Positions 1 through 64,000 of a stretch of DNA of 64,000 nucleotides are shown one piece after another (within the stretch, counting starts at the first letter, position 1; the number at the start of each line of letters is the position of its first letter). The notes below the pieces were generated by a model. That model ran no database searches. It was given only the letters and a program-made list of their open reading frames with translations, and was not told where the DNA came from. Made by a program: the position numbers and the translations under genes. The stretch is from contig CM028334.1 in the NCBI GenBank assembly GCA_016647705.1, forward strand, positions 5,580,046-5,644,045. Reading direction: 5' to 3'. Source of the stretch: Eucommia ulmoides (Eukaryota > Streptophyta > Magnoliopsida > Garryales > Eucommiaceae).

Positions 1-444
1 CAATACTTACTATGAATATTTTTTAATAACTTTAAATTATTTTTAAAAATCAAAAGAAAAACGATTTAGATTCCTGAAAATCACAATTTGATTCTTTCCA
101 TTTTTTAGTAAACAAAGTGATCACAACAAAATAGTGCCTTCATGTGGACTTATCGCCAATGTTAAATCAAGAGGAATTTGCACCCATCAAATCTTTGTCA
201 TTTCAAATCTTGTCAATGTTAAACCGATGGGAATTAGTTCAGGTGGTTAGGAGAATTATCATATTTTCTTTTAAATTTTAATTAAAAATTTGATCTTCCT
301 AGAAAGTATTCTAAAAATAAAATTAATTCTAAATCCATTAGGTCAATATGGATAGTGCACCTTTGAGATCGCTTCAAGATATAATTAATCAAGATACACG
401 TAAATTGATCCGAAAAACATGTAATATAAGGCTTTATTTATATA
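1..444. repeat. Segmental duplication, copy A, left part
   Basis: This stretch is almost identical to 43074-43517; I see one substitution by eye. It begins at the window edge, so the duplication may extend further left. No coding region is visible. It ends exactly where the Helitron at 445 interrupts it, and the homology resumes at 6395. Confidence 0.93.
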
Positions 445-455
445 CTAGCTAATAC

Positions 456-475
456 CCCGTGCCTGAAGGCACGGG
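456..475 (-). other. Helitron 3' terminal hairpin
   Basis: An 8-bp perfect stem (CCCGTGCC/GGCACGGG) with a 4-base TGAA loop sits 11 bp from the CTAG end of the Helitron. This is the usual position of the subterminal hairpin thought to signal termination of rolling-circle transfer. Confidence 0.8.
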
Positions 476-494
476 TGTTCAATTTTTTATTTAA

Positions 495-538
<44 letters not shown>

Positions 539-1394
539 CAACCCATTGCTACAAAACTACCGCTATGCACGGGGTCTGGGGCATAAAAATAATGTTATTA
601 ATTTAATATAAAAAAAATAATACAAAAATAATGTTATTTATTAAATACACGTGATTTTTTCATTGTTAAGTTAATAGCTAATTTAATATAAAAAATATAT
701 ATATATAATTGATTAAGCAAAATAAACAATATAACCGGAAGGAAAAAAAAAAAACCAACAAAAATGTCTACAACCAATACAGAAAATACTAAGTTAAAAA
801 TACAGATTTATATATAGATATCTATATACACACAACCCAATTTCATTTTTAACAACCCAACCCAAAAACATATCTACAAAAAAAAAAATTCGCAATCCTC
901 CATCTATCAAATCACTTACTATTACTAACACCTATATGAATTTTCTCTAATTCAACTATCAATCAATCGCATCACTGCACTTTATTTTTCATAATGGTTT
1001 TCAAAAAATTTGAAAACAGATTTCCAAAACTGAACCAAACGGGACATACAATAGTAACAATACTAAATAAACTTACTTTGGAGGATCCAAAAGAGTAGCC
1101 CTCAAGGCTTCATCGCTTAAATTGCCTTAGAATTTAATCAAATGTATTCAACAGTATAACAACCAAGTGGGGACAGAAGTTCTTTTCTTATTTGAGATAA
1201 CCACTTCACATAGAACATTGAATAAGGCAGTTAAAGCTATTCAAGCTAATCACCAGAGTCAAGGTAGTTGGCTAGTAGCTTTCAAATTGCAAATAACACC
1301 ATTGGCAAAAGTTGCTCATACCTTCCAAGTTGATTTTGAATCTCCCACCTTAGCTGATCGAAGCATTTCATATAATAACCCTGGAAATGCAAAC

Positions 1395-1595
1395 AAAAAG
1401 TCGCACATGGAAACGGAAACGAAAACAGGGAACAGGGAACAGGAACAAAAAACAGAAACAGAAACAGAAACAGGGAGCAGGAACAGAAACAGAAACAGGG
1501 AACAGAAACAGGAATGGAAACAGAGACGTAAATAGAAACAGAAACAGGGAACAGGAACAAAAATAGAAATAGGGAACAGAACAGAAACAAATGCA
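1395..1595. repeat. GAAACA/GGAACA purine-rich simple repeat
   Basis: Many imperfect copies of six-base units such as GAAACA, GGAACA and GAAACG lie in a row. Open frames across it are low-complexity (ET/NR repeats on plus, FLFLF on minus) and are not credible proteins. Confidence 0.75.
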
Positions 1596-1938
1596 AATTT
1601 AACCTGATTCGAGAGCCAGTTCGAGAGCTGAGATTTAACCTGATTCTACAGTCGCTTCCCTCCCTCCTCGCTAGCTTGTCTCTCTTCCCTCTGAATCTAC
1701 AATCGAACAAAACAAATGCAAATTAAAAGAGTAAAAATATAACAACAGTATAGAAACAATTAACCAAATGAAATAAGCAACCCATTTGGCAATAGGATAA
1801 GCAAAATCCAAACCGCGGTTAGAATCGCGCCCCATCCGAAACTGGTTGCCTACTTCCGACTGGGATCAATTGAAACTTCAATCTTTGGAGGAATAAAAAC
1901 GACGTCATCCCACTTCAAAATTTAACTCTCCTGTATAA

Positions 1939-2417
1939 GGTGGCGTTCAGTTAGCGTTTCTGTTTTCATATTTCTGTGTATGTTCCAAAAAACAAAAATT
2001 GGGAACAGAAACGGTAATATAGGAACAAAGAATCTGATTATGTTATGCTCAAAGTTTTTTAGAACAAATATCTAGGAATGAAACATAATTTTTCCAAGTT
2101 TTCTCAAAACAGAAACAAAAATATAAAAAGAAACAAATTATTCCCCCATTTCTTTTTCGATTCTAATTCTCTTGAAAATAAAAGCAAAAACATTAAGGCC
2201 TATTTATTTGGTGTTTCAGCTCCCAGATTTATGTTGCCAAAAAATGGGGAACAGAAACAAAAATATGGTAACAAAAGGATATGTTCCCCTCTGTTCGCTA
2301 ATTTCATAAGAAATTTTTGGGAACGCACCATTTTTCCCCATATATCTATCCATGTTCGAAGTTTTCTGGGAACAAAAACAAAAAATACGGGAACAGGAAC
2401 ACTAAGAAAAGGCCACC
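1939..2417. mobile_element. Tourist-like MITE (about 479 bp) inside the Helitron
   Basis: The left end GGTGGCGTTCAGTTAGCG and the right end, whose reverse complement starts GGTGGCCTTTTCTTAGTG, form imperfect terminal inverted repeats. TAA flanks it on both sides (1936-1938 and 2418-2420), matching the 3-bp target preference of PIF/Harbinger MITEs. Related elements lie at 9764-10228 and 33077-33529. It has no coding capacity. Confidence 0.55.
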
Positions 2418-3183
2418 TAAAACATTGAAAGGTTGCAAAAAAATTGATACCATAATTGTAATTAAAACAACAATAATTAAGAAACCAAATGGTGAAATAG
2501 AGAAATGAACCTCGAGTTCAAATCGCAAAAAAGATTAATTCAACAGATAGGAATTAAAGAAGAAATCATTCGTAAATTAAACTGTAAACTGTAAACAAAT
2601 TAAAATATGAGTTCCCTTCAAGCTCCACCTATCATAACAGAATAGAACATAACAGAAACACTAACCATAATTAGTTGCACAAAACATTCAATTCGCAGAT
2701 TGAAGTTCAGTTTCTCATTTTCACATTTTAGCCTTCTTTAATTTAGTTTCCAACGACTTAGAACACTGTTGAAGATGGGGGATGCTGTCGAATGTTGAAG
2801 ATGGAGAGAGAAGTCAGGGGCGGCGAGGAACCTCACTAAAGAGAAACGCAAAAGAAGAACACAATGAAAACAGAAACACTAATCTGGGGGCAAAAGAGAA
2901 GAATGGGGGTCGAAACATACCTGAAAAATTAGCTATCACCGATTCCAATTCGATGGTATATCCTCAAAAAGTTCAGTAAAATTAAGCATGAATTTAATCA
3001 AATTCAGTCACAATTAAACAAAACTGAAATGAAAAACCATCAAATTGAAGAAAACCCTAGATCGTCCAATTACCTGTCGCCAACTGAAGAAATCGTCCAA
3101 TTAGCTATCACCGATTCCATCTCCGTGATTAGCAAACCTAAAAACCAAGCCGCTCCATCACTGAAAACAATAACAAAAACAGT

Positions 3184-3935
3184 AAACAGAAATGGGAACA
3201 GAAACAGAAACAGTAAATGGGAACAGAAACAGAAACAGTAAACAAAAAAACAAAAAAACAGAAATGGGAACAGAAACAGTAAACAAAAAACAAAAACAGA
3301 AACCAAATGCTACCTTGGTTTTTTTTTCGGATCAATCTTTTATGATTCATAAACAGAAACCAAATGCGACGTTACTTTTTTAGTTTGATATTTTAGGACT
3401 GAAACAGAAATGGGAACAGAAACAGTAAAGAAACAGAAACAGAAATGGGAACAGAAACAGTAAACAAAAAAACAAAAAAACAGAAATGGGAACAGAAACA
3501 GTAAACAAAAAACAGAAACAAAAACAGAAACCAAATGCTACCTTGGTTTTTTTTTTCGGATCAATCTTTTACGATTTATAAACAGAAACAGAAACCAAAT
3601 GCGACGTTACTTTTTTAGTTTGATATTTTAGGACTGAAACAGAAATGGGAACAGAAACAGAAATAGGAACAGAAACAGTAAACAAAAAAACAGAAATGGG
3701 AACAGAAACAGTAAACAAAAAACAAAAACAAAAACAGAAACCAAATGCTACCTTGATTTTTTTTTTTTCGGATCAATCTTTTACGATTCATAAACAGAAA
3801 CAGAAACAAAAACAAAAACCAAATGCGACGTTACTTTTTTAGTTTGATATTTTAGGACTGAAACAGAAATGGGAACAGAAACAGTAAAGAAACAGAAACA
3901 GAAATGGGTACAGAAATAGTAAACAAAAACAGTTT
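3184..3935. repeat. Tandem repeat array, unit about 225-235 bp
   Basis: At least three units repeat here. Each combines GAAACAGAAATGGGAACAG runs, the phrase ACCAAATGCTACCTTG, a T-run followed by CGGATCAATC, and ends near TTTAGGACTG. The GGACTG marks fall at 3396, 3631 and 3855, giving spacings of 235 and 224 bp. It lies inside the Helitron. Frames across it are low-complexity and not coding. Confidence 0.85.
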
Positions 3936-4510
3936 AGGGTATTTTAGGGTTTCTGTCATTTATGGTTATATGCTAGTGTATCAAAAATCATTGCAATTAT
4001 ATTAGATTTAATTATTAATGGACTGTTTCTGGTTAACTACTTCTGGACAACTGTTCCCAACCATTCCTTCCCAACCAAAAATATAATTAAATCTAAAACA
4101 TATAGATTGAAACATATACACTGAATAAAAAAAAATAAACAAACACTATCAAATTAGTGAGAAGATTGAAATTAGGGTTGAACTTACCGAAATTAGAATT
4201 GAGGTTCAACATACCTGAAATTTCGGAGAAATAGAGCGTGAGAATTTGCTAAAACCGAAGCTACCTGTTCGAGCATTAACAAAAACACATTAGGGGAGAT
4301 AATTGATCTTGTTAAATAAACATTAAACGAATGCCATCGAAGCTCATTAAGAAACAGTAAACTAACGCCATTTAAGCTCACTAAATAAACAGTAAATGAA
4401 CGCCATCGAAGCAGAAGCAGATAAACTAAACGAACAGATAGTCAAGAAAACGTGAATTTTGTTCATCGGAAAAAGCAGAAGAAAATGAAAGGATAAGGAA
4501 TATATACTTA

Positions 4511-4862
4511 TTGTGTGTTTGTAGTGAAAAGGGCGATGGCAGTGGTGGCGGTGTGGAGAGGCGTTTGCGGTGGTAGCTGCACGACGCTGGTCGAAGAAAT
4601 AAAAATAACAATTTTAAAACCCAAAAAATAAAACTAAATGACAAATATTCATTCCAAGATGGAATGATTTCAATTAATGCACGGAATTGTGTGTTTGTAG
4701 TGAAAAGGGCGATGGCAGTGGTGGCGGTGTGGAGAGGCGTTTGCGGTGGTAGCTGCACGACGCTGGTCGAAGAAATAAAAATAACAATTTTAAAACCCAA
4801 AAAATAAAACTAAATGACAAATATTCATTCCAAGATGGAATGATTTCAATTAATGCACGGAA
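4511..4862. repeat. Direct tandem duplication, 176-bp unit x2
   Basis: A 176-bp unit beginning TTGTGTGTTTGTAGTG occurs at 4511 and again at 4687, essentially identical. The partial start of a further unit follows at 4863. The near-identity implies a recent local duplication within the Helitron. Confidence 0.88.
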
Positions 4863-5144
4863 TGATTTCATCACAATTTCAAGAAATTGTAAAGAGAATT
4901 GAGATAGACTTACTGCCGAAGCTCTTATTCCTTGGTGGCAGCTTCTGTCGGATCTCCACTGAAAGTAACAACATGCATGGGCAGTAGTAAATTGCTTGGA
5001 TCTTAACATTCCAAACCGAAACAATAAATTAATCACATAAAAAACGAAATAAACAAATTACAAACCCAAAAGCTGAAAAATTAGGAAACGATTTGTGAAG
5101 GTTTGAGCAAAAAAAACTAAAAAATTTAAAAAATAAAAAATAAA

Positions 5145-5412
5145 AGAAGCAATCCGTCATCTGATATTACAATTTCTCAGTGGAATTTCACTCTTAGAAA
5201 TGAAGAAGAAGAAGCAAAAATATGTGGCATGAAAAAAGAAGCTATCTGAGGGTTTCCAGTGGGTGGTTTCCAAAAATGAAAAGCTATCTTAGAAATGAAA
5301 GAAGCAATCCGTCATCTGATATTACAATTTCTCAGTGGAAAATTCAATGTTATCATACACATGGAAGAAACTCAAGAATGTTATCATACACATGGAAGAA
5401 ACTCAAGAAATA
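5145..5412. repeat. Short local duplications
   Basis: A block around AAGCAATCCGTCATCTG occurs at about 5148 and again at about 5302. A roughly 33-bp unit containing CATACACATGGAAG is repeated back to back near 5347-5412. No gene is evident. Confidence 0.7.
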
Positions 5413-5454
5413 GGGATTTGATTTCACTTGAACTACATGTAGATCTACAATTAG

Positions 5455-6185
5455 ATCGATGATGGTGGATGGCTGCTATGTGGGATAGTGTAGGGGGACG
5501 GCCAGATCTGGGCAATTCAAACCCAAATATGGAAAATCGAATGCGGATCTGGCCAAATCGTGGCTGTGATGGTGGAAGAGAGCGTGGGTGTTGGTGGTGG
5601 TGGAAGTGGTTTGGGTTCGTGGTCTTGGGTGAGAAGGCCTTCAAGGGTTGTTGGTTCAGCTTCTGATAGAGCGAGAGAGAGATAGACAGATGCGATTGAG
5701 AGAGAGGGTCGTGCATCGATTGAGAGAGCGAGGGAGCAAAGAGTACCTGGCGATGAACGGCGACGGTGGTTGCTTCAGGTCCGACATCCTGAGCGTCGGA
5801 GTCGACGCAATCGTCGAAAAGTCTCCAACCTAGATGGCGAGATACGGATGGCGCAGTAATTGCTGTGATGGCAGCGGCAGCGGCAGCGGCGGCGTCTTGC
5901 AAAATGAAAGGGAGAGAGCGAGAGACACAGGAGAAGCGAAGTGGGGAGGGGGGAGGGATGAGAGAGACGTACCTGCACGACAGCGAGAACGACGGCGATG
6001 GATTGGGTGGAGTCGAGAGCGACGGAGACGGAGACGGGGACGGCGATGGCGATGGCGGTGGCGATGGCAGTGGCGGTGGCGACGTCGGAGGTGGTAGAGA
6101 GAGAGAGAGAGAGGAAGAGGGCTGGGGAAGAGAGTGAGTCTCGGAGGAGGAAGAGGGCTGGGGAAGAGAGTGCGTCTTGCGGTCT
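5455..6185. repeat. GC-rich block shared with the second Helitron, with GGCGAT minisatellite
   Basis: The start of the block (5455-5560) is clearly related to 17570-17680. The phrase GATTGAGAGAGAGGGTC at 5694 recurs at 18212. Between 6030 and 6095 there is a run of GGCGAT/GGCGGT hexamers. Frames through it give G/D/R-rich or A-rich repeats in several frames at once, which argues against a real protein. It may derive from a captured plant gene or UTR that I cannot identify. Confidence 0.6.
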
Positions 6186-6857
6186 TGGAGTTCATGAAGT
6201 AAATGCAGACACTGTTGATCACTGTTGATGATAGTAAGTATTAAAAAGTATGGTTGATGGTAAGTGTTGAATGTTGTATATTATAGATATATATTGTATA
6301 TAAATGTTGTATATATCAAAAGACATCCAACGGTTACGATTATCCAGAGACATCGGACGGCTGTGAATGTAAATGAGCTGATTTATTATATAGATATATA
6401 TAACACAAGTAACCCATTATAAACATGATGTGACTACTGATGTGACCTAGAAAACTTTAGTGGTATCCATAAAATAGTTTGTTTGTTTTTTCACTAATTT
6501 TAAAATTATTTTGGCATTTGGTAAAGTTTTACCACGTTTTTTTCAAAATTAAAAAAATTAATTGGGCAAATAAATATTTTTACTAAAAAATAAAAACAAA
6601 AAATTGAAAATTATCTTAATATTATCCTTATAAATGATTTTTCAATATAGGAAATTAAAATTATATATTAATCCAATGGGAAGAGTCTCCTTACGACAAA
6701 GTTTACAAACTAGCAATTTAGCCTGCAAGGCCCAATAGGCCACTTTACAAACAGACACCAAAAACTCAGAAGGAGCATTACAAGCGGTCCAAAATAATAC
6801 AAAAAGCGCATTAAAAATAGACCAGGATAGCTCCAACACCGAATCTTTTCAAATAAT

Positions 6858-7139
6858 GTGTTTTGGGAGGCTCTCCACTTCACATGTTGTTGCTTCCGAT
6901 CTGTTGGATTGTCTCCAAAAATTATGAAGTTCTTAATCAGAAGATTTGAATTATTAGGATCTTTTAATCACTTGCCCTCTATGGTCCCCCTAGCTGGTTC
7001 CTGTATTTTTAAAACACCCCAAAATCCATCTCATAATACTACCGAATTTGATATTAGTAGTTCCAAATCTTGTACTCCAAAACATTGCAAAATTAATCAA
7101 TTGTTTCTGTATCCTCTGTTTCGTTCGACTTTTTGTTAA
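6858..7139 (+). CDS. Small conserved frame, 93 aa, copy A (hypothetical)
   Basis: A 93-codon frame beginning MFWEALHFTCCCF. I do not recognise the protein: there is no domain, signal peptide or membrane segment, though it is rich in Ser, Pro, Phe and Cys. The same frame is intact in copy B (43981-44262) with one substitution (Thr in A, Ala in B). That could reflect constraint or simply low divergence here. No promoter or intron signal is evident. It could be an exon fragment or chance, and I regard it as doubtful. Confidence 0.2.
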   Translation: MFWEALHFTCCCFRSVGLSPKIMKFLIRRFELLGSFNHLPSMVPLAGSCIFKTPQNPSHNTTEFDISSSKSCTPKHCKINQLFLYPLFRSTFC

Positions 7140-9099
7140 TGCTGATGAAAATAACACAGGTGTTCAAAGTACAATTCGATCTAATTATAGTAGTGCAAAA
7201 TATAATTAACCCCTTTTTTTAAATTTCTTAAAAAAATAAAAAAATAAAAATTGCGCTTGTTTAGGATATCCTCTTGGATGGTGCCTATTTATTGTGGCCG
7301 TTTGGGTACTCCACCAAGTCTATTAAAAAAATTAAAATGGGCATGACATGCACGCAATAATATATATTTTCTTATGAAGGTAAGACATTCAATATTAATT
7401 CACAGCATGGGTTTGATTATAGAAGTGGTAACAACGATAATGAAAAAAAAAAAAAAAAAAGAAGGCCAAAAATTTTGATTTACAATCACAAAATTAATTT
7501 TAATTTGTTATCAAAATAAAAATTATTTTTAGAATTTAGTCAAACAAATTATGTCCCTTACAAAATTATATTAAGATTTAGGATTTTATTTTTTTTTTAA
7601 ATATTTTCTAATTGCAAACCAAACAATAATTTTAATGTTGTAAGGCTTAGTTCGGCCCCTTTGTTTTTTTTGGGTAATTCGACTTCTGAAAAGGTGAAGT
7701 CTAGATAACTGTGTTTGGTAATCAATTCTTTTAGAAAAATTACAGTTGAGTTTGTGTTTTAAAAGTCAAAAGATTTTTTTTAACTGACGAAATTTTGTAT
7801 GACAAAATTACTCTAATTTTTATTTTAAATGATATTTTTTTTATTTAATGATATTTTATTTTTTATTTGCAAGATGTAAGATATTTAAATTTTTATTTTA
7901 TTTTCAACAAAATCTAGCATGTTAGGCGTTACGACGATATACGAGAGGAATAGAGAAAGACTCGTGATTGGCACCTCCTCCTTAGCTCAACAATTGTGCT
8001 CTAGCTAAAGGAGCGTTCGTTTTGAGCCAGGATAAAACTCTGGGAGATAGTCCACTGTAGTTCAGCGAGCAAGAGGACTCGTCTCAGAGAATCCTCGATC
8101 AGTTAGAAGGGTAGATTATAGCTATGAAGGGCTCAGCTAGATGACTTTGATCAGGAACTGGATGCAAAAACGAGCAAACTAGGTTGTGAGGGAGGGAAGA
8201 AACTGATTTCATGGAACTACTATCAAGATTCTTCAGACCATCTTTCCTATTTTAAATTATGAAATTTTATAGAGAAAAAATTTCAAATGCTCATGCATAT
8301 ATATATATATTAACAGTTAATTTTTGACAAATTTACTAAACAAGTGAGAGCTTCTTTTTAAATGTTCCTTTTACCATCTCATTTTGTTGTTTCCTTAGTG
8401 CTTTGCCCTTTTTACGTCCATTTAATAAAACAAACTAGAATAATAAAAATAAAGAAGGAAAGTTTATGAGTAATTAAAGGTGGTTTTGTTGGTAATAGGG
8501 TTTATTTGCCTTTTTAACCCCCTATATTATATCTCCATCTCACTTTGCTCCTTAAATTACAGATAATTTGTCATTAATTAGTCACCTAAACATATACATG
8601 CATGCTTTCCTATATAATTCAAGCAACCAGACTAAATAATTATATGCGTTATAAATAAAGACATTTTTTTAAATGTATTTTTTATTAACGACTTGGATTA
8701 ATTTGAGGGGAATAAATGGTTTGGATGAGTTGATAAAATATTTTAAAAAAAAAAAATCTCACCTAAAAATTTCGCACCCTCACTTACAAAGCAAAGTTTG
8801 AGTTTAATTACATTTTATATCTTTTAAATTTTGTATACATATTTTTTTACTTATTTTTTTTTTATTATTATTTTTTAACATTTATAAATTTAAAAATCGA
8901 TATAGCATCTTATTTTATTAATAAATCATGATTTTTTTTTAATGTCTTTTCATTAATGACTTGGATTAATTTGAAGAGAATGAATGATTGTGATGAGTCA
9001 ATAAAATATTTAAAAAGAAAAGTTTCCGTATAAAAATTTCACAACGCCACTTACAAAACGGTTGACTCTAATTACATTTTATACCTTTTAAATTTTTTT

Positions 9100-9365
9100 A
9101 TATAAATTTCTCTCTCTAAAATTTCAAGTAACTTTTCCTCTCTCTCCAAAATTTACAAACAAATAAATTTGTCTCTCTAAAATTTCGAGTAAATTTTCCC
9201 CCCTCTTAAATTCACAAACACAAAAATTTCTCTCTCTAAAATTACAGGTGACCTCCCCACTCTCTCTCTCTAAAATTACAAGTAAATGCCTCTCTCTCTC
9301 TCTCTAAAATTTACAAATAAAAACATCTTTCTCTCTCTAGATTAAAATTACAAGTAAATCTCTTT
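9100..9365. repeat. CTCTCTAAAATTACAAG tandem-like repeats, copy A
   Basis: About six imperfect units of 35-60 bp each combine a CT run with AAAATTTACAAA or AAAATTACAAGTAAA. The counterpart in copy B is at 46140-46400. Confidence 0.75.
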
Positions 9366-9481
9366 CTCATCTCGTGCTTTGATTCCTAATGGAACATCCT
9401 TGTAAGATAATTTTGTGTTAAAAATATTGTAAAATGCACGCCAAAGTCACGAGGCAAGCAATTCGTAGAGCCAAGCACATG

Positions 9482-9516
<35 letters not shown>

Positions 9517-9532
9517 CACATATATATATGTA
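9482..9532. repeat. (CT)n-(TA)n compound microsatellite
   Basis: A CT run passes directly into TA/CATA repeats. The copy B counterpart (46525-46615) has a different length and an interrupted structure. Confidence 0.85.
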
Positions 9533-9763
9533 TATTCATCTCTCTATTGTGTATATATTCATGGCAATTAATTAATCCAAATGATATTCTTCTCCAGCAA
9601 ATTAATTAAAGCCGGCCTGTTGTCACGCGACATCACGTGATCCTTTCTAACTAACCCTTCTCTTTGGACAACCTTATATCATGAGATCTACCCAAATTAT
9701 AATATTGCTTAAATTACACAAATGTACCCAAAGTTTTTAGCTTAATCCAAACTAATCCCCTAA

Positions 9764-10228
9764 GGTCCCGTTTGGTTACTGTTTCCATTCCCTGATTTCT
9801 GTTCTCGCTCCCAAAATTTTGGGATTAATGTATAGAAACGTGTTCGGTAAGCACGTTTTTGTTCATAAAATTTTGGAACTAATTTTAAAGTAATTTATGA
9901 ATTCCTTAAAAATCTGAGAAATTAAAAAATGTTATTCTTATTCACTCTCACAAAACTATTCTCATTGCCACTCACGCGGCCACCACCACTCTCCATCTAG
10001 CACCACAACGCCGGTCACCATACATTTAAAGGAAAAAAAAAAAGAACAATTGTTATAACCAAACATGATTCTTGTTTCTGTTCTCATAAATTAATAAAAA
10101 CAATTTCAGGGCAATGATCGTTACCGAACATGTATTTATTCCCGAAATACTCCTAAACATAAACAATTCCTATCCCAATTTATTAGAAGTAGAAACAGAA
10201 AAACAGAAAGACTAACCAAACGAAGAAC
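9764..10228. mobile_element. Tourist-like MITE, 465 bp
   Basis: The left end is GGTCCCGTTTGGTTACTG, and the reverse complement of the right end is GTTCTTCGTTTGGTTAGTC, giving imperfect terminal inverted repeats. TAA flanks both ends (9761-9763 and 10229-10231). It has no open frame of note. It is the same family as 33077-33529 (opposite orientation) and resembles 1939-2417. Confidence 0.68.
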
Positions 10229-13088
10229 TAAAGTTCTAAATTAGTCTCTAATAAACTTTTAGTTATTGTATAAAAAACAAATGGATTTAAAAAAAAAAAA
10301 AAAAAGGAAACTGGGTATATGGAAAAACTGATTTAAATTACAAATCAAATAAGCCCCATAAAGTTTTAAGGACTAACTAGAGAAAATTATAACTTTGTGG
10401 CCAATTTGACATATTTCTTAAACTCAAGGACTAATGGCAGAACTTACCGTTATAAAATGAAATTAATGGTTTTTCAGATCGATCAACAAAGTCAATTGCC
10501 CATAAAAAGAAATCTGAGATATTATTTAATTATTCTGAAAATTAACAGATTTAACCCCCATATTAACGAATAAAAGGCAGTAATAGTTTAATATTTTTAT
10601 TATTAAAGTCTGCTAAACCAATAAAGTTTCCAAGATTTAATTACAGCCTCTTTGATCTGACAATGTTTGTGGGTGGGTAGAAGATTTAGATCTAGATCAA
10701 ATCACCCAAATTAAATCTGGTTTAATTTGGACAATACCTACCTATATATATATAATTTTAAAAGAATTTGAAAAGAAATTAAAAAATAAATGATTTATTA
10801 TATATATTTTTCAACGTTTAGTTTTTAATTTTTTTTTAACAAATAGAGCAATTTGTGTTTATTAATTTATTAGTATATGACCCGGGGTTAAAGTCACCAA
10901 TTTTAATTTAATACATTAAACTTAAATATTTTATATTTTATTCAAATTATTAATTATAAAAAGACATTTTGTTGAGAGTTTGCATTTTAGTTTCTCAACG
11001 AAATATAATTCAACGGATGAAAATATCTTCAACCGTCCAAGGTAAAAAATATTTCAAATGTAAGATATGTCCTTATATAATTTGTTGCGAGTTTTATGAT
11101 AAAAATCAATGATTGCTTATTTATTGAGAGTTTTATGATCTCAGCCCTTGAATCTAATCTAAAAGTTGAAAATTTCTCTTGATTTCTTTAAATCTTGAGC
11201 CTTAAATATTTAATCTAAGGGTATAGGCTTAGTTTGGTTCTCTTATGACTTTTTAAAAGGAGATGTTGAAAAAGAGTTGTGGGTTGTTTGGTAAATTTGT
11301 CAAAAAATGATTGCTGAAAATGAGAAGCACGTTGGTAAACATTTGTCTAAAAGACTATTAAATTACTAAAGTAGACATATTATATTTTCTTAATTATTCC
11401 TAATATAAACTAAGTATAAAAAACAAGGTACATATAAAAAGAAATATTTATTTATATTAGGGAAAAATATATTTTAAACTCTCTAGGTATTGACACATTT
11501 CTAAATGATCCATTTTCGTTTGAACGTTTCATTTTACTTTTTATTTATTTTTTTGCTAATCTCTTTCTCTCTCTCTCCCTCCCTATGAAAACACCTCGTA
11601 ACAGGGGGTGTTCACCCTTGTTCAACCGATAGGAAGGGAGGGAGTTGAGCGGGAGAGAGAGAGAGAGAGGGAGGGAGGAAGAGAGAGAGTTGAGCGGGAG
11701 AGAGAGTGTGAGAGAAGTCAAAGAAGAAAAAAATAATAAAAAAATGATTAAAAAATGTAAAATGACAATTTTGCCCTCAAATTCAATTAGTTTGGATGTC
11801 ATTTAGAAATATGTCAATAACTAGAGGGTTTAAAATGTACTTTTCCCTTTATACTAACCTATGATTGATATAAAAAAAAATTACAAATAAATTTTATAAT
11901 TGAAAATAACTTATATGTTGGAAATACAAAAAATTATTATCTAACATCTTGCAAATAAAAAATCAAAATATTATTAAATTAAAAAATTAAATATCATTTT
12001 GTATTAAGAAAATCTATATTTAAAACTTAAAATTGGAAGCTTAAACTTGAGAATAAATGAGAGCCCATAAAATCATTTTTCTTAATTCTCCTTAATTTCT
12101 CTACTTATTATTTTGTCATTTTTAATCATTCTCTCTTTCCTAAAAAATAAAGGAAGTAGATGTATATATTTATGTGATTAGTATGCAATACATCTCTTAA
12201 TAATTTATTATGTGTTCCGTCTTAGTGTTATATGAGTATAATTTTGATTTGTCAATATTCTGCTGCAAACCAAGTAGTTTTGAATGTACGAGTATTGATA
12301 AAGTAAAGATTTTTTATTTTTTTATTTTTTTTCGTTTTGCATGGGAAAGATTAATTATCCTAACAATAGGGTTTACTGTGTTACTTAAAATAAGTTATAT
12401 TGTTTAAGGGATTATTTTGTATATTGTGAAAACTTAAGGGTAAATTGAATATTTGTTTATTTCAAAAGAGAGAATTTTTTTTTTACATAATTACATTTTT
12501 GTTTGTTGTTGTAGAAAAAACATATTTTTAAGGATTACTTAAATAAAACTCATGCCAAAAGTGCAAAAAACTTATCACTCCAAATTTGTCCTTATTTTAT
12601 AGGTATAATCTTAATGACAAGTTCTACTAAGATAGTGGTAGCGAGAAATGAAGATAGCAGTGGTGAAAAAAAAACCGAAGTTGGTGGTGGCGAAAAATGA
12701 AGATGGTGTCGGCAAAGGAAGAGGAAAAGGGGGTCGTGACGAGGATAAGGTAGTCAGGGCGACAAACATATGAGCAATGTTTTATTTAGTTGGTGCTACG
12801 TTTTTTTAAGAGGAGTTGGTGCTATTTTTTTATTTTGTTTTAATAATAATACCCATGAACAATTTTTTATTTAGTCAATTCTTAAAAAGTTGTTTGATTT
12901 TAAAAGTGGAGTTGTAGAGGAAAACATTTCTTATTTTTGGTTAGGAGTGTATAAAGGTATGTTAGTTATTTGTAGAGATCATGAAACATAGAAAAGAAAG
13001 AGAAAAGATATCTGAAAAATATGACCAACCAAATTCAATTACAAAAACTTAATTTCTTTAAAATGATAGAAAAAAATGAAACATTATT
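10229..13088. other. Gene-free AT-rich segment (A-only)
   Basis: I see no gene. The stretch is low-GC with poly-A and poly-T runs. Part of 11870-12070 resembles, in reverse complement, the AT-rich stretch near 7640-7920, suggesting another degraded inverted-repeat element that I cannot delimit. Frames across 11545-11802 and 12210-12407 are low-complexity. Confidence 0.6.
11561..11720. repeat. Pyrimidine/purine inverted tracts
   Basis: A CT-rich tract (11561-11586) is followed after about 50 bp by GAGAGA/GGGAGG tracts (11633-11720), in which GTTGAGCGGGAGAGAGAG is repeated. The arms could pair or form triplex DNA. Confidence 0.6.
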
Positions 13089-13478
13089 TTAGTTCAAATT
13101 AATTGCACATTTTTACTAAAATTTGATTTTTTTTTTTTTTACCTCCCACAAATAAGAAAATAAATTCGCAATGGTACATCTCTTTATGTTTAACTAAAAT
13201 TTCATCATTCATTCAAATATTAAACAATACCCTCAATTGAAACACATAAAACTAAAATGTTCAAATATTAATTGGAAATAAATATTGAAAAAATTATGAA
13301 ATATTTCCAACAGTCTCAATAATATATAGTTAACCCATAAAAATAACATACAAAAATTCACTAACTAATATAAAATATTTTGTCAAACAAAATAAATACA
13401 AAATTAAATTTACACAATCAACTAAAATACATATATAAATTATTCCAAAACCCGCGCTTAGCGCGTGTCTAAAACTAG
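13089..13478 (+). mobile_element. Helitron 3' end, plus strand
   Basis: The sequence ends in CTAG followed by T (13475-13479), preceded by a short GC-rich hairpin CGCGC-TTA-GCGCG. This matches a Helitron 3' terminus. A homologous end lies at 63414-63794. Because homology between the two loci continues beyond CTAG, they share flanking DNA and are probably duplicated loci rather than independent insertions. The 5' end could not be placed. Confidence 0.6.
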
Positions 13479-13997
13479 TAAAAATAAAAAAGAGGAGCTA
13501 AAATAAGGTAAAATATATTTTATTTATTGAATATTTTTTTAATTTTTACTATTATTTTAATTAATTTTAATTTTAATATTAAATACAACCTCAACATTTA
13601 GTTGATTAAAAAAAGGAAAAAATACCAAATAGTCTCCTTAGAAGGTTAAATCTACAAGATAGTCCCACTATTTTTTTTTGCACAAGATAGTCCTTCAAAA
13701 AATGCTGGTTTGTACAAGATGGTCCTAAATTTATTGAAATGACGATTTCACCTTTTCTGCACCTTCTTTTTCTCCCTTCCTTTTTCACTCCCAAGTCTTG
13801 CACCTGATTTTTCCCCTGCACCTTCTTTCGACGAAATCTCTAACTGCTGTGACGTCCGCCTCCACGAATCCTACGAAATCCCTACCGTAATTGCGACAAA
13901 ATCCCCGACGTAATCTCCGCCTTCACGAATCCGACGAATGGTGAAAAATCTAATCTAAAATTTCCAGATTTAAGTTTTCAGATTTGGATTTCGGCAA

Positions 13998-14219
13998 TCA
14001 AAGGAGAAACGATCGCCCCGAGAGTCCAACGATCTCTTGCTTTATGCCGTCGGGATCAATGGCGAAGAGCTTGACGATTCGGTCAGAGACCTTCTTGGAG
14101 GACGATGACGGTTCGGATGAAGTGGCGGAAGATCTCGTGATATTGGCGTTGTAATAGTGGGACAACGAAGGAGTGATGCGGATTCGGGAAGAGAGTCTCT
14201 GAAAATCAGCGATCGCCAT
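13998..14219 (-). pseudogene. Captured first exon of a mitochondrial ferredoxin-like protein (C1-FDX type)
   Basis: The minus-strand frame from the ATG at 14219 starts MAIADFQRLSSRIR, a Ser/Arg-rich presequence typical of mitochondrial targeting. It continues through VSDRIVKLFAIDPDG and ends near EIVGLSGRSFLL. From memory this matches the N-terminal part of the plant 2Fe-2S ferredoxin-like subunit linked to respiratory complex I (Arabidopsis At3g07480 family). The cysteine-bearing cluster-binding portion is absent and the frame closes at a TGA right after SFLL, so no functional ferredoxin can be made. It lies inside the MULE-like insertion, which explains the truncation. The in-frame upstream ATG at 14258 is probably 5' UTR. 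Family assignment is fairly firm; the exact orthologue is not established. Confidence 0.6.
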
Positions 14220-14689
14220 TTGTGTGGTGGTGATGATGGTTTGGTTTGTGGAAAGCAAGCCATGGTTGAGAAATCATCTTGGGTTTTTTGCTTCCGATAT
14301 ATTTGTGTGTGTGTATATAATGTCTATGATTCAACAAATGTGTTGCAATTGAAAGAAATAGTAGCAAATTGGTTTGGAAAACGGAATTTGGTTTGAAAAA
14401 GGTTGTTTTGGTTGCTTGATTTTGGCAATTGTTGTTGGTTGTGTGTTTTGGAATTGATAAATGTTCTTCCTAATGTTGAGAGTTTAATTTCTGATTTTAG
14501 AAAAATTAAAGGATGATTAGTTTTTTTTTATGTTATGTTGAGAGAATTATCAATTTGCATAAAGAAATTGAGTTTTTGGATTGATTTAGTTGATTTGAAT
14601 AGAATTTAAAGTTTATTTGGTTGAATTGATTTGGTTTGTATTAATTTGAATGAAAAAATTGGAATGTAATACTATATTGTGTTGAATAC

Positions 14690-15055
14690 GGCGATAAAAG
14701 TGGAATATAACACGATCTCGTGTTATATTTCAATATGAGATCGTGTTGAATATAACACGAGATTGTGTTGAATATCAATATGAACGTAAGATAGAGAAAT
14801 TATCAATTTGAATGAAAAAATTGGAATGTGACATGATCTCGTATTATATTCAACATTAGATCGTGTTAAATATAATACGATTTGAGATTGTGTTGAATGA
14901 TGAAAAAATTATAATGTAACACGACTTCGTGTTATATTCAACACGAGATCGTATTGAATATAACACGATTTGAGATTGAGTTGAATGTAACACGATTTGA
15001 AAATGTGTTGAATATAATACGACCCTCGTATTGAATATAACACGAGGGATAAAAT
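14690..15055. repeat. Array of palindromic TCGTGTT/AACACGA repeats
   Basis: Roughly ten copies of the phrase ATATAACACGA and its reverse complement alternate with GATCTCGTGTT and GATTTGAGATTGTGTTG. Neighbouring units form hairpins. It lies inside the MULE-like element and has no coding content. Confidence 0.8.
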
Positions 15056-15162
15056 CATCACAAAAAGACAAAAGAATTATTTTGTAACGTGTTTAAAAAA
15101 AAATGTATTTGGTAGTTTTGTCCTTATACGATGACTTCTTGGTAACTGTCCTTTAAAAAAAA

Positions 15163-15231
15163 TCAGTTAAAAAAAGCGAGAATAAAAAATTATAAATAAT
15201 TTATTTAATAATTTTTCAAAACTTATTTCTT
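15163..15231. repeat. Right-hand flank shared with 63931-64000
   Basis: From TCAGTTAAAAAA onward the sequence matches the window's last 70 bases. It continues the homology that was interrupted at 13615. Confidence 0.75.
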
Positions 15232-15620
15232 TTGTATCATCTTTGATTTTTAGAACAAATATATAGCATGAGTTATATAACTTTTACCAACATGAGTTGG
15301 AGAAGCTCCTTAAGAAACACTTCCAGGGATCGAACTATGGGAGGGTTGTGAATCGAAAGTACTCTGTTGGGAGAGGTGTCTTGCTTCTAGCGTCCGACAG
15401 TACCTCGAATGATTAGTCTCCGCCAACCGTGGTGTGGGGACACCCTGGAAAACCGAAAAAAAAAAAGAATTACATAATTTGTTTTTTATTTTTTTTCCGA
15501 AAGCAAAAAAGGAATGTGAAAAATAATAAATTTTTAGAAGAAAACACAACCTTCGCTTACCAAGGACCTGTCAAAATCTGTAATTTTCTAAATTTCAGTG
15601 AAGGTTCATTATAGAGAGAG

Positions 15621-15626
<6 letters not shown>
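15232..15626. other. Intergenic, no gene recognised
   Basis: A moderately GC-richer patch (15310-15450) stands out from the AT-rich surroundings, but no family, TIR or coding signature is recognised. The frames across it are short. Confidence 0.5.

Positions 15627-15676
<50 letters not shown>
15627..15676. repeat. (AT)n microsatellite
   Basis: About 25 uninterrupted AT units lie immediately left of the second Helitron insertion. Confidence 0.95.
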
Positions 15677-15684
<8 letters not shown>

Positions 15685-15685
<1 letters not shown>

Positions 15686-18600
15686 TAACGTATAACCTGT
15701 GCCTGAAAGCACGAATGCAAAAAAAAAAAAAAATCTAATTACATTTAAGTCGAGTAACTAATCTCACTCAAGATATTACTAAAATTCTAATAATTTAGAG
15801 CACACTTAACAATTATAATAATTCAAAAAATCTTTTAAAATTGAGCTTCAATATATATTTCCAAAAAAAAAAAATGGGAGCATAACAATTTTTTTTCCCT
15901 TCGTGGTCACGCTGCTTTCCATGAGATGATTCCTCAATTGAAATGCCCCACGAAATCTCAGTTCCAACCTTCAATTTTGACCCCAAACATTTGAGATATG
16001 GACAAAAAAAATAATTAATTAGTTCATAAAACTACTTAATAAACCTTTTCATTAGATATAAAATCCTCAAGCATTTTTATGAGGTCTATTTTAGCTTCAA
16101 AAAATAGGGAAAAAATAAACCAAGTTTGATAAAAAAATAAAATAAAAATAAAGATTTGAATAATTGAATAAATAAACATATTAAACACAAAAAACAAAAA
16201 ACAAAGAACATAATGACTCACACCATTTTGCTGCCAGCCATAACAAATTTTGTTACTAATCGGATCAATATCACTTAACAACCCAAATATTAAATTAAAA
16301 AAATAAATAAAGAGAAGCAGAAGGACACTGACAACAAATGTTCATGTTTTTCTTATACCTACTTAGAGCTTCTGATAGATTCTCTTTTCCACTTTAGCAA
16401 CACGTTAAAAGATCAAAAAATACAAAACAAATCTCACCGAAAACAATAACAAAAACATTAATGAAAATGCATTCTACATAACTAAATTAATGATTGTAAA
16501 GATAGACAAAACAGACAAGAAACGACATTCACAGTTTAATTAACCGTTTATTTTAAGAAAAAAAAGAAATTAGAAACAAAAACAAAAAATTAAAGCAGAA
16601 ATTAAAAAATAAAACAAAACATAAATTATAAATCATTTTTTGAATCTAAGAAGAGGGTTAGGCCGCCATGGCTGCAACATCAGCTACCAATCGTGTTGCC
16701 CGCCATATAAGACAATTCAATATACCGAACCATTAACAAACTAACCCATAGAACACTAAGAAAAACACAAAAACAAGAACATGAAAAGCCTAAAACATAT
16801 AAAAAACATAGGGGAAAAAAAAACTACTATAACTGAAACTAAAGAAATAAAATAAAACTGAAACAAAAAAAAAATGGACTGAAACACACACTTTAAAAAA
16901 AAAAAGGAACGAAATAGAACAAAATAGAAAAAGAAAAAGAAACACTCATGACCTTAGAGATTAATAAGATCAGAAAAAAAAAAAATTCAAATGAAAAATG
17001 TTAGATATGCAAGAGAAATTGGTGGAGTTTAAAGAAGCAAAAAAAGGAATAATAGATACAGAGAGAGAGATCTTACCAGAAATGGATCAATCCAGACAGT
17101 CGATGGATGAGACGCCGAGAATCATCCATACCTTGCCCATGGTTAACATTGTAAGTAGAAACAATTTTGGGATTAATATCAGCGAAAATCATTATAAATC
17201 ATTGATCAAGAAATTAAAAACTAAAAATGAAAAGGAAGATACACATTGGATATTAATCTAGTAGAAAAAATCCGAGACCAATACTTGTTTTGTGTTGGAT
17301 TTGAGAAGAATTTCTTGGAAAAAAAAAAAAAGGGGTGAAGCAAATAATGAGATCCAAAACACAACCATAAATAGCTAGAAAAAGACACTGAAATTCCATT
17401 TCTTAAATTAAAATGGATTTGGGAATCAATCAAGTGATCAACTGAAATCCATTACTTATTTTGTTGTTATTGCTCCTCAGCCATTCTTTCAAATAAAGGG
17501 TTTGAACATATCATGATTCAAAACTGTAAAACAAAGATAATATAATTCAATGTCACTTGGATTACAATTAGATCAGTTATGGTGGATTGAGGCTATGTGG
17601 GATGGGGTAGGGAAGACCAGATATGGGCAATTCGAAGCCAAATATGGAAAATAGAACGTATGTTTGGCCAATTAGATCAATTGTTGTAATTTGTTCTCTC
17701 CCTCTCTCTCTCTTTTTTTGATAAACAACTATGATATTATACTATTGAAAGAGATACTTAAAACAGAATAAAATCGACAGAGACTGCTTTCAAGTTTCAC
17801 CATATCAAAATAGTACCCGACGATAAAAAATCAATATGGAACTAACTTCACATATACAATCAAATCAGATCAGATCGAAGAAGAAAAACACCAAAGAACA
17901 ACGTATTTAGCAACATTTCTCTGCTCTCACAAACATTAATATCGGAAAATATCATTTACGGGCAAACGAACACATGCATCTGAACAAAAACAGATCTAAT
18001 ATAAGAATGCCAGTTTACCTTGGTTAGAAGATGTTTTCAAGCTATATACATCTCACAATTAAAAATATCAATGAGAGGAGAAAGAAAATGGATACCTGTA
18101 TGAGCTTCTTCGGTTCAATCTCTCCCAATTCTTCTCTCTCGATCTATGTCTTCACTTCTTTGGTGGGAAACCGAAGAAGGTGAGATAGATAGAGAAAATG
18201 GGGGAGAGATGAGATTGAGAGAGAGGGTCGGCAGCAATGGTTGTAGTGGTGGTAGGGTAGCGTGCGTGCCATGCATCGATTGAGAGAGTAAGAGACAAAA
18301 AGAGAGAAAAACATATTTGGGCGTGGTGATGGTGATGGCGATGGAACGGCGACGACACGGTGATGGCCATGGAAGGGAAATTACAGAGGGTTTGGGCAGA
18401 TGGAAGCAATGGAGACAGAGTCGACACCAATTTGAGGAGCGGGAGAACACCGTTCAGATTGGAAGTTCCTGTTCAACAATCAAAAACACAAATCAATTTC
18501 AAGGAGAATATCGTCTAGGGTTTTGAGGGAGAGAGATACACTTGTTTAGAGAGAGACGTATGTGTTATGTTAATTAGGGAGAGAATTAGGGTCACAACTA

Positions 18601-18981
18601 TGGAGAGAATTAGTGTGAGCGAGAAAATTAGAAGAATTAGACATCCATAGGAATTGATTTATTATATTATAATCAATCAATTTAAAGGTAACAAATTTCT
18701 TTAATTAATTTCGGTGTTTGAATTAACATTATAAGAGAGAACTAAGACAGATAAAATTAAAAAATTAACAAATTATAAATCAAAACAGCCATATATAACC
18801 TTATTTCTATTTAAATAAATTTAATTTTCTTTTATAGTTCCTTAACTTATGTCATAAATATATCCTAATCAGCATTTTGTTTGTCTTAATTAACAGATTT
18901 ATTTGTTTTAGTCATATTTTTGTTTGTCTTAATCATAAATTTGTCATAATCAACAAAACTCGTCATATTTTATATAATAGA
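15685..18981 (-). mobile_element. Second non-autonomous Helitron, about 3.3 kb, minus strand
   Basis: On the minus strand it starts TCTATTATATAAAATATG beside a host A (18981/18982). It ends TTAG beside a T (15684/15685), a one-base variant of the usual CTRR. A degraded hairpin around CCTGTGCCTGAAAGCACG near 15696-15713 is clearly related to that of the Helitron at 445. It shares an internal block with that element (17570-17680 with 5455-5560; 18212-18300 with 5694-5760). No Rep/helicase frame is visible. The whole surrounding 9.4-kb segment is missing in copy B, so there is no clean empty site to confirm the ends. Confidence 0.62.
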
Positions 18982-20150
18982 TATATATATAGAGAGAGAG
19001 AGAGGAAACCATGAAAGTTACAGAACATCAAGCTTACATGTGTGGAAGTGATAAATGTTTTTCACATTGGCTCTCACTTCCTACCCCTACCTTTCTTTTT
19101 ATTTTTTTTAAAAGAATAAATTTAACCTTTTTACCCCCTAAAAGTTTATGTTTAGATTCGTTTTGTATTCAAACTTTTAATTGCAATGGTAGATCAAGAA
19201 AATTGGTTGAAAATGAGTTAATTTTTTTAAATCATTATTAAATATTTTTTAATTTATGAGAATTCAGAAAATTGATTGAGGGTGATCCAAAAAATTATTA
19301 AATATTTTTTAATTCATTAGAATTTATGCAAAATTTTAACATATTTTAATTTATTTTTTCTAAAAATATAGGAATAACAGTGTAAATTTTAAAAAACTGA
19401 GGATGGATTTGAATCCCACTAGACTCTTAATAGATCTGCCACTAACTGCAACATACCGCACATTAAAATTCATAAATTGTAACCAAATGGTTCAAATCGT
19501 CATTCTCAACTAGGGGTGTTCATGGCCGAACTAGGCCGAGTTCGGACCAGACCCAACCTAATAAATTATAAGAATTTGTAGGACTCAAGCCCGAGCCCGG
19601 TCCGGGCATCGGCCCCTATTCTCGTGCCCAAACTCATTCATTGTAAAATACATAAAACCCAAGCACGACCATTATATAATATTTTTAAATAATTAATAAA
19701 TATATTTTTAAATAAATTATATAATTAAATTTAATCTATATAACTATTATGAGTGAGAGTAAAAATAGAATTGGTTAGTTGCTAGTCCAACCCTAACAAT
19801 AATCAGGTCTAACTTTGGGAGCACTTACCTTATTCATGAGCTTAAACTTCAAATACAACCCCTAAAATGGCCAATATGCTGGGCGGACTCCCAGGCTCAT
19901 GAAGACCCCTATTCTCAAGTATAAATTTTATCCCAAAAAATAACATTTTCAGCTAGAATTTGACATATTCTTTTTAGGAACATAGTGAATCAGAACATTT
20001 CTTCTCTGCTCAAACATCATGGCCTAGCCGTTCTTGGATCCGGAGATTCTGGGTCTTTCAAATATCTATACAGTATATATATCATCTCCTTAAAATCACC
20101 ATAGCCCACAAGACATGATTTTGTTTTTCTTCCATTGTCTCTCCTCCCTA

Positions 20151-20179
20151 GGCTCTCTCTCTCTCTCTCTCTCTCTCTC
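20151..20179. repeat. (CT)n microsatellite in the pseudogene 5' leader
   Basis: A CT run about 25 bp before the start codon. The intact copy B keeps only a short CT run (48104-48118), so this tract has expanded in A or contracted in B. Confidence 0.85.
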
Positions 20180-20201
20180 GAATTTGTAGCATATAGCTGT
20201 A

Positions 20202-23200
20202 ATGCCGGTTCATCCATGGACCCTTTTCTTTCTAATAATCTTTTGTTCCAATGTTTCCTTCTCCTCCGCCGTCAACTACCAAGGTGAAGCTCTGCTTTCA
20301 TGACAGCGGAGCTTGAACGGTTCAGTGGAGGCGTTGGGAAATTGGGACCCAACCGACGAAACCCCATGTGGATGGTTTGGGATTTTCTGCAACTCCAATG
20401 GCGAAGTTGAGCAACTCAATCTGAGGGACGTTGATTTGTTTGGGAATGTACCGTCGGATTTCGGCGCTTTAATGTCGATGAATAAGTTGGTTTTGTCGGG
20501 GATAAATCTCACTGGTTCGATTCCGAAGGGGATTGGCGATTTACAGAGACTGGTTTATTTGGATTTGAGTGAAAATGGCTTGACCGGAGAAATCCCAAGT
20601 GAGATTTGCCGGTTGCCGGAGCTGGAAGAGATTTACCTGAATTTGAATCGGCTGGAGGGGTCAATTCCGGCGGAAATTGGGGATCTGACGAGTCTGGTGC
20701 GGCTAACTCTGTACGATAACCAGCTCGCCGGTGGAATTCCGAGCTCCATTGGAGGTTTGAAGAGGCTCGAAGTGATTAGAGCCGGCGGGAACAAGAACCT
20801 CGAAGGGCCGCTGCCCAGAGAAATCGGTAATTGTACTAATTTGGTGATGTTGGGTCTTGCCGAAATGAGCATCTCCGGCTTCCTCCCGCCGTCACTCGGC
20901 CAATTGAAGAGGCTACAGACGATCGCCATCTACATCGCGTTGCTATCCGGCCAAATTCCGCCGGAGTTGGGCGACTGCACCTCCTTGGAGAACATCTACT
21001 TGTATGAGAATTCACTCTGGGTCGATTCCGGCACGGTTGGGGAATATCAAAAACCTCCAGAATCTCTTACTCTAGCAGAACAACTTGGTCGGAACCATTC
21101 CGCCGGAGCTTGGAAATTGCATAGAACTACTCGTGATCGACATATCAGTGAATTCGCTCATCGGAATCATCCCGGAGACGGTGGGTAACTTGAGCTCGTT
21201 GCAGGAACTTCAACTCAGCATCAATCAGATTTCCGGCACGATTCTGCCTTCGATATCGTCATGTCGGAATCTCGAAGTCGTTGATCTATTGCAAAATGGG
21301 TTAACGGGTCCCATTCCGGCGGGTCTATTCGAGTTGGAAAAGCTCAACAAGCTTTTGCTTGTGTTGAATAATTTGTCCGGCACGATTCCGCCAGAGATCG
21401 AAAAATGCTCGTTGTTGATACGATTTCGCGCCAGCGAAAACAAGCTCGCTGGATCAATTCCTCCGCAGATTGGATTTTTGAAGAACTTGAATTTCTTGGA
21501 TCTTGGGGAGAACAGGATTACCGGCTTTATACCACCGGATATCTCCGGTTGCTGGAATCTGTCATTCTTGGATTTGCATTTGAACTCCATATCGGAAAAC
21601 TTGCCGAAGAATTTGAATCAACTTTTGCTTGATGTCTCCGACAATCTTATAGAAGGGGCGTTAAGTACAAGTTTGGGCTCACTGAGTTCACTCTCCAAAC
21701 TCGTTCTCGCCGGGAATCGGTTCTTCGTCCGATTCTGACTCAACTCGGATCGTGCTGGAAGTTTCAGTTACTTGACCTAAGCAGCAACCAACTCTCCGGC
21801 CAGATTCCGGGAAGTTCGGGCAAGATTCTGGCGCTTGAGATCGCATTAAATTTAAGCTGGAACCAACTCTCCGGCGTGATTTTGACTGAGTTCACGGTGT
21901 TGGACAAGCTCGGTGTCTTGGACCTCACTCACAACCAACTTTCTGGCGACCTGAAATTCCTGCCCAACCTTCAGAATCTCGTTGTCCTCAATATGTCCAA
22001 CAATAATTTCTCCGGCGACGTACCCAACACTCCATTCTTCTTGAAGCTTCCGCTGAACGTACTTTCCGAAAACCCAGACCTCTGCTTTTCCGGTAACAGT
22101 TGCGCCGTCGAAAAAGGCTCTGCCTCCAGGCGTAACAAGGTTGCGAGGGTGGCGATGGTGGTGCTACTCTGCACCGCGTGCGTCCTCCTCCTAGTCGTCC
22201 TCTACATCATCATCGGTAGTTGGATTCGGGACCGACAGGCCCACGGCGGTGAAGATGACGTCGAGATGGGTCCACCATGGGAGATCACTCTCTACCAAAA
22301 ACTCGACCTGTCAATCGTCGATATCGCCAAAGCCTTAATAGTCGACAACATAATCGGGCGCGGTAGAATTGGCATTGTCTATCGGGAAATCCTCCTATCG
22401 GGATTAACCATCGCCGTCAAGAGATTCCAGTCATCAGATAAGGACTCTGCTTCAGCCTTCTTGTCAGAAATCCCAACCTTATCCAAAATCCAGCACCGGA
22501 ACATAGTCTGACTTCTGGGTTGGGGAGCAAATCAGAAAACAAAGCTACTGTTTTACGATTACTTGCCCAACGCAACGCTAGGCGCACTGTTATATGAGAG
22601 TTGCGGCGGCGGCGGCGGAGCGCCTGTGGAGTGGGAAACGCGATTCAAAATTGCATTGGGCGTTGCGGAAGGGCTGGCTTATTTGCACCACTACTACGCG
22701 CCGCCGATTCTCCACTGCGACGTGAAGGCCCACAACATACTGTTGGGGGGTTGATATGAGCCGTGTTTGGCCGAATTTGGCTTGGCTCTAATCGTAGAAG
22801 ATGAAAACAAGTCTTTTTCAGCTAACCCGCAATTTGCCGGCTCCTACGGCTACATGGCTCCGGGTAATTATTATTCCTTTTTTCTAATGGGAAAATTACA
22901 TTTTAGTCTATGGTCGATTAAAATCTACCTGAATCCTGAGATTTATCAAATTATATATTTGATTTTTCTAGTTTTATATTTATTTCAATTTGATAAAATT
23001 AAAAATATTGTTAATAATTTTAGACGAAAAATTGGTTAAATTCAACACATGGTTTTTTAATGGGTATATTTTGTACTTTATTATTTTACTAGATCAAACA
23101 CGTTTTATGTAAAAATCCCTAATTTATATAAATTCTAATAAATATCTAAAAAATTAGACTCCCATTTTCTAAATCCACCCGATATTTTGTCATGTAAAAA

Positions 23201-24194
23201 TACTTTAGTATTACTATTCTTATTTTATAAATTTCACTAATTGCACTCGTATTTTATACACACTACAAAAATAAACGCTAACTAACATAATTAGAAATTA
23301 ATAAATATTTTATACACACTACAAAAATAAACGCTAACTAACATAATTAGAAATTAATAAAAATAAAAAACCAATTTTCTTCCATTTGGGTTTCATTCAA
23401 AAACTAAATTAAATGCAATATTGGGGAGCTTTGCGTGTGAAAAGCCTTGAAATTTCTTCACCCATATGCCAAAGCATTGTCTTGACATTTTTGGCACTAT
23501 CCCCTACAAAAATATGTGCCTACCTAAAGCTAGTTATGGCTTTTGACATGCCCTCTGGCCCTTTTCTTATGTCATGTCCTTCAATATATGTACAGTTCCT
23601 TTCATTCTGTACACTACTTATATGGTTCATTCGAAAAAAAAAATAGTGACATTCAACTAATGTTTTAAGATAATTGATTTGCTTTTATTTGCTGAATATA
23701 CTTGTATGCTGAAAATTACAGAAAAGAGCAACGCCTACAGTTTCGGAGTAGTTTTGTTGGAAATCATAATAGGGAAGAAACCAGTGGACCCGTTGTTCCC
23801 AGACGAGCAACATGTTATCTAATGGGTTCGCACTCATCTGAAGAGCAGAAAAGATCCGGTAGACGTAATCGACCTAAAACTCCAGGATCACCCAGACACC
23901 CACATACAAGAGATGCTCCAGGCGCTCGGGATATCCTTGCTCTGCACCAGTTATCGAGCAGAGGATCGACCAACGATGAAAGATGTGGTGGCGTTATTAA
24001 GGGAGATTCAACACGATACAACCACAGTCGGAGGGGAGATCCACAAGCCTGCAACAAAGGCTTTGGCAAAGCCCGACGGCCCGTCTCATTCGTCCTCGTC
24101 TGTGACCCCGGCCCAATTGATGATGATGCAGGGGTCATTGAACTGCTCCCTCGCATACTCTTTGTCCGGTAATTATCCCTCTGGGAATCAATAG
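20202..24194 (+). pseudogene. Decayed LRR receptor kinase, paralogue of 48143-52230
   Basis: Aligned to the intact copy, this gene has the same start region and two-exon layout but many lesions. Codon 34 is TGA instead of Trp (20301-20303). Two bases are lost after 21017. A 144-bp in-frame deletion near 21237 removes two LRRs. Twelve bases are lost near 21632, and one base is lost around 21725. Arg codons have become TGA at 22509-22511 and 22752-22754. The catalytic HRD is HCD and the DFG is EFG. The intron donor at 22864-22865 remains, but the acceptor AG is TG at 23693-23694. A Gln codon is TAA at 23820-23822. The ATP-binding VAVK-type lysine region is still readable. No full-length product is possible; any transcript would be truncated after residue 33. 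The largest surviving frames (20313-21188, 21085-21738, 21876-22511) are fragments of this one gene. Confidence 0.95.
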
Positions 24195-24348
24195 TTTTTT
24201 TTCTATTTGTAAACTCATGATTTATGAAGAGTAGAATGCCATTACGTAAAATGTTAGGGAGAGTGTCTTTTTCCCTCTTTTTCTCTCTATTAGATCTAGT
24301 AACAATATGCTCAAAGTGAATGTATAGCAAACCTAGTAGAAATTTCTC

Positions 24349-24354
24349 AATAAA
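24349..24354 (+). terminator. Relic polyadenylation signal AATAAA
   Basis: AATAAA lies about 155 bp after the relic stop codon, at the position equivalent to 52397 in the intact copy. Confidence 0.35.
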
Positions 24355-24703
24355 CAAGACGAAGAAAAAGTCAATTTTGCATTAATTCTCAAAAGAAGAA
24401 GATGAAAAAAGGCAAAAAAAAAAAAAAATGATAAGTTGATGTACGCGTAAGTTAACCCAGACAATACCTCACTGTCAACCTAAAAAAAAAAAAAACTATG
24501 TAGCAACGTTATTATCAAAAACTCCAAAATGGGTTTTGAATGATGAAAACGTTGTTATCAAAAACTTCAAAATGGGTTTTGGAGGATGATTTTCTCTCTC
24601 CCCCTAGAGAGAGAATGTGTGGTTGTAAGGAATTTTAGCCAATGATCATCAACAATGTGACCTCTTTCTCTCTCCATTCCCCACTCTTCTCACACATAAT
24701 TTT

Positions 24704-24830
24704 CCAAGGATAAGAAAGAAGCTTCTTTCATCTCATGCAACTATCGAATTAGTGAGGAACATGACAAAACGATAAACACAATCCAAGGATAAGAAAGAAG
24801 CTTCTCACACATGGCCGTTAGCTAAACATG
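24704..24830. repeat. Short local duplication after the A copy
   Basis: AGGATAAGAAAGAAGCTTCT occurs at about 24709 and again at about 24786. The phrase AACATGACAAAACG also occurs twice (about 24758 and 24825). This marks rearrangement at the right duplication boundary. Confidence 0.7.
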
Positions 24831-24952
24831 ACAAAACGGTAAACACAATCGAATTAGTGAAGAACAACATTTAAAGAAACACAACTCAAACAAATAACGA
24901 TTTCATTTAAATTATATTAATCCTAGACAATTCATGTTTAGCTAACGGCCAT
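24811..24952. repeat. Perfect 20-bp inverted repeat
   Basis: The arm at 24811-24830 (starting ATGGCCGTTAGC) is the exact reverse complement of 24933-24952, with a 102-bp AT-rich spacer. It sits just right of the duplication boundary. It could be the end of a small palindromic element, or a cruciform at a breakpoint. Confidence 0.8.
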
Positions 24953-24984
24953 AACCGTATATATAATGATAAACGAGTTAAACA

Positions 24985-25805
24985 TGCTCAAATCAACTAC
25001 CAAAGTTAAGAAAATAAAGAAAGAAACAAAGGAACTTAGCCGTATTCAGAAGATCCGCTGCTAAAATCGCTCCGAGATTGTTTCTCCTTCTTTGCTTTGT
25101 GTTCTTCTCCTTCGGATTTGGTTGATCACTCCCCCAAAAACCTCTCAAATCTATCCTATCTCTAAAATGAGCTCTAATGGCCGAATTGGAGAGGAAGGAG
25201 AAAGATAAAGGGAACAAAATATCTAAAAATCTACTTAACAGCTGCAGGGGTCACCGTCGCAGCGGTGGAGTTCACCGCTGCGGTGGTGGGCATGTCAGCA
25301 GAGTCACTGCTGCGACGCTGGCTTATCGCTGCGGCGGTGGAATAAGAGGCAAACTCTCTGGACTTTTACAGCCGCGGCAGTGAGATTTCTGCATTCCAGC
25401 ATTTTCACCATCGCGACGGTGGAACCAGGCTTCTGAATAATGCCTTTTTGTTCATTTTCCCACCGTTCTTCCACCGACTTGCTCCTATTAGCTTGATTTT
25501 CAATCGTTTTAACTCTTTTTCGCCTCAAACACCTGATTTATACAAAAACACATAGAAACGTATTAAAACATAATAAAACACAATAAAAATACTCGAAAAC
25601 TATCAAAATCGACTTGAGAATATATAGATAAATTACACCTATCATGCACCTAGAGTTAATAACACTTATCCATTGCTATATAAAGATAATAATTAATTTA
25701 GGATTAAATTAATTATTTAAAAATTTAAGTGTTGAAAGATAATTTGCTTTAACTTTTATAACTACCTAATTCACCTCCCCTCTTGGGTGGATCACTAGGC
25801 CAACA
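24985..25805 (-). mobile_element. Probable LTR fragment, minus strand
   Basis: The minus-strand sequence starting at 25805 reads TGTTGGCCTAGTGATCC and continues with a phrase close to the start of the solo LTR at 35074 (CCCAAGAGGGG.GGTGAATT). A GC-rich patch with repeated CACCGCTGCGGTGG-like motifs occupies 25240-25380. The far end was not resolved and no target duplication could be paired. Confidence 0.4.
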
Positions 25806-27288
25806 AAGGGTGTCCTTAAGATCCTCTCTTTCAGCACAAGAATTTCGAGATGGCCTATGCCTTGTATGACTTCTTACCATGTTTCTCACTCTTTGCAAAA
25901 ACGAGACAAGAACCTAGTAAGTGCAAATGGCTGGAGTACCATCCTCAACCACCCCCAAGATTTTCTTACTAATTAGTCCCCAGTGTCACTGAACAAGAAT
26001 CGAGTGATCCTCCTCATCAGGGCCGAACTCTCAGTTGTTGCCACTAAGGTAAAAGTACCTCGATTTCTACTTTTGTGTATGGGCATCCGTGTCAGTTAGG
26101 AATGCTGACCTGGAGTACACGCAACACCACCCAGCACCCGACAGCAAGGACTTGGTAGAGAAAAGAGTGCGAAAAAATTCTAGGCTCGGCTCAATCCTCT
26201 CCACCTTGAAGATAATGTAAGTCGCTATCATTATCTTCATGCTGCTCGGAGTCAGCTGTGACGGACACATATCGAGCTCCTTACAGACCGATCGGACCCA
26301 AGGATAAATGGAAAAATGGAGTTTGGCAGCTAGCTGGTGGACAAACACCGTAATAAAGCCTGAGGGTGACTGATGTGCCCTCTATTCAGCTTAGGTATCC
26401 TCGTTACAACAGAACCCGGGAAGGTGAATAGGCTTCGAGCTTTCATCAAATCCTTCTCAGTTACATTGGACTAAATATCCCAGAGAAGACTCTGAACGGG
26501 AACAGCAGAGTGCAGAATCTCGAGTCTCAGACCGCAGACAGGCCATGGTACCAGGGTAATCACCCGTAGAAACCAAGCTTGTCCTTTTCTGACATATTTT
26601 TCACATCGAACATAAAGAATTTGAATTCTTTCACATACCCACACACCGATTCTGTGTGCTTGAGTCTCTGCAACTGATCTCGAGCTACCCAACTCGAGTT
26701 CGTCGGTAGGAACTGCTCTTTCAGTTCCTTTTTCAAATCAGCCCACGTCGTTATCGTTAAACGTGCGTTATCTGTCACACTCGTTCGCTACCACAGCTTT
26801 GCGTCATCAACCATGTACATACTTGACATGGACATATGTTCATTGTCTAGAACATAAGCAATCCAAAAATATTGTTCCATGTCCCAATGGTAATTCTCTA
26901 ATTCCTTGGCACTTCACGTGCCTAAAAATACCTTTGGGTTCGACACCTTCATTCGTGCTGGTCCATCCTGCGATGTGCTCTACCCAGCAACGACCTTCTT
27001 CAGAATATAAACTTTTTTCTCAACGCCTTTGAGGTTGTCTTTCAACAAATCGATCAGCACAATCATGTCCTCTGCCATGGACTTGATTTTCACCGATGTA
27101 TCGGTACAAAATTCTTTGAAAAAGATTCAAAAGTTTGCAATGTCGATCCTCAGTTCAGCATTCTGGACATACAGGTTCACCTTACTGCTCGTCAGTGGCG
27201 CACCGACGTAGTCTTCCAATGCTTTCAGTCTACTGCTCACACTCGACGCAATAACTATCTTATAGCCCTGCTCTGATACCTACTGTCA
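25806..27288 (-). pseudogene. Degenerate Ty3/gypsy gag region
   Basis: Minus-strand frames contain a recognisable retrotransposon gag. A coiled-coil-like stretch has SMAEDMIVLIDLLKDNLKG (near 27080-27025). It is followed by LENYHWDMEQYFW (about 26910-26870), then LKKELKEQFLP and YVKEFKFFMFDVKNMSEKDK (26735-26575). Stops interrupt it, for example after FLGT and MVDDAKLW. No protease, reverse transcriptase or integrase follows; 26470-25806 holds only unassigned repeat sequence. The frame at 26067-26348 looks like another transposon gag-like remnant. The element is dead and truncated. Confidence 0.72.
27257..27288 (-). other. Retrotransposon primer-binding site
   Basis: The minus strand reads GGTATCAGAGCAGGG immediately after the presumed LTR end (..TTGTGACA). 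This resembles the tRNA-Met primer-binding sequence used by many plant LTR retrotransposons, and it lies at the expected place upstream of gag. Confidence 0.6.
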
Positions 27289-28254
27289 CAAGGTTAAATT
27301 TTCACCACAAAAACTATAATCGAGTGATGGCCTAGTTGTACCGACAACTAATCAACCCCGTGAATGTCTTTCCATACAACGAAAATATACCGATCGTCTA
27401 TAAAATAGTTATGTTCCTAAAACGTTATACAACCCAATATAACAGAATAAATAGTACCAAAACTCACCCACGCAACGACACAACAACTATTACGGGAAAA
27501 TCCAACCTTATATTATATAACTCAAGAAACAAGGAACCAAATTACAACATCGGTCTGAAATCCGCAGTTATTCATTCACTACTCAAAACATGACTATATA
27601 TAGGAAAAACCATAGTTGACATCCTCAACTGCCTAGGTAAACAATAGACACCTGTTCGACATGTGTCTAACCCACATGAGGTAGTTTTCCTATCTAAAAA
27701 CTACCCAAAACTGCCACAGAAACTGTCCAGAACTGCACCACATGCCTTGTACATGCCTGGTAACTTCCAGTCCATTAGCTCACCACATGCTAAGCTTCAT
27801 TCCAGCATTTTTGCATCGTGTCAACATCCTGTCTCGTTACCATCTCATTCCTTTAGTCATGTTGACGTTCGCCATGCCGCCTGCATGGCTAGAACGCGTC
27901 TTGCATCCACGTTTTGTCTCGTTGCGTCGTCGCGCCCAACCACTTCCCAACGCCATATTCATTTTTCGCACCAAAATGCACCGTCGTTCCCAACAGTTTG
28001 TCATGCCCCGCACATGACACTGTCCACAACGTAGCGTTGTGCCTACGTTGTGCCACCTTGCCTCGGTGCAACTCCAAGGCCTTTCATACTGCCAACACCC
28101 GCTGGTGTTGTGCCACAACACCACTACCCACTGACGTGCTACGATTTGGTGCCTTTCTTACCAACAACCTCATTTGTGTCGTATACACCATGTCTGGTAG
28201 TAAAGTACATCAAGCTGATGTTGTTTGGTCCTCCAGCGTTGTTAGGGGTTAACA
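27289..28254 (-). mobile_element. Candidate gypsy 5' LTR
   Basis: Bounded on the plus strand by TGTCAC at the left and TTAACA at the right, so it would read TGTTAA...GTGACA in element orientation. It directly abuts the primer-binding site. The frames inside (27663-28034, 27837-28124) overlap on both strands and look like non-coding C-rich LTR sequence. No second LTR is present to confirm it. Confidence 0.4.
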
Positions 28255-28475
28255 CTAAGCCTGTAGACATTTCTATTGAGAAGGGTAATCTTGAATCTTG
28301 AATTTTGTCCTGGAATTTACGTTGAAAAAGAAGAGATATCCCGTATATTATTTGAAAGTGCAATTGGAAGTCGAATGTATGCCATGATTTGTACACTACC
28401 AAACACATGATATGCGATTTGTTCCAAACTAATGTGTTTCGGTCTTCGTAGATTGTAAAGATATGTTTAACTTGT
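28255..28475 (+). pseudogene. Ty1/copia reverse-transcriptase scrap
   Basis: Plus-strand reading gives KPVDISIEKGN, then RRDIPYIIF and ESAIGSRMYAMICTLPNT. This matches the C-terminal copia polymerase motif region (usually ...YASAVGSLMYAM.CTRPD). Stops and frame changes interrupt it. Only this short part of pol is visible. Confidence 0.62.
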
Positions 28476-29574
28476 TGAATATGTATATTTGTACCATAAT
28501 GCATATTTATAATTTCATACTTTATTTTCATTAATTAAATGCATGACGAATAATTTATGATATTTGTTATAACACACATTATTACCATGATAATAGTTGT
28601 CACTAGGTAAAATGGTTTGCTACTCACACAACAGCTAGCCTCAACACCGAGCTAGCTTGTGGGATGAGACTTTATAATTCTCAATATTGAATTAGAGATT
28701 TCTTTACAATGTTTTCTTGGATGAGCCAAGATAAGGTTTACTAAAAATTGAACATGAATTTTTTTCACACTTCATGTAGCTTGAGAATAGCCGAATGTGA
28801 GATTTCAAGTGGACACTCGAGGAGATAACTGGTTTGAAGTTCTCAAGTCAATTTCTCATGTAGAGATTGGACTTAGATTTATACGGTTTGGAATGATATC
28901 CTCATTTTTTTGTGAGTATAATACCGTAACATGTAAATCATACTACATGTGCTTTAAGACGACCACATAGGGAGTAAGAAGTAGATCCTACAGTATGAGC
29001 CCTATATATATAGATCATTAATAATGTATAATTGTGCCCTTATGACTTTGAACTATGTTATGATTTAGAAATTTAATTTTACCACTTTAGCATGTTATCA
29101 TATGGTCACGAATGATACGGTTTAAAGGAACGTTTCTAGGAAAGCAGTCAAACAGAACTTGAGTAACATGAGAATTAAAGGAAGACAATTTAGTAACACT
29201 TCTTATTAAAATAGAGGTGCACGGTGCTTAATAGTGGTCACCACATATAAAGTTAGTTTTCAAAATAATTAAATTATATACATCACGTTTTTAAAAAAAA
29301 AAATAAGCATGTCACTTGAAATGAGATTGAGCATATTCTGAGTTAGACTCTAGCTGGGTTAAAAATGCTTAATTTATTGTGACTAAATTGGTTGAGGGCA
29401 CATACGAGTATTTTATTTTGCAGCGAGATGTTGCCATATTAGTTAGATAGAAATTTAATATAGTGCTCCCACATTGTTTAAAGACACTGTCAGTCACACG
29501 CACCACTGACTTGTATGAAACTAATATAATGCATGAGTTTAAAGAGACGAGCACATTTGGTGCCCATAGTGCAT

Positions 29575-29950
29575 GAGTGGGAGATATTGGATTATGGAGC
29601 GGATACAATCAACCAGTGGAGCATCCACATTGGCCCCAAGTTCCATGAACAACCACCATGTGAATTGATGTGACTCTTGGTCTCAATGATTAGGTCTTTT
29701 CGGTAGATATCCATTGGAAATGACACACCCTTTAGGATTCTCTCTATAAATAAGTATTTATACATCTAAGGTTTCTAATCCCATCAAAATATAGAAAATT
29801 TGAGTAATCTTGATTAATGAGTATGTGAATATTATTGAAAAAGATTCTAGTAGTGTTTTTCTTATCAACGAGAGAAGAAACGAAGAACGGGTTATAAATG
29901 GATCTTTCGAATCCGAAGGGTAGACTTTCGTTTTAATGTTTTCCCATTAG
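29575..29950 (+). mobile_element. Possible copia polypurine tract and LTR start
   Basis: GAGTGGGAGA (29575-29584) looks like the copia polypurine tract and is followed by TATTGGATTATGGAG, similar to copia LTR starts except that TG has become TA. It lies downstream of the copia pol scrap in the same orientation. The right end is not resolved. Confidence 0.35.
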
Positions 29951-30580
29951 GTTATACCTCTCATTATAAAAATGATTTAAAAATCTGATTAGACTGACTT
30001 GTTTGACAGGTTAAACCATCGACCAGTCCAAGTTCTAGTCTGGTCACACACCAAAAGTTGTTTTGCATAAAAAATTGTCAAAATTATACAAACTGGACGG
30101 TTGAACCGGTAAACCAGTGAACCGAAACGATTTCATTGAATTCGGCTGTTTTGTTCAATTTAACTCCCCAACCCTAATTTTCCATTTTCTCTCGTCGTTC
30201 TATTTTGCTACGGCGGTCATTTTCTATCCAATTCCTCTAGTCATTCACCCCCGTCAGCCTATTGAAGCCCTTTATCTCCGTTGTATTCTGCTGCGACTTG
30301 TGTCCTCCATCCATTTTCTCCTACCAGTCAGCTCGTCAAAGTCCCTCACCTTCCCAATCGTCATCTTCCTGTCTTCACTCAACAATCCAAGCTTACGACG
30401 ACAATTTCCACGACGACCACCGCGAAGACTGATGGCTACAAAGCAACAGTAAGGTACTCATATTCAATTCTTGTGTGCAATGAGGGATTTAATTCAAGAT
30501 TTCATATCATAGATTTAGTCTTAATTTTATAATTTTCTTTTTAATTAGGTTTTACTTGTTCATTCTAGTATCAAATATTA
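29951..30580. other. Intergenic, no reliable gene
   Basis: Phrases such as GGTTGAACCGGTAAACCAG (30098-30117) echo, in reverse orientation, GATTGAACCGGTGACC near 31911. A larger degenerate inverted-repeat element may therefore enclose the TIR element at 30581. The frame at 30117-30452 shows no known domain. Confidence 0.4.
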
Positions 30581-31560
30581 GGGCCCGTTTGGTAACCGTT
30601 TCGTGTCCATCTCATGCAGTGGGATAGAAATGAGATGGGATGGAATATGATGAGCATTTTGTTTCCTTCTTGATAATAGAATCGCGTTTGGTAACGATAA
30701 TTTTTTTTTTTTGTTCTGGGAACAAAATCACGTTTGGTAACGATTTTATCCTAAAAGTCAAGAATAAACTCAAAACCACAATCAAGAAATCATCAAGCAA
30801 TCGAATTTTAAACTACAATCAAGAAATTATCAAGCAATCAACCCCTAAACCTCAATCGAAATCGAAATCCTAAACCCCAATCGAAATCGAAATCCTAAAC
30901 ATTAATTGAAATCGAAATCAAAATCGAAATCGATTACATCTCGAAATCGAAACCCTAATTTCTTCTAAAGCGATGGAGGCGGCAGTGGCGACGGCGAAGC
31001 AGACGAAGAAGACACTGACAATGAACAATAGTGGGGACAGCGACGGCGACGGTGACGACGACAATCTTCTATAGCAATGGCGATGAGCTTCTATGGCGAT
31101 GGCGACGAGGGGAAGATGATGGCGACAAAAAGGTGGAGGACGGAGGAGGACGATGACGTGAAGGAGGAGGAGGAGGATAGAGAAGGACAACGACTAGAAG
31201 GAGGAAGGAGGACGGAGGATGACGACAAACCATGAACCAGACGCGAAGAACAATGATGAACAAGAAGAAAAATGAAGAAAAAAAGATAAAGAACAGAGAG
31301 GCTTACAAGAGTTGAAGGCCAGACCTCATTAATAATTTATTAATACCGACCTTGTCTTTTTTTGGTTTGGGAATGAGATGGAAATTTTGAGAAACAATTT
31401 TTTTTTATTTCTTAATTCTTAAAAAAAAATAAGAATGATTCTTGGTTTTGAGATAGGAATGAGAACGGATTTAGTTTTACCAAACACTATACCCAAACAA
31501 AAATCCCAAAAATTTGGGAATGAAATGGAATTTTTTGGGATGGATTTACCAAACATGGCC
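30581..31560. mobile_element. PIF/Harbinger-like TIR element, 980 bp
   Basis: The left end GGGCCCGTTTGGTAAC and the reverse complement of the right end, GGCCATGTTTGGTAAA, form terminal inverted repeats. TTA is duplicated on both sides (30578-30580 and 31561-31563). GTTTGGTAACGAT repeats occur near the left end. The middle is a GC-richer (GGCGAC/GAGGAG)n block with low-complexity frames only. It is a non-autonomous element. Confidence 0.72.
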
Positions 31561-31563
31561 TTA

Positions 31564-32002
31564 ATTTATAAATTTTTGTTTCAATTGGTTAATTCCTACT
31601 AATTAAGGGTTCAAAACCGATCATTGATTTGTTTAAAATTAAATTTCTCCATCCATATTCATAATTAATTACATACTGATCAAATAGGGTTAATACAGAT
31701 TATTAATTCTTTAGGATTTATTGTTAATACTAATTTTCACTGTCTTGAATTTAAAAAAAAAAAAATCAGATTTAAGGATTCAAAAATGTTAGATTTTATT
31801 GCTAATTTAATCCAGGTTTATTTATTTTGATAATTTTTTTTTTAAAAAAAATATTTTAAATTAATGAAGATGTAATTATGACGTCACGGTTTAATTGTGA
31901 TTCTCGCTCGATGATTGAACCGGTGACCCGTGACTCGGTCATTCTTCCGGCTCGGTAATCGGTCTGGATTAAAAATATTGCATTATAATACATCAGATCC
32001 AT

Positions 32003-32039
<37 letters not shown>

Positions 32040-33076
32040 TGTTAATTGAGTAACTTACACTACCATAATTGATAAGTACACATTATAAAACTGTATTCAA
32101 TGATAATAATTTGTAACCACATAATATAAATCATATAATTATTTAGTAATAATAGTTATATTAAACTTATATCATAACAATAAGCACTCATACATATGTA
32201 ACCACCAATTAGAATAATTAATATTTTATTGAAAAAGTAGATCATATGTAAATTATAAACTAAATTTATAAAAAAAAAAAAAATTGACATCCCATCCGAG
32301 AAATGTTATCGTGTCATTTTCTTGTTGGGGTAGAAATATTTTATTTATTTTTTTCAATTTTATTGAGAAATAAAATGGAAAAAAAAAATCATAAAAAAAT
32401 AAAAATAAAACAAAATAAAGTCTAAAGATAACACTAATTAATCACAATATAATAAGCCACTTTTGACACTTGATTTTGCATGAATGGGCTCTTTAGCGCC
32501 GAAAGTTCAAACATTTATGAGACAATAACCTTGAAAGAAGGGAGGAACCTTCCAAAAAATAAAAAGAAATAATAATAAATAAATAAATAAATTATTAAAA
32601 TATAAATTTATATTGATTATAATTGAAAATTTGAAAGCAAAAGCAACATGCCCACCAAACAAACACAATGCAAGGAAACCATTTAGAGGGATGCCAAACA
32701 AAGTAACAAACAAGAAAGGAATAGTTTCAATTATTAAATTATTATTTTTGCTAAATCTCATTTTGCACCCCCTCTAATTTAAATATTTTTCATTTTTCAC
32801 CCAAAACTTTCAATTAAATGTACATTTCACCGCTCTAATCGGTCAAATTAAAGGTAAAATCTCACAAAAATGCAAATAAGCAACAAACTTGGGCCTTTTA
32901 TCGAGTTTTTTCTTTTCAAAACTATAAAATATAGCCAATCATGTTTATTTAGTAATTTTTTCTCAAGTCGATTAGAGGGTCAAATAACACTGAAACAATT
33001 AGAAAATAAACTGTTAAAAATTTCTAAATTAGGGTTTGAAGTGTCCACTTAATCATCTCATTTATCAGGAAATTTG
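31564..33076. other. Gene-free AT-rich stretch with (AT)n at 31999-32038
   Basis: No gene is seen. A roughly 40-bp AT microsatellite starts near 31999. The rest is AT-rich sequence with A and T runs. Confidence 0.7.
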
Positions 33077-33529
33077 GGTGGCGTTTGGTTAGTGTTCAAG
33101 CTTTTCTGTTTCCACTTTCAATAAATTGGAATGAGAATTCTGTTTTCATTTTAGAGTATTCAGCGAATAGAAATATGTGTTGTAACAACTATCGTCCTGA
33201 AATTGTTTCTTTTACTTTAGAAGAACAGAAAGAATAAACACTTTTGGTTGCAACATTTTTGTCCCTTTAAATGTATGATGGTTGGTGGGGTGGTGGTGCC
33301 CAACGTGATGGTAGTGGCTGACGGGGTGATAGTGGAAATAATTTGGTGAGAGTGAATATGAATCAACATTTTTTGTTTCTAAGATTTTTAAGGAATTCAG
33401 AAATTATTTCTAAATTATTCTCATAATTTTTGGAACAGAAACGTGTTTGTTAAACGCGTTTCTGTACATTAATCTCAAAATTTTGGGAGTTAGAACATAA
33501 GGGAATGGAAACTGTAACCAAAATGGGCC
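33077..33529. mobile_element. Tourist-like MITE, about 453 bp
   Basis: The left end GGTGGCGTTTGGTTAGTG and the reverse complement of the right end, GGCCCATTTTGGTTACAG, are imperfect inverted repeats. The interior matches 9764-10228 in reverse orientation. The flanking triplets are TTG and TTA, so one base of the target duplication has probably mutated. Confidence 0.58.
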
Positions 33530-34520
33530 TTAACATTTTTTGTCTTAAAGTATGGGGTAGGTGTCTATCTTGACATACCTTGGAGTTTATCAAATTGCAC
33601 ATTTGATCCCTCACATTCTACATTTGTTTCAACCCTACAAAATTAAAAATTTTGTTAATGATTTTGGACGAAAAATAGGTTGTACTCAGCATGTAGCATT
33701 CTAATAAGAATATTTTCGTCATTCATTACTCCACTAAACCTAAAGCGTTTTACTCTAACCATTTCCTAACAACAATTCATGATTTTCTCTCTCATTTTTC
33801 AAAAACGAATTGTTACCAAGAAAAGGGTATAAGAAAAAAAGTCTTAAGTTCAGTAGAACAATGAAAGGACAAAAATACCCCTATTAGAATGCCACGAGAT
33901 GAGCATAACCGATTTTTCACCCAAAATCACTAATAATGTTTGTAATGTTGCAGAATTACAACAAACATGAAACTCAAGGGACAAAATGTGTAATTTAACC
34001 CAAAATATAATTTTCCCCCTTATATAACTCAACAAAGGGGAGGTCTATGAAAGCTTGAGGAAGAAGAAGGGGAGCCGTTGGTTTGAGAGGGGTTTAAGTG
34101 GTGATATGGTTGACTGAAAAAGGGTCTCCTTCTATTCCTTGGGATTGTTTGTTCAACTCACTCTCAATAATTGAACCAAAAGTAGCATTCATAATAATTT
34201 CATATGCTTTGCCTCACTAATTAGTGTCATTATCCACTAATTAGTGTCATTATCCCTAAAAAGAGAAAAAAGTACCCACAAATTATTACCACTAAATATA
34301 AAATTGAAGTGTTTTATTAGTGTTTTCGTTTCTATTTTTTTTTTTTTCCCAAAAGTTTAAAACGAAAACATAACCACAACAACAAAATATAAGCAGGGTC
34401 AGCTATATGAATCCTTTCGTGTCATACAAATCATTTAAGGATCGTATCCTTAGTATTAACTTCAAAGCAATCATATCTTTTCTAAGTGCCTATTTTGTTA
34501 TTCCTTTAATTTCCCTTGGA
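33530..34520. other. Intergenic, no gene seen
   Basis: AT-rich sequence with a tandem duplication of CACTAATTAGTGTCATTATCC (about 34216-34255). No coding signature is present. Confidence 0.6.
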
Positions 34521-34524
34521 GCGT

Positions 34525-34765
34525 TGAGTTGGATTTATCATTTATCGAATACGGAAGAGATTAATGATCAAATTATAAGTGTGAGGGAAAATCTCATCTT
34601 ATGAGCTACTTCACACTGGTAACAGAGCTCAGGTTAACTATGAATGGAGAGATTGATCGATGATTAACCGATCCAAAGGCTCGATGTGTGAGGAAAAAAT
34701 TATTGGGTTTATCCCACATCGGACGTGAAAGGCCCAAGACCACCCCACACATTGTAACATCTTAT
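34525..34765 (+). mobile_element. TRIM-like element, copy 1
   Basis: Two LTR-like pieces share TTTATC..(C/T)ATCG and GAGGGAAAATCTCA phrases with the TRIM at 62264-62560. The second piece begins TTGGGTTTATCCCACATCGG (34707). Between them, GGTAACAGAGCTCAGG (34618) resembles a mutated tRNA-Met primer-binding site. There is no coding sequence. Confidence 0.55.
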
Positions 34766-35073
34766 GTAGTTCATTGACCTAGTAACTTTTGAATCGAGTC
34801 CACATGGCTCAAAATGCTTATTCTAAGTTACAACTAGTAGCTCACATGACACTTTTTATATTAGACAATCTTTTCAAATACTTCTAATGAAATCTTACAA
34901 GCACATTCCACTTAATTAAGTCATATTTTTGCAGTGGTGTGTTCTCAAGTTTTTTAGGGTGTGTTTAAGTAAGGAAATTAAAGGCGAGATGGAAGAGATT
35001 TTTGAAATTTCTCAATTAAAATCTTTCGCTTGGCTACACTTCAAAGAGATTTGTAAAATTCAAATGACACTTC

Positions 35074-37217
35074 TGTTGGTCCAGTAGAATACCCAAGAAG
35101 GGGGTAAATTGGGTAATTAAAAAAATTATCAAAATAAAATTTAATAAATCAAATAATTAATTTTAAGTCTAAATTAATTATTATTTTCATATCACAGCGG
35201 AATAATATTATCAATCTAAGTGCACACTCAAACAACAAAAATAGCAAAATAAATATTGCAACACACTAAGATTTATTGGTCCACCAAGCTACTCTTGGTT
35301 AGTCCAGTCCTCCGAGCCCCACGGAGATTCGCACCCACTAATTCTCAAGATCCCTTTAAAGGTAAGAATCAAGCCCATACACTGATTCTTTTACAGGCTT
35401 AGAATTAACCTTTACAGTTTTCTTTTCCAAGGCTCAGGAATAACATCTATTTTTTACATGTTCAAGAATAACCTATCTTTTTACAGGTTAAAGATTAACC
35501 TAAATCTTTTTATCACTATGACTCAAGAATCAAAATCTCACAAAACACTCTAACTATCATTTTCCCAGGTAAGGATGAAACCTTTACAAATCACTCACAA
35601 TGCAATTCTATTCAGGAAGAATCACTTCCTCAATCTCTTTAAAGAAAGAGACTGAAACCCAGCTACCCTTAATTAAATACCCCCAACAGTATTTAACCCG
35701 TCATACTACTCACCAATACAAAATGATAAGTAGAAAATCTTACTCGAAGCTTCTACTATCTCAGATAAATAATAACTCAATTAATATCCCAACTAGTGAT
35801 AGAAAAATGTGAGATACAAAATCTGATTTTAACAAGATATGGGTAGCAAATTTAAGCACGTAATCAGATCCAAGAAATTGTTTGTAAAAATATTTTCTTT
35901 AACAAATCAGAAACAATTTCTAAGATCAATTTCCAAAATATAAAAAAGTAATGTAATGAAAGAATATTTTGAAAAAATCTCACCCGAAATCCACAGAATA
36001 ATCAGATAAAGCAATGTAACTTCAAATCCGGTAGCAGTAAATATTAAGCACAATTGATCTTCAATATCACTCTTAGAATAACTCACAAATTCTCAAAAAG
36101 AAAACTCTTAGAAAAGTTTACTCTTATGATATGATATGATTTCTCTTCTTTACTACTTAAATTTGCTAATGAAATTTCCAGGTCTATTTAAAGGAACATG
36201 TAATCAGCCTTCTAACGGCTAATTTACAAGTGTTATGACAATTAAAAGCTTTTATAGACCCCTTATATCATAAGGACTTCAATTAGGTTCAATTACACTT
36301 AATAACAACTTTTAAAATTCTCAATTAAATCCCCAAAGTATTTCTCAATCAAAACAAATAAGTATAGAATCCATTTTAAATACCAAATTGAGAAACTTTA
36401 ATAATTAATGAACCATATTGAAAGGATTTAATTAGTATATAAACCATATCTCACATGTTAAGAATATCCCCGAAATCTCTCTCAAATCTTAACCAAAAAA
36501 GGCTACTTTTGGATTTAAAATCGGATAAACTAATATCCTGAAACTGTGCATTCAGTCGACTGCCTAGTTAACTAAAGAATACTAGAAGTAGCCTATGTAC
36601 TTGATCGGTAGACTCCTCAGTTGACTCGCAGATTCAGAGAGTTTGTCAAATTTCCACCGGTCGACCGCTCTATCGACTCACAGATTCAGAAAGTTTGTTA
36701 AGCTTCTATCGGTCGACCGCTCGGTCGACTCGCAAATTCAGAGAGTTGATTTTCTTTCTTTGGTCAACTCCTCAGTCGACTGCCCCCTCCTGAATTTCTT
36801 CTCTGATTTTGTTTTTAACTTACTTTCTTTTACAATTTTGCCCATTTATTCATATTTATATTCAAATGAACTCTACTAATACTCTTACATTCTATTTTAG
36901 TCATTCAAAAATATTTCTTTTTAATTCACATAGGAACAAATAAATATATTCAACCAAAATACACATAAAAGATAAAATTCATTTTGTACCGTGTGTGTGT
37001 TCTTAAATGTGATATTAAGAGTTTATATTTACCTGGGTTGTTTTTTCTAATGTCTTCAAACTCTTAATACTTCTTCATCATCTTGATATCTTCATTTAGC
37101 ATCCATTCACTTTGATATCTTCATTATTGAAATTTTAAATCACTGAAACACTCAATTAAATATTAGTTCCACCAAAATATCAATACTTAATTGTTCATCA
37201 AAATCTTAGGATCAACA
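35074..37217 (+). mobile_element. Solo LTR, 2144 bp, copia-like
   Basis: The block begins TGTTGG and ends CAACA, so it has the short terminal inverted repeat TGTTG/CAACA. It is flanked by identical 5-bp target duplications ACTTC (35069-35073 and 37218-37222). No primer-binding site, pol frame or second LTR lies inside or beside it, which fits a solo LTR left by recombination between two LTRs. A GTCGACTG-rich cluster of short repeats lies at 36555-36785. The start phrase (TAGAATACCCAAGAAGGGGG) resembles the LTR fragment ending at 25805. The superfamily is inferred from LTR style, not from protein. Confidence 0.8.
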
Positions 37218-37692
37218 ACTTCCAAATTCTTCATAGAAAGGTGTTTTTTACAAATTCATCAAAGGATGGATCTGCTCTAACCTTCTCATCTCTCTCAGAA
37301 AAGTGCTATTTTTTCCTTAATTTAAACGATTTATTTGCTCCCGAAAAAAGAAAAAAAAAAAAAGAAAAGAAGAGTCAAATTTCCCATCCGAACAAATTTT
37401 TTTTTTATATAAATGATGGAATTTCAATATTTAGAAAATTAAAATCTCATCATTCATAAAATCCAGGATTCATCAAGTTATTTACACAAACACACCGTTA
37501 TGCATATGACTGAACCATCGTAAATGATTTTTTCTCATCTTATCTTCAATTGGCATTATTCCTAACCTCTCCCCAGTAATCTCATTCATAACTTTATTGA
37601 TCATTCTCTTAACACTCATCCACTATAACATCCTCATTCTTACTTACATAAATGTTTGAACATACTTCATGTTTACTATACAACATTATGTG

Positions 37693-37696
<4 letters not shown>

Positions 37697-37743
<47 letters not shown>
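37697..37743. repeat. (AT)n microsatellite
   Basis: An uninterrupted AT tract of about 47 bp. Confidence 0.95.
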
Positions 37744-37746
<3 letters not shown>

Positions 37747-39643
37747 TCAATTTTTTAAATTTCAAATTTTAGATTGATAAAAAAATTGTTTTTTGTTCCA
37801 CCATTTTTATAGTGTAATTTGAGATTTTGAATTGATGGGTCAAATGAATAATGGGACTTGATTAAAAAAAATTAATGTTTCTTAAAATAAAAGAAAGGGA
37901 ATAGATAAGTTTATCTAAAGCATATGAAATTAGAACTCCTTTGAATTAGTCAAATATCCTATAATCATAATCAAACCATATATAATGCATGGGATTCCAA
38001 CATGTTGAACAAATCTTTGGTTGAATAAACAATTCTTCCACTAATGACCAAAATTATTAAAATTTATTGTTTTTATTATAATGTTATAATTTCAAAAATC
38101 AAATATAAAAATTTAGTGGTAAATAATTTGTGACTTTATTTAATTATTTTAGTGACACTTAACTCAAATTTACAGTTCATGACGACCAATGTAAAACAAA
38201 TATGAGTTCCAGTTACTAATGCACTGAATATATATTGAAGATATGTTTGGTTGGAAGAATAGAAAAGTGGAGGGACAGAAAAATGTAAGGATAATATTTT
38301 TATCAATTGTGAAAAGATAATTATTTTTCTTAATATTTTTTTGTTAGAAGAATGAAAAAGAAGGAAAATATAAATTTTCATGTTTAGTTAGAAAGAAAAA
38401 TAAGAGAAAGGAAAATAATTCACTTATCTAGTTTACAATTTTACCCTCGTATATTACAAAAATAAATTAAAAATTCTATTATCAAGATTATAATTATAAT
38501 TTTAGGGTCTTTTTTCATAAAATTTTCTTTCAATTTTTTCTTAAATTGGTGGGGATAAAAATTTCCTTATAAAATTAGGTATTTTCTTTCCTCTTTTTAT
38601 TTTCCTCCCATTTTTTCTATATCAAACAAGTCTTCTTCTTTTTTTTTTCGTTTTCCCTTTTATATTAAAAAATAGATATCCCTTAAAGATCACTTAAATT
38701 TTAAGAATATGGGCTCATTTGAAACAAGTGACAAAGTTGAAGAACTTAAAATACTTTATTTTAATATAATTTATTATTTTACCCTCATATATTATAAAAA
38801 TAAATTAAAGATTTTATTATCAAGAATATAATTATAATTTTAACCTTTTTAAAAAAAAATTCTCATCATTTTCTTTCAATTTCCTCCCAAATTTATTGAG
38901 ATAAAAATTTGTCTAGAAAATTGTGTTTTTTTCCTCCCGATTTCCTTTTTCTCCCATTTTTTCCCATACAAAACAATTTATTTTTTAATTTAAAGAATAC
39001 GGGCTCATTTGAAACAAGAGACAAAGTCTAAGGACTTGAAATATATGTTGGCCTGAAAACCATGCAAAAGGTGACATCTTTAAGAATCTGCAGAGAAACA
39101 AAAATGGTGGTCATGTCACTCGTTTTGTTATTATGCCAAAAGGGAAAATATTTAGTGAAGATATATAGGCATGATCTATTTGTAGGACACATAACCCTAG
39201 GGCTGCTAGGACACACAAGAATCTTCCTCAACTTGTCAAAAATGTTGTCATATTAACTTAACATTGGGACAACATGAGTACTAACATTGAAATATTCTAA
39301 ATGTTTTTGAAAGATACAAAACGGGTTTTATTTTTTATTTTATTATTATTATTATTATTTTTTTTTTTGCCATGGTTCTCAAATTTCATGCAATTTAGTA
39401 ACCGAATCCACTCATTACAGATTTTGTTGAAAAATATAGAAATTTTGTCAGAAATTTAATCTTTATGTTACATCAAATTTTTTAATTTATCAAAAAGTTA
39501 CCACTAGCTAGTGAACTACGAGAACACAAATCTTAAATTTGTAGACTATTCTTCGATAATGCCAAATTTCTGTACTATTGGTAAAAAATAAAATAATTTC
39601 GTGATCAAGGAAAGGGTATATTTTATGAAAAATAAACTAAACA
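37744..39643. repeat. AT-rich region with tandem duplication of a MITE-like block
   Basis: 38410-38720 and 38750-39010 are imperfect direct copies: both contain TTTTACCCTC(G/A)TATATTA and end near GGGCTCATTTGAAACAAG. The left edge (38238, ATGTTTGGTTGGAAGAATAG) resembles the ends of the elements at 53741 and 54325. No genes are seen. The frame at 39028-39256 is open on both strands and not credible. Confidence 0.6.
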
Positions 39644-42600
39644 CACTACAACAAAAATGACTTAATAGAACACTTTTTTAGAGACAATTCATAAATAATG
39701 TCCTTATAAAATCTTATTGAGACACTTAATCCTAGTGCCCTTATAATTTGTCCCCCAAAAAATAATATCTTTATAATATTTATTTAATAAAATACATTTT
39801 AAAAAATATATAATAAAAAATAAAAATATTATAAACAAATTTAATTGGACACATATAAAAGTGTCATATTAAGGACTCAAAATTATTATATTTTTTAAAA
39901 TAATAAAATAGACAAAAAGAATTTCATTTTTATTGTCTAATTAAAATATATATATATATATATAATAAAATAGGGGGAAAAAAGAGTTTTAAGGGCACAA
40001 ATAAAAATTACATTTTTAATCTCTAATTCAAAATGTATAATTATGAATCAAAACTCATTGTGTGTCATCAAACTCAGATTTCTCAGTCCTCATGATCTCT
40101 CTCTCTATCTCGCTCTCGCTCTCGCTCCCCCTCTGATCTCGCGTCGACGACTACCCTGCTCAACGTCGACATCGTCGTCGTTCTTCGTCGGTGTTCTCTC
40201 TGATTGGAGATCTTACGCTCATCATTCTCACTCCTGGTCACCGCTAATCTCAATTCGAGAGCTAATCTCAGATTCGTTCCACATTTGAGAAATCGCTCTT
40301 CGATATTGCTCTCTCTTTATCTCCTTCTTCCAAATCAAGCGGGAAACGAATGTCTGCATCTTCGAAATGAGCAGATCTGAAGATCGCTCACGGTTTAGTT
40401 CATTTTGAATCTTGGCTGCTGAATGCAGTTTTCTGCCATACCTTAGAAATTTTCTGGTATAACTTCGTAATTTTCGCTTTTCAGCTCCGATTATTTCTGG
40501 AATTGCTTAGTAATTTTCGCCGCCGGATCTGGAATTAGGTGATTGAATAGATCCATTTTTTTTTACTCTACTTTGATACATAAATTCAGCTGACTAATAT
40601 AATTTTCTGGTATGCCTCCAATCGATCCAATTTCTCAAGCAATCGATTCAATAGATTGGTAGTTAATTTATTCATTTTTCTCTTCACTACTTTGTTTCTT
40701 CCTTTGTGAGGAATTGGAGTAGCTTTCAACTCAAGTTTTTGCCTCATATGAACCAAAAATGTTCTGTTGCTATCCACGTCTGAGCAGTTCCTTCAGGAAG
40801 GGAAGCTATTGGAGGTATTACTGTCTTGCTCTTTTCTCCCACCCTCTATTTAATTTGTGTTGCATGGAATTTGTTTATTTTTGTTTTCCTGCATGTTTCA
40901 TTTGATGGTTTAGTGGATGAGGGATGCCCATGAAATTTCCTTTACAACAATTATTTGAAATAGTTGAATGTTAGGAAGGATTGGTTCAGATCTTTTACTT
41001 AAGATAAAATAAACTTTGCTAGAGCAGTGATTTTTGTGGCGCACAAATGATATTTTATTTCCATCCGACATATGCTGTTAATTTCTCATTGTGGATGGCT
41101 AAATGATGCCCAAGCAAGTTTTTTCCACACGATGCTGGGTTTTTTGTAAGGACTTTGGTTGTAGCAAAGACAAGACAGTGTTTATGGAAGCTCTGTTTGG
41201 GATGTTTGGTGCATTAGGGAACAGGGGACTACAAGACTGTTTCCAGAAAAGAGGGAATGTAAATCTCTTTATGTATTAAGTATAACATTTAATTAATGAG
41301 AACAGTTTAATTTATGAGGGTTTTGGAAGTAGAGGGCGGATCTAAAGGACCTATTAGGATTTGGGTACTTCATTTTTGCGATGCTTGCTAAACTTTAATT
41401 TCGTTATTTCGTCCAACGTTTTGATTATGGAATCGTTATTTTTTATGTCACTTGCTAGACAAGCAAGGGATCACATCAGATAAAGGGTGAAAATAGTGAG
41501 GTTTATGTATGTCATGATTTCATCTTTAGGTATAGTGCAAGGTCTACTTGAGATTCGTGTGTTGGCTTATGATTCTCTTTGCTTTTGTTGCAAGAGCACC
41601 CACACAGATAGGGCAAGACGCTCACATCAGATTTTGCTTTTGATAGCATATCAGCCTTCTCAACTAGAAGAGACAACCAGGAGGCAATTTTTGGAGCTGA
41701 ATAAGGATTGAAATAGATAAGGTAACATCCCATTGCACTTCAATCTTGATTTCACAACATTCCTTGTCTGGACCTTCTTCAATTGTAAGGGAACCGAAAT
41801 GGACGCATTTAAGGAATTTAAGGAAGAAAATAAAAATCTGGGAATTTTCATAAAAATTATGTATTAGGTTAGAGATTATGTATTACTCAAAAGTATAGCA
41901 AACCTATTCCGATGCGTGGCAAAATGAAGAATCTATAGTATGGATCCATCTGCACAAGTAGGAGGAGAAGAATTATGCGATTGGAGCACCTATTGCTTGG
42001 CCTTTATCTTTGGTAAGTTATTTTTCATTTTTAGCTAATGCATTGATCTAATATTGAATAAGAGTTATTTAGTTATACTCCTATTATTTGTGCATTTCCT
42101 TTTTGTACAGGTTGCCTTGGTTGAAGATTGAAACGAGTCTTTTTTTTTGGCAATCAATAAAGGACAAGGTATGAATTTCACGTTTAATGAGGTAAACGTA
42201 TTCTTTTAGTTTATTGTTTGTCGTGTTTGATGAAGATTTTGGCAATCACAGAGCGGTAAACAGAAAACAGAAATATGGAGAGCGGTAAACAGAAAACAGA
42301 AACGTGCAATGGCGAATGGAGAGAAGAGAAGGACGAGGTTGTTTTCAAAGAAAATAAGGTATGAGGTTCGTAAACTGAATGCTGAGAAGAGGCCACGAAT
42401 GAAAGGGAGGTTTGTAAAGAAAGCTAATTTTGCGGGAGGTGTTGATCTCAAAGGTTTCCAAATTTTCTATTTCCAAATTTTGTTTATGTTCTCAGCATTT
42501 TGTTTCTGTTTCTCAAAAAATAGAAACAAAAATTTTTCTGTTTCTATTTCGATTTTGTTCCTAGATTTTGATTCACAATTTTTAGTAATATTTGATTTTC

Positions 42601-42915
42601 AATTGGATAAATTTGGATTATTGGTATTAGCCAAATTAAATATTTATTATTATTTTTTTTTCAAATTTTACTTTTTGGGACACTTATTTAGGTCCCGAAA
42701 GTCTTTCTTATACAAATGCTCAAAAGATTTATTAGGACATATAATAATGTCTTAATAAATATAAATTAATGCGACAAAAAATAAGTGTCTTTATAAGTTA
42801 TTAGGAAAATATTTTATAGGACACATTTTTAAATTGTCTCAATACATAATATGTCCCAAAAGAATATATATTATGACACATTTAGGTGTCCTCAAAAATA
42901 ATTTTTGTTGTAGTG
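39644..42915. mobile_element. CACTA (En/Spm-type) element, 3272 bp, with captured gene sequence
   Basis: A perfect 15-bp terminal inverted repeat, CACTACAACAAAAAT at the left and its reverse complement at 42901-42915, starts with the diagnostic CACTA. Identical 3-bp target duplications ACA flank it (39641-39643 and 42916-42918). Subterminal GGGACAC/GTGTC/GTCCT motifs repeat within the outer 300 bp of each end, as expected for transposase-binding arrays. No transposase is visible. The interior looks transcribed-gene-like (5'-leader-like CT-rich sequence at 40080-40330) and includes a CCT-domain exon near the right end. It lies directly left of copy B of the duplication. Confidence 0.88.
42309..42452 (+). 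pseudogene. CCT-domain exon fragment (CIA2/CONSTANS-like family) captured by the CACTA element
   Basis: The frame reads MANGEKRRT, then [18 protein letters not shown] and [17 protein letters not shown]. This is a nearly complete CCT motif, the roughly 43-residue basic module of CONSTANS, TOC1 and CIA2-type plant transcription regulators used for nuclear import and DNA/NF-Y binding. The wording [12 protein letters not shown] is closest, from memory, to CIA2-like proteins. The first few CCT residues (usually VLRYKE) are replaced. After GG the frame runs into AT-rich non-coding sequence, and no B-box or other domain precedes it. It therefore looks like one captured exon rather than a gene. Whether it is expressed as the short 148-codon frame (42309-42755) is unknown. 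Confidence 0.72.
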
Positions 42916-43073
42916 ACAAAACCAACATAAAAAATAGTTTATAGTTTTTTAAGGAAAAAAAAAACCCCTAAATTTATCGAGTAATAAAGGCAAATATATC
43001 TGTCTTGCAAGTGATGTTAGTATTTGATTTTAGATTTTAAATGTACTGATTTAATTAGATTTAAATTTTTTCA

Positions 43074-46000
43074 CAATACTTACTATGAATATTTTTTAAT
43101 AACTTTAAATTATTTTTAAAAATCAAAAGAAAAACGATTTAGATTCCTGAAAATCACAATTTGATTCTTTCCATTTTTTAGTAAACAAAGTGATCACAAC
43201 AAAATAGTGCCTTCATGTGGACTTATCGCCAATGTTAAATCAAGAGGAATTTGCACCCATCAAATCTTTGTCATTTCAAATCTTGTCAATGTTAAACCGA
43301 TGGGAATTAGTTCAGGTGGTTAGGAGAATTATCATATTTTCTTTTAAATTTTAATTAAAAGTTTGATCTTCCTAGAAAGTATTCTAAAAATAAAATTAAT
43401 TCTAAATCCATTAGGTCAATATGGATAGTGCACCTTTGAGATCGCTTCAAGATATAATTAATCAAGATACACGTAAATTGATCCGAAAAACATGTAATAT
43501 AAGGCTTTATTTATATATATATATAACACAAGTAACCCATTATAAACATGATGTGACTACTGATGTGACCTAGAAAACTTTAGTGGTATCCATAAAATAG
43601 TTTGTTTTTTTTTTCACTAATTTTAAAATTATTTTGGCATTTGGTAAAGTTTTACCACGTTTTTTTCAAAATTAAAAAAATTAATTGGGCAAATAAATAT
43701 TTTTACTAAAAAATAAAAACAAAAAATTGAAAATTATCTTAATATTATCTTTATAAATGATTTTTCAATATAGGAAATTAAAATTATATATTAATCAAAT
43801 GGGAAGAGTCTCCTTACGACAAAGTTTACAAACTAGCAATTTAGCTTGCAAGGCCCAATAGGCCACTTTACAAACAGACACCAAAAACTCAGAAGGAGCT
43901 TTACAAGCGGTCCAAAATAATACAAAAAGCGCATTAAAAATAGACCAGGATAGCTCCAACACCGAATCTTTTCAAATAATGTGTTTTGGGAGGCTCTCCA
44001 CTTCACATGTTGTTGCTTCCGATCTGTTGGATTGTCTCCAAAAATTATGAAGTTCTTAATCAGAAGATTTGAATTATTAGGATCTTTTAATCACTTGCCC
44101 TCTATGGTCCCCCTAGCTGGTTCCTGTATTTTTAAAACACCCCAAAATCCATCTCATAATACTACCGAATTTGATATTAGTAGTTCCAAATCTTGTACTC
44201 CAAAACATTGCAAAATTAATCAATTGTTTCTGTATCCTCTGTTTCGTTCGGCTTTTTGTTAATGATGATAAAAATAACACAGGTGTTCAAAGTGCAATTC
44301 GATCTAATTATAGTAGTGCAAAATATAATTAACCCCTTTTTTTAAATTTCTTAAAAATATAAAATATAAAAATTGCCCTTGTTTAGGATATCCTCTTGGA
44401 TGGTGCCTATTTATTGTGGCCGTTTGGGTACTCCACCAAGTCTATTAAAAAAAATTAAAATGGGCATGACATGCATGCAATAATATATATTTTCTTATGA
44501 AGATAAGACATTCAATATTAATTCACAGCATGGGTTTGATTATAGAAGTGGTAACAACGATAATGAAAAAAAAAAAAAAAAAAGGCCAAATTTTTTTATT
44601 TACAATCACAAAATTAATTTTAATTTGTTATCAAAATAAAAATAATTTTTAGAATTTAGTCAAACAAATTATGTCCCTTACAAAATTATATTAAGATTTA
44701 GGATTTTTTTTAAAAATATTTTCTAATTGCAAACCAAACAATAATTTTAATGTTGTAAGGCTTAGTTTGACTCCTTTTTTTTTTTTTGGGTAATTTGACT
44801 TTTGAAAAGGTGAAGCCTAGATAACTGTGTTTGGTAATCAGCTCTTTTAGAAAAATTACAGTTGAGTTTGTATTTTAAAAGTCAAAATATTTTTTTTAAC
44901 TAATGAAATATTGTACGACAAAATTACCCTAATTTTTATTTTAAATGATATATATATATTTTTTATTTAATGATATATATATATATATTTTTATTTGCAA
45001 GATGTTAGATATTTAAATTTTTATTTTATTTTCAACAAAACCTAGCATGTTAGGTGTTATGATGATATACAAGAGAAATAGAGAGAAACTCGTGATTGGC
45101 GCCTCCTCTTTAGCTCAGGAATTGTGCTCTGGCTAAAGGAGCGTTTGTTCTGAGTCAAAATCAAACTCTAGGAGATGGTCCACCATAGTTTAGCGAGCAA
45201 GATGAATCGTCTCAAAGAATCCTCGATCAACTAGAAGGGCAGATTATAGCTATGAAGGGCCAAGTTAGATGACTTTGATCAAGAACTGGAAGCAGAAACG
45301 AGCAGACTAGGTTGTGAGGGAGGGAAGGAACTGATTTCATGGAACTACTATCAAGATTCTTCGGACCATCTTTCCTATTTTAAATTGTGAAATGTTATAG
45401 AGAAAAAATTTCAAATGGTCATGCATATATATATATATATATATATATCAGTTAATTTTTGACAGATTTACTATATCTCCATCTCACTTTGCTCCTTAAA
45501 TTACAGATAATTTGTCATTCCTTAGTTACCTAAACATATACATGCATGCTTTCCTATATAATTCAAGCAACCAGAAAAACAAATTATATGCGTTATAAAT
45601 AAAGACATTTTTTTAAATGTATTTTTTATTAACGACTTGGATTAATTTGTGGGGAATGAATAGTTTGGATGAGTTGATGAAATATTTAAAAAAAAAAAAA
45701 ATCTCACCTAAAAATTTCGCACCCTCCCTTACAACACAAAGTTTGAGTTTAATTTCATTTTATATCTTTTAAATTTTATATACATATTTTTTTAGTTATT
45801 TTTTATTTTTTAATATTTATAAATTTAAAAATCGATATAGCGTCTTATTTTATTAATAAATCATGATGATTTTTTTTTAAATGTCTTTTCATTAATGGCT
45901 TGGATTAATTTGAAGGGAGTGGGTGATTGGGATGAATTGATGAAATATTTAGAAAGAAAAATTTCTATATAAAAATTTCACAACGCGACTTACAAAGACA

Positions 46001-46762
46001 GTTGACTCTAATTATATTTTATTTTTTATATGCATATTTTATTGTTCAATTTTTTTCATTAAATTTTTTAATATTATAAATTTGAAAACGAATTTTTTTA
46101 TTTATAAATAAATATTTTTCACCCTCGAAAAAATTACAAATAAATTTCTCTCTCTAAAATTACAAGTAAATTTTCCTCTCTCTCCAAAATTTACAAACAA
46201 ATAAATTTGTCTATCTAAAATTTCAAGTAACTTTTCCCCTCTCTCTAAAATTTACAAACACAAAAGTATCTCTCTCTAAAATTACAGGTGACTTCCCCAC
46301 TCTCTCTCTCTAAAATTACAAGTAAATTCCTCTCTCTCTCTCTCTCTAAAATTTACAAATAAAAACATCTTTCTCTCTCTAGATTAAAATTACAAGTAAA
46401 TCTCTTTCTCATCTCGTGCTTTGATTCCTGATGGAGCATCCTTGTAAGATAATTTTTTAGTTAAAAATATTGTAAAATGCACGCCAAAGTCACGAGGCAA
46501 GCAATTCGTAGAGCCAAGCACATGCTCTCTCTCTCTATATATATACTCTCTCTCTATATATATATAGATAAATAGATATATATATATATATTCATCTCTC
46601 TCTATATCTATATGTGTATATATTCATGGCAATTATTTAATCCAAATGATATTCTTCTCCAGCAAATTAATTAAAGCCTGCCTGTTGTCACGCGACATCA
46701 CGTGATCCTTTCTTACTAACTCTTCTCTTTGGACAACCTTATATATTATGAGATCTACACAA
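43074..46762. repeat. Segmental duplication, copy B, left part
   Basis: Colinear with 1-444 plus 6395-9695. The point 43517/43518 is the undisturbed Helitron target site. No gene is seen apart from the small frame at 43981. Confidence 0.93.
43981..44262 (+). CDS. Small conserved frame, 93 aa, copy B (hypothetical)
   Basis: The same 93-codon frame as 6858-7139, with Ala instead of Thr near the end. It has no recognised domain. The surrounding 450 bp to the left differs between copies at roughly 1 percent by eye, so the frame's near-identity is only weak evidence for constraint. Confidence 0.2.
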   Translation: MFWEALHFTCCCFRSVGLSPKIMKFLIRRFELLGSFNHLPSMVPLAGSCIFKTPQNPSHNTTEFDISSSKSCTPKHCKINQLFLYPLFRSAFC

Positions 46763-46915
46763 CCCCGGGTACAAAAGAACTTTTCCGAACCCCGGGTTTT
46801 AATTCCGAGGGATTAGATCCCCAAGTAACACTAATTCTGTAAATAAGTTTAAAATGACGCTTTCTCAGTATTATTTTTTTTTAAATATAATAAATGGACA
46901 AACAACTCTCACTTC
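46763..46915. other. B-only junction sequence
   Basis: These 153 bp replace the 9.4-kb A-only segment. They contain AACCCCGGGT twice (about 46761 and 46788) and end in AT-rich filler. It is a candidate deletion or insertion scar. Confidence 0.6.
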
Positions 46916-47159
46916 CTACCCCCAGCTTCCTTTTTATTTTTTTTAAAAGAATATATTTAACCTTTTTACCGCCTAAAAGTTTATGTTTAGATTCGTTTTG
47001 TATTCAATCTTTTACTTGCAATTATCGTTAGATCCAGAAAATTGGTTGAAGATGAGTTAATTTTTTAAAATCACAATTAAATATTTTTTAATTCTTTAGA
47101 CTTTATGTAAAATTTTAACATATTTTAATTTATTTTTTCTAAAAATATAGGAATAATAG

Positions 47160-47460
47160 TGTAAATTTTAAAAAAATTGAGGTTGGATTTGAATTCCTTA
47201 ATAGATCCGCCACTGATTGCGACAGACTGCATGTTAAAATTCATAAATTGTAAGCAAACGGTTCAAATCGTCATTCTCAACTAGCGGTATTCATGGACTA
47301 GGGTGGGTCGGGTTCAGAGCCCAATGAAAATTTTCAAAAGTTAAAGGTGGATTTGAATCCCACCAGACTCCTAATAGAATTGCCACTGATGGCAACAGAC
47401 TGCACATTAAAATTCATAAATTGTAACCAAATGGTTCAAATCATCATTCTCAACTAGGGG
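47160..47460. repeat. Imperfect tandem duplication upstream of the kinase gene
   Basis: A block containing TGGATTTGAAT, AAAATTCATAAATTGTAA and GGTTCAAATC occurs twice in B (47185-47290 and 47350-47460) but once in A (about 19400-19520). Confidence 0.7.
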
Positions 47461-47939
47461 TGTTCATGGCCGAACTAGGCCGAGTTCGGGCCGAACCCAA
47501 CCTAATAAATTATAAGAATTTGTAGGATTGGGCGGACTCCCAAGCTCAACTATAAATTTTATCTCAAAAAATAACATTTTCGGCTAGAATTTGACATATT
47601 CTTTTTAGGAACATAGTGAATTAGAACATTTCTAACAAAGTTAGCAAAAGTTACAAACCAAAGTTTTGAGTAATCACATCAATCTTGAAAAGGCATTTTT
47701 TTTTTTTTTTTTTAATATAAATAAAAAACCTTTTAGATATTGTTTCCAAAGTTGCATACAAAAACAAATATGAAGTTCAAAATGAAAATAAATGTAATCT
47801 TTCGGGGTAGAAAGTGTAATTTATAATTTTTAAAGAAACCCAAGAAAACAGTCATTTCCTCACTCGCTCAACACAGATAAACAAATCCAAAAAACACCCA
47901 TATCCTAAAATTCCATTTTTTCTCTGCTCAAACATCATG

Positions 47940-48142
47940 GCCTAGCTGTTCTTGATCCGGAGATTCTGGGTCTTTCAAATATATATACAATATATATTTA
48001 TATATATATATATATATATATGTTTGTATATATCATCTCCTTAAAATCACCATAGCCCACAAGACATGATTTTGTTTTTCTTCCGTTGTCTCTCCTCCCT
48101 AGGCTCTCTCTCTCTCTAGTGAATTTGTAGCATATAGCTGTA
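47940..48142 (+). promoter_or_regulatory. Upstream region and CT-rich leader of the kinase gene
   Basis: A (TA)n tract lies at 47994-48022. It is followed by a conserved stretch and a short CT run (48104-48118) before the ATG, typical of plant 5' leaders. The TA tract is much shorter or absent in copy A. A TATA box cannot be distinguished from the microsatellite. Confidence 0.35.
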
Positions 48143-51100
48143 ATGCCTGTTCATCCATGGACCCTTTTCTTTCTAATAATCTTTTCTTCCATTGTTTCCT
48201 TCTCCTCCGCCGTCAACTACCAAGGTGAAGCTTTGCTTTCATGGCGGTGGAGCTTGAACGGTTCAGTGGAGGCGTTGGGAAATTGGGACCCAACCGACGA
48301 AACCCCATGTGGGTGGTTTGGGATTTTATGCAACTCCAATGGAGAAGTTGAGCAACTCAATCTGAGGGACGTCGATTTGTTCGGGAATGTTCCGTCGGAT
48401 TTCGGCGCTTTAATGTCGATGAATAAGCTGGTTTTGTCGGGGACGAATCTCACTGGTTCGATTCCGAAGGGGATTGGCGATTTACTGAGACTGGTTTATT
48501 TGGATTTGAGCGAAAATGGCTTTACCGGAGAAATCCCAGTTGAGATTTGCCGGTTGCCGGAGCTGGAAGAGATTTACCTGAATTCGAATCGGCTGGAAGG
48601 GTCGATTCCGGCGGAAATTGGGAATCTGACGAGTCTGGTGCGGCTGACTCTGTACGATAACCAGCTCGCTGGTGGAATTCCGAGCTCCATTGGAGGTCTG
48701 AAGAAGCTCGAAGTGATTAGAGCCGGCGGGAACAAGAACCTCGAAGGGCCACTGCCCGGAGAAATCGGTAACTGTACTAATTTGGTGATGTTGGGTCTTG
48801 CCGAAACGAGCATCTCCGGCTTCCTCCCGTCATCACTCGGCCAATTGAAGAGGCTACAAACGATCGCCATCTACACCGCCTTGCTATCCGGCCAAATTCC
48901 GCCGGAGTTGGGCGACTGCACCACCCTGGAGAACATCTACTTGTACGAGAATTCACTCACTGGGTCGATTCCGGCACTGTTGGGGAATATCAAAAACCTC
49001 CAGAATCTCTTACTCTGGCAGAACAACTTGGTCGGAACCATTCCGCCGGAGCTCGGAAATTGCAGAGAACTACTCGTGATCGACATATCAATGAATTCGC
49101 TCACCGGAATCATCCCGGAGACGGTGGGTAACTTGAGCTCGTTGCAGGAACTTCAACTCAGCGTCAATCAGATTTCTGGCCCGATTCCAACTCAACTGGG
49201 TGATTGCACGAGCTTGACCCACATAGAGCTCGACAACAACCAGATCACCGGCACAATCCCGCCGGCATTAGGAAATCTGACGAATCTGACGCTGCTTTTT
49301 CTGTGGCAGAATCTAATCGAAGGGCATATTCCTCCTACGATATCGTCATGTCGGAATCTCGAAGCCGTTGATCTATCGCAAAACGGATTAACAGGTCCCA
49401 TTCCGGCGGGTCTATTCGAGTTGCAGAAGCTCAATAAGCTTTTGCTTCTGTCCAATAATTTGTCCGGCACGATTCCGCCGGAGATCGGAAAATGCTCGTC
49501 GTTGATTCGATTTCGCGCCAGCGAGAACAAGCTCGCCGGATCAATTCCGCCGCAGATTGGGTTTCTTAAGAACTTGAATTTCTTGGATCTTGGGGAGAAC
49601 AGGATTACCGGCGTTATACCACCGGATATCTCCGGTTGCTGGAATCTGTCGTTCTTGGATTTGCATTCGAACTCCATATCGGGAAACTTGCCAGAGAATT
49701 TGAATCAGCTTGGTTCCCTCCAATTGCTTGATGTCTCCGACAATCTTATAGAAGGGGCGTTAAGTCCTAGTTTGGGCTCACTGAGTTCACTCTCCAAACT
49801 CGTTCTCGCCGGGAATCGGTTCTCCGGCCCAATTCCGACTCAACTCGGATCGTGTTGGAAGCTTCAGTTACTTGACCTAAGCAGCAACCAACTCTCCGGC
49901 CAGATTCCGGGAAGTTTGGGCAAGATTCCGGGGCTTGAGATCGCATTAAATGTAAGCTGGAACCAACTCTCCGGCGTGATTCCGGCTGAGTTCACGGCGT
50001 TGGACAAGCTCGGTGTCTTGGACCTCTCTCACAACCAACTTTCCAGCGACCTGAAATTCCTGGCCAACCTTCAGAATCTCGTTGTCCTCAATATATCCAA
50101 CAATAATTTCTCTGGCGACGTACCCAACACTCCATTCTTCTCGAAGCTTCCGTTGAACGTACTTTCCGGAAACCCAGACCTCTGCTTTTCCGGCAACAGT
50201 TGTGCGGCCGAGAAAGGCTCTGCCGCCAGGCGTAACAAGGCTGCGAGGTTAGCGATGGTGGTGCTACTCTGCACTGCGTGCATCCTCCTCCTAGCCGCCC
50301 TCTACATCATCATTGGTAGTTGGATTCGGGACCGACGGGCCCACGGCAGTGAAGACGACGTCGAGATGGGTCCACCATGGGAGGTCACTCTCTACCAAAA
50401 ACTCGACTTGTCAATCGTCGATATCGCCAAAGCCTTAACATCCGGCAACATAATCGGGCGCGGTCGAACCGGCATCGTCTACCGGGCAATCCTCCCGTCG
50501 GGATTAACCATCGCCGTCAAGAGATTCCGGTCATCGGATAAGGACTCTGCTTCAGCTTTCTCGTCGGAAATCTCAACCTTATCCAAAATCAGGCACCGGA
50601 ACATAGTCCGACTTCTGGGTTGGGGAGCAAATCAGAAAACGAAGCTACTGTTTTACGATTATTTGCCCAACGCAACGCTAGGCGCGCTGTTACACGAGAG
50701 TTGCGGCAGCGGCGGAGGCGGAGTGCCGGTGGAGTGGGAAACGCGATTCAAAATCACGTTGGGTGTTGCGGAAGGGCTGGCTTATTTGCACCACGACTGC
50801 GCGCCGCCGATTCTCCACCGTGACGTGAAGGCCCACAACATACTGTTGGGGGATCGATATGAGCCGTGTTTGGCCGACTTCGGCTTGGCTCGAATCGTAG
50901 AAGATGAAAACGGGTCTTTTTCAGCTAACCCGCAATTTGCCGGCTCCTACGGCTACATGGCTCCGGGTATTTATTATTCATTTTTTCTAAAGGGAAAATT
51001 ACATTTTGGTCCATGGTTGGTTAAAATCTATCAGAATCCTGAGACTTATCAAATTATACATTGATTTTTCAAGTTTTACAATTATTTCAATCTAATAAAA

Positions 51101-52230
51101 TTAAAAATATTATTAATGATTTTAGACGAAAAATTAGTTAAGTTCAACACGTGATTTTTTAATGGGTATATTTTGTAATTTTATTATTCTACTAGATCTA
51201 ACACGTTTTATATAAAAATCCCTAATTTATATAAATTCTAATAAATATAAAAAAAAAAAAAATAGACCCCTAAATCCGCCGCTGGTTATAAATTACTATT
51301 TTTATTTTATAAATTTCACTGATTGCACTCGTTGTATTTTATACACACTATAAAATAAATACTAAGTAACATAATTAGAAATTAATAAAAAAAAAAAATC
51401 ATTTTTCTTCCATTTGGGTTTCATTCAAAAACTAAATTAAATGCAGTATTGGGGAGCTTTGCATGTGAAAAGCCTTGAGATTTCTTCACCCATATGCCAA
51501 AGGCATTGTCTTGACCTTTTTGGCACCATCCCCTACAAAAATATGTGCCCACCTAAAGCTAGTTATGGCTTTTGTCATGCCCCTTTGGCCCTTTTCGTAT
51601 GTCATGTCCCTCGATATATGTATAGTTCCTTTCATTCTATGCACTACTTATATGGTTCATTGGAAAAAAAAAATAGTGACATTCAACTAATGTTTTAAGA
51701 TAATTGATTTGCTTTTATTTGCAGAATATGCTTGTATGCGGAAAATTACAGAAAAGAGTGACGTCTTCAGTTTCGGAGTAGTTTTGTTGGAAATCATAAC
51801 AGGGAAGAAACCAGTGGACCCGTCATTCCTAGATGAGCAACACGTTATCCAGTGGGTTCACACTCATCTGAAGAGCAAAAAAGATCCGGTAGACGTAATC
51901 GACCTAAAACTTCAAGGTCACCCAGACACCCACATACAAGAGATGTTGCAGGCGCTCGGGATATCCTTGCTCTGCACCAGTTATCGAGCAGAGGATCGAC
52001 CAACGATGAAAGATGTGGTGGCGTTATTAAGAGAGATTCGACATGATACAACAACAACAACAGTTGGAGGGGAGATCCACAAGCCTACAACGAAAGCTTT
52101 GGCAAAGCCCGACGGCCCATCTTATTCGTCCTCGTCTGTGACCCCAGCCCAATTGATGATGATACAGGGGTCATCGAACTGTTCGCTCGCATACTCTTCA
52201 TCGGGTAATTATCCCTCTGGGAATCAATAG
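48143..52230 (+). CDS. LRR receptor-like serine/threonine kinase, subfamily XI (RGI3/RGI4/RGI5-like), two exons
   Basis: Join 48143-50966 and 51725-52230: 3330 nt, 1109 residues, with a GT..AG intron of 758 bp. The split codon rebuilds the APE glutamate (E942), the usual intron position in this subfamily. Residues 1-23 are a signal peptide. An N-terminal LRR cap (GNWDPTDETPCGWFGILC) is followed by about 25 plant-type LRRs (roughly 66-690). One membrane span lies at about 704-727. The kinase domain starts near 765 with GRGRTGIVY, Lys793 in IAVK, H892-R893-D894, D912-F913-G914 and APE. It is an RD kinase with all catalytic residues. The tail SSNCSLAYS is typical of the group. By family it should sit in the plasma membrane and bind a sulfated or post-translationally modified peptide (RGF/GLV or related). 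The ligand is inferred from resemblance to Arabidopsis RGI receptors and is not shown by the sequence. It is the only intact gene in the window and the donor-like paralogue of the wreck at 20202. Confidence 0.95.
50967..51724 (+). other. Intron of the LRR receptor kinase
   Basis: Donor GTATTT follows CCGG, and the acceptor TTTGCAG precedes AATATGC. It is AT-rich with poly-A runs. The copy A intron is similar but has lost its acceptor. Confidence 0.93.
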
Positions 52231-52396
52231 TTTATTTTTTTTCATTTATTCTTTTTGTAAAATCATGATTTATAAAGAGTAGGATGCCATTATGTAAAAT
52301 ATTAGGGAAAGTGTCTTTTTCCCCCTTTTTCTCTCTATTAGATCTAGTAACAATATGCTCAAAATGAGTGTATAGCAAACCTAATAGCAATTTCTC

Positions 52397-52402
52397 AATA
52401 AA
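52397..52402 (+). terminator. Candidate polyadenylation signal AATAAA
   Basis: AATAAA lies about 167 bp after the kinase stop codon in an AT-rich 3' region and is conserved in position with copy A. Confidence 0.4.
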
Positions 52403-52909
52403 TAGGACGAAGAAGAAAAAGTCAATTTTGCATCAATTCTCAAAAGACGAAGATGAAAAAAAAATTAAAAAAAAAAATGATAAGTCGATGTACACATAAA
52501 TTAGCCCTGACAACACTTTACCGTAAATCTTAAAATAAAATAAAATGTAGCAACGTTATTATCAAAAACTCCAAAAATGGGTTTTGGAGGATGATTTTCT
52601 CTCTCCCCTAGAGAGAGAATGTGTGGTTGTGAAGAATTTTAGCCATTCCCCACTCTTCTCACACATAATTATCCATGGATAAGAAAGAAGCTTCTTTCAT
52701 CTCACGCAACTATCCATGCCCCCCCACCCCTCCTAGGACCCCTCAACATCCCCAACCCACACCCCACCATGTGAAAGATATAATACATACAAAGTATATG
52801 CAAAAAGATCGCCAAATTGACATGCGAAAGATAGCAATTTGCACAATCAAAAAGAGAATAGGCAGGTAGATCATATGTCCCTTTAAGCAACAATACACAT
52901 ATGTCTGGA

Positions 52910-53335
52910 CTTTAACTCGCCCTTAAAAACACATTGAAAGATGAGAATTGCTAACTCAAGATCAAATAACACAAATAATGTGGAATCCAACACACACCCC
53001 TCACGTGCAGGAATGACTTTGCCAAACTTCTGCGAACAAATATTGAGGGACCAACATCAATATGAGATTGCGAATGGATATCGAGAGGGGGTTAACACCA
53101 ACATCACACAAATAGCTTGATTATGATACCATGTAAAAACCCAAGGGGCCTAACTCACTTTAAAAAAAAAAACGTCTTGAAAGAGGAGAATTGTCTTAGA
53201 CTTTATATATAACTTAGGATCTGGTACCACAAGTGATGTCAGATTCAACACGCACTTTTCACTCACAAGGTTGACTTTGTTAAACTACTGCGAATAGATA
53301 TCGGAGGATTCCACATCAATGTTGGATTCAATAGT
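52910..53335 (-). mobile_element. TRIM-like element, minus strand
   Basis: Two related blocks (about 52912-53015 and 53150-53300) each contain AACACA..(A/T)(T/G)TG..TTCAACAC-like phrases followed by ACT(T/A)CTGCGAA. Between them GATACCATGT (53125-53134) reads ACATGGTATC on the minus strand, matching a tRNA-Met primer-binding site. A single related block lies at 57385-57565. There is no coding region. Confidence 0.5.
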
Positions 53336-53740
53336 TGATTAATCCATCCTTGCTGTTGTTCATGACATAATATTTCATAAAGATATACACAATTTCATAT
53401 TAAAAAATCATTTTCTTTCAAATAATTTGATTTGATTCGTGTTAAGTGAGAGGTCGTGAGTTTTCTCCTACTTGATGTTGGTCTATTTCACCATAAATAA
53501 TTGACATAAATCAAACATAAAAAAAAATCATAGGGACCCTCCTACATGATTAGATATTGGATCTGCCATTTCTGATTCTCATGATTTTCTTTTTTAAAAT
53601 AAAAAAATAAAATAAATGGGAAGAAGATGAATTGGAAGATTGAGAGAATAATAAAGCTATGTTGTACTAAAAGATTCTGAGAGGTCATGATATTGAAGTT
53701 GCAGGCCCAACAGATTAACTTGATTATGTCAGACTTTTGA
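53336..53740. other. Intergenic, no gene seen
   Basis: AT-rich sequence without recognisable coding or repeat boundaries. Confidence 0.6.
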
Positions 53741-54063
53741 GGATGGATTTGGTTAGATAGAAAATGAATGGAAAAAAAAATTTATTTAGTTAGATGAAAA
53801 ATGAAAGGGAAAAAAAAATAAGATAGAAAAAATACAATTTCCGGGACAATTTTTTTTTCCTAACAAATGAGAAGAAATTGGAGGAAAGTTATGAAAAATG
53901 AATAAAATTACAATTATACTCTTGATAATATAATTTTTAATTTATTTTTATAATATATGAAAGTAAAATAGTAAAAGTAAATTATTTTTTCTCATTTCAT
54001 TTTTCTTCCTTAACCAACGGAAAAATAATTTTCCTTTCAAATTCATTCTTCAAATAATCCACC
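53741..54063. mobile_element. MITE-like block related to 54325-55400
   Basis: The left end GGATGGATTTGGTTAG and the interior phrases ACTCTTGATAAT and TTTATTTTTATAATATATGA match the element at 54325. The right end is poorly defined and the target duplication does not match. Confidence 0.38.
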
Positions 54064-54324
54064 AATGGAGCCAGTACATAGTTTTAGCTAAGAATGTAGA
54101 TAGTTTACTTGAAATAGTATAAGGTACTAATCAAAATGAATTTCTTTAAAAGATCAAATTTTTTAATATAAAACCCTAGATGTCAAAATTGATGCAAGAA
54201 TTGAAATCTAGGGCCCTTTAAACCTAGGAAAACATGTACACATTATTAAAAATTCAAACAAAATGCTCACTTTGGAGTTATTAAATTTTAAATATTTATA
54301 TGAAAAATATAATTTTTTTTGTAA

Positions 54325-55400
54325 GGGTGCATTGGTTTAAGTGAAAAAATAGACGGATAGAAAAACAAAGAAACGAAAATAGGATGGAAAAAAAAAAAAA
54401 AATTATTATAGAGGAAAAATTGAAGGGAAAGAAAAATAAGAAGAAAAATGAAGGAGAATTTTTTTAAAAAACTAATATTATAGTTTTAGGGCATGTTTGA
54501 TAAAAAAATTAAGTGTTTAAAACTGATTATATTAAGTACTTAATTAATTAAATTTGTTTGATAAATATAATTAGTATCACTTAATTAATTAAGTTAACTT
54601 AAAAATTAAATTAAAATGTGAGTAAAAAATTAAGTCAAAGTCCATTGATTTATTTTATTTTGCTTAATGCACTCCATTATTTTTCACTTAAAAAAATTAT
54701 ATTTTGACTATTTTACCCTTGATTTTCTATGAAGGTTTAATTAGAATTAGGATGAATGAGAATTGAATTAATTTTGAATTATTTTATGATTTTAATTTTA
54801 TTTTATATTTAAATTATTATTATAATTTAATTTAAGCAATCAAATTACATAAAAAAATACATAATATTTACATATTTTTGGGTTAATTTCTACTTTTAAT
54901 TTTAATATAATTTTTTTTTTTTAAAATGGCACCCTGATTTTCTTGTTTTGTTCTCAATTTTTTTTTTTTTTCATATTATCTTGATTCAAAAGTAGTTATG
55001 TAAATTAAATAATTTTTAGTATACAAATTTTGTACTTATCAAACAAATAAAAAAAGTTCAGCACTTAAATTTTCAGCACAATTTTATTAAACAACTTTCT
55101 TAAATTTTCAGCACTTAAAATTTCAACAATTAATTTTCAGCACTTAAAAATTAAGTCGTTATCAAACAAACCCTTACTCTTGATAATAAAATCTTTTAAT
55201 TTATTTTTACAATATATGAGGATAAAATTATAAATTAAATAAACGAATAAATTCCTTTCTCTTATTTTTCTTTTTTAATCAAATATGAAATCTTATATTC
55301 TCCTTCTTTTACATCCTTCTAAACAAATAATACAAGGAAAAATAATTTTCCTCGTTTTTTTTTCTCTTAAATTTTTCTATCTTCCCGACCAAACACACCC
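54325..55400. mobile_element. MITE with TTTGGT-type ends, interrupted by a nested element
   Basis: The left end GGGTGCATTGGTTTAAG and the reverse complement of the right end, GGGTGTGTTTGGTCGGG, form imperfect inverted repeats. TAA flanks both sides (54322-54324 and 55401-55403). Removing the inner element plus one TTA joins TAGTTTTA to CTCTTGATAAT, which matches the uninterrupted paralogue at about 53910. Confidence 0.62.
54489..55173. mobile_element. Nested MITE, 685 bp
   Basis: The left end GGGCATGTTTGATAAAAA and the reverse complement of the right end, GGGTTTGTTTGATAACG, are inverted repeats. TTA flanks it on both sides (54486-54488 and 55174-55176). The interior is AT-rich and rich in CACTTAA/TTAAGTG phrases in both orientations. 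Confidence 0.7.
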
Positions 55401-55403
55401 TAA

Positions 55404-57384
55404 CAGATTGAGCAATTGGGGCATTGATACGGGTGGTTCTACCCACGTAATGTCACACGTTTTATGCGGTTCGTAATGGGCCAACTCAACCAAAGCCCAT
55501 CAACATTTTGCAAGTTGTACTCCATTGGGCCTAATCAATGAGCCCATCGTGGACCGTGACAAAACATGAGCTCATTATAAAATGACCCATAGAGATATTA
55601 TCTCCTCAGGCCTACAAACACTCTCAACACGAACCACAACGTAGACATGGAGACTCTCCAAATGAACCTGACGAAATTCGTAGGAAGGTAGATATTCTTA
55701 TTTTATAAATATTGTTTCATTTAGGTCAAAACAGCCACAAAAGATTTTACTTTGATAGACCTGTTAAACTTATTCTCACGCAAGAAGATATTTGGTCAAT
55801 ACCATACCGATATCCCAAGTACTAATCCCAAGCGTTGCAGGTGTTATTCAAGACTAGAGGAGTGGATTGCCGACAAAATCGTGCAGCCTCAGCCTCAGAA
55901 AAATGCAAAAACAAGTTGAAAAATGGCAGTGAACTCACCTTTACCTCCTTCAATCCCTAAGTGCAGATTTATCCTTTATGCCTCTTCTCCAGAATCATCT
56001 CTCTCTCTTCAACAGTTCTTCTCTTCGCTCCATCTTCAGTCAAAGTTCATCATCATTGTCTGAATAATCAGCATTTGCAGCATCATCATCATTCGAATTA
56101 TCGCTTGGATTTTCCATATACCATTTCAATCTTACTACTTTCTCCAGAAATTATGTACTCTAACCTGTACTTCTCATCCTCCGTCTCGAAACCCTAATTC
56201 CTTCAAACAGATCAATGCGATTCGATTCCAATTCCGATTCTGATCCAGTGAAGAAATTACTCTATGGATCGAGGAAGAGGAGGAGGTCAATTCAAGGGAT
56301 TTCCGGAATATTTCTGGATCCGGAACTCCGCGTCGCGATTCCGATCCTTTCCCGTCTGGCCGCCGCTCCTTCGTCCCGCCGGACTCTTTCTATCTGTTGT
56401 CGTATTTGTAAACGTGTCATCGCTTCAAGGAACGAATGATCAGACCGCCGTGACCTACCATAGCCGGAGAGGTTCAGATCGAAGGCGATTGATGAAGCGA
56501 AATCGTCATGAAATTGAGTGCATGACTGCAAGGGCTTGAAATTGCGGGAAAATGCTCAAATGCACGCTAATGGTAAATTTACCATTTGGTCCCTAAAGTT
56601 TAAGGTAATTGTTAAATTGGTCCTAAAGTTTAGGGTAACTGTTAAATTGGTCCTAAATATCGTAATTTAGGTTTTTTTTTTTTTTTTTTTTTTAATTTCG
56701 CTCCCGTATAATCGTTATTAATTATTATTAGAGCTTTTTGCACTTTGTACACCTGAAGTTTCAGAAAATTCCACTTTAATTCCTATTCTTTTAGAAATTG
56801 AATTATAATTCTTTCTTCTAAATTAATTAAAATTTAAATATACAAATCTCAATTTAGAATTTTCAAACTACCAATATTTTGGGGTTAGTTTCATGGTTGG
56901 TCCCTAAAATTGAAGGTTAGCGTCAAATTAGTCCAATATCAATAACATTTAACCAATCATGTGTTGAATATAACATGATGTTAAAATTCAAAAACAACAC
57001 ACACATAAGTAATCATTCCATTCGTTCACGTTATGATACGATTGTTTTGTTTAATGTAAACATGTCATATTCAAAAATGTGAATATTACGTTACAAGACG
57101 TAATAGGATCATCGATTTTCAAAAACATACCCACGATTTATATGGAATAAAAATCTTATATGAACAAATAACAAAGAAAAATGACTGATTTACTTGAATG
57201 AAATCGCTCGAAAAAAATCTTTGAAATTTTTTCCAGTAAAATGATTTTGATATGAAATGCAACAATGATATATAATATGACTGGGCGTAAATTTGAGTAT
57301 TGAATCAACCCTATATGGGGAATGCATTCAATGATGCCGTTTGATTAGTTAAAAAAGAAATTATTTTTCATTGATCTTATAGAA
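55404..57384. other. Intergenic region with a GC-richer, possibly gene-derived patch (55960-56540)
   Basis: Between 55960 and 56540 the composition rises and overlapping frames appear (56215-56439, 56264-56539, and one on minus). None has a recognisable domain, so this may be an old exon or leader. At 56580-56660 the phrase AAATTGGTCCTAAAGTTTA is repeated with a period near 40 bp. The remainder is AT-rich. Confidence 0.45.
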
Positions 57385-57565
57385 ATTCAATGGAACTAAC
57401 TCACTCCAAAAAACCGTCTTATGAGAGAAGGATTGTCCTAAGTTTTATGATTCGGATTAGGTAACACAAGCGATGTGGGGTTCAATACACCCACTCATGT
57501 GCAGGGTGAATTTTGTCAAATTACTGCGAACGAATATCAGGGGGGCCAACATCAATGTGGAATTC
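57385..57565 (-). mobile_element. Solo TRIM LTR-like block
   Basis: ACTAACTCACTCCAAAA, then GATGTGGGGTTCAA and TTACTGCGAACGAATATC, match the TRIM-like element at 52910-53335. Only one block is present. Confidence 0.45.
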
Positions 57566-58452
57566 AACATATCTGACGACAACTCAAAATAGGAGACTTT
57601 GTTAAATATATTATTTCGGATTTTTAGGGAATATTATTGTCACTGAATTTGTGTTGGTTTAAAATTGGCACTAAATGGGGGCAATTAACGAGTCTTCAAT
57701 GTTTAATTGGTTTAGTTAAAAGGATGTGGAATAAACGGGTAGATTGGATCTCCTAATAAGTTCAACCAGTTATTACCTTAGAAAAGGTCAACTAATCGTT
57801 GATGTTAATTTGAATTTAATCGACACAATTTTTAAAATTTAAAGACTTAATTACAAAAATTGAAACATAAAAAATTAAGGCCCAATAATCCAAAGCTTTT
57901 AACTTAATGGATATGTATTTAATCTCCTTTGTGGAAGGTTTAGAGTTCAACCATTTCTCTCAACATATGTACCAAAAAAAAAAAAAAATAATTACAAAAT
58001 TTGAAACATCATAACTAAGGCCAATTTGGCAATGCTTTTTTAACTACTTTTTTGCTTTTATGTAAAAAAAAAAATACTTATTATTTTTATGGTAAGTGAA
58101 GTTATAAAAAGTATATTTAAAAATAAAAATAAATTAAAAATAATAATTTTATGTATTTTTTAAAAAATAAAAAATAATTATTTTAAATTTTTTATTTTTA
58201 TATTATAAGAGATCAATGGACTAGACATTTCTATTAAGTTTTTATTAAAATTGTATGTATTTATTTTTATTTTTATTTTTTTGTTACTAAATTTTGGTAA
58301 TGTGCCTAAATGTGGTATGGTATAACTTTGTCAAAGTAATTTGATTGGAAACAATATTCCTCTTTTTCTAAAGAAGGATAGAGAACAGAACCAACCCCAC
58401 AACCTAAAATGGATACTTGTCTTTGTATTACTCAATTAAATTTGCATATTAG
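57566..58452. other. Intergenic, no gene seen
   Basis: AT-rich sequence with A and T homopolymers and no recognisable element ends. Confidence 0.6.
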
Positions 58453-58560
58453 TGTTTTTTTTTTTTATACTCACGAGTGTCTCCTACCTATACATGGTGA
58501 AAAACTAACTCGTTCGGAGTGCGTGACTGTCTCTCTTAACAAGTGTTTTTTCGCAAGCTC
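58453..58560 (-). mobile_element. SINE/LINE-tail-like repeat, copy 1
   Basis: A T-run (an A-tail on minus) precedes CACGAGTGTCTCCTACC and ACTAACTCGTTCGGAGTG. A second copy with its own T-run lies at 60058-60180. A homopolymer tail at one end only suggests target-primed retroposition. Confidence 0.4.
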
Positions 58561-58837
58561 ACTTATCTTCCTGTTACTGCCGTTGTTGCACCCTTTTCTC
58601 GAGGCAGCACTGCATTCTCTTCCATCTCACGTAGGCCCCTCTCTCTAGTCATCTCTTGTTTTTTAAAGTTCCGGTTGTCGTCGTTGGTCTTTTGGTGTTT
58701 CAGTTGTCGTCAACCATTGGTGTCCCCGCATTTTAATTGTTGTCGTTCAATTACCTTTGTCATGCCTCTATTGTTCTTTCCGGCAACAATTATTCTTCTG
58801 TTTTTTTCGTAGTACCATCCATTTTCATGGCTATCAG

Positions 58838-58870
<33 letters not shown>

Positions 58871-60057
58871 AAAATCAATTAACACTTTTCAAGTTGGGAC
58901 TCAGAAACATCTTCGTACCAGCTGAAGGGGGTTTCTTAGTATTTAATATTTTTATTAATACATTATTTCTTATTTAGTATTTAAGTCTTATTTTCTATTT
59001 AGGCTAAACAAATTTGGTAACTTTTGTTTTTTCTTTTATTGTCTTATTTACTAGGGCGACATTTTTCGTAATTAACCTACCGTTGTGGCCATATAATAAG
59101 AAGTATAATAAGAAGTATAAAGTGATTGGATATAATTATTGTATATTCTTATTATATAGAATTATTAAATTATAATAAAATGATTCTCTCCCTACCCAAA
59201 ATACTTTTATAATAGATTGGATTATATCATTTTTTAAAATTTGCACCTAAGCTTAGTCCTCTACTTTTTTTTTTTTTTTTTTTTTTAAGGGGATAATTGA
59301 AAATTAGTCCCAAGGAGGTAATTTTTTGTTAGTCCCATTTAAAATATAAGTCTTGATTTAGTTCTTTTAATTAGATTTTACTTACGTATTAGTCCAGCAT
59401 GTGTCACGTATTGTCCGCAGAGTGTACAGAGAACTTAGTAATTAAATTCGTATTATAGTGAATATCAGTTACATATAACTAAAATTAGTTACAATTTAAT
59501 AATTACAAATCGTATGTAACTATATTACACATGTCTGTGTAATATTAATATTAATTACATATACTTGTGTAATATCAGTAACACATTACAAATTACATGT
59601 ATTTGTATAATATTTGTTACATCTAACAAATCTTCTATATAAAAATTAGTTTGATATTAGTTACATGTATTTATATAATATTTGTTACATCTAACAAACC
59701 TTCTATATAAAAATTAGTTTGATATTAGTTACATGTATTTGTGTAAGATTAGTTACATGTATTTTTTAATACGCGAGATTGAAACACACGTTACAATTGT
59801 ACATGAGATTTTTTTAAAATTAAGGGGTAAAATATAGAACCTGCCATTGAAATAAATACACATGTTTTTTTTTTTTTTTTTTTTATAATTTTGAGCTTTT
59901 TAAGGTATGTTTGGCTGTGATAATTGAAGCTTACCTCAAAGTGAATTATATATTAAAAAAGAAAAGAAAAAGTGAGCTTAATCCTCATGCAAATTAAGGA
60001 TAATAATTCTCATAATAATATTCTCTCTCTATACAGGATTCGTCTGAATACATGAGG
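58561..60057. repeat. Intergenic with a 68-bp tandem repeat at about 59607-59765
   Basis: TTTGTTACATCTAACAAA recurs at 59612 and 59680, in units that also contain CTTCTATATAAAAATTAG. The phrase TTAGTTACATGTATTTGT recurs around it. A homopolymer of about 30 A lies at 58840-58869. The frames at 58409-58812 show no known domain. Confidence 0.7.
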
Positions 60058-60180
60058 TTTTTTTTTTTTTTTTTTAATACCCATGAGTGTTCCTCACCCA
60101 CTCAAACAGGGTGAAAGACTAGCTCGTTCGGTATGTGTAGTTGTTTCTCCTAACAAATGCTTTCCTGCATATTCGAATTT
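60058..60180 (-). mobile_element. SINE/LINE-tail-like repeat, copy 2
   Basis: A T-run is followed by CCATGAGTGTTCCTCACCC, GGTGAAAGACTAGCTCG and TCCTAACAAATGC, homologous to 58453-58560. Confidence 0.4.
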
Positions 60181-61012
60181 CTGACTTTACAAAAATTTCT
60201 TTTCAAATGTGTCTTACTCCTTAAACTATACAAAGTAGGTTATTCCTCTTATGAGATGAGATGGGGCATCTTTATTGAACTAAGCAGAGCCAAAAGGCAA
60301 AAAAGGTAATTCTTTTTTCCCTTTCCCTTCACCGAAGATTACCCACTTCCCTTCCCTTTTCACAGTAGATCTCATCTCACCCTAAACCAAACAAAACAAA
60401 GGGGAAAAAAAAAAAAAAGAGCACAATTCCACTAAACCTCAAGATCAACAATGGAGGAAACCTCCGGCAACCGGATTGTCCGAAGAATGGCGAGCCTTCC
60501 CCGGAGCATTCTGGGAAACTTCTCAAGAGTCATGGGGCAAGGCATAGACCTCATGGGAATAACCAGTAGTAAAAGAAGAAGACATGACTAAAATCTCCCA
60601 TTAAATTTTCCCCCAAACATCCCCCAACAACAGCAACAGCAACCACACCACAACCCTTTTGTGATCCAAGAGGAATGGGCATTCTTGTCGAGTTTCGAGC
60701 AAAACCATGGGACCTTTCACCCTTTCTTCTACGCCTGCCGTTTTCTCGAGGCCCTGAAGATGGCCCGGGACGAGCGCAGGCTTGTTTTTGTGTACCTGCA
60801 CTCGCCTGATCACCCTTTTGTTCCCGGTTTCTGTAGGGATACCCTTTGCTCGGAGGTGGTGGTGGAGTTTTTGGAGCGAATTTCGTGTCGTGGGGTGGGG
60901 TTGTCGGTCGGGGAGATGGTGGGCAGGTGGCGGAGACGCTGTGGCCCTCAAGCTTTCCTTTTTGTGCTGTGGTGGCTCCGGCTGCCGGCGATGACAGGCG
61001 GTTCCCCAACAG

Positions 61013-62028
61013 GTAAAACCCGACAGTTTAATGTTTTTTTGTTCTTTTAATCAAGCTACCCATTTAGTGTATAGTTTGGAGATTTGAAATCGCAGTTTGA
61101 AAATCAATAAAAGATATGGGTCTTTAAACAAAGCAATAAATGAATATTTAATAGAAAAGTGAATTTTTAATATGGTAAAAGATTAAACGAGTGACTTTAA
61201 TGATTTATTTTTTTATAGAAAAAAAAAATAATATTAAACAAGTGACTATGTACCCGTGTAAAGTTTGGACACTTCAAATTGAAGTCGAGATTAAAGTTTG
61301 GACTGTCCTGTTCACTAGTTAATCTACGGATTTAATTGGTAGATTAGTAGTTAATATGGGTTCACTCTGTAATTTTTTCTAAAATTTTAGCCTCTCTCTA
61401 TTGTGATTAATTTAAATTAATTCTAATTATTTTAGGAGCAATTAGTAGTGTGTATTGTATAAATTGGAGCATTTCTTCATATTTGAAAGACATTGAGTTT
61501 TGATTCTCTTACAAAAAAAGGTTTAAACTAACAACTCAGTACCCATTTGGTGTAAAATTTGGAGATTTTAAATCAAAGTCTGAAAACTTAAAAACAATAC
61601 GGGGTCTTTGAACTGTGCAATAAACGAGTGTTTCATAGAAAATGTGAATTTTTTATATGATAAGATTTAAATTAACGACTCAGTATATGTTTGGTGTACA
61701 ATTTGGAGAATCGCGGTGCAAAAACCTTAAACTGATCTAGGTTCTTCAAACGACAGTTTGAATCTTTCAAAACTATACGACAAACGCGTACTCAACAATT
61801 TGAAATAAAAATCAAATGTTTAAACTGAAGCTTCGGTACCCATTTGGTCCATAGTTTAGAGGCCTCAAACTGCAGCTTGAAAACCTAAAATCGATATGGT
61901 TTTTGCAAACTGTACACCAAACAGGTACTTAACAGAAAAATGAATTCTTACCTATTTAATAACATGAAAAACTTATATTGATTTCTTTAGGACTAATTGA
62001 TTGGATTTTTATTATTTGTTTGTTGTAG
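61013..62028 (+). repeat. First intron, with repeated CCATTTGGT motifs
   Basis: The phrase TACCCATTTGGTGTA-AA-TTTGGAG recurs near 61060, 61549, 61683 and 61839. The last copy pairs with TACACCAAACAGGTACTT at 61911-61928, forming a roughly 90-bp palindromic mini-element. The intron is otherwise AT-rich. Confidence 0.6.
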
Positions 62029-62263
62029 ATAGAGGGGCCGGTTTCTTCACCCGAACTAGTAGAGATATTGCAGAGGACACTAGAGGAGGAAGGGTTGGCA
62101 TTCGGTGCCAGTGCCCGGGCAAAAGAAGAAGAAAAAAGGAGAGCCGATAGGAGGTTGAGGGAAGAACAAGATGCTGCATATAATAAAACTCTCCAAATTG
62201 ACAAGGTTAATGCTTATATACAAATTTATTCTAAAATCTGAATAAATGAACAAATATATATAT

Positions 62264-62560
62264 TGTTGAGTTTATCCCATGTCGGATCAGATGTAGAAGG
62301 AGCTAATGGTCAGGTTATAAGTGTAAGGGAAAGTCTCACCTCATGAGCTAAGTTTGAGGGTATCAGAGCCCAAATTACAACAACTATGGCTCAATAGTCA
62401 CAAAGGGAGAGACTGATCAAAGGTTAGTCAACCAAAGACCAAATGCGTGAGGGGGAGATTGTAGGGTTTATCTTACATCGGATGTGGAAGGATTGATAGT
62501 CAAGTTATAAGTATGAGGGAAAACTGCACCTTATGAGCTATCTTTTAGGATTGAGAGAGA
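62264..62560 (+). mobile_element. TRIM-like element, copy 2, inside intron 2
   Basis: Two LTR-like repeats of about 97 bp begin TGTTGAGTTTATCCCATG (62264) and TGTAGGGTTTATCTTACATC (62460). Both contain TCAAGTTATAAGT- or TCAGGTTATAAGT-type phrases and end near GAGCTA. A primer-binding-like GGTATCAGAGCCC (62359-62371) follows the first. It has no coding capacity and is related to 34525-34765. Confidence 0.7.
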
Positions 62561-62935
62561 CCCAAGACCATTCTCTCTATATATATATCAAATTTATGTT
62601 TAAATTTAGTTTAGAGATTGAAAATTAGTTGTTTTTTTTTTGGGTCTAAACAGGAAAAAGAAAGAAGCAAGAGTTTAAGTTCGGGTGGGAAGGTTGAGAG
62701 GCATGTAGAGGTTCATCCAAAAAAGAGAACGCTAAAGAAAACGGCGTGAAAAAGCAGCAAAGTAATGTGAAAGAGGGCATTGCCATTGGTAGTTCAAGAG
62801 AAACTCGAGTTAAAGACACCAAAAATAGTGGGAAGGAAGCTCAAGCTACCCAGGTATTACCATCAAATTCCTGTTTAGATTTCTCAACACAAAAGTGTTA
62901 CTTTATAAATGTTAAATTTCACTAGGAGAGAAGCT

Positions 62936-63320
62936 GTTAGATTTTTATCCCATATCGATTATTTAAAAGTTTTCAAATCATTATATAAGTCAAAAGAGTT
63001 ATTCCACTCGATACCATAAGATTTTAAGTTAAAACCTCCTAACATGACATCAGAATCAAGAATATGGGCATTTGTCTCTCATTTCTCATAGTCAAATTAT
63101 CCGTGTAAGCCAAGGGTCGCACATTCTCTCATAGTTAAATCATTGGTGCAAACCGAGAATTCCACTTAAGAGTTGGTGTTAGATTCTTATCTTACATCGA
63201 TCACTTGAAAAATCTCAAATAACTATATATGTCAAATGAATTATTTCACGTACTACCATATAGTTTTGAGCTAGAACCTCTATCATATGGTTTTAAGTTG
63301 GAATCTCCTGACATGTATGC
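62936..63320 (+). mobile_element. TRIM-like element, second family
   Basis: Two repeats begin TGTTAGATTTTTATCCCATA (62936) and TGTTAGATTCTTATCTTACA (63177). Each continues through ATCGAT, TATAT(A/G)AGTC- or GTC-type and TTTTAAGTT-type phrases and ends near CCTCCTAACATG or TCTCCTGACATG. ATGACATCAGAATCAAG after the first resembles a mutated primer-binding site. Confidence 0.6.
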
Positions 63321-63413
63321 TAGTAAAATTAAGGTGCTACTCTTTCCCTTTTTCATATGAATTTTTTGTGTCAAAATTTTCAAGATATGGTATCAGTTGA
63401 ATTCCACAATTCT

Positions 63414-63794
63414 TAGCTCAAATTAATTGCTCATTTTTACTAAAATTTGATATTTTTCTTACCTCCCACATACGAAAATAAAGTCGCAATCATACATCTC
63501 TTTATGTTCAACTAAAATTTTATCATTAATTAAAATATTAAACAATACCCTCAATTTAAACACATAAAACTAATATGTTTAAATCTTAATAAAATAAATA
63601 TTAAAAAAACTCTTAAATATTTCCAACAGTCTCAATAATATATAGTTAACCCATAAAAATAACATACAAAAATTCACTAACTAATATAAAATATTTTGTC
63701 AAACAAAATAAATACAAAATTAAATTTACACAATCAACTAAAATACAAATATAAATTATTCTAAAACCCGTTCTTAGCGCGGATCTAAAACTAG
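63414..63794 (+). mobile_element. Helitron 3' end, homologous to 13089-13478
   Basis: Ends CTAG followed by T (63791-63795), with a degraded hairpin around CCGTTCTTAGCGCGG. It is closely similar along its length to 13089-13478. Confidence 0.6.
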
Positions 63795-64000
63795 TAAAAA
63801 TAAAAGGAGGAGCTAAACTAAGGTAAAATATATTTTATTTATTGAATAATTTTTAAAAAATTTATCAGTACTTTAATTAATTTTAATTTTAATATTAAAT
63901 ACAACCTCAACATTTAGTTGATTAAAAAAATCAGTTAAAAAAACGACAATAAAAAAATTCTAAATAATTTATTTAATAATTTTTCAAAACTTATTGCTTT
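63795..64000. repeat. Shared flank continuing to the window edge
   Basis: Matches 13479-13614 and then, without the MULE-like insertion, 15163-15231. The homology runs off the window. Confidence 0.8.

Follow-up and report, generated by a model that had tools for sequence, protein, structure and literature searches.

The window analysed here comprises 64,000 nucleotides of Eucommia ulmoides (assembly GCA_016647705.1, contig CM028334.1, positions 5,580,046 to 5,644,045, forward strand). It contains an element on the minus strand, the two host flanks separated by this element, an empty counterpart of the same site in a sister duplicate (copy B), and a second, decayed element (Table 1).

Table 1. 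Features of the element, its host site and its decayed relative, in window positions (a dot in the strand column means that none applies)
Feature	Position	Strand	Evidence or remarks
Non-autonomous Helitron, 5,950 bp	445..6394	-	Reads from 6394 down to 445; empty site and three full-length siblings
5' terminus TC, preceded by host A	6393..6394	-	Sequence; same in siblings
3' hairpin, 8-bp stem and 4-nt loop	456..475	-	CCCGTGCC-TTCA-GGCACGGG; ends 11 bp from 3' terminus
3' terminus CTAG, followed by host T	445..448	-	Sequence
GAAACA-type hexamer array	1410..1589	.	Sequence
Satellite region, unit about 235 bp, 3.3 copies, GAAACA-like hexamers	3172..3932	.	Part common to the RepHel-encoding relative
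Perfect tandem duplication, period 176 bp	4510..4863	.	Sequence
Left host flank	1..444	.	Equals 43074-43517 except for one base; TA tract at its end
Right host flank	6395..7471	.	Together with 1-444, 15/1,516 sites differ from copy B
Empty-site counterpart, copy B	43074..44600	.	Insertion point in TA tract at about 43510-43526; end 44600 approximate
Decayed Helitron relative	15685..18667	-	Hairpin end, shared block, 5'-like motif
Decayed relative, 3' hairpin end	15685-15713	-	29 bp, 90% to the 3' end of the RepHel relative, to the last base
Decayed relative, 115-bp block	17560-17671	-	80% like the window element
Decayed relative, 5'-end-like motif	18655-18667	-	TC not conserved

Structure and contents of the element

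The 3' hairpin of the element is 20 nt long and lies 11 bp from the terminus, in agreement with the published definition of Helitrons by a 16-20 bp hairpin located 10-15 bp from the 3' terminus (PMC2267711). When the window was scanned with a strict definition of the 3' end (8-bp stem, loop of 2-5, spacer of 5-12, CTRR-T), a single match was obtained, which coincides exactly with the end of the element; no match occurred in 60 windows simulated by a Markov model. A looser scan with a 7-bp stem added four weaker sites (19513, 19558, 47457 and 47502). Terminal inverted repeats are absent, with 6 of 40 end positions matching, and of 112 inverted pairs the 25 longest include only one that touches an end, TA-rich and 21 nt long (506-526 with 6382-6402). 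The preliminary description had classified the element as a non-autonomous Helitron. This assignment passed the structural tests (TC and CTAG termini, hairpin, insertion between A and T, no inverted repeats), and a RepHel-encoding relative exists in the genome. It also withstood the refutations proposed in that description: the junction carries no additional bases, and both ends recur together in other genomic copies.

Ten larger frames of the element were scanned against Pfam and gave neither a significant match nor a recognisable protein, so that its movement appears to depend on an outside enzyme, a point weighed against the Helitron explanation; one of the frames had three sub-threshold matches (E 0.15-0.65). 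An Rfam scan of the whole window returned nothing at the gathering threshold. The first 1 kb of the element is C-rich, with a GC content of about 50% compared with about 23-40% in the remainder. This composition, some possible splice-like junctions picked by eye, and the recurrence of a 115-bp piece at 80% in the decayed relative might indicate that the Helitron has captured a host gene, or part of one, as its interior, with promoter, exons and introns, and may even express it. Gene capture would be compatible with a Helitron; in view of the ten frames without a significant Pfam match we consider it possible but rather doubtful.

Tandem repeats with a period of at least 6 bp occupy 1,617 of the 5,950 bp of the element, compared with 3,438 of 58,050 bp in the remaining window, and none of 51,656 other 5,950-bp stretches of the window carries an equal load. 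This satellite load had been called unusual, which is correct relative to the rest of the window; it is not unprecedented, since the rice Helitron Mothra has repeat blocs as well. The satellites move as part of the element, because all three siblings that were fetched whole align with it from end to end.

Siblings and a RepHel-encoding relative in the genome

As proposed in the preliminary description, the genome assembly (946,670,599 bases in 391 contigs) was searched with terminal sequences for other copies, and three full-length siblings with both ends and at least 20 close 3' ends, the window's own among them, were recovered. The three siblings fetched whole are 99.1-99.9% identical to the window element, share its terminal motifs, including the 5' TC in all three, and are located in unrelated flanks. 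The last 63 bp of the element were found at 97% identity or more over the full query in at least 20 places including the window, among the best 40 of 78 candidates; the other matches among those listed are 20 weaker 3' ends with 86-92% identity. CTAG is present at the 3' terminus of all 19 close siblings. At 16 sibling loci, the window and the three full copies being set aside, the 5' end was sought in a 501-bp stretch at the expected distance. Five loci showed the 5' end, three showed interior element sequence and eight showed neither. Since the 5' end is not at the expected distance at 11 of the 16 loci, many copies appear to differ in length or to be truncated. The five additional 5' ends begin with TC in three cases and with TA in two. 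Both the loci without a 5' end at that distance and the two TA starts were counted against the Helitron as the best explanation.

An autonomous partner had likewise been suggested as a target of the search, and one RepHel-encoding relative was found in which both ends are related to those of the window element. A genome search for the Pfam domain Helitron_like_N gave at least 150 places above the cut-off (the best 150 of 739 candidates). Four RepHel loci were examined together with 10 kb of sequence to either side: a hairpin-CTAG end follows the gene in all four, and the 5' end of the window element is matched in one, C11 (L031 with L047 and L048). The first 118 bp and the last 31 bp of C11 are each 90% identical to the window element, part of the satellite recurs in it at 80-84%, and Helitron_like_N, PIF1 and Pif1_2B are recognised in its frames. 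It begins with TA, not TC, and this start, like the matching of the window 5' end in a single locus of four, was also counted against the Helitron explanation. From these sequence similarities C11 could be the enzyme supplier of the window element, a candidate and not a proven helper.

The ends assigned to the decayed relative match near chance when scored over the whole window. When only matches no more than 3 kb from the 80% block, and on the side where each end should lie, are considered, the corresponding null values are 64 of 3,000 for the 5' end and 2 of 3,000 for the 3' end, and none of 67 control intervals held ends of both types. A further match resembling the 5' end, at 10791-10804, was attributed to chance, as it scored within the null and no hairpin end was seen beside it.

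The empty site and the age of the insertion

Positions 1-444 joined to 6395 onward align with copy B from 43074 onward without a gap, and the joined junction is identical to copy B over 156 bp leftward and 90 bp rightward. The earlier claim that joining bases 444 and 6395 reproduces copy B without duplication or loss is thus borne out: there are no extra bases at the junction, and a target duplication is unnecessary, as the empty site is reproduced exactly. The same description regarded the insertion as proven to the base. This stands for the gapless junction but goes too far for the alignment alone. Since an A occupies both 444 and 6394, the boundary can be shifted by one base, and placing the element at 444-6393 (a T/A site) or at 445-6394 (an A/T site) gives identical filled and empty sequences. 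We chose 445-6394 on the grounds of Helitron convention and of the three siblings at other, unrelated sites, which begin TCTATATAATAAATC and end CTAG. These siblings fix the insertion between A and T, as originally proposed.

The insertion had further been dated as younger than the duplication on the strength of the empty site. We consider this age most likely right, with sibling divergence as its basis and the empty site as a suggestive observation, since a site polymorphic at the time of duplication, or gene conversion, would give the same pattern. The three siblings differ from the window element by 5, 6 and 16 mismatches in about 5,900 sites (0.08-0.27%). The duplicate flanks differ at 15 of 1,516 sites (0.99%) up to position 7471 and at 141 of 2,019 beyond it, a shift in divergence that exceeds all 1,000 permutations; the duplicates have a mosaic history. 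Upstream of the window, two stretches of the duplicates differ at 51 of 4,057 and 66 of 4,246 sites, and the divergence range of the duplicated flanks used for dating was 1.0-1.6%. Even if all five differences from the nearest sibling had arisen on the window branch, the split of the flanks would be several times older than the insertion. Dating by siblings needs no clock rate and presumes that no conversion has homogenised siblings on different contigs. An insertion as old as the duplication or older, at a polymorphic site or with copy B emptied again by gene conversion, would suit the mosaic duplicates, and one filled and one empty site cannot by themselves decide the matter; the small number of sibling differences relative to the flanks and the upstream stretches makes such an early insertion improbable.

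Target sites and proposed mode of transposition

The insertion site of the window element is a TA tract, and many of its siblings appear to share this choice. A (TA)n run of at least 6 bp directly follows the 3' end in 13 of 18 independent sibling insertions, compared with 390 of 15,904 background AT sites (2.5%), the background being a single locus, namely the window plus 20 kb upstream. Matched for the A+T content of the next ten bases, 2.19 of 18 would be expected (binomial ~6e-9). These counts come from the flank-free query of the last 63 bp, and matches of a query carrying 27 bp of flank were left out; the window's own site was omitted, and L076 was dropped because its flank duplicates that of L075 (19 to 18). 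Among RepHel elements such a run adjoins 12 of 15, the 15 comprising 11 with a hairpin end (from 16 fetched 3' stretches, five being without one) and the four loci read with 10 kb sides. In three cases (L073, L078 and the RepHel element L056, which is among the 12) the 3' flank is the 5' end of another copy, arranged head to tail, and without L073 and L078 the sibling count is 11 of 16. Adjacent insertion has been reported for maize Helitrons (PMC2267711).

A cut-and-paste DNA transposon directed to TA microsatellites in the manner of the Mutator-like MuTAnT would be in line with the TA tract and with the (TA)n targets described for MuTAnT, TAFT and Micron (PMC4486113), and a target duplication of 2, 4 or 6 bp could formally be hidden in the repeat, though only if the tract of copy B has changed length; we regard it as very improbable given the lack of terminal inverted repeats apart from the short TA-rich pair, the Helitron-type ends, and the siblings outside TA tracts (L068, L074, L077 and L080), which keep CTAG followed by T.

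The window element is a genuine, young non-autonomous Helitron. We are close to certain that 445-6394 was inserted recently as such an element, most likely moved by a rolling-circle, single-strand pathway with RepHel made elsewhere. By analogy with published Helitron work, RepHel supplied in trans from elsewhere in the genome would nick the 5'-TC end (PMC4778049), and its helicase would peel the strand off until the hairpin near CTAG-3', the presumed terminator, marks the stop (PMC4778049). The freed strand would then be joined between A and T within the TA tract, and easy melting or extrusion of (TA)n might be the cause of this target choice.

Several known systems are comparable. The rice non-autonomous Helitron DHH_Mothra is described with TC/CTAG ends, a 3' hairpin, no RepHel gene, two internal tandem-repeat blocs and genomic relatives able to supply RepHel (PMC4683698). 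This likeness is one of description and not of compared sequences, and Mothra differs in its size of 1.25-2.74 kb and its 1,682 elements (PMC4683698), compared with 5.95 kb and at least 20 close 3' ends here. Helraiser, or Helibat1, of bats shares TC/CTAG ends, a hairpin 11 nt from the 3' end, A/T insertion and AT-rich surroundings, but it encodes its own RepHel and its movement has been shown (PMC4778049), whereas the targets of the window family are often alternating (TA)n and its movement is deduced. Wheat Xuan1 and Feng8 are non-autonomous, have enzyme-encoding relatives of the same family and an AT target, and differ in that de novo movement was observed (PMC13286980). MuTAnT of Medicago is Mutator-like with long terminal inverted repeats and is not a Helitron (PMC4486113). 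Neither internal repeat blocs, as in Mothra (PMC4683698), nor occupied and vacant sites, as in maize (PMC2267711), are new to Helitrons. The present locus is a clean case: one window holds the site in its filled and its empty state, and the genome also contains near-identical siblings and a possible helper.

The preference for TA tracts is the part worth following. Helraiser is described as preferring AT-rich DNA (PMC4778049), and the reference list of PMC4486113 names a helitron-like element of Lepidoptera located in (GAAA)n tracts; judged from titles and abstract openings of the papers searched, we found no report of a Helitron targeting (TA)n. We see about an even chance that this clade, RepHel-encoding and non-autonomous members alike, truly prefers (TA)n beyond AT-richness, with easily melting or extruding TA DNA as the landing site of Rep strand transfer and with the clade's own TA-rich 5' ends serving as further targets, giving rise to head-to-tail neighbours. 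Should the bias extend over the whole genome, it would become possible to test how Helitrons choose their targets, asking whether Rep requires DNA that is melted or prone to form cruciforms, and they would be added to the DNA transposons for which TA microsatellites are fairly harmless places to insert. Speaking against the preference, CTAG is kept in 14 of the 20 weaker 3' ends, and only four of these 14 are followed by a TA run of at least 6 bp; of the six uncounted ends three read CTAA, a form of CTRR, and in one of these three a TA run follows. The low rate in these weaker ends may mean that the preference belongs to the younger members, or that TA runs at old insertions have decayed.

Divergence and segments present in copy A only

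At window position 7471 the divergence between copies A and B rises from 1% to 7%, and 5′ of the window it is still low (1.3–1.6%). Since the divergence steps up at this point, gene conversion, unequal crossing-over or a duplication of two ages is suggested.

Two segments of copy A are missing from copy B. The one within the window, which includes the decayed Helitron relative, is represented in copy B by only about 0.14 kb at the corresponding place. The other lies upstream of the window (L040/L039, handles for this genomic stretch) and carries direct repeats of about 1.3 kb, 93% alike, close to both of its ends; a simple-pattern scan of it for a Helitron hairpin found none. Furthermore, a repeat of about 0.5 kb occurs twice in the window in mutually inverted copies (75% alike), with another match 19 kb upstream of the window.

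Positions of features in the window and elsewhere in the genome
Feature	Position	Detail
Divergence step	7471	copy B counterpart ~44,600
A-only segment	9695-19071	~9.4 kb
A-only stretch, L040/L039	15.75 to 6.46 kb upstream of window start	9,289 bp
Repeat of ~0.5 kb	9761-10222
Repeat of ~0.5 kb, inverted copy	33082-33532
LRR receptor-like kinase, copy A	20076-24546
LRR receptor-like kinase, copy B	48131-51064	977-aa open frame
CCT motif frame	42234-42752	173 aa; E 2.1e-13
Copia-type gag frame	L048:3871-4554, minus strand	E 4.4e-10

Genes in the duplicates

Both duplicates carry an LRR receptor-like kinase gene, which has an open frame in copy B; in copy A the frames are split into pieces, in a comparison that was in part limited to matches of >75% identity. 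In copy B, an open frame with a CCT motif is located immediately upstream of the empty site.

RepHel Helitrons elsewhere in the genome

Within the RepHel-encoding relative, a frame on L048 matches copia-type gag and may be either captured or nested. The best 30 RepHel loci of the genome (L009-L038) fall into three groups, whose members are about 96–99% alike to the first member of their own group, and several loci contain open frames of about 1,170–1,200 aa, which suggests that Helitrons have been active recently in Eucommia ulmoides.
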